DNA of 36,800 nucleotides from Methanobrevibacter thaueri (GTDB lineage Archaea > Methanobacteriota > Methanobacteria > Methanobacteriales > Methanobacteriaceae): NCBI GenBank assembly GCA_015062925.1, contig SUTL01000011.1:1-36800 (forward strand), read 5' to 3'. A model generated the notes under the pieces. It was not told the DNA's origin, did no database searches, and worked only from the letters and a program-made list of their open reading frames with translations. Shown here piece by piece: positions 1 to 36,800 of the stretch. Position numbers and translations under genes: made by a program. Positions within the stretch are counted from its first letter, which is position 1. Each line of letters starts with the position of its first letter.

Positions 1-323
1 TCAAGCTCCAGACATTCCTTGATGTGCTTTATGTGGTCTAAATTTAATATTTGAGAGTCCTTCAAATCAAGAACGGAAATTGTTTCAAGATAGAAAATAT
101 CTGAAAATTCCTTATTTGAGCTGAATTGGATATTTTCTTTGCTGATATTAGATAAACCTTCATTTTCAAACAAATCTGTGGATTTCAAATAGCAGTATAA
201 AAGTTTTGCAACCGTTGTTTTACCGCTTGAGTTGACTCCCCCGACAACATTAATCTTTTTTAAATCAATATTTGCATAATCGATTTTAGCAAAATCACTG
301 ATTTTTAAAGTAAAATTATCCAT
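1..323 (-). CDS. AAA/ABC-type ATPase, N-terminal part (runs off the left edge)
   Basis: Manual translation from ATG at 323: MDNFTLKISDFAKIDYANIDLKKINVVGGVNSSGKTTVAKLLYCYL...; Walker A-like GGVNSSGKTT; overlaps the stop of the upstream UvrD-like ORF. Confidence 0.75.
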   Translation of the reverse strand, partial: MDNFTLKISDFAKIDYANIDLKKINVVGGVNSSGKTTVAKLLYCYLKSTDLFENEGLSNISKENIQFSSNKEFSDIFYLETISVLDLKDSQILNLDHIKHIKECLEL

Positions 324-3300
324 TTAACCCACCTGCAAATTCCTGCGGTTTACAGATTAACCTGTATGAACATCTGTCACATTCACCAGAATCCTTTGAA
401 AAGCACCCGTTACCGATTTCAACAGCAACATCATTTAATCCGTTGAGTTCGTTTTCCATTACTTCATCATTGATTTCAACGACATGCTGGTAATCTCCTA
501 AAACAAAGTGGGTTATTGCTTTTCGGATAGTGTAATTTTTATATTCATCCAGCTCTTTAAGGGCTGCTGCATAGATGTAGAGCTGTTTTGTGTATCCGTC
601 AATGTGGTCTTCATCATATTGTGCATATTTATAGTCCAGAATTACAATTTCATCTTCTGAAACTTTATAAATCAAATCGATTGCACCGTTAAGAAGATAA
701 TTTCCCTTGTCGATTTCGAATGGAAGTTCTGCTGCCATGACGTCTCTTTCAAGAGAATATGTCTCATAATAGTTTATTACATTGGTCCTGAACTCTTCGA
801 ATTCTTCGGGATTTTCTCCAATATCAAACATTGACTTGTATGTATCATATGTGATTTGTGAAAGCTCTTCAGCACTGACTTTGACACCGTCAAGAAGTTT
901 CAGATTAACTGTTTCCATGATTTCGTGAAATACAGTTCCTCTGTTTGCAGCCTTTATTCCTGGCCTTGCAAATCCCAGATTATATCCCAAATCATATTTG
1001 AACGGACATGATTTGTACTGAGTGTATTTTGAATAGTTCAGCACCAATTGTTCTCCTTTTGGAGCTTCATAGGATTCCTCAATTGTTACATTGTTTAATT
1101 CCTCCATTGTGAATGGAACTGTGCAGTCACGGATATTTTCGATTTGAGTCGGCATCTCACCGATTGTAGATAAAATAAGCAGATCTGCTGCTCTTGTCAT
1201 TGCAACATATAAAATCCTGTCTTCCTCTTCATCATTCAGATGATTTTCCTCTTCAATTGAAATGCTTTTATGTTTAAGTTCACCGTTTTCCTCTTTCAGT
1301 ATTGTTTTATATTTTAAACATTCATTTGGAGTGTAGTATGTATCATTCGGGAAAATGAAGTCCTTTTCACGATTAGGGTCTCTTGAAACCATTGGGAACT
1401 TGTCCTTTTCAAGGGAAGTTATTATTGTTACTGGGAACTCCAGACCTTTAGCTGCATGGATCGTCATCAGCTGAACACCTTCAACTTCCTTTTGATAGGA
1501 TTCATAGTTTTCAATGGAATTCATTATGAAAAACATTACTCCTCTTAGGTCTGTTTCTGATATGAATGATTCATAGTTTGTTATGGTCTGTGTGAGTATT
1601 GCAAGGTTTGCTATTTTTCTGTAGTTGGCTTCAGTATCGGCGAACAAATCTCCCATTGCAATAAGCTCATAGAATACTGAAAGAATTGTTGGTGGTTCTT
1701 CTGATTCTATTTTATCTCGAAGCTCATCCAGTTTCATGAAGAATTCTTTATCATTTTCATGAACATTGTCAATGTTTATTATAGGAAGCTGGAGATTTTT
1801 GAAGATTTCATTTAATGTGTCCTGGTCTTCGTTCTTTTTGACATTATGGACTGCCCTTACTTTGCCGTCACCACGGTTCTGGCGTATTTCATTTTCAATT
1901 CTTAAGATTTCATCCTCATAAGTTTTCTGCAGGTCAGCTAGATATGATTTAGTTGAATCCTCAAGTGACCAAAATACCGGTTCAAAGTATTCACCACAAA
2001 ATGCTTTAAGACTCAGTTCTTTTAATTCATCTTTTGACGGAACATATCCTAAACGAGTATTTCTGGATAGATACCACAGCAAAGTTATTATAGATTTGAC
2101 TTCATTTTGAGAAGCAAGGTCGGCCTGACCCCTTACTGAATAGTTGATATCATCGTCACTGTTGAATTTTTCAATAAGATTTGCAATAGTCTTGTCTGAA
2201 TGTTTTCTGTACAGAACAGCAATATCAGAATCCTTCAGTCCCATTTCTTTTAGACGTTTAATGATATTGTAAACATTTTGAGCCTCATCATCACTGTTCT
2301 CATTTACCAGAAGGAAATTCGGATTGTTATAAGCTTTGCCGTTACTTCGCATATGCTTTTGTGAAGTTTCCTTTCTTTGAGGTGTGATAAAAGCTTCGGT
2401 TAAATTTACAATGTTTTCAGTGGATCTGAAATTGACATCCAGACTTAAAACATCAGGATTATCCAGTCTTATGAGCTCATCGAAAAAGTCATTAAAAGAG
2501 CTTCTGAATGCATAAATGTGCTGGTCAACATCTCCTACAGCTGTGAAATACTCACAGTTTTTCCTTAAAACTTCAAAAATCCTGAACTGCAGAGGGTCGG
2601 TGTCCTGAAACTCATCAACAAATATTGTAGTGTATTTTGTTTCCGGATCTTTTTCCAGTTCTTTTAAGGCCTTAAGCTGTAAGGTGTCATAATCAACATA
2701 GTTATATTCATCCAATAGTTTCAGATATCTGGGATAAGCCTTTGCAATCTGGAGAAATCTAGCATTATACCATGATTTGGAAAATAATTCTTCATCATCA
2801 GCCTTGTTCTTTTTAAGGGGTTTGTCATAATCATCAATTCTCTTTTTGGAAAAATAATCCATTGAACGTACAAAATCAAGATAATCTTTTGTAATTACTC
2901 TTGAATCATTAATTTCGTGAATTAATTTATTGGAATCCACATTAAAACATGTATATTCACCAAACTTGTTTAATACGGCAGGAATCTGATAATCAAAAAC
3001 TGTTGCTTCATTAACAAAACCTAACTCTTTTTTGAATTTCTGAATAAATAATGTCTTTTTTTCAGAGGTATCATCATCTAAAAGTGTTAATGACATGTTT
3101 TTGGATTTTAAATATTCAAGACAGAATGAATGGATTGTGGAAATCTGCATCTTTAAAACAGTACTGTTTGAAAGCTCCTTTCTTAATTTGAATTTAAGAT
3201 TGTCTGCAGCTTTTGTTGTAAATGTTATTACAAGAAAAGATTCAGGATCCACACCCTGTTTAACAAGTTCCTTAATTCTCTCAACAATAACTGTTGTTTT

Positions 3301-3381
3301 ACCGGAACCAGGTCCTGCTTCTACGAGAAGTGTTCCATTTCCGTGTTCAATAACTTTCTTCTGATTTCCTACAAAGTCCAT
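316..3381 (-). CDS. UvrD/AddA-like ATP-dependent helicase with C-terminal RecB/Cas4-type PD-(D/E)XK nuclease domain
   Basis: 1021 aa; Walker A VEAGPGSGKTTVIVERI, motif II IFVDEFQDTDPLQ, motif VI LYVAMTRAADLL; C-terminal NGAIDLI...VILDYKY and clustered Cys (CDRCSYRLIC). Confidence 0.9.
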   Translation of the reverse strand: MDFVGNQKKVIEHGNGTLLVEAGPGSGKTTVIVERIKELVKQGVDPESFLVITFTTKAADNLKFKLRKELSNSTVLKMQISTIHSFCLEYLKSKNMSLTLLDDDTSEKKTLFIQKFKKELGFVNEATVFDYQIPAVLNKFGEYTCFNVDSNKLIHEINDSRVITKDYLDFVRSMDYFSKKRIDDYDKPLKKNKADDEELFSKSWYNARFLQIAKAYPRYLKLLDEYNYVDYDTLQLKALKELEKDPETKYTTIFVDEFQDTDPLQFRIFEVLRKNCEYFTAVGDVDQHIYAFRSSFNDFFDELIRLDNPDVLSLDVNFRSTENIVNLTEAFITPQRKETSQKHMRSNGKAYNNPNFLLVNENSDDEAQNVYNIIKRLKEMGLKDSDIAVLYRKHSDKTIANLIEKFNSDDDINYSVRGQADLASQNEVKSIITLLWYLSRNTRLGYVPSKDELKELSLKAFCGEYFEPVFWSLEDSTKSYLADLQKTYEDEILRIENEIRQNRGDGKVRAVHNVKKNEDQDTLNEIFKNLQLPIINIDNVHENDKEFFMKLDELRDKIESEEPPTILSVFYELIAMGDLFADTEANYRKIANLAILTQTITNYESFISETDLRGVMFFIMNSIENYESYQKEVEGVQLMTIHAAKGLEFPVTIITSLEKDKFPMVSRDPNREKDFIFPNDTYYTPNECLKYKTILKEENGELKHKSISIEEENHLNDEEEDRILYVAMTRAADLLILSTIGEMPTQIENIRDCTVPFTMEELNNVTIEESYEAPKGEQLVLNYSKYTQYKSCPFKYDLGYNLGFARPGIKAANRGTVFHEIMETVNLKLLDGVKVSAEELSQITYDTYKSMFDIGENPEEFEEFRTNVINYYETYSLERDVMAAELPFEIDKGNYLLNGAIDLIYKVSEDEIVILDYKYAQYDEDHIDGYTKQLYIYAAALKELDEYKNYTIRKAITHFVLGDYQHVVEINDEVMENELNGLNDVAVEIGNGCFSKDSGECDRCSYRLICKPQEFAGGLNG

Positions 3382-3518
3382 AAATTAACCTCCACTTATT
3401 AATTATTTATTAATAAATTCGAATTAAATAATTTTCTAAATTAAATCAATTCTAAAATAAAAGAGATTTATTTTTATGGATTAATGTAAATAATCAATTT
3501 TAATTGCTTTGAAATAAA

Positions 3519-5246
3519 CTACTTCCAAATTTCCTGCATTACTTTAGCCATTGGAATTTTTTTATAATCATTTATTTCCAAATATTTAATCTTTGGACTG
3601 TAAAAACTTTCAAAATCATGAATTTCAATAATTTTTGGTTCACATTTACTTTCACTTTCTTTAAACTCATCCAAATCAGTGAATACTTGAAAACTGAAAA
3701 AAACCTCAGAATCAGTGTAATCTATAATCTTAAATCCCTTAGGATCTTCAAAGATAAACTTTGCAAATCTCAACTCCATTAAGAAATCATTACGCAAATC
3801 ATCTGGAGCATCATCAAATTGACGATATTTATTTAATTTTTTAATTAAACTTTTAATCTTATTGTTTTTGATTTCACTTAACATATTTTCGGAGATTTCA
3901 AACAAATCATTGATTGTGAAATATTTTATATTTTTATCCAAATACATTTCATTTACTTTACTTGCAGGAAGCATTATGACCTGAATATCCTCTAAACCTA
4001 AATCAGAGAGGATATCAAGTTTAACTTTACCTTTATTTTCAATTTTATCGCCGTAAGATGGGAATAAAAATGCATTTTTCACTCCTTTAAACTCATGATC
4101 TTCAATAAACTCTTTAAATGCCAATTCATACAAGTATTGTTTTGTAATGGATTCCAGCCCAGGCTGACCATCTAAATTATCTTGTGTAAACTTCAAATTG
4201 TAATATTTTGCATCCAAAATAACAAATTCACTATCATGAAATGTTACAGTATCAGGAATAAATGTACCTTCAGCTTCTTTCGGATAGATATTTTTATAAA
4301 TCCATTTCGGTTTTTTAATTAAATCAATCAATTTCTTATTTGAAGGATATTTAGAATTTAGATTAACTGGAAGAGTTAAATCCTTTAAGCGTTTATGCAA
4401 TTTATCTCCAAATATGTATGCACATTCCGCTTCCCAGATTTCATGATAAGCTGGAGTTCCATATAACGTCAGATAGTTTTCATTGGTGTGAGCGTTTTTA
4501 TTTGACATATAAGAATACATTGACTGCAGTAACTTCTGTTTTTGAGTGTTAAACTCAACATTAAGCTCTTTTTGAAGTCTCTGCAAAATTAAATCAATAT
4601 CTCCAAAATCATCCTGCTCTTTATCTGAAAGCTCAACAGGAGTCAAGTCAAAGAGTTCCAACAATCCTGCCTTTTCCAGATATATTGAACACTCTGTAAT
4701 GATATATTCATGCAACAGTCTGAAATAGTTAAAAAGGTCATTAATTTTATATTTTGTTTGAAGATCAGTGTAATATGGTTTGCCGTCTTTTAGGATTGCA
4801 ACATTCTCATTAACAGTTCTGTTCCAGTCAATTTCACCATTTCCATTTGTTTGAAGGATATTTTGAATGTTTGAATAAACTCCATTTTCATAGTAATCCT
4901 CTATAAAAAACAGCATCATGGACAGCCGATTGTATGAAATGTCTTCAAGCTCATCGTTTTCGTAGCGAAAATCATCATGGGCATTGTTGTATTTTTTAAC
5001 TACGTTGATAACTTGCTTAAAATCTGCTTTTATATTACTTTCCGAAGTAATGTATTTGGGATATATATTTAGGATAATATTTTCAATGATTATTACACCA
5101 ACATAGACAAACTGATATCCATCATTTGTGAATTTAACTATATCATACTTTAAAAGCTTATCCAAGACGTTTTCATCGTTTTGAAGAATTTCCAGGATTT
5201 TTCTTCTTGAATAGTATTTTAACTCTTTGATGTAGACATTCTTCAT
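3519..5246 (-). CDS. McrC / LlaJI-family restriction endonuclease subunit
   Basis: 575 aa directly downstream of the McrB-like ORF (adjacent stop/start); C-terminal half has PD-(D/E)XK-like IPDTVTFHDSEFVILDAKYY. Confidence 0.75.
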   Translation of the reverse strand: MKNVYIKELKYYSRRKILEILQNDENVLDKLLKYDIVKFTNDGYQFVYVGVIIIENIILNIYPKYITSESNIKADFKQVINVVKKYNNAHDDFRYENDELEDISYNRLSMMLFFIEDYYENGVYSNIQNILQTNGNGEIDWNRTVNENVAILKDGKPYYTDLQTKYKINDLFNYFRLLHEYIITECSIYLEKAGLLELFDLTPVELSDKEQDDFGDIDLILQRLQKELNVEFNTQKQKLLQSMYSYMSNKNAHTNENYLTLYGTPAYHEIWEAECAYIFGDKLHKRLKDLTLPVNLNSKYPSNKKLIDLIKKPKWIYKNIYPKEAEGTFIPDTVTFHDSEFVILDAKYYNLKFTQDNLDGQPGLESITKQYLYELAFKEFIEDHEFKGVKNAFLFPSYGDKIENKGKVKLDILSDLGLEDIQVIMLPASKVNEMYLDKNIKYFTINDLFEISENMLSEIKNNKIKSLIKKLNKYRQFDDAPDDLRNDFLMELRFAKFIFEDPKGFKIIDYTDSEVFFSFQVFTDLDEFKESESKCEPKIIEIHDFESFYSPKIKYLEINDYKKIPMAKVMQEIWK

Positions 5247-7403
5247 TTATTCACCATCATCTGTGATGAAGAGATTTTTAATATCATCTGCAAAGATTTC
5301 AATTCCGATTTCATCAAACTTATCGCAGATTTCAGAGTATGTTACATAATTTTTGGTCTTTGCACCGCTGAACATGTCATTTCTTTTAGAGCGTGCAGCA
5401 TCTTCAAACAAATACATGATAATTTTACTCTTGAATGTATCTTTGAAGATATCAGTTGGTATTTCTTTGTTGTGATATTCATTAAATGCAAAGAACGGCC
5501 CAATACATTTATCCTCATTGATTTTGTATGATAATAATTCATCGTTTATTGCTTTTCTGAGGTCGTTCCAGTTGACCTTTGTATTGTTTAGATTAACATA
5601 TGTATCTTTGATTAAATTTTCATCATTGTTGATAGCGAAATATTTGAAATCCCATCTTCTTTTGAACGCAGTATCCATTGGGAAAACACCCTGGTCAGCT
5701 GAGTTCATAGTTGCCCAGATGAAAAGATTTTGCGGTAAAAAGATTTTATCTTGGTTTAAGTATAATTTCATATCTTCGGTAGTGTCAATTGGATAAACAG
5801 ATTCGTGTTTTTCAGTTCTATCTAGAAGTTGGAAGACATCACCAAAAACCGCTGCAACATTAGCACGATTGATTTCTTCAATGATTAATAAATAAGGTTT
5901 ATCAGGGTTTTCCAAAGCTTTTTTAAGAATTCTCATAAATGGCCCAGGGACATATTTGTAGATAATGTCTTTACCATCAGGATATGGTTTAAATGTTCCA
6001 ACAAAGTTTGCATAGGAGTAATCAGGATGAAAAGTAACTCTTTCATAATTATCTGGAAAACTTTTAAGTAATTTCTCTTTATCTTGGTTTAAACTGTATG
6101 ATTTTCCAGTTCCAGGAGCTCCAAAGTAAATTAAATTACGTTTTTTACTAGATTCAAAATGTTTCGAGATTTTTTTACAATCTTTTAAATCAGTTAATCT
6201 GCCTTCTTCTATTGGGTCCCATGGATTTTCACCTTCAAAAAATAAGTCAATGATTTCCTTATTCAACAAAGAATACAGTTTTATACCTGATTTTTTAGCT
6301 AATTGATAATATTGGCCGTCTTTAATATAATAACCATTTTCAGGTTCAATACGAAATTTACGGAGAGTGTAATCCTTAATATTCACACCATGAACTGCTG
6401 GAAACTTTTCAGGGAAAATCAAAACATAATACTTATGTACCCAACTACTTGTTGGTTTAACAATACAACTTTTGAAAATATCATTTAAATCATTTTCAAG
6501 CTGAGCATAGTCAGAAACCGATTCTAATTTAGCATTTTCAATATGTTTTGCACCATTAACTATAGCATCACGTATTTTAGATCCAACTTCAATTGCTTCA
6601 GATTCATTTAAAATTTTTGGATGTTTTGGAGAACCTGAAGTCCATTGATGTGTTTCATTGCTTTTAAACAAAGAATATTTATATGCTGAACCTCCACCAA
6701 TTCCTCCATGATTAAATTCATCTACAAACTCTAGATTATAACACAAAGTAGACTTATCACTATCATGTAAAAAGATTTTATTGATAATATCTCTATCTTC
6801 AAGACTTTCTAAAACATCAGGACCGAACAATTGCCTGAATTTAACAAAAATACCTTCATCTTCTGAGAAATCATCAATATTATTTTCATCTAAAAACTTT
6901 CTAATTATGCAACTAGCATTATCTATTGCATCCATATTTTTACTATAAACTTTTAAAATGTCTTCTTTAGCATCATCATTAATCTTAAAAACAGTGTTAT
7001 TAGTACCAACTGTTCCTTGAGTTGACTTTTTAAGTGAATCCCTTTGAACTTCACCTAACCATTCAACATCCCTTACATCGCAATAATTATCTCCGGAAGA
7101 ATCCTTTTGAGTGATAATATGAGACCTATAATAATCTGATTTGACTTTTCCTATGAAATATGTCTTAGTGCCTCCTTTAGCTGAAAGAACATAATCACCA
7201 ACATTGATTTCATTTTTAAATCTTAAAACCTGATTGAGTGAACGAGTACTTTTATATTTATTTATGAATAACTCTCTGATTTCATCATCAGATTTATCTG
7301 TTAAATCACCTAAATTCCAACCAATTGCAACAATATTGTTTTTTAAAATTTTATCTATTAAAAAAGCTTGCTCTCCTGCCCTAACCATCCACATATTTAC
7401 CAT
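5247..7403 (-). CDS. McrB-like AAA+ restriction subunit with N-terminal PUA/EVE-like candidate reader domain
   Basis: Walker A IYFGAPGTGKSYSL, LLIIEEINRANVAAVFGDVFQLLD, IWATMNSADQGVFPMDTAFKRRW (McrB signatures); N-terminus MWMVRAGEQAFLIDKILKNNIVAIGW resembles PUA/EVE-type modules. Confidence 0.85.
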   Translation of the reverse strand: MVNMWMVRAGEQAFLIDKILKNNIVAIGWNLGDLTDKSDDEIRELFINKYKSTRSLNQVLRFKNEINVGDYVLSAKGGTKTYFIGKVKSDYYRSHIITQKDSSGDNYCDVRDVEWLGEVQRDSLKKSTQGTVGTNNTVFKINDDAKEDILKVYSKNMDAIDNASCIIRKFLDENNIDDFSEDEGIFVKFRQLFGPDVLESLEDRDIINKIFLHDSDKSTLCYNLEFVDEFNHGGIGGGSAYKYSLFKSNETHQWTSGSPKHPKILNESEAIEVGSKIRDAIVNGAKHIENAKLESVSDYAQLENDLNDIFKSCIVKPTSSWVHKYYVLIFPEKFPAVHGVNIKDYTLRKFRIEPENGYYIKDGQYYQLAKKSGIKLYSLLNKEIIDLFFEGENPWDPIEEGRLTDLKDCKKISKHFESSKKRNLIYFGAPGTGKSYSLNQDKEKLLKSFPDNYERVTFHPDYSYANFVGTFKPYPDGKDIIYKYVPGPFMRILKKALENPDKPYLLIIEEINRANVAAVFGDVFQLLDRTEKHESVYPIDTTEDMKLYLNQDKIFLPQNLFIWATMNSADQGVFPMDTAFKRRWDFKYFAINNDENLIKDTYVNLNNTKVNWNDLRKAINDELLSYKINEDKCIGPFFAFNEYHNKEIPTDIFKDTFKSKIIMYLFEDAARSKRNDMFSGAKTKNYVTYSEICDKFDEIGIEIFADDIKNLFITDDGE

Positions 7404-7415
7404 AAAAACACCAAA

Positions 7416-8333
7416 TTATAATTTTTCATCATAAGATTGTTTAAACAATCTGTTAAAGTAAAAAAAATCATCATCAGAAGTTATATTGAATTCATAATCA
7501 CCTACACCATGATGACCAATATTTGAAACATCCCTAATTCTATTGTCTGGATCTGAAATATCACTGTCTTTTAAATTAATCCAAGTTTTTAAAGATTTTG
7601 CTAAAACACTTAATGAAGCAATTATTTTATTGTTAACTTTAAAAACCAAATAATATTTTAAATGCACTATTTCAATATCATCATATTGAGATAAGATATA
7701 TTCTTTTAAATTTTCATACAATGAAATAATATCATCAGATTTACCATTTAAAGTATCTGCTTCAGTGTATTTTTTAATTTCTTTGTTTACTTTTTGTTTA
7801 TTTTTATCAGAATTAGTGACCTGTTTAATAGAAGCAGAAGTATCAGTATTATTTACCTTATCAAATAAAACAGTGTCATTTGAATATTTAGAAACTTTCC
7901 ATAATTCAAATGCAATATCTGAAAACTCAACAGATTTAAGCTGATAAGTAGTATATGATGGAGATATAAACATTACACGAGTTTGTGTAAAATCAAAATC
8001 TTCTTTACCATTATTTTTACTGAAAACTTGATTATATTTTAAAACAAACTCTGCTTTGTTATTTAATAATAATGAAAGATAACTATAACCTTGATCTATT
8101 ACACTATAATTTTTAACATTTTTATATTCAATAATTACAAAAGAATTGGTTTCACTATCATATGCTAGCGTGTCAATTCTTAAATTATCCACTTGAAACT
8201 CTGTTGCAACAAATTCTAAATTGAAGAGTTCCTCCAAGTTATTTTCAGTTAATCTTTGAAGTTCTCTTTCATTTTTAAAATCCTCTTTTTTAATTAATGA
8301 TAAATTGTTTTCATTGATATTGTAAATAGGCAT
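7416..8333 (-). CDS. NucS/DUF91-like PD-(D/E)XK nuclease with C-terminal DUF5655-like domain
   Basis: NLRIDTLAYDSETNSFVIIEYKN (D...ExK nuclease core); C-terminal RIRDVSNIGHHGVGDYEF typical of DUF5655. Confidence 0.7.
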   Translation of the reverse strand: MPIYNINENNLSLIKKEDFKNERELQRLTENNLEELFNLEFVATEFQVDNLRIDTLAYDSETNSFVIIEYKNVKNYSVIDQGYSYLSLLLNNKAEFVLKYNQVFSKNNGKEDFDFTQTRVMFISPSYTTYQLKSVEFSDIAFELWKVSKYSNDTVLFDKVNNTDTSASIKQVTNSDKNKQKVNKEIKKYTEADTLNGKSDDIISLYENLKEYILSQYDDIEIVHLKYYLVFKVNNKIIASLSVLAKSLKTWINLKDSDISDPDNRIRDVSNIGHHGVGDYEFNITSDDDFFYFNRLFKQSYDEKL

Positions 8334-8401
8334 GGTTTAAATTATGTTAAAAGTAGTATAAAATTGTAAAGTTTAATTAAGTGAAAATCAAAGATTCTCA
8401 C

Positions 8402-8934
8402 TTATTTAGTTTTTAAAATATCATTTTTAATTTTGTTAAATTCATCATCTGATAAAACTGGAGTTCCTTCAAGTTTAACTAGTTTTTCAACATTTGCATA
8501 AACCATACCATTAGATCTTTTAAGTTTTTGTGGAGTATCTAATTTATAAACTCTTAAAATCCAGATTTTAGCAGAGCTTCTACTTAAGTAACTTTTAACA
8601 TGTTCTCTTGTCCAGATATGGAATTTATTAAAAGCACCAATTCTTGAAGAAGATTTTTCTATGACTTCTTCAACTTTTGCATAGTATTTAACTTCATAAG
8701 TTCTGTTTTCACCATTCGGCAAAAGATTATCTTTTACGAAATCTTTGTATTCCTCTTGAAAAGAGTCTAGAATATCCTCTTTATTAGCTAGCTAATTGTA
8801 GGATATAATAAAAATTCTTTTTGAGTAGTGTTAATTTTTCTAATTAAAACTGTTTGTTTTCCTTGTCCTAATGCTTCAATTGTTGCATTCCATTCATTTA
8901 TGCATTTTGTTATTTCATCCATTTTAATCCCCAT
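8402..8934 (-). pseudogene. DUF1802-like gene, broken by stop/frameshift near 8785-8800
   Basis: Manual translation from ATG 8934: MGIKMDEITKCINEWNATIEALGQGKQTVLIRKINTTQKEFLLYPTIS*; continues in another frame ...NKEDILDSFQEEYKDFVKDNLLPNGENRTYEVKYYAKVEEVIEK... to 8402. The two parts together resemble one DUF1802-type protein. Confidence 0.55.
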
Positions 8935-10636
8935 ATCTATTTTTAATTGATTTATCTAATATGTAAAATAATTGGTTTTTTCCTTTTTTTACCTGTATAA
9001 AATCCATTATAACCTGATTTTTCTTAAAAACTGTTAATAGTTCCTCTAAATTCATCATCCCATCACTATAAAATTTAGCACATTCCTTAGAAAAAGTAGT
9101 TATTATTAAATTATCATCCATAAACATACATTTTTCATTAAATTTATAACCCATATAAACATATAAATTGAGAAATTGTTGTAAACTTTTAACTTGGTTA
9201 AATGTTAATTTTGAGTGTTTTTTTGAAAGATTTTTCGAATCTTTCTTAAATTTCAAATCCCATTTATCTTTTACTCTGAATACCTCAAAGAAACCTACAA
9301 TTGGATGATCAGCCATAATCATTTGTTCTTCATAAATATTGATTAAATATTCAGAGACATATCTATTATTCCATTTTGCTTTAACAATCCCTTTTTCAAA
9401 ATCTATTTTAAATTTAAATTCTTTTTTAAGTGTTTTGCCACAATATGGGCAAAATTTAAAATTATTATTAAATTCTTTTCCACAATTAGAACAGTATAAA
9501 TAAAATTCATTTTCAACTAATCGAGTTACATCAAATAACTTCCTTGAACATAATGGGCAAAACTTATACTCATTATTTTCAAAAGTTTTTCTGCAATTGA
9601 CACAATAAAGTTTTTTGTTATTTTTATTTTGTTCTATTTTTATCAATTCATTATAAAAATAGGTTTTATCTTTGTCATAATGATTTCTACCCTCTATAAT
9701 CCAATTAACAATTTTTGTTAATGGAATTCCTGTAACCTCTGATGCTTCTTTTCTAGTTTTTCCCTTACGAATTTCATCTAAAACAGAATCCATTTGTATT
9801 AAAATAGGTTCTGATGAATAAGTAATAAGTTGTTTTTCAGAATAGGTCCTATTATACATTTTATTAACATTTTTCGAATTAGGATATTTGTAAATTAAAT
9901 TATGAATATTAGTTGATTTTGAAAAATAATTTAAAGTAAATAAGGGATTTAAAATTTCAATTGATTTTTCTGCAATGTTACTAATATTACTCTGAGATTT
10001 ATCAAAAATCACAACGGGATTAGTTTTAGAAATAAAATCAATGGGTTTATTTCCTCCAAATTTGTCATTTTCATTATTAATAATATTATTTTTAGAATTG
10101 AAACTATCCAAAGTCATAATCATGATTTGAATATTATCAGATACAGCAAAGTTTCTAATAAGTTCTAAATTTGAAGAATCATAACAAAATGAATCATAAT
10201 AAATAGAATTATAAAGTTCTTTAAAATGTTCTTTAGTATCCTCAATAATATTATAAACAAAATTTAATTGAGATTTATTTAATACAATAATGATAAACTT
10301 TGTTAAACCATAATGTTTATTTAATTCAAAAATAGTTCTTAAATAAACATAAATTTTACCTTTTTCTCCATCAATTTGAATATCAAAATTTAATTTATCT
10401 AAATTATTAGTATAATTTAACTTATTATACTCCTGAACAAATTTTAGATTTTCTAAAATATATTCTTTGGGCATATCCATAAAATTACCATTTCCTACAT
10501 CTAAAGAAAAATATCTCGGCACAGTAAAATAATTATTAACTGAATGGACACCTATAAAAATATTTATTACCGAATTTACAGCTTCTACTTGATAATCTAT
10601 ATTTGAATCCCATTGAATATTCATAATTTTAATCAA
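8924..10636 (-). CDS. Res-derived degenerate helicase paralog with HTH and two zinc ribbons
   Basis: N-terminal ~260 aa aligns by eye with the adjacent Res (DYQxEAVN, YDSSxLExxRNFAV, TNPVVI) but Walker A METGTGKT becomes QIDGEKGKI and DEPQ becomes DKSQ; then HTH-like EIRKGKTRKEASEVTGIPLTKIVNWI and zinc ribbons CVNCRKTFENNEYKFCPLC / CSNCGKEFNNNFKFCPYC. Confidence 0.8.
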   Translation of the reverse strand: MIKIMNIQWDSNIDYQVEAVNSVINIFIGVHSVNNYFTVPRYFSLDVGNGNFMDMPKEYILENLKFVQEYNKLNYTNNLDKLNFDIQIDGEKGKIYVYLRTIFELNKHYGLTKFIIIVLNKSQLNFVYNIIEDTKEHFKELYNSIYYDSFCYDSSNLELIRNFAVSDNIQIMIMTLDSFNSKNNIINNENDKFGGNKPIDFISKTNPVVIFDKSQSNISNIAEKSIEILNPLFTLNYFSKSTNIHNLIYKYPNSKNVNKMYNRTYSEKQLITYSSEPILIQMDSVLDEIRKGKTRKEASEVTGIPLTKIVNWIIEGRNHYDKDKTYFYNELIKIEQNKNNKKLYCVNCRKTFENNEYKFCPLCSRKLFDVTRLVENEFYLYCSNCGKEFNNNFKFCPYCGKTLKKEFKFKIDFEKGIVKAKWNNRYVSEYLINIYEEQMIMADHPIVGFFEVFRVKDKWDLKFKKDSKNLSKKHSKLTFNQVKSLQQFLNLYVYMGYKFNEKCMFMDDNLIITTFSKECAKFYSDGMMNLEELLTVFKKNQVIMDFIQVKKGKNQLFYILDKSIKNRYGD

Positions 10637-10642
10637 CCCAAT

Positions 10643-13615
10643 TTAATCAACTACATCAGTTTTAAATTTCTCATATGTATCTGCTACATCAAAGTGTACA
10701 TTTGTTCCAAGTGCTTCAAAATGCTTTCTTCCACAGTCAATTTTAGCTTGCTCTGTTGGCCTAAGTGCCAAATAATCAGTTGATCCTTTTGTTTCAACGA
10801 CAAAGTAAAGATTAGTTTCACCATCTTTATCTAACATTACTGCCCAATCAGGATTATAACTACCTAATGGAGTATCAACTTTAAACCATCCTGGAAGTTT
10901 AGTGTACAATTTAACTTCTGGATCATTATCTAAACTTTTAGCAAATTCTTTTTCAACTTCACTATCATAAATAATGTGATCATATACAGAGTGTTGAGCT
11001 TCAATCATATTACGTTCTAAATAACCAAATAACTCATCGTTTTTAAATAACTCTTGTGAGTATGAATCATCGATTTTTGTGTATTTAATTCCATCAACAA
11101 TCATCATACTCATTACTTTATTGATTAATTTAGCAGTTTGTTGCATGTATTCTTGAGGATTCTTTTTAAATTGATTTAATGTATCACTTTCAGTTAAAAT
11201 CCTAACAATAGTTCTTCTTGTTAGGTCTGTTTCATTTTGCAAGTAAGTTACAATATCAGGTAGGGCAATTTCATCTTCTTCAGAATAAGCTGTAGTTATG
11301 TATCCATTTTCATCAGGTATAACTCCAGCGGCTTTAATTGTTACACCACTTTTAGTGTAAATTAATTTTGGAGCTTTAACATTTAGTGAATCTTCCATTG
11401 CAGTTATACATTTTTCAACTAATTCATCTGTGTCAAATTCAACTGCATAAGTTGTTTTATGCTTAATTGAATCCCAGAATTGCTTAAATTCTGGACTTAA
11501 ATAAACATGTTTGTTAACTTTAACCTGACGACGTTGTTTTGCAGGTCTGATTTTAATACCTTTTGTTGGTTTTTCAACAACTTCTACAATTTCTGGTCTT
11601 ATTGATTCATAGTCTTCTGGAATATCAATAGTACCATCACGTACAGCGACTTTAAGTGCTTCTTGGATTTTTCCTTTTGAATCAATATATTTTTTAAGTT
11701 TAAAATGATTGAAAATAGCTAGAGAATGCTGTTTACCCAATGGTTCTTCATTACCTTTTTTATTAATCCATGGAATATGAGCAAATGCTGTTTTTTGAAT
11801 TGTGCCAAATTTAATCCCAGTTTCATCTTCAATTTCTTGTTGTAAGTTACGTGCAAAGTCTTCATATGATTCATTTGCCATAATGGTTAAAATGTTAGTG
11901 TTTTTATCATGAATCCTTTCACCATCTTGGTTAACACATAATCTTAAACCACGACCAATCTCTTGGCGTTTTTTCATAGTTGAAGTAGTTTCATTTAAAG
12001 TACAAATTTGGAACACATTAGGATTGTCCCAACCTTCTCTTAATGCAGAGTGTGAGAAAATGAATTTTAATTTAGTATCAAAGCTTAAAAGTCTTTCTTT
12101 ATCTTTCATAATCAGGTTAAATGTTGATTCATCATCTTTGTTTGCTCTGACTTTTCCAGCTTTTGTTTCTTTAGTATCCTTAACTTTTCCTTTTTTATCA
12201 ACTGAGAAATATCCGTCATGAGCTTCTGATGCTTCTAAATCCAAGTCAACATAATTGTATAATGTTGAATATTTTGGTTTTTTAATGACTTTTTTATATT
12301 CCTCTTCAAAAATTTCAGCGTAAGGTCCTTTAATTGGATTTCCCTCTTCATCATATTGTCTGTAATTTGCTACTTTATCAATGAAAAAGAGACTTAAAAC
12401 CTTGATTTGTTTTCCGGCTTTAGCAAAAGCTAGCTCTTTATCTAAGTGTTCTTCAATGGTTTTGTGAATTTGCGCTCTTTTAAGTTTTAAATCATCAACA
12501 TCACCAAAGACTTTACCAATCCTTAAAATTTCATCCTTTTGTGTGAATGTGACATATTCATTACCTTCTTCACAATAAATTTCATCAACGACATAACCAT
12601 TGTAAACATCACGGTTTCCAAGTTTTGCTTCTGATAGGTCTGAACCTTGTTTAACTGTAACAGCTTTTCTTTTAATGGAACCTTTTACATTAGCATCAAT
12701 TTCAATTTTAGCAGTTATAGGAGATTTTTTATTATTAGTTGAAATTAATTTTAAGTAAGCGTCATTATGAAAACCCTCAGATACAAAACCTGCAACTTCA
12801 ATTTGTTTTACAAGTTCCATTTCAGATGCATCAACAGCATCAAGTTTATAGATGAGATTTTGAATTTCCTTATGAGTTGCAGAGTATCTTAAAGTACATA
12901 AAGGGTTTAAATATGATACTGCTTCTTCACCTTTACCACCCATTACAGATTGAGGTTCATCAATGATTACAACAGGATTAGTTTCAGCAATCAAATCAAT
13001 TGGTTTATATCCACTTAATTTATCCTGTTCCCTGTGGATGATATTTGCCTTAGTTTCCTTAGATGGGTCTTTAAAACTTTTGTTAAAAGCATCAATGTTA
13101 ATAATCATTATCTGGATGTTAGAGTTAACAGCAAAGTTTCTGACTTGTTCCAGTTTTGATGAATCATAAACAAAGTGGTCGTAAATTACATTATCATAAA
13201 GGTTTTTAAAGTGTTCTTTTGTAATTTCAATAGTTTTGTTAACTCCTTCTTTGATTGCAACACTTGGAACTACAATAATAAATTTAGTGAAGTTGTATTT
13301 TTTATTGAGTTCAAAAATTGTTTTTAGATAAACATAAGTTTTACCAGTTCCAGTTTCCATTTCAATGTTGAAATCTAAGCTTGGTAAAGACTCTGAAGGC
13401 GCAAGCTTATGGTAAGACTGTATTTTTCTTAAGTTTTCTAAAATATCTTCATGTGAAATATCTATTTTATTTCCAATACCTTGACCTGAGTCTAATGTAG
13501 CCTGACCAGTTACAGTAAAATACTGATGCATAGCATTTTGACCTTTAAAAAGGTCGGTAACTGCATTTACAGCTTCAGTTTGATAGTCAAGATTTGAATC
13601 AAATTTAAGTTTCAT
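10643..13615 (-). CDS. res: Type III restriction enzyme, Res subunit (DEAD/DEAH helicase + C-terminal PD-(D/E)XK)
   Basis: 990 aa; METGTGKTYVYLKTIFELN, IIDEPQSV, FSHSALREGWDNPNVFQICTL, RQEIGRGLRL; C-terminal YNPDWAVMLDKDGETNLYFVVETKG nuclease motif; directly downstream of mod copies. Confidence 0.93.
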   Translation of the reverse strand: MKLKFDSNLDYQTEAVNAVTDLFKGQNAMHQYFTVTGQATLDSGQGIGNKIDISHEDILENLRKIQSYHKLAPSESLPSLDFNIEMETGTGKTYVYLKTIFELNKKYNFTKFIIVVPSVAIKEGVNKTIEITKEHFKNLYDNVIYDHFVYDSSKLEQVRNFAVNSNIQIMIINIDAFNKSFKDPSKETKANIIHREQDKLSGYKPIDLIAETNPVVIIDEPQSVMGGKGEEAVSYLNPLCTLRYSATHKEIQNLIYKLDAVDASEMELVKQIEVAGFVSEGFHNDAYLKLISTNNKKSPITAKIEIDANVKGSIKRKAVTVKQGSDLSEAKLGNRDVYNGYVVDEIYCEEGNEYVTFTQKDEILRIGKVFGDVDDLKLKRAQIHKTIEEHLDKELAFAKAGKQIKVLSLFFIDKVANYRQYDEEGNPIKGPYAEIFEEEYKKVIKKPKYSTLYNYVDLDLEASEAHDGYFSVDKKGKVKDTKETKAGKVRANKDDESTFNLIMKDKERLLSFDTKLKFIFSHSALREGWDNPNVFQICTLNETTSTMKKRQEIGRGLRLCVNQDGERIHDKNTNILTIMANESYEDFARNLQQEIEDETGIKFGTIQKTAFAHIPWINKKGNEEPLGKQHSLAIFNHFKLKKYIDSKGKIQEALKVAVRDGTIDIPEDYESIRPEIVEVVEKPTKGIKIRPAKQRRQVKVNKHVYLSPEFKQFWDSIKHKTTYAVEFDTDELVEKCITAMEDSLNVKAPKLIYTKSGVTIKAAGVIPDENGYITTAYSEEDEIALPDIVTYLQNETDLTRRTIVRILTESDTLNQFKKNPQEYMQQTAKLINKVMSMMIVDGIKYTKIDDSYSQELFKNDELFGYLERNMIEAQHSVYDHIIYDSEVEKEFAKSLDNDPEVKLYTKLPGWFKVDTPLGSYNPDWAVMLDKDGETNLYFVVETKGSTDYLALRPTEQAKIDCGRKHFEALGTNVHFDVADTYEKFKTDVVD

Positions 13616-13627
13616 CTTTTAAATCTC

Positions 13628-15551
13628 CTATATTGTTATAAACTCATCTATATTATTTGTTTTTAATATTTCTTTAATGTTGGTTTTATCAGCGTCTGAT
13701 TTAAAACCGCTGTCTTTGAAAACAACTCTTGAAGTTGAAGAGTTATTTGTAAGTTTTAATATTTGATTTGTAATATCTTTTGTGATGTTATTGTCAAGAC
13801 AAATAATTAAAGCTCCAAAACCAATTGAATAAATGTTATCTATTTGTTCGATTGGATATGTGAGATCAATTCCATATTTAAGCATGATTTCATAAACTAA
13901 ATCTTCATTGGTTCTGCCTTCTTTAATATTATCTATTGTTAAAGATTGTTGGAGGTTATTGTAGTCAGGATCCCATTTTTCAAGGTTTGAAGAGTCTAAT
14001 TTGAATACTTTAAATCCTATATCTAAATCTTTGTTATTAGATTCTTCTAAGATTTTATCACCTGCTCTTCTGATTCTTTCTTTTCCTATTTCACAAATAT
14101 TGTAAAATCCTTCTTTAAAAGCTTTTGATTTTTCATCAATTTCCTCAGGAATTTGAACCATGATAAATTTTCTATTATTTTTATCTTCATTATTATATTG
14201 TAAAACTGCATCTGCTGTGGAAGCAGAACCTGAAAAGAAATCTAAAATTATACCTTCTTTAAATTTAGATACTTCCATCAAATATTTTATTAAAGAAGTT
14301 GGTTTAGAATAATCAAATGGTATATTTAATTTATTTAATTCATGTGACCCAATTTGATTAATGTGATTTTCTATGAAGCTATTCGGTTTAGCTGAAGAAT
14401 TTTCTAAAACATCATTTAAATATGTTTTAGTATACACATTCCATTTAGCAGGATTTTTATTTTCATCTAATAAATTTGAAGATTTGACTCTTTTAACCAC
14501 AATTTTATCTTTATTTTCTTCAAATGTTTTTCTACTCCATCTCCATATACCATCTCCTAAATTTGGTCTTTCAGGAGGAAATGTGGAACCAGGAGGTATA
14601 ATTTTACTACCATCCGGGCAATCAATCCAAAATCTTTGTTCAGGATTTCTATTACGTATAGTTGACATATATAATCTAACTAATTGGTATTTTTCACCTT
14701 TACGAGGACCTTCTTGTTCTATTAACTTATAATTTTCAACATTAGCTCCTCCAGAAAATTGAGGAGTTAAATTAACATTTTTTGCATATGTTAAAATATA
14801 ATCAAAATTTGGAGACCAAAAATCACCTTTATTATTACTTTTTTTAGTTATCCTTCCAGCACAACCAATAAAATTTTCTTCACCAAATATCTCATTACAT
14901 AACTTTTTAAGATTTTCTATTTCATTTTCATCAATACTTAAAAAGATAACACCATCATCAGTTAATAAGTTTCTAGCTAATTTTAATCTTGGAAACATCA
15001 TATTCAACCAATTACTATGATATCGTCCACTGGATTCTGAATTAGTTGAAATCTTTATACAATTGTGTGTGTGTGTGTGTAGAATTATCTAAACTCTTAA
15101 CTTGACCTGAAATTTTTAAGTAATTTTCTAAATTATCTTTATAATTATCAGGATAAATAAACTCTCTACCCGTATTATACGGAGGATCTATATACATCAT
15201 TTTGATTTTATTATAATAACCTTTTTGTAGTAATTTAAGAACTTCTAAATTATCCCCTTCAATATACAAATTTTGAGTTGTATCCCAGTTCTTACTTTCT
15301 TCCTTACAAGGCCTTAATGTTCCGGTTGATTGTTTTTGAGATTCTTTTATAGCTTGAGTTTTTCCAGGCCATGTGAAAGAATATTTTTCACGTGAATCAT
15401 CAATGTCTTTTCCTAAAATTGATTGTAATTTTTCAAAATCAATTTTATTTTCAGTTATTACTTCAGGAAATATTTCCTTTAATTTAGAAATATTATCTGA
15501 AATAATATCTTTACTTTGCCCATCTAATTTTGTTTCATTCATTTTAACCAC
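13628..15551 (-). CDS. mod: Type III DNA adenine methyltransferase Mod copy 3, phase-OFF (two ORFs 15551-15042 and 15007-13628)
   Basis: N fragment has IDPPYNTGREF (motif IV), C fragment has ILDFFSGSASTADAV (motif I); the parts are joined through an (AC)8 tract. Span 1924 nt; +2 nt gives 642 codons with no stop across the junction in my translation. Confidence 0.9.
15065..15080. repeat. Dinucleotide microsatellite (GT)8 on + strand, (AC)8 in mod copy 3
   Basis: aattGTGTGTGTGTGTGTGTagaatt, located exactly where the mod ORF is frameshifted. Confidence 0.97.
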
Positions 15552-17459
15552 TATATCGTTATAAATTCATCAATATGATTAATTTTAAGTATTTCTTTAA
15601 TATTAGTTTTATCTGCATCTGATTTAAAACCACTGTCTTTGAATACAACTCTAGAAGATGAAGAGTTTTTCGTTAATTTTATTATTTCATTAGCTATTTC
15701 TTTTGTGATATTATTGTCAAGACATATTACTAATGCTCCAAATCCAATTGAATAAATATTATTGTGTTCTTCAATTGGTAAAGTTAAATCAATTCCATAT
15801 TTTAGCATGATTTCATAAACTAAATCTTCATTAGTTCTATCTTCTTTAATATTATCAATTGTTAAAGATTGTTGAAGATTATTGTAATCAGGATCCCATT
15901 TTTCTAAATTAGAAGAATCTAATTTGAATACTTTAAATCCTATGTCTAAATCTGAGTTTTCAGATTCTTCAACAATTTTATCTCCCGCACGCCTAATACG
16001 CTCTTTACCAATTTCACATATGTTTCTATAACCTTCTTTGAATGCATCAGTATTATCATCAATATTTTCAGGAATCTGAACTAAAATAAACTTATTATTT
16101 TGTTTATTTTCAATATTTAATTCAAAAATGGATTCAGCCGTTGAAGCAGAACCTGAAAAAAAATCAAGATATATTTCATCATTTTCAGATTTAGAAAAAT
16201 TTAATAAATATCTCATCAAGGAAACAGGTTTAGGATAATCAAAAATCTTTTTATTACCAAATAATTTCTTTAAATATTTTCCAGCATTTTCTGTTGTATC
16301 TACATTAACTGATTTATCAATGAAATTCTTTGGGACTTCCGGATCGTATGAATCTTTTTCATATGAAGGAGATAAAGTCTGAGTTTTGATAGAAATTATA
16401 GTATTATTCCTAATTTCATTTAATAACTTTTCTTGACTCCATTTAAATTTACTAGTTAATTTAATCTCTTTAATAAAAATACCATCTTTAATTTCTGTAT
16501 CTTCTTCAAGAATGATTTTATAATTATCAGTTCCATAATAACCTTTTTTTAATACTTGATTTTTTAATTTAGTCTTTACAATATTTTTAGGGAATATTAA
16601 TGTTTTTTCAGAGTTTGTTTGATTTAATAAACCATTATCACTTTTACTAAATTTCATTATACCTTCATATTTAGAATTATTTAGAATTTTTTCATAAACT
16701 AAAATATATTCAATATTCTTTTTTATTTTTTTAGATAAATTTGGTGGAGTTTCACTTTTATACCAATTAAATTGGCCAATGAAATTTTCCTCACCAAATA
16801 TTTCATTACACAATTTTTTTAAATTTTCAATTTCATTATCATCTATACTTATAAAAATTACACCATCATCTCTTAGAAGATTTCTAGCTAATTTTAACCT
16901 AGGATACATCATATTTAACCAATTTGAATGATATCTTCCAGATGTTTCAGGATTACTAGTTAATTTAATTCCAATGCTCTCTCTCTCTCTCTCCTTCAGA
17001 ATCTAAAACTTGACCAGAAATTTTTAAATAATTTTCTAAATTATCTTGATAATTATCTGGATAAATAAAATCTTTACCTGTATTATATGGCGGATCAATA
17101 TAAATAGCTTTTATCTTATTATAATAACCTTTTTGAAGTAATTTAAGAACTTCTAAATTATCACCTTCAATATATAAATTTTGAGTTGTATCCCAGTTCT
17201 TACTTTCTTCCTTACAAGGCCTTAAAGTTCCAGTAGATTGTTTTTGAGATTCTTTAATAGCTTGAGTTTTACCGGGCCAAGTGAAAGAGTACTTTTCACG
17301 AGAATCATCAATCTCTTCCCCTAAAATTAATTTTAATTCATCAAAATCAATTTTATCTTCAGTTACTATCTCTGGAAATATTTCTTTTAATTTAGAAATA
17401 TTATCTAAAACTATATCTTTACTTTCTCCATTTAATACAGATTCATTCATTTTAATCAC
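15551..17459 (-). CDS. mod: Type III DNA adenine methyltransferase Mod copy 2, phase-OFF (two ORFs 17459-16965 and 16912-15551)
   Basis: IDPPYNTGKDF in N fragment, YLDFFSGSASTAESI in C fragment; joined through a (GA)8 tract. Span 1909 nt; +2 nt gives 637 codons with no stop across the junction. Confidence 0.9.
16977..16993. repeat. Dinucleotide microsatellite (CT)8+C on + strand, (GA)8G in mod copy 2
   Basis: ccaatgCTCTCTCTCTCTCTCTCcttcag at the frameshift point. Confidence 0.97.
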
Positions 17460-19342
17460 TTATATCGTTATAAACTCTGAAATATTATTAACTTTTAATA
17501 TTTCTTTTATATTGGTTTTTTCCGCATCAGAAGCAAATCCACTGTCTTTAAAAAGAACACGAGATATAGATGAATTTTTTGATATTTTTAAAATTTCATC
17601 AGTGATATCTTTTGTGATATTATTGTCTAAACAAATAATTAATGCACCAAAACCAATTGAATAAATATTATCATGTTTTTCAACAGGCAATGTTAAATCA
17701 ATACCATATTTTAACATAATTTCATAAACCAAATCTTCATTAGTTCTATCCTCTTTAATATTATCAATTGTTAAAGATTGTTGAAGATTTTTGTAGTCTG
17801 GATCCCATTTTTCTAGATTTGAAGAATCTAGTTTAAAAACTTTAAATCCAATATCCAACTCTTTATTTTCTGAATCTTTAATAATATTTTCTCCAGCTCG
17901 ACGAATTCTTTCTTTCCCAATTTCACAAATATTCGCATAACCTTCATTATAAGCTTCTGATTTTTCATCAGTAGCCTCAGGAATTTGAACCAAAATAAAT
18001 CGTCTATTACTATTTTCTTCAGCATTAAGTTTTAAAACACCATGTGCAGTTGATGAAGAACCTCCAAAGAAATCTAAGATAATTGAATTTTTATCAGAAC
18101 CAACTTTCTGAATAAATTTAATTAAATCCAATGGCTTTGGAAATGAAAAAACATTTTTCTCCATAATTTCATTAAAATCATTACTTCCTTTTCCATTTGA
18201 AAAATCAATTAATGCCCTATATGGATTTTCTCGAATATATGGTTCATTATTATTATCAACGAATTGATATTGTTTAATATAAACTTTCCATTCAGAATCT
18301 CTCTTTTTAAATTCAATGAAATTATTTTCCAAACCCCATTTAAATTTTGGTTCACTCCATCTCCAGGTATTTGGTTTTCCTTTTTTACCTCCAGAAAAAA
18401 TGATATTTCCATCAGGTGTTGTTATTGGATAATCCATCTTTTCACTATAAGAACCACTATAGTTTAAATCTCTTAAATAATATTTTCCTCTTTTTTCAAC
18501 AAATTCATCAGAAAATTTATATTTCGGATCATCATCAACATTGACAGGTTCTTGATTAATTTTAACTTCTTCAATATTTTTTGCATAACATAATATATAA
18601 TCAAATTCAATTGCTATATTTTTACTATCATGACCACTTCCAGATTTATTTTTTCTAACAAAATTACAAATAAAATTTGATTCACCGAATATTTCATCAC
18701 ATAATTTTTTTAGATTAAATTCTTCATTATCATCAATACTAATGAAAATAACTCCATCATTAGTTAATAAGTTTCTAGCTAATTTTAATCTTGGATACAT
18801 CATATTCAACCAATTACTATGATAACGACCTTGTGTTTCAGTATTTGTAGTCAATTTAACACCAAATGGTGTGTGTGTGTGTAGTCTTCTAAATCTGAAA
18901 CTTGTCCAGAAATTTTTAAATAATTTTCTAAATTATCTTTATAATCATCAGAATAAACAAAATCTTTACCGGTATTATAAGGAGGATCAATATAAATAGC
19001 TTTAATTTTATTATAATAACTTTTTTGAAGTAATTTAAGAACTTCTAAGTTATCTCCTTCAATATATAAGTTTTGAGTTGAATCCCAGTTTTTGCTCTCT
19101 TCCTTAAAAGGCCTTAAAGTTCCTGTTGATTGTTTTTGTGATTCGCGAATAGCTTGTGTTTTACCAGGCCAAGTAAAATTATATTTTTCATGAGAACCAT
19201 CTATAAATTCACCAAAATTTGATTTAAATTTATCAAAATTAATTTTATCTTCACTAACAATATCTGGAAAAAGTTCTTTTAAAATTTCAATATTTTCATG
19301 AACAATATCCTTACTTTCTCCACTTAGTTTAGTTTCAATCAT
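17460..19342 (-). CDS. mod: Type III DNA adenine methyltransferase Mod copy 1, phase-OFF (two ORFs 19342-18851 and 18854-17460)
   Basis: IDPPYNTGKDF in N fragment, ILDFFGGSSSTAHGV in C fragment; joined through an (AC)7 tract. Span 1883 nt; -2 nt gives 627 codons with no stop across the junction. Confidence 0.9.
18869..18882. repeat. Dinucleotide microsatellite (GT)7 on + strand, (AC)7 in mod copy 1
   Basis: caaatgGTGTGTGTGTGTGTagtc at the frameshift point. Confidence 0.97.
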
Positions 19343-20137
19343 TTACTCACCTTTTAATTCATTAATTAATTTTTCTTTTTCAATCTTAAACTTATGAGCT
19401 TCAATATTCAAATCCATTTTACGATTAAAATTATCTTCTTCAGAAATCTTTTTTTCAATTTCTTTAATTTTTTCATCAAAAACAGAAATTTCATCATATA
19501 TTCTTTCAATTTTCTTAATTGGCAGATAAACTGGCTCTCCAGCAATGATTGCAGCATCATGTTGCACTATTGCTTCAAGATAATTATTGTAAAATTTATA
19601 GAAATCACTACGCTCTAAATTATCGAATTGTATTTTTGTTATAAAATCATCTTCAATTTCACTTAAATTATCAATGTCCATCCAGTTTGTTGATCTTTTT
19701 TTGCCGTCAAGTACGATTTTATCATAATCTTGTTTGCTTTCACGTATATGTGATGCATAAAATTTCAATTCATTTTCATATTGTATTGTTAAAATTAATG
19801 GATAAGGGATAAAACGCATGACAATATCTGCAATCCTATCAATTTTATCATCTTCTTTGAATTTCCCAACACCAATCTTGTGAACGTTATCATATTTTAG
19901 GTTAATGTTGATTAATTCAACTTCATCATATCTCCTTTCACTATCTTCATATGGACTTACTCTAATATTATCTTCAGTAAAGTTATAGCACCATTTAATC
20001 TGTTTTATTAAATCCGTGAAAATTTTTTTATCTTTAGTTTTAGAGTCAGCAGCCTCAAAAATATCTTTTTTTGGTATTACACTGTCAACAATACAATCCA
20101 TTGGAACTTCAAGAATATCTTCAATTAAAACCATCAT
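19343..20137 (-). CDS. DUF4391-like protein
   Basis: 264 aa between helicase and mod; PKKDIF...FTDLIKQIKWCYNF...IADIVMRFIPYPLILTIQYENELKFYASH pattern with C-terminal coiled coil; genomic position fits DUF4391 next to Type III mod genes. Confidence 0.65.
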   Translation of the reverse strand: MMVLIEDILEVPMDCIVDSVIPKKDIFEAADSKTKDKKIFTDLIKQIKWCYNFTEDNIRVSPYEDSERRYDEVELININLKYDNVHKIGVGKFKEDDKIDRIADIVMRFIPYPLILTIQYENELKFYASHIRESKQDYDKIVLDGKKRSTNWMDIDNLSEIEDDFITKIQFDNLERSDFYKFYNNYLEAIVQHDAAIIAGEPVYLPIKKIERIYDEISVFDEKIKEIEKKISEEDNFNRKMDLNIEAHKFKIEKEKLINELKGE

Positions 20138-20138
20138 A

Positions 20139-23100
20139 TCACCTGATAATTAAAAATGTAATTAACTCAAATTCTTCAAGTCCATCAATGTCTTTTTTAA
20201 CAACTGCTGTTCCACCTTTTTTAAACAGGCTTTTAACACCAGTTTCTTGTTTTTTACCCAATATATCTTCAATTGTTTCAACTAATAACTCAGAATACAT
20301 TGACATATCTTTTCCATCTTTAGTATCATAGTTAAATTCTTTAACAAGATTCACTAATACTTCTTTTTTACCAAGACATAATTTCTTATAGTAATCTAAG
20401 ACTTTTTTAGATTTAATGTATGAAAATTTAACTTCTGAATCCTCACCAATATAAACAAGATAATATGGACTTAACGGATTTTTCTCTAAGTTTTCAGTTG
20501 TACCAGAAACCTGTTTTAGTAAAAATATCACTCCAGGTTCAACTTCTTCTAGAATATCTGATGGAATTTGAGTAATTGAATATATTCCTCTTGGAGCTTT
20601 TTCAAGTTCAGATTTATTTTCTTTCATATAATCCATTAATTCTATCTTAAAGTCATTGAATGTTAAATCTGTAATTGAAATTGAATTTCCAATATCTTCT
20701 AAATCAAGAACTCTATCTTGTAATTCTTCCAATTGATTTTTACGATAAGTTAAATCGTTCATTTTTTGATCATCAGAAATAATGTTTTCTTCACCTGTTG
20801 CTGACACATCTACCATTACCATACGATTTTTAACACGTGCTTCAAGGTCAATGTATTCATCAAGTTCCATGTTTGGCCAAAAGTTTACAAGTTGAATTTG
20901 TTTATTTTCAGATCCAATCCTATCAATTCTTCCAAATCTTTGAATAATACGTACTGGATTCCAGTGAATATCATAATTAATTAAATAATCGCAATCTTGT
21001 AGGTTTTGACCTTCAGAAATACAATCAGTACAAATTAAAATATCAATTTCATCAGTTGCATCAGGTTCAATATTTGCTCTTTCTTTTGATTTTGGTGAGA
21101 AATTTGTTAAAATTTCATTTAAATCACTTTGAGTAACATTAGATAAAGTTGTTTTATTTGAATCCCCACCAGTAACTAATGCAGAGTGAACTCCAAATTC
21201 ATCTAAAGCCCATGAGTTAATATTTTTATATAAATATTTTGCAGTATCAGCAAATGCTGTGAAGATTATAATTTTTTTATTTCCAGGGTTAATCGGATTG
21301 ATAATTTTATTTTTAATCTTTTCTTTTAAATCAGATAATTTTTTATCTCTATCTGGAGTAATTTCATTAGCCTTTTTAAGTAACTCTTCAAGTTTGATTT
21401 TATCTAACTCTAAATCTCCTCTCCATTTAAGTTCATCAATATCCTGAAGCAAAACCTTCCTTTTCTTACCAATCATTAAATTATCCCAATCTTCATCATC
21501 ATCTTCTAAGTTAATGTTATTGATACCTAAATCAGGATTATAATCAACCCCTTTATCTAATTTCTTTAAAGTATCATCAATTAAATAAAGAATCCTTTGT
21601 GTTGTAAGTTTAAATGCATGAATAGAACTTTCCATACGTTTCAGGAGATTGATTCTCATCAAATGGGTTACATTAACATCACGGTCTAGTTGTTTAAATG
21701 TTGAACCCCTACCTACAACCATATCATATTTTTCTTCATATTCGTGTTTTTTATCTAATCGAATATATCTCATTGGAGAATATATTGCCATTTCTAGACT
21801 TGAAATATCTCTATTAATTGATTCCAGGGGTGGAAACATCTCTTCCGTATCAATTTCTGATTTTACATTAATAGGCCGTAGCCTTTCTGGGAAATCTCCA
21901 ATTTCAGCTAAATCATAATATTTTTCAATATGTCTTCTTGAACGTGCAATAGTTAATGTATCTAATAATTGGAAATAATCTAAATCAATTGTATCTACAA
22001 AACTAGCTCCAGTTCTTTCTGATTCAGGCTTTTTAGACCATTTATTAAAAGCCATCTGTGCATTTTTAAGTGTTGTTTCAATACTTTTAATACCTGCATC
22101 AACTAATGCATCATCTTGGTCTTCTGTAATAAATGCAATCTGATTTTTAATATCAGTCATTTTATTGTTAACAGGTGTAGCAGATAACATTAACAAACGT
22201 GTTTTATGTCCTCCTTTAATGATTTCATTCATTAATTTTTGATAACGTGTTGTGCGATCTTTAACAGCTGGATTGTTTCTAAAGTTATGAGATTCATCAA
22301 TAACAACTAAATCATAATTTCCCCAGTTAATTGTTTTAAGGTCAATATCCCCAGACATTCCTCTTTCACGACTTAAATCTGTGTGATTTAGCACATCATA
22401 GTTAAATCTGTCATCAACAAAAATGTTTCTTTTATCATTTTTAGTGTATATTGTCCAGTTGTCTCTGAGTTTTTTAGGAACTAATACTAAAACACGGTCA
22501 TTTCTTGACTCATAATACTTGATTACTGCTAGTGCTGTGAAAGTCTTACCTAAACCAACACTATCCGCTAAAATACAACCATTGTATTTCTCAATTTTAT
22601 CAATTACACCAATAGCGGCGTCTTTTTGGAATTTATATAATTTATTCCAAATTTGAGATTCTTTTAGGTTGTTTCCTTTACGAACAATATTATCTTCATC
22701 CAATGAATCCAATTCATTAGAAAAAATATTATAAAGTGATAAAAAGTAAATAAACTCTGCAGGATTTTCCTTGTGCATTGTCTGCATCTGATTTAAAACT
22801 TCCTCTTTAACATCTTCTAAATAATCATCATTTTCCCATAAGAAGTTAAATTGCATTAATGATGATTGTGTGAAATCTTTTCCATAAACGCACTGGTTCA
22901 TGTCTTGTCTGTCTGATTTTTTTAATCCTAATCCCGCAATTGTAAAATCAACAGTTCCATTAATGGCAATATCAGTATCATCACCATTATCAACACAAAT
23001 CATACGTGGCTGTGCTTCATTAGGAGTTTTAAATGATTTTATTTCAACTTTCTCACGAATCCATTCAGAACATTCTTTAGAAATAGATCCCTGTGTTAAT

Positions 23101-23399
23101 TCATTTTTAAGTTTAATTTCATAATCTCCTCCAAAAATAGAGTTATTATCAATGTAGTATTGGCGTGATTCTTTAGTATTATCTTTTAAAAAACTAGGTT
23201 TTGTGTAAATAAAACGCATATTGTCAATTTTATTTAAATCTTTTTTAAGATTATCATAAGCATACATTGAAAATAATGCTGAAATAACTGAAAGCTTAGA
23301 ACCTTTTTTAATGTTTTCAGTTAGTTCCTGATAAACAAAATTAAACTTGTTATCTAAAATTTTAGGAGCTTTCACAGTCAATTTAACCAACCTTAACAA
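20139..23399 (-). CDS. SNF2/HepA-type superfamily 2 helicase with N-terminal extension (possibly PLD-like); true start may lie downstream of 23399
   Basis: ILADSVGLGKTFTALAVIKYY, LVVIDESHNFRN, RLLMLSATPVNNK, ILICTDCISEGQNLQDCDYLINYDIHWNPVRIIQRFGRIDRIGS. Listed start is TTG. Confidence 0.88.
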   Translation of the reverse strand: MLRLVKLTVKAPKILDNKFNFVYQELTENIKKGSKLSVISALFSMYAYDNLKKDLNKIDNMRFIYTKPSFLKDNTKESRQYYIDNNSIFGGDYEIKLKNELTQGSISKECSEWIREKVEIKSFKTPNEAQPRMICVDNGDDTDIAINGTVDFTIAGLGLKKSDRQDMNQCVYGKDFTQSSLMQFNFLWENDDYLEDVKEEVLNQMQTMHKENPAEFIYFLSLYNIFSNELDSLDEDNIVRKGNNLKESQIWNKLYKFQKDAAIGVIDKIEKYNGCILADSVGLGKTFTALAVIKYYESRNDRVLVLVPKKLRDNWTIYTKNDKRNIFVDDRFNYDVLNHTDLSRERGMSGDIDLKTINWGNYDLVVIDESHNFRNNPAVKDRTTRYQKLMNEIIKGGHKTRLLMLSATPVNNKMTDIKNQIAFITEDQDDALVDAGIKSIETTLKNAQMAFNKWSKKPESERTGASFVDTIDLDYFQLLDTLTIARSRRHIEKYYDLAEIGDFPERLRPINVKSEIDTEEMFPPLESINRDISSLEMAIYSPMRYIRLDKKHEYEEKYDMVVGRGSTFKQLDRDVNVTHLMRINLLKRMESSIHAFKLTTQRILYLIDDTLKKLDKGVDYNPDLGINNINLEDDDEDWDNLMIGKKRKVLLQDIDELKWRGDLELDKIKLEELLKKANEITPDRDKKLSDLKEKIKNKIINPINPGNKKIIIFTAFADTAKYLYKNINSWALDEFGVHSALVTGGDSNKTTLSNVTQSDLNEILTNFSPKSKERANIEPDATDEIDILICTDCISEGQNLQDCDYLINYDIHWNPVRIIQRFGRIDRIGSENKQIQLVNFWPNMELDEYIDLEARVKNRMVMVDVSATGEENIISDDQKMNDLTYRKNQLEELQDRVLDLEDIGNSISITDLTFNDFKIELMDYMKENKSELEKAPRGIYSITQIPSDILEEVEPGVIFLLKQVSGTTENLEKNPLSPYYLVYIGEDSEVKFSYIKSKKVLDYYKKLCLGKKEVLVNLVKEFNYDTKDGKDMSMYSELLVETIEDILGKKQETGVKSLFKKGGTAVVKKDIDGLEEFELITFLIIR

Positions 23400-23425
23400 T
23401 ATTGTTAACTAGTTATAATATTGTT
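23395..23425. promoter_or_regulatory. Palindromic operator candidate between helicase operon and divergent RHH genes
   Basis: AACAATATT GTTAACTAGTTAT AATATTGTT: 9-bp inverted arms; AACAATATTGTT and AACTAGTT inside it are each perfect palindromes. Confidence 0.4.
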
Positions 23426-23488
23426 GTGAATGCAATATAAGTTTTTATATTATAAACTTATTTATCCAATGAATATATAACTAAAATT

Positions 23489-23635
23489 ATGTCAGAGACA
23501 AGTAAAACTACAATAAATATACCAAAAGATATGAAAAAAGAATTGAAAAAGATTGCTATTGATGAAGATACTTCTCTTTCAGGTTTAATTTTAAAAATGA
23601 TTGAAGAAGATTTAAAAAATAGAAAAACTGAATAG
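23489..23635 (+). CDS. Small ribbon-helix-helix (CopG/Arc-like) protein
   Basis: Manual translation MSETSKTTINIPKDMKKELKKIAIDEDTSLSGLILKMIEEDLKNRKTE*; canonical RHH pattern. Not in supplied ORF list (too short). Confidence 0.7.
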   Translation: MSETSKTTINIPKDMKKELKKIAIDEDTSLSGLILKMIEEDLKNRKTE

Positions 23636-23640
23636 ATATC

Positions 23641-23784
23641 ATGACTGAGATGAAAAAAACTACATTTAAAATGCCTGTTGAGTTAAAAAATCAGGTGAAA
23701 TTATTGGCAAAAAAGCAAAATACTACAATGCAGACTTTAATTTTGGAAATGCTTAGGGAAGGTTATGAATCAAGAAAAAAATAA
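23641..23784 (+). CDS. Second small ribbon-helix-helix protein
   Basis: Manual translation MTEMKKTTFKMPVELKNQVKLLAKKQNTTMQTLILEMLREGYESRKK*; 5 nt after the first RHH stop. Confidence 0.7.
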   Translation: MTEMKKTTFKMPVELKNQVKLLAKKQNTTMQTLILEMLREGYESRKK

Positions 23785-24147
23785 ACCCTAACATTTCTGT
23801 GCTTTAATTTGTAAAATAAAATTAGCATGCAAATTTTCTACAAATTATTTTTTAAAACTGCTTCTTCATACAATTCTGAATTAATTTTAACTTTATTTTT
23901 TCTTAAAATATTTTTTAATGACTTAGTGCAAATAAAACAATCAAAAACTTGATTATTTGTAATTGAAATTCTACATAATCTATTAAGTGTGAACTAGAGA
24001 TTTAGAATCAATTTTCATTTTATATAAATCCACTTTAAAATTGTCATCTAATTGTTTTTCATTTTTTGTTAAATGTAGGTATTAAAGAATTATAATCTGA
24101 GAAAAAGTTTTTTCTAATATGATATTTAAAATTAATAATTGATTATT

Positions 24148-25215
24148 ATGTTAAACGATTTAAGTATGTTAAATGGGATTGATTTTTCTAAAAAATATGT
24201 TAATAGTGATGGATTACGATCTGGCGATTTAGACAATATTCTTTCTAAACAAAAAAATAAATGTACATTTGATTTACCCTCACCAATTAGTGATAATAGT
24301 ACTGTTGACGATTTTCCGGATTTAAATTATGCAATATTATATGCTCATTATTTAGGGGATATCAATTCTCAATGTTATATTTTTATTAATGTAAATGCTG
24401 ATGAGATTGAAAGGAGAAGATTCCAAAAACATGTGATTAATATTGCTATTAATAGTGGTCATTTAATCGATATGGGTGGTAATTGGGGTCTTGATGTTAC
24501 AGAACAAGATTTAAATTATTTTTTTAATATGGAAGAGTTAAAAGATGTATTATATAAATATAAACTAAAAAGGTCAGGTAATAAATCTGTTTTAATTAGT
24601 AGGATTACAGAAAATTTAACACAGGAACAAATAAACTATGAATTCCCACCTGAATTATGGGATTATCAATTTAAAGTAACAGAATCTGGCATAGATTACG
24701 TTAAAAGGTTTAAATATATTGAAATGGTCCCTTTTAATTTTACATTTGAAGAATATTTATTATTATGTGAAAAAAATCCTCAATATTCTTCAAAAGATAT
24801 CATTTTTTGTTTATGTTATCAGGATTGGTTGCAATTGGGAGAAAATCGATTTTCTACAATTAAATTATTGAACATTGATGAAATTAATAGATATTGTAAA
24901 CAGGAATTTATGGAATCTTTCTATAGTGACTCAGAGTATATTATTCCCCTTTATGAAAAAATCATATCTGGTTGTTTGAGTGGAGACATTGGATTTTACA
25001 AAGAAGAGTTTGATGTGTACATGAAGGAGGTTGCTTGCGAACCTAAAGATAATCTTGAATTATTTGAAAATGAAGCTAATAAATATTTTAGAAATTATGA
25101 GTATGAAAAAGCTTTAGAATATTATTTAAAAGCTCAAGAAGTATCTCCATTAGAAAATCATTTTCAACAAGATATAGAATTATGTAAAGAGAAAATCAAT
25201 AAAAAGAATTATTAA
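24148..25215 (+). CDS. Hypothetical protein with SAP-like motif and C-terminal TPR-like segment
   Basis: MEELKDVLYKYKLKRSGNKSVLISRITENLT resembles SAP; FENEANKYFRNYEYEKALEYYLKAQEVSP resembles a TPR. ATG at 24148 preferred over TTG 24139. Confidence 0.65.
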   Translation: MLNDLSMLNGIDFSKKYVNSDGLRSGDLDNILSKQKNKCTFDLPSPISDNSTVDDFPDLNYAILYAHYLGDINSQCYIFINVNADEIERRRFQKHVINIAINSGHLIDMGGNWGLDVTEQDLNYFFNMEELKDVLYKYKLKRSGNKSVLISRITENLTQEQINYEFPPELWDYQFKVTESGIDYVKRFKYIEMVPFNFTFEEYLLLCEKNPQYSSKDIIFCLCYQDWLQLGENRFSTIKLLNIDEINRYCKQEFMESFYSDSEYIIPLYEKIISGCLSGDIGFYKEEFDVYMKEVACEPKDNLELFENEANKYFRNYEYEKALEYYLKAQEVSPLENHFQQDIELCKEKINKKNY

Positions 25216-25301
25216 ATATTTAAATTCAGAGATTATACTTTTAATCAACATAATCTCTCTTTAAAAAACCTTTTATATATTAACACAGCATACTCATAAT
25301 T

Positions 25302-25691
25302 ATGATTGAAGCAGATTACAATAAATGGTTAAACTACCACAGAGATACTGAAAATTTTGAAACCTTATCAGAACCTATTAAAAAAGCAATATATAAAATG
25401 GAACAAGAATTTAAGGATAATGAAGAAGTAGAATTAACTAATGTCTCATTATATGATAATGGGTTTGAATTGAATTTTGATTGGTTAGGATATCATGAAG
25501 AATGTGTTAGAGCCGGCCAAATTATCTTTGAAGCTTGCGAACATGATAAAGATGAAAATCCTGACTATGATGATTTTTATGATATGGGTCAAGAAAGTGT
25601 TGGTAGAGCTGGATATGAGGAAATGCATCAAAAAATATGTGATTATCTAAATCCTCAAGTTTCAAGTGATAGTATAAAGATTAATATGTGA
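25302..25691 (+). CDS. Hypothetical acidic protein
   Basis: 129 aa ORF, ATG start, no recognised motif. Confidence 0.6.
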   Translation: MIEADYNKWLNYHRDTENFETLSEPIKKAIYKMEQEFKDNEEVELTNVSLYDNGFELNFDWLGYHEECVRAGQIIFEACEHDKDENPDYDDFYDMGQESVGRAGYEEMHQKICDYLNPQVSSDSIKINM

Positions 25692-25754
25692 TGAATATTG
25701 GATTAAATTGATTTAATGCATTGCAAATTTAAATGATTTAATTTGGTGAGATTT

Positions 25755-26765
25755 ATGGCAAAAAAAGATAAAAAACAAGAAGATGAATGTTTAAAGAACG
25801 CAAAACCATTAAAACCACCGGAACATACAGAATTTCCATTTTTAACTTATGGTTTTTTTAAACCGAATCAATTAGCTTTTAATCAAATAAAACATCTTAC
25901 TAAAAAAAATGTAACTCCAGTTTATATTGAAGCTACATTAAAACACGTAAATGGCATGCCTGTATTAATTAAAGAATTTAACACATGGAATGAACCTATT
26001 AAAGGGTATGTACTGAAATTTAGAAAAAAGAAAGGAAAAACTGCTTATAATTATATTAGTAATACAAAGGATATGCATATATATTCATGGGAAACTATAA
26101 AATTCAAAGGAGAACAAGTGAATGTTTTAGTTAGTGCAAATCCTAAAAAAATGGAAAACTTGTATAAAGACCCTGATTTATCTCCAACAGCACGAAATTC
26201 ATATGATTATAACTGGTTAAATGACAATGTTTACAGATATACATTTAAATTTTTAAATTCTCGTTTAGATGAGTTATGTTCAGAAATTTATTATACTCAA
26301 GAAAATGATTTTGATAAACTAGCACTATTATTTATGGAGGCCCAATCACTGTATATGGTATTATGGTCTGCAATTGATAGATTTTTAACATTTAGATATA
26401 CATTAAGACAAGGTGATAATGTTAAGAGTTTAGCTAAAGAAAGATATTTTAAAGAAGCTTTAAAAGAATGTGTGGATTATACAGACACAATTACTTCAGC
26501 TCAAAATTTAAAACAAGTTACACTAAATCGTAATGACCCTCTTTGTTCAGCTTATTATTACTATACTTTAAGAAATAATATTGTACATAATGGAAAAGAA
26601 AATGTTAAAGAAGTTAAAAAACTAGTTAGAGCATTACATGACCTGACATCAATATTTGATAAGGTTACAGTAGCTGTAAAAAAAGAAGGAGAAAAGAATT
26701 TAGCAGAATACTCTCCAGGTTTCGATAATGACTTTGAGGCTCGTAAAAATAAAATAAAATTCTAA
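25755..26765 (+). CDS. Hypothetical protein with C-terminal HEPN-like helical region
   Basis: YYYYTLRNNIVHNGKENVKEVKKLV contains an Rx4H (RNNIVH) HEPN-type motif; ATG at 25755 preceded by GGTGA. Confidence 0.55.
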   Translation: MAKKDKKQEDECLKNAKPLKPPEHTEFPFLTYGFFKPNQLAFNQIKHLTKKNVTPVYIEATLKHVNGMPVLIKEFNTWNEPIKGYVLKFRKKKGKTAYNYISNTKDMHIYSWETIKFKGEQVNVLVSANPKKMENLYKDPDLSPTARNSYDYNWLNDNVYRYTFKFLNSRLDELCSEIYYTQENDFDKLALLFMEAQSLYMVLWSAIDRFLTFRYTLRQGDNVKSLAKERYFKEALKECVDYTDTITSAQNLKQVTLNRNDPLCSAYYYYTLRNNIVHNGKENVKEVKKLVRALHDLTSIFDKVTVAVKKEGEKNLAEYSPGFDNDFEARKNKIKF

Positions 26766-27079
26766 TCTTAAAAAAAATAGTTTTTACAATATCTAAGTAA
26801 ATATTGCTATATATTTTTAACTTTCAATAGTTATTTTTTCCATATCTATAATAAAATCCTCATCAACGAAATGATTGTGCCATTCTTGATGTTCTTCATC
26901 TATAAAATCTGCAAAAACTAATTCATCACCAATATCTTCAAATCTAGATTCAATACTATTTAATAATTCTTTAAAAAGAGTATAATCTTCAGTTTCTTTT
27001 CCATAAGGATTTTTAGGAAGTGAATTTTTTAAATCGCTTCCTTCATAAAATTCAATAATCTTTCCATAAATAACACCAA

Positions 27080-27316
27080 TTAATACTCGTCTTTTTCTTT
27101 ATCTTTTTCAATAATTAAATAAGACAATTCTGCTAAATATGCATTGTTCATTCTATAAACAACTTCAGGACTTGGTTCAATCATATAATCTTCTTCAGGT
27201 ATCTTGCCTTTTTCATATCTACGAATGTCTCGTATAAGTTCGTCTCGTTCTTTTATGATTTCTTCAAGTGTAGCATTTTCTAATGATTTTCTAAAAGTTG
27301 CTGGATCAATCATCAT
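27080..27316 (-). CDS. Hypothetical 78-aa protein
   Basis: ATG start, ends 7 nt before the EEP-family ORF begins on the same strand. Confidence 0.5.
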   Translation of the reverse strand: MMIDPATFRKSLENATLEEIIKERDELIRDIRRYEKGKIPEEDYMIEPSPEVVYRMNNAYLAELSYLIIEKDKEKDEY

Positions 27317-27322
27317 TGTATT

Positions 27323-28081
27323 TTACTCATGAATTTCAAAAATAATTGGCATATGATCACTTAATTTAATCCATTTTTCAGCATCACCAATTTTAAAATC
27401 AATAATCTTGTTTTTAGCGGTATATACATAATCAATGTGATATGGTTGGTCTAAATTCTTTGATTGATAAAATGTAAATTGTGTTTCTTTTCCCTGTTTT
27501 TCACCAGTTAATTCATGATATGCACTATATAATCCTTTATTATTGAGTTTTTTATTTAAATTTGATTGATTTTTAGCATTTCCTTCATTGTCTTTAGCTT
27601 TATGTAAGTTATCCCATATTGCATTGCTGTTGAAGTCACCGCACATAATGAGGTTTTCATCAAATAAATCGGTATTTGCATCAAAATAGCTATGAATCAT
27701 TTGAACGTATGGTGGCAATCCTTTTTCTTTATCCTTATTCATTGCCCAAACTCCTAGTAAATTGAATGAATCATTAACTCTTAAAGCAATAAAGTTTTTA
27801 AATTTATTATCTTGTACTTTGATTGGTTCTAGTTTAATATCTTGTTTTGCAAATATTCCAAGACCTTTGAAATGATAATCACCAATCCAAAAATAGTTAC
27901 TCTCCATTAAATCAGCTATTATTTTTCTATATTCATTATATTTTGGACGTGAATCACCAGGGTTTTCACATTCAGCAATTACATAAATATCTCCGTCCAG
28001 ATAATTTTCTGAATCCTCATCAATAATGGATTTAATTGTTTCTCTAAAACTACCATTACAGTTCCAACTGATAATTTTCAT
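27323..28081 (-). CDS. Endonuclease/exonuclease/phosphatase (EEP) family protein
   Basis: MKIISWNCNGSFRE, IYVIAECE, LIMCGDFNSNAIW, HIDYVYT, LSDHMPIIFEI: canonical EEP motifs. Confidence 0.88.
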   Translation of the reverse strand: MKIISWNCNGSFRETIKSIIDEDSENYLDGDIYVIAECENPGDSRPKYNEYRKIIADLMESNYFWIGDYHFKGLGIFAKQDIKLEPIKVQDNKFKNFIALRVNDSFNLLGVWAMNKDKEKGLPPYVQMIHSYFDANTDLFDENLIMCGDFNSNAIWDNLHKAKDNEGNAKNQSNLNKKLNNKGLYSAYHELTGEKQGKETQFTFYQSKNLDQPYHIDYVYTAKNKIIDFKIGDAEKWIKLSDHMPIIFEIHE

Positions 28082-28285
28082 TATAATTCAATCCTTTTAT
28101 ATCTTTAATTATATTAATGTTTGAAACATTAGTTAATTAATACTATTTTTGAAATGATTAAAATTAATTTTTATGTAATTTAATTCTTAATTTCAATTAT
28201 AAATAATATTAACACACAATATTGTATTGTAAAACAAAAAAACATGGTTTGGTCGCTTCTGTTTTTTTAGTTTTAATTAAAATTA

Positions 28286-28359
28286 GGGAAAATAAGTCAA
28301 AATAATTCCTTGTTTTCGAACTGTTCCTGTTCTAACCCTTATACTGACTTATTTTTCCC
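28286..28359. repeat. Inverted repeat, ~14-bp arms (GGGAAAATAAGTCA / TGACTTATTTTTCCC)
   Basis: Arms at 28286-28299 and 28345-28359, one extra T in the right arm; ~45 nt internal. Confidence 0.65.
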
Positions 28360-28405
28360 CCAAATCCTTTATTTTTTGTGCCGATGAAAAGTAAAAAGTC
28401 GGTGA

Positions 28406-28798
28406 TTATTTTGAAATATTAAATGAATCATTCACTCTAACTGCAATGAAGTGTTTTAAATCTTCATTACTGTTTGGAATTTCCTCAAGAGTGATGCCCT
28501 CTTTTGCAAATATTCCAAGTCCCTTATAGTGCAGGTTTCCTGTCCATAAGTAGTTGTCTCCTGCAAATTCCCTGTAATCTTCGTTTTTTGATTCTGCAGG
28601 ATTTTCATATTCCTGAATTACATAGATATCTGCATCTTCAGAGATTATTTCCTTAAACTTTTCGCGGAACTTGCCGTTGCAGTTCCATGAGACTATCTTA
28701 ATCTGGCTTTCATCAAGCCATCTTGTAAGCAGCTTTTCAAATTCTTCAATGCCTTCAGGATTATCTTTACTACCAGCAAAGTATTCTGTAAATTTCAT
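28406..28798 (-). pseudogene. C-terminally truncated EEP-family paralog
   Basis: IKIVSWNCNGKFREKF...IYVIQEYENP...HYKGLGIFAKEG...HFIAVRVNDSFNISK*; matches the intact neighbour up to RVNDSFN, then lacks the GDFN, HIDY and SDH motifs. Confidence 0.8.
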
Positions 28799-28935
28799 AG
28801 ATTTTTATCTGATCCTTTGACCAACTTTCCGGAATCTCATCTATATTAATCAAATTAACCACCTTCAGTAAACTATCTATTGAATGATAATAATATAACT
28901 TGTGTATAAATATGATTATCATTAAATATACTAAT

Positions 28936-29742
28936 ATGAATCGACAAATCTCTTTTGAAAGCGAATATATATTGCACCATATCACTCAAAACCGTTTGGA
29001 AGAACTGTTTGACCTGGAACTTGTTGCATCCGAAAAGCAATTATATCAATTAAGACCAGACAATCTTGCATTTGATAAAAAAAATAAATCATTAGTAATC
29101 ATTGAATACAAGAACAAATTTGACAAAAATGTTTTAAATCAGGTTCAAGGATATCATAATCTGATTTTGGAAAATAAAGATGAATATTCAAAACTGGTAA
29201 ATGAAAAAATTGATTTTGATAACATTAAAATATTAATCATTAGCCCAAAATTCAGCGACGATCAAATTAAAAATGCTCGAGACAATGTTGAACTTTGGAA
29301 GGTCTCCCTGTTTGACGACTGCAATGTTGAATATCTGAATCTGAAAAGCAATGAAATAAAAACCATAAAAATCAATCCAGATGATTTGAAAATCACAGAA
29401 GAAAATTTACTCGATGACAAAACTGATGAAACCATTGAGCTATACAAAAACTTTAAAAACAGACTGTTTGAAGAATTTGACGATTTAAACATGAAATTCC
29501 TGATTGATGCAGTTTCAATTAAGGCACAAAATGAATATCTTTGCATTGTCACTGTTAAAAGTTCAATTAAAATACATTATTATGCTGAAAAGCTTGAGGA
29601 TAGCGAAAACAGAACCCGAGACATATCAGACATAACAACCGGAGGACCCCTATCCAACTATGAATTAACCCTAAACAGTGAAAATATTGATTATGCAATC
29701 GAATTGATTAAACAGGTATATAATCAAAAGGTGATTAAATGA
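28936..29742 (+). CDS. NucS/DUF91-like nuclease with DUF5655-like C-terminus (paralog of 7416-8333)
   Basis: TQNRLEELFDLELVASEKQLYQLRPDNLAFDKKNKSLVIIEYKN; NRTRDISDITTGGPLSNYEL. ATG at 28936 (MNRQISFE) preferred. Confidence 0.68.
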   Translation: MNRQISFESEYILHHITQNRLEELFDLELVASEKQLYQLRPDNLAFDKKNKSLVIIEYKNKFDKNVLNQVQGYHNLILENKDEYSKLVNEKIDFDNIKILIISPKFSDDQIKNARDNVELWKVSLFDDCNVEYLNLKSNEIKTIKINPDDLKITEENLLDDKTDETIELYKNFKNRLFEEFDDLNMKFLIDAVSIKAQNEYLCIVTVKSSIKIHYYAEKLEDSENRTRDISDITTGGPLSNYELTLNSENIDYAIELIKQVYNQKVIK

Positions 29743-30266
29743 TTTGTCCAGCATGCAACACCCAAAACGATTCAAATGAGGAATATTGCCTCAATTGTGG
29801 CCAACGGCTGATTGAAAGTGAATACAAAGAAGAGATTCGTGAAACAAAACTTGAAATCCCAAAGGATAAAATCATTCTTCTGGATTTAAACTATACACTG
29901 ATTTCCAATTCATGGGCAATCAGATATGAAAAACTTCCCGGAAAGATTGAAAAGCGCCAATACGAACACGAACTAGTTGAACTAATCAAAGACAATTATG
30001 TTATTCTTATAACAGCAAGCCCCTACTATACATCATTTGACTCCTTAAAGCATATTGAAGAGAATACTGATTTAAAAATTGATGAATCATACTGGAACTT
30101 TGGAAAAAGACCCCCTGCACTTAAAAAGTACTGGCTTGAAAATGCAGTCCTTCCAACCCATGGTTATGACCCTGAAAAATACCTCGCAATTGAATCAAAC
30201 GAGAAGACCCGTGAAATGTACGGTAAATTTGGTATTGAAGCAAGACCTAAAAGTGATTTCATATAA
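29739..30266 (+). CDS. Zinc-ribbon protein fused to a HAD-like domain
   Basis: CPACNTQNDSNEEYCLNCG zinc ribbon; KIILLDLNYTLISN and VILITASP resemble HAD motifs I/II; ATGA overlap with preceding ORF. Confidence 0.6.
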   Translation: MICPACNTQNDSNEEYCLNCGQRLIESEYKEEIRETKLEIPKDKIILLDLNYTLISNSWAIRYEKLPGKIEKRQYEHELVELIKDNYVILITASPYYTSFDSLKHIEENTDLKIDESYWNFGKRPPALKKYWLENAVLPTHGYDPEKYLAIESNEKTREMYGKFGIEARPKSDFI

Positions 30267-30305
30267 AAAAAGATTTAGAAATGAGTTTTCATTTCTATTT
30301 AAAAA

Positions 30306-31799
30306 TTACCATTTAGTTGTTTTAGCACTGTTCAAATTGTTTATTTCAGTACTCTTTTTAGCTCCACAAAGCCAAGGTTTGCAATAGTCCCATCCGGGAT
30401 TTTGATAAGGAGTGGTTAAAGTAATGCAATATTTATTAGGAAAAGCATATTGTCCACCTGCCTTTCCCCCATATGAGAATATTATTGAAACTTTTCCAGA
30501 CACTGTTTTATATACCATTTTATTAATTGAAACTTTTTTATATCCATCACAGGTATAATAGTATTCACCGTCACTTATCCAATGTTTAACATAGTTTTTA
30601 ATTTTATATCCTTTTTGATGGGCCCATTCAGGTGTCATCTTACCCATATACTTCCATTTGATAATAGTTTTATAGCTACCCACATTTTGTGTGAAATATT
30701 TATTGGTTTTTACCTCAAATGCAACTAACTTATTTGTATTTTTAGCATTGACAAGTTTTTTAAATTGATTTAATGACAAGGTAACTTTATATTTGCCTAT
30801 GCTGAAAGTTCTGGCTTTTTTTGAAGTGCTGTAAACATATATTTTTGATTTTACAGTTTTTGTATAATGATTACTGCTTTTAAAAGTGGCAGTATAGGTA
30901 TAGGTTCCTGTCTTACTGATTTTAACTTTTTTAACTGCATCCCCACCGTTAACTTTAACAGTGTATGATTTACCATTAATCTTAAATGTTACAGTGCCTT
31001 CATCTATCCATCCTGATTGGTATTCATCTTCAACCTCTGCTCTTAAAGTTACGTATTGACCCTTAGTTGAATACCATTTTTTAGCTGTTAAAGTTGGAGT
31101 TGATTTTAATATTTTAACCTGAACATCAATAGGATCTGCGACATATTCCTCCTCATCTAATGATATCTGGAATTTATGTGTTCCGACAGGCAAATAATCG
31201 ATTAAAAATTGATAGCCATCATTATCATCATAATCCGGATAATAATCACCATTCATGAGAACATTTAATCCGGAAATATGTCTGCCCTTTTCATCCAATG
31301 CATAAACAGTTATCTCTGCAGTTACATCATCATAATACATAGTTACATTTTTTGAAACCAACTTAATTTTGGAAGGGGCATCATCATTATGAGTTACCTC
31401 ATGTAAAGTGGATATTTTAAAAAACAGGGGACTTGCTTTATAAAAACCGTCATCCAAAGTTAAGTTATACCCACCATTTGTGTAAATGTAAAAGTGATAA
31501 TCTTTGTTTTCATCATCGATAATGTCTGCAGTATGATTGCCGTTCATATACAATTTTGCATCAGTTACAGGTTCTTGGCGATTATTATATACATTTACAT
31601 AGACATCCGCACATTCATCCTTAAAATCAATATTGTGAATACGTATCTCGGCATTATAATCGTCACTGCCGTCCATTAAATTATCCTGCATATCAATTGA
31701 GTCACTCATTGTGATATTTTCATTTGCAGCGGCTGCACCAAAACTTACAAACAATACACACAAAAGCGAACACAATACAATTAACCTTTTGAATTTCAT
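30306..31799 (-). CDS. Secreted/adhesin-like protein with Ig-like repeats
   Basis: Signal peptide MKFKRLIVLCSLLCVLFVSFGAAAA; Ig-like GTYTYTATFKSSNHYTKTVKSKIYVYS and KFQISLDEEEYVADPI segments. Confidence 0.75.
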   Translation of the reverse strand: MKFKRLIVLCSLLCVLFVSFGAAAANENITMSDSIDMQDNLMDGSDDYNAEIRIHNIDFKDECADVYVNVYNNRQEPVTDAKLYMNGNHTADIIDDENKDYHFYIYTNGGYNLTLDDGFYKASPLFFKISTLHEVTHNDDAPSKIKLVSKNVTMYYDDVTAEITVYALDEKGRHISGLNVLMNGDYYPDYDDNDGYQFLIDYLPVGTHKFQISLDEEEYVADPIDVQVKILKSTPTLTAKKWYSTKGQYVTLRAEVEDEYQSGWIDEGTVTFKINGKSYTVKVNGGDAVKKVKISKTGTYTYTATFKSSNHYTKTVKSKIYVYSTSKKARTFSIGKYKVTLSLNQFKKLVNAKNTNKLVAFEVKTNKYFTQNVGSYKTIIKWKYMGKMTPEWAHQKGYKIKNYVKHWISDGEYYYTCDGYKKVSINKMVYKTVSGKVSIIFSYGGKAGGQYAFPNKYCITLTTPYQNPGWDYCKPWLCGAKKSTEINNLNSAKTTKW

Positions 31800-32176
31800 G
31801 ATTAATTGTATATAGTTTGTTGTTAAAATATTTGTTGAAAATAAAGGGGAAAGTATCATCGTGCACGGATTGTATAAGGTCATTGAATAATTAATTGGAG
31901 AACAGATTAAACCGCAAGCCTACACATTTTTGTCATTTTAATCATACGAATTTTACATTAACGTCAACCTTTAAAAAAATTCATTCACTTCAAAAGACTG
32001 CAGATATATGAAACGCTTCAAAAAACAGTTTTTCAAATGAAAAACCCAAACGTTAATGTGAATCCCATGTTCATCAATTACACCACTCCCATATTCCCCA
32101 ATAAAAGTTCTGCAAAAATACTTAAAAACCAGTTTAAACAGACTATTATCTGTAACATATTTTTGAGGCAGGTAAA

Positions 32177-32980
32177 GTGAAGATATTCAAAAGTGAAAAA
32201 TGGGGATTATGGTATAATCGGATTTTGCCTTTCATTATAATTGCTGATTTTATACTGATTACCGTTTCACTTGTCTTGAATGTTCCCCAATCTACAATGG
32301 CCCAGATTGAATCCTTTGATTTGATTGTGTGTCTGATTCTTCTAAGCGAATACTTTGTCAGTTTTCTTGAGGCTCCCTCAAAAAGGAAGTTCCTGCTTGA
32401 CAAGGACAACATTCTGCTTCTGATTGCATCAATACCGTTTGACTTTATAATCGACCTGTTCGTGCCTGTCAATTTTCCGGGATCCGTTTTCGGATATTTA
32501 AGGCTTTTAAGATTAGTCAGGATTATAAGCTTTGCAAGGATGGGTTCATTCGGCGAGTTTTTCAAAAAAACCGAGTTTCACAAAATCATCATTGCAATTG
32601 CAATTATCATAATGACATTTACTGCGCTCTTTTATGTATTCGGAACAAGCTATCAGCCTTTCGATTATTTTTATTTTGTCATTGTCACTCTCACCACTGT
32701 CGGATATGGGGACATCACTCCGCAGACTTATAACGAAAAGATACTGACCATGATTCTGATTCTTATCGGTATTGTCATATTTTCAACAATTACGGCATCG
32801 ATTTCATCATATCTTACCGACAGCATGATTGAAAGTGAGGATGACGGAATTGAGGAGGTTAAAAAAAGTGTGGAGGAGAAATCCGAACATATTCAAAGCG
32901 AACTTGACGCCATCAAAAAAGAAAACCAGAAACTCCATGAGGAAATAAAGGAGCTTAAAGAGCTTATAAAAAACAAATGA
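32177..32980 (+). CDS. Voltage-gated-type potassium channel / ion transporter
   Basis: Selectivity filter TLTTVGYGDITPQT, S4-like LRLLRLVRIISFARM, multiple TM segments, C-terminal coiled coil. Confidence 0.92.
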   Translation: MKIFKSEKWGLWYNRILPFIIIADFILITVSLVLNVPQSTMAQIESFDLIVCLILLSEYFVSFLEAPSKRKFLLDKDNILLLIASIPFDFIIDLFVPVNFPGSVFGYLRLLRLVRIISFARMGSFGEFFKKTEFHKIIIAIAIIIMTFTALFYVFGTSYQPFDYFYFVIVTLTTVGYGDITPQTYNEKILTMILILIGIVIFSTITASISSYLTDSMIESEDDGIEEVKKSVEEKSEHIQSELDAIKKENQKLHEEIKELKELIKNK

Positions 32981-33068
32981 TATCATTAATTAAAATGAAC
33001 CGGCAAAGATTATTAAAGTAGAAATCAGATATATATTATATACAAGTTATTTTTTAAATGTGTCCGTT

Positions 33069-33995
33069 ATGAAAACTGCTGTTCTTATCCCATGCTACAA
33101 TGAAGCGAAAACTATCAGAAAGGTTGTCAGTGACTTTAAAAGAGTCATGCCCCATGCTGAAATATATGTCTATGACAACAACTCCACCGACGGCACGGAT
33201 AAAATCGCAGAAGATGCAGGGGCGATTGTCAGATACGAATACAAACAGGGAAAGGGAAACGTCGTAAGGGCAATGTTTCGCCAGATCAATGCCGACTGCT
33301 ACATCATGGTCGACGGCGATGACACATATCCCGCCGAAGCCGCCTGCGAAATCGAAAGAATAATACTTGAAAATAGGGCGGACATGGTAATCGGAGACAG
33401 ATTGTCTTCAACATATTTCGAGGAAAACAACAGGCCATTTCACAATACCGGAAACCGGGTTGTGCGCAAATTCATAAACATCTTTTTCAAAAGCGACCTG
33501 AAGGACATCATGACCGGCATGAGGGGTTTCAACTATGATTTTGCAAAATCATTCCCTATCCAGTCAAAGGGATTTGAAATAGAGACTGAAATGAGCGTGT
33601 TTGCACTTATAAACAATTTCAAGATTCATGAAATCCCAATAGATTACAGGGACAGGATGGACGGAAGCGAATCCAAGCTCAACACATACAGGGACGGCTA
33701 CAGGGTTTTAAGAATGATTTCATCACTTATAAGGGATGAAAGACCATTGCTGTTTTTCTCAGCGATTTCACTGATACTTCTTATCATTGCGGGAGCATAT
33801 TTCTTCCCTATCCTATTCAGGTTTTTCTCAACAGGCTACGTTTTGAAAATCCCTACGCTGATTGTAATTTCAACAGTGGTAATCATTGCATCAGTCATCT
33901 TTTTTACCGGCGTTATCCTGCACGTTTTAAACAGGCAGCACAGGGACGAGCTTGAGCGCCACCTGATTTTGCTCAATGAACTTAAAGAGGAATGA
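33069..33995 (+). CDS. Family 2 glycosyltransferase with C-terminal TM segments
   Basis: TAVLIPCYNEAKTIRKVV...VYDNNSTDGTDKIAED...MVDGDDTYPA. Confidence 0.9.
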   Translation: MKTAVLIPCYNEAKTIRKVVSDFKRVMPHAEIYVYDNNSTDGTDKIAEDAGAIVRYEYKQGKGNVVRAMFRQINADCYIMVDGDDTYPAEAACEIERIILENRADMVIGDRLSSTYFEENNRPFHNTGNRVVRKFINIFFKSDLKDIMTGMRGFNYDFAKSFPIQSKGFEIETEMSVFALINNFKIHEIPIDYRDRMDGSESKLNTYRDGYRVLRMISSLIRDERPLLFFSAISLILLIIAGAYFFPILFRFFSTGYVLKIPTLIVISTVVIIASVIFFTGVILHVLNRQHRDELERHLILLNELKEE

Positions 33996-34420
33996 AATTG
34001 ATAGACAGACTTTTCCGCCAGCCTACAGACAACATATTCATCCAGATGTTTCGCTACATATTTGTAGGGGGAACCGCATTTGTCGTGGACTTTTTCTTTC
34101 TCTATTTTTTCAGCGACATCTGCCATATCCACTACCTGATTTCAGGAATCCTGTCGTTCATAATTTCAGTCATGGTGAACTACTGGATGAGCACACAATG
34201 GGTATTCAACCAGGACGGCTCCAACAACAGGTTCATGGAATTCAACATGTTTTTATTAATCAGCACAATAGGTCTGGTTTTCACAGAAATCCTCTTATGG
34301 TTTTTTACGGACATCATGGGCATGTATTATCTCATATCCAAAATCATAGCCGCAGTGATTGTTCTTTTCTGGAATTTCCTTGCAAGAAGGGTTATGTTTT
34401 ACGGCAGGGATTTCATCTAA
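33992..34420 (+). CDS. GtrA-like membrane protein
   Basis: 142 aa, 4 TM; FIQMFRYIFVGGTAFVVDFFFLYFF; overlaps GT2 stop. Confidence 0.88.
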   Translation: MKLIDRLFRQPTDNIFIQMFRYIFVGGTAFVVDFFFLYFFSDICHIHYLISGILSFIISVMVNYWMSTQWVFNQDGSNNRFMEFNMFLLISTIGLVFTEILLWFFTDIMGMYYLISKIIAAVIVLFWNFLARRVMFYGRDFI

Positions 34421-34454
34421 ATAGTTATATTGTAGGTTTGCCCATATTTTAAAT

Positions 34455-35900
34455 ATGGAATTTGTAGACAAGGCGAATTTTTCACAAATAAAGAAACTGA
34501 ACCGCAATGACCTTATTATATTTCTAATACCTGTCATCATATTTTCAGTTTATCTTGCAATCTTCAATCCGGGTATCGCAACAATCGATTCCTTTAATCA
34601 GCTGCACCAGATTGCATCAGGCCATTTCACCAACTGGCATCCGTTTTTCCACACTTTCATTGAAATGCTGTGCCTTAAGGTATATCCAAGCACCATTTCA
34701 ATAGCCGTCCTCCAGATTCTGGTTTTCTCAACAATGTGGACTGTAATCTGCAGGTACGTGCGAAAGGATAATGAAAGCAATGAACTTTTCAGGATTCAGA
34801 TTGCATTTACCGCAATAATGTGTTTAATCCCTATAAATGCACTGTATTCCGTCACATTGTGGAAGGACGTGCTTTTCAGTTACCTTATGATGTTTCTGTG
34901 TTTCCTGGCCATGGTAATGATAGACAAGAATGGGGATGTGGACTATAAGTTCATCATAGTCATTTCAATCGTCATGGCGATAATAGCTGAAATCAGAGGA
35001 AACGGAATGTATGTTGTAGCAATAGCGCTTTGCGTGTATGCAGTTTATCTATTTTTGAAAAGGAACAGGAAAATGAGCATGCTTCTGGTGATTTTGACCG
35101 TTGCATCAATTCTTCTTATTTCATCACTGAACATTGCATACGAAGTTGAGGACAATGAAAAGGATGCCGTCATGGCCAAGGTCATCCACATGCTGGCCGA
35201 CTATGATTTGAATCTTGAAATGGAAGATGCCGACAGGGCAAAGATTCATGAGCTGATACAGGCCGACAAGGTCAAGGACTACTACATGCCTACAGGAACG
35301 GATCCGACACTTGTCATAGCCGATCTGCACCATTATAAAGACAACAAGGGCACTTATATCGGACTGGCCATAAAGTACTCGCTTAAAGATCCTCTCCACT
35401 GCATGGAATACCTTTTAGGTTCATCCCCTATGGTGTGGAACATCGTAAGGGACCACTGGGTCGGACGGCCATATTATCTTGACGGAAACCATGACAGGCT
35501 GCAGTCAGATTTCAATTCATACTACGGCAAGCACAACTATACCCCGACAACACCCTATGAAAACCTTTCATATGCAAACTGGGGAACACCTGCATTCGAC
35601 ACCCTGAATCTGATGGCACTTGGAATCGAAGGCTCACTGCTTGATACCGTATTCAACAGTCCCGCACTGTACATGTACCTGTCAATAGCAATTCTGATAG
35701 TGATGCATGTCATGTTCAATGCCCCGAGAGAAATTTATCTGATGTATGTGCCGAATCTGCTGAACATCATCATGATATTTGTTTCAACACCTATTCAGGA
35801 CTACCGGTATCTGTATGCGAATCTGCTGGTGTGTTATCTTCTGATAATGGTTCTGATTGGATTGAGGCACGCCCATCGAAGCGAGCTTGAATCCGATTAA
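34455..35900 (+). CDS. Multi-TM membrane protein (DUF6020/glycosyltransferase-like)
   Basis: 481 aa, many TM; FNPGIATIDSFNQLHQIASGHFTNWHPFFHTF. Confidence 0.65.
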   Translation: MEFVDKANFSQIKKLNRNDLIIFLIPVIIFSVYLAIFNPGIATIDSFNQLHQIASGHFTNWHPFFHTFIEMLCLKVYPSTISIAVLQILVFSTMWTVICRYVRKDNESNELFRIQIAFTAIMCLIPINALYSVTLWKDVLFSYLMMFLCFLAMVMIDKNGDVDYKFIIVISIVMAIIAEIRGNGMYVVAIALCVYAVYLFLKRNRKMSMLLVILTVASILLISSLNIAYEVEDNEKDAVMAKVIHMLADYDLNLEMEDADRAKIHELIQADKVKDYYMPTGTDPTLVIADLHHYKDNKGTYIGLAIKYSLKDPLHCMEYLLGSSPMVWNIVRDHWVGRPYYLDGNHDRLQSDFNSYYGKHNYTPTTPYENLSYANWGTPAFDTLNLMALGIEGSLLDTVFNSPALYMYLSIAILIVMHVMFNAPREIYLMYVPNLLNIIMIFVSTPIQDYRYLYANLLVCYLLIMVLIGLRHAHRSELESD

Positions 35901-35992
35901 ACTTTTTTTTATTTTTTTTAAAAACCGTCACACATTTGTTAAAAAAGAAAATATTGATTGGAAAAATGGATTTTCCAATAATGTAACTACCT

Positions 35993-36349
35993 ATTAATGC
36001 ATCCTTCAAGATAATCCTCGATTTGCCCATCAGACATGTGAGGCCAGTTCTGTCTTATTCCCTTATACAGTGTATCAAGTATGCCATGCTCGGGTCGTTG
36101 GAAGTGCGCAGGTTCCTGTTTGTGACGGTTTTCATTTCAAAGCCGTCCATCTCGCCTAAATCAATGATGTCCTCATACCAGCCGTAGCCTTCCTGAGGTT
36201 TGCGCCCGTCGTTTTCCCTGCGGCATACATGGTCAAACTGCTCCTTTGTAATTCGAATTGCACATCACCCCGGATTCGAAAACATGGTTTTCACCATTTT
36301 GTAAAATCCCCTCCAATTTTTCCAGACAGGGTTTTACATATTCAAACAT
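35993..36349 (-). pseudogene. Degraded gene, possibly gamma-glutamylcyclotransferase/AIG2-like
   Basis: Fragments in shifting frames: MFEYVKPCLEKLEGILQNGENHVFESGVMCN / ITKEQFDHVCRRENDGRKPQEGYGWYEDIIDLGEMDGFEMKTVTNRNLRTSNDPSMAYL / DTLYKGIRQNWPHMSDGQIEDYLEGCIN. Confidence 0.5.
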
Positions 36350-36408
36350 CAAAACTTATTATCAAATTCCAACATATACCTAATTAACCAAAATGGGAGG
36401 AATATTTG

Positions 36409-36800
36409 ATGAATAGGAAAATAGCATTTGCATTAATTATAGTGGGCCTGCTTGCTGTTTCAGCAGTCAGCGCCCAGAATTCATTATTCCTGAACGGAAA
36501 TAATGATGATTCAATGTATCAGGTCTCTTTGATGCAGGCTTTCATGCATGGAGAATTTGACGGAGTAATTACAGTAGAAGATTTGAAAACACATGGTGAC
36601 ACTGGTCTTGGAACATTCGAAGGAGTAAACGGTGAGATGATAATTCTTGACGGAGTAGTTTATCAGGCAGCCGCCGACGGAAGCATTAATGTCATGCAGG
36701 ATAACGAAACCGTACCGTTCGCCACAATCACCAACTTTGATGAAGACGGAAAAATAGACGATATAAGCGCCAAGGACTTTGACGATTTAACAGGTCAGTT
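36409..36800 (+). CDS. Alpha-acetolactate decarboxylase-like protein with signal peptide (partial, runs off right edge)
   Basis: Manual translation MNRKIAFALIIVGLLAVSAVSAQNSLFLNGNNDDSMYQVSLMQAFMHGEFDGVITVEDLKTHGDTGLGTFEGVNGEMIILDGVVYQAAADGSINVMQ.... Confidence 0.8.
   Translation, partial: MNRKIAFALIIVGLLAVSAVSAQNSLFLNGNNDDSMYQVSLMQAFMHGEFDGVITVEDLKTHGDTGLGTFEGVNGEMIILDGVVYQAAADGSINVMQDNETVPFATITNFDEDGKIDDISAKDFDDLTGQ

Follow-up and report, generated by a model that had tools for sequence, protein, structure and literature searches.

The closest described relative of the protein reported here is Res, the subunit of the type III restriction enzyme EcoP15I that cleaves DNA. In those parts of its structural description on which we draw (PMC4490356), the RecA1 domain spans residues 7-269, Res docks on the MTase domain and the CTD of one Mod (ModA), and residues of motifs Ib and Ic touch DNA phosphates. 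Our protein, here termed pseudo-Res, shares with EcoP15I Res (4zcf_C), and with the family profile REase_III, the RecA1 lobe, its Q-arm hairpin and its fold, and its gene also adjoins mod and res. EcoP15I Res has ATPase motifs, RecA2, Pin, a spacer and a nuclease; in pseudo-Res, by contrast, the motifs are destroyed, and a helix-turn-helix (HTH) module, zinc ribbons and another domain stand in place of the remainder. Pseudo-Res also resembles the pseudoenzymes that serve as decoys or regulators: active-site motifs are lost, the scaffold is constrained, and the gene lies beside an active copy. A narrow literature search found no type III Res example of such a decoy or regulatory pseudoenzyme. 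A third resemblance is to HTH/double-zinc-ribbon proteins of Methanobrevibacter (439 aa, L013; 218-229 aa, L014 and L071; 430 aa, L070), with which the HTH module, the DZR and the C-terminal domain are shared, but none of these has a Res lobe, and none has all three parts in the order seen in pseudo-Res.

Results

Domain architecture of pseudo-Res

The window that we analysed is a stretch of 36,800 nucleotides from an assembly named Methanobrevibacter thaueri (GCA_015062925.1, contig SUTL01000011.1). The gene and its surroundings are laid out as follows:

8402..8904, minus strand: DUF1802 gene, broken in two frames (profile positions 1-47 and 55-173 match in separate frames)
8924..10624, minus strand: pseudo-Res gene, 566 aa with an ATG start; the alternative start is a TTG at 10636
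8927..9424, minus strand: ~165-aa C-terminal domain that matches no family and has relatives among zinc-ribbon proteins of the same genus
9425..9604, minus strand: double zinc ribbon with 8 Cys, arranged as four CxxC pairs; Pfam DZR and DUF7575 over cut-off
9626..9814, minus strand: HTH module, which many genomes of the genus also encode, alone or arrayed, within large zinc-ribbon proteins
9875..10624, minus strand: catalytically dead RecA1 lobe (aa 1-250) from a type III Res; 52% identity to the adjacent Res, match to 4zcf_C 8-266, structure prediction
9914..9925, minus strand: motif III remnant FSKS (SATH in Res), by alignment
9992..10003, minus strand: motif II remnant DKSQ (DEPQ in Res), by alignment
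10352..10372, minus strand: Walker A remnant DGEKGKI (ETGTGKT in Res), by alignment
10643..13615, minus strand: type III Res of 990 aa, intact, with the nuclease domain and the full set of motifs, by profile matches
13628..15551, minus strand: mod1, split by a (GT)8 tract (plus strand, 15064-15079)
15551..17459, minus strand: mod2, split by a (CT)8 tract (plus strand, 16977-16992)
17460..19342, minus strand: mod3, split by a (GT)7 tract (plus strand, 18869-18882)
19343..23399, minus strand: 264-aa protein without family match and SNF2-type helicase (PADLOC C3a139)

An intact frame at 8924-10636 had been reported in a preliminary description, and we find it so: it lies on the minus strand and, counted from the TTG, encodes 570 aa with zero internal stops. 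The likeliest start is the ATG at 10624, as judged from an alignment with 21 Res N-termini (MNIQWDSN, against MKLKFDSN), and this codon is 18 nt from the stop of res, on the same strand. Similarity to Res ends at about residue 250, which is the end of RecA1; since the aligned portion, residues 8-266 of EcoP15I Res, covers RecA1 and nothing beyond it, the break falls on a domain boundary. In a profile search the lobe matches PADLOC REase_III with an E value of 2.4e-53. AlphaFold2 models it with pLDDT values that are mostly 80-97, the Q-arm hairpin included, and the top Foldseek match for the model is 4zcf_C (E 6.7e-15); the lobe is confidently predicted to keep the RecA fold.

Beyond the lobe, structure prediction yields the four helices of the HTH module (aa 271-333), and these are followed by the ribbons (about aa 341-400), which score 28.5 bits against Pfam DZR PF12773 (cut-off 27.3) and 32.2 bits against DUF7575 (cut-off 28.5) and in which 8 of 8 cysteines are intact. 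Both modules had been correctly recognized in the preliminary description, as had their substitution for the rest of Res; what had been overlooked is the domain of ~165 aa that follows the ribbons. For the C-terminal half the pLDDT is 37.6 when it is predicted alone, and it is low in the full-length model too. The RecA2 lobe (motifs V and VI) and the PD-(D/E)xK nuclease are absent, and RE_endonuc gives no match. As a single unit this architecture is absent from Pfam, NCBIfam, PADLOC and PHROGs, and a narrow literature search found no paper on such a Res-lobe/HTH/zinc-ribbon fusion; within that compass, the earlier impression of an undescribed arrangement holds.

The modules downstream of the lobe have relatives of their own. 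Many proteins of the genus contain the HTH module, as one copy or as an array, and several of these proteins are >1000 aa and equipped with their own zinc ribbons. In four genomes of the genus, double-ribbon proteins of 218-229 aa are related to the ribbons plus C-terminal domain, and a further relative of the C-terminal domain is a 430-aa zinc-ribbon/HNH-like protein, again of this genus; viral contigs contained no relatives of the C-terminal part. Because HTH, ribbon and C-terminal relatives all occur in the genus, we regard pseudo-Res as a mosaic of a Res lobe and genus-typical domains. On contig C153 of the window's own assembly, a type I hsd locus is followed by an intact DUF1802 gene and then by a double-ribbon/C-terminal-domain gene; the DUF1802 gene directly downstream of pseudo-Res is the broken one, and intact copies lie elsewhere in the genome (C153, C142).

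Loss of catalytic motifs and constraint on the scaffold

The alignment with Res is in register across each motif: METGTGKT of Walker A has become IDGEKGKI, with G-K retained, IIDEPQS of motif II has become IFDKSQS, and YSATHK of motif III has become YFSKST. The losses at Walker A, DEPQ and SATH had thus been aligned properly from the outset, and to these we add motif Ia (VPSxAIKEGV to VLNKSQLNFV), which was missing from the original list. By the yardstick of Walker A/B (GxGKT, DExx) and motif III, pseudo-Res does not qualify as a Res; as judged from its sequence, it is a lobe that has lost ATP binding and hydrolysis and has kept the fold.

These changes are not spread evenly. Across 20 other Res proteins, 73 alignment columns are invariant; 26 of the 73 are changed in pseudo-Res, and they comprise 17 of 25 columns in motifs I, Ia, II and III versus 9 of 48 elsewhere (Fisher p 6.6e-5). 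A neutral simulation with the gene's own AT bias gave near-equal loss in motif and non-motif columns. Segment conservation is inverted: the motifs are the best-kept segments among Res proteins and are among the worst in pseudo-Res, which retains 63-73% around motifs Ib and Ic and at residues 205-215. Retention of clade-specific residues around motif Ib suggests continued use of a Res-like contact.

Another line of evidence comes from the reading frame itself. In the same neutral simulation, a frame of 247 codons hardly ever stayed free of stops: of 10,000 runs, no more than 2 kept it open at the lowest of the divergences, and 0 did so at any higher one. Two-ratio codon maximum likelihood assigned the pseudo-Res branch an omega of 0.07 and rejected omega=1 (2dlnL 23.8, p 1e-6), these omega values being rough because the synonymous signal (dS) is saturated. 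Furthermore, identity between pseudo-Res and Res at the three codon positions is 0.63/0.77/0.52, which resembles the 0.62/0.78/0.45 of two functional Res genes at the same distance. Loss of catalytic residues from a scaffold under purifying selection, which is the sequence signature of a pseudoenzyme, is what we find in this one lineage, and it is the picture expected of a protein that had given up its ATPase but still had its fold and part of its contact surface. The preliminary description of an intact and constrained, if disabled, Res relative is borne out by the motif-specific loss, the codon model and the stop-codon simulation, and the same three results rule out simple decay of a tandem copy, very recent inactivation excepted. 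There are also indications of weakened constraint: the pseudo-Res branch measures 1.4-2.3 changes per site versus 0.02-0.3 for close Res proteins, and the GC content of the lobe, 0.20, makes it the most AT-rich coding stretch measured. An AU test of pseudo-Res and the adjacent Res as sisters (recent duplication) gave p 0.051.

Genomic neighbourhood and distribution

The genes run in the order SNF2 helicase, 264-aa protein, mod3, mod2, mod1, res and, last, pseudo-res; one other genome (G064) has this order with a single mod and without pseudo-res. The named close relatives of the Res protein belong to Methanobrevibacter and other Methanobacteriaceae. Its motifs and nuclease are intact, as the functional look ascribed to it in the preliminary description would require, but in the window's assembly none of the three mod genes is in frame. 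The same is true of the other assembly that contains the locus, so that those cells may have no Mod available for binding.

The dinucleotide tracts that interrupt the mod genes sit at the same place in all three, after DPPY. Their unit counts are 8, 8 and 7 in the window and 7, 11 and 5 in the second assembly (G010). The window's contig (C57, assembly G000) and its G010 counterpart (C13) are without substitution over 35.8 kb and differ solely in these three repeat-tract lengths; this shows directly that tract length varies, and hence that an archaeon has three phase-variable mods with one shared Res. Tracts at the same place in mods were also seen in M. curvatus, a metagenome-assembled genome named M. 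olleyae, Methanobrevibacter sp. 87.7, Ca. Methanoflexus and two further genomes (G006, G088); in such mods of other Methanobacteriaceae they are GA tracts, at L049:83-102, L069:9706-9721 and 11558-11579, L078:1897-1916, L080:4996-5009, L081:5394-5409 and L103:103-120; in the last of these the frame is open through the tract. The pattern suggests conserved archaeal phasevarions. Bacteria are known to have type III mods that repeats switch on and off, for example AG repeats in Mycoplasma (PMC3498834); in the literature we found no report of them in archaea, and a survey of archaeal restriction-modification has phasevarions only among its references.

Downstream of pseudo-Res (window positions 316-8333) there is a defence island with a PDC-S18 candidate of 305 aa, a McrB-like AAA_5 protein with a PDC-S02-like N-terminus, a LlaJI-type restriction enzyme and a UvrD-type helicase whose C-terminus looks nuclease-like by eye. 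Also by eye, two apparent paralog pairs can be discerned in the window: endonuclease/exonuclease-type genes at 27323-28081 (full) and 28406-28798 (truncated), and PDC-S18-like genes in opposite orientation at 7416-8333 and 28900-29742.

Among 152 genomes of the phylum, pseudo-Res was found only in the window's assembly and in G010, where the copy is 100% identical; the two copies are not independent, because the 35.8 kb around them are identical. No independent ortholog was found in the 152 genomes or in collections of viruses, phages and plasmids. Nor was one, or any other tandem degenerate Res, seen near 80 Res loci from other genomes and 4 viral loci, in a scan that read up to 7 kb of flank with search patterns that favour an intact Walker A. 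Short Res frames of 331 aa in two genomes (G042, G038) were considered as further pseudo-Res genes and set aside: Walker A and DEPQ are kept in them, and the one in G042 is a frameshifted ordinary Res, the remainder of which lies in another frame. The two assemblies are classed as different species despite the identical ~36 kb, and when 6 kb from a different contig of G000 were compared with G010, no near match appeared. The window's contig may be a recent transfer or, more likely, has been mis-binned from a G010-like strain (5% contamination). An assembly misjoin is an unlikely source of the fusion, the junction being 100% identical in two assemblies that differ at their repeat tracts.

Discussion

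In this gut methanogen, pseudo-Res appears to be kept by natural selection; it is known from one lineage and probably serves the restriction system in an accessory or regulatory capacity. The specific role that we put forward, tentatively and at rather less than an even chance, is that of a non-catalytic accessory of the type III system, a brake on Res cleavage while phase-variable Mod switches. From the arrangement and make-up of the gene we infer co-expression with res, DNA binding, contact with Mod and braking, and these might be connected as follows. Since any of the mods can turn on at random, every such event would confront Res with a chromosome that is not methylated. The dead lobe would then take the place of Res on Mod, on the DNA beside Mod, or on both; the HTH module and the ribbons would hold pseudo-Res to DNA; and cleavage by Res would be damped until the chromosome had become methylated. 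A putative decoy for Mod is plausible. To our knowledge there is no earlier case of a self-encoded decoy for type III restriction, and that pseudo-Res should be one strikes us as quite unlikely.

We also weighed a reading in which pseudo-Res is a defence protein that binds DNA or senses nucleic acids, of the HTH/zinc-ribbon/C-terminal-domain type found in the genus, with the Res lobe captured only as a structural or DNA-clamping module. The protein would then act independently of Mod and Res, and its place in the island would be incidental. Such a protein would be in familiar company: the HTH module and the ribbon/C-terminal pair occur without a Res lobe in other genomes of the genus, one relative is zinc-ribbon/HNH-like, another lies beyond a type I hsd locus, from which an intact DUF1802 gene separates it, and LlaJI-type and McrB-like restriction genes as well as PDC-S18 are present in the island. 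It would, however, have to be coincidence that the captured lobe is of the same Res type as the gene 18 nt upstream, and the clade-specific residues retained around motif Ib suggest a Res-like contact; we consider this reading somewhat unlikely.

Alternatively, pseudo-Res could be a once-functional domain fusion that is now slowly decaying, or that was inactivated too recently for stops to have appeared. The broken DUF1802 gene next door, the very long branch, the low GC of the lobe and the single-lineage distribution are all in keeping with this, but 566 codons stay open within a 23%-GC stretch, the lobe keeps a codon-position GC gradient (0.29/0.20/0.12), the losses are concentrated in the motifs and not uniform, and the ribbon cysteines are intact; we judge it unlikely, and such decay, if any, must be recent. 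That pseudo-Res might be a transcriptional regulator of the mod-res operon, analogous to the controller (C) proteins that restriction-modification systems use, with its HTH and ribbons put to that purpose and its Res lobe sensing free Mod, would suit an operon-terminal gene with such domains but is very improbable, given that the HTH family is also arrayed in proteins of >1000 aa, which is atypical for a transcription factor. C proteins are mentioned in a recent review (PMC12707154).

Should pseudo-Res bind to Mod or to site-bound complexes, we would learn from it how a specificity that flips at random can spare the cell's own chromosome, and the problem of self-cutting is one faced by every phasevarion with an active Res. 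It would also supply the laboratory with a natural inhibitor of type III restriction, in the form of a dead lobe. Even as a mere fusion remnant, pseudo-Res would illustrate the capture of a domain within a defence island, and the apparent archaeal phasevarions may prove more important than pseudo-Res itself.
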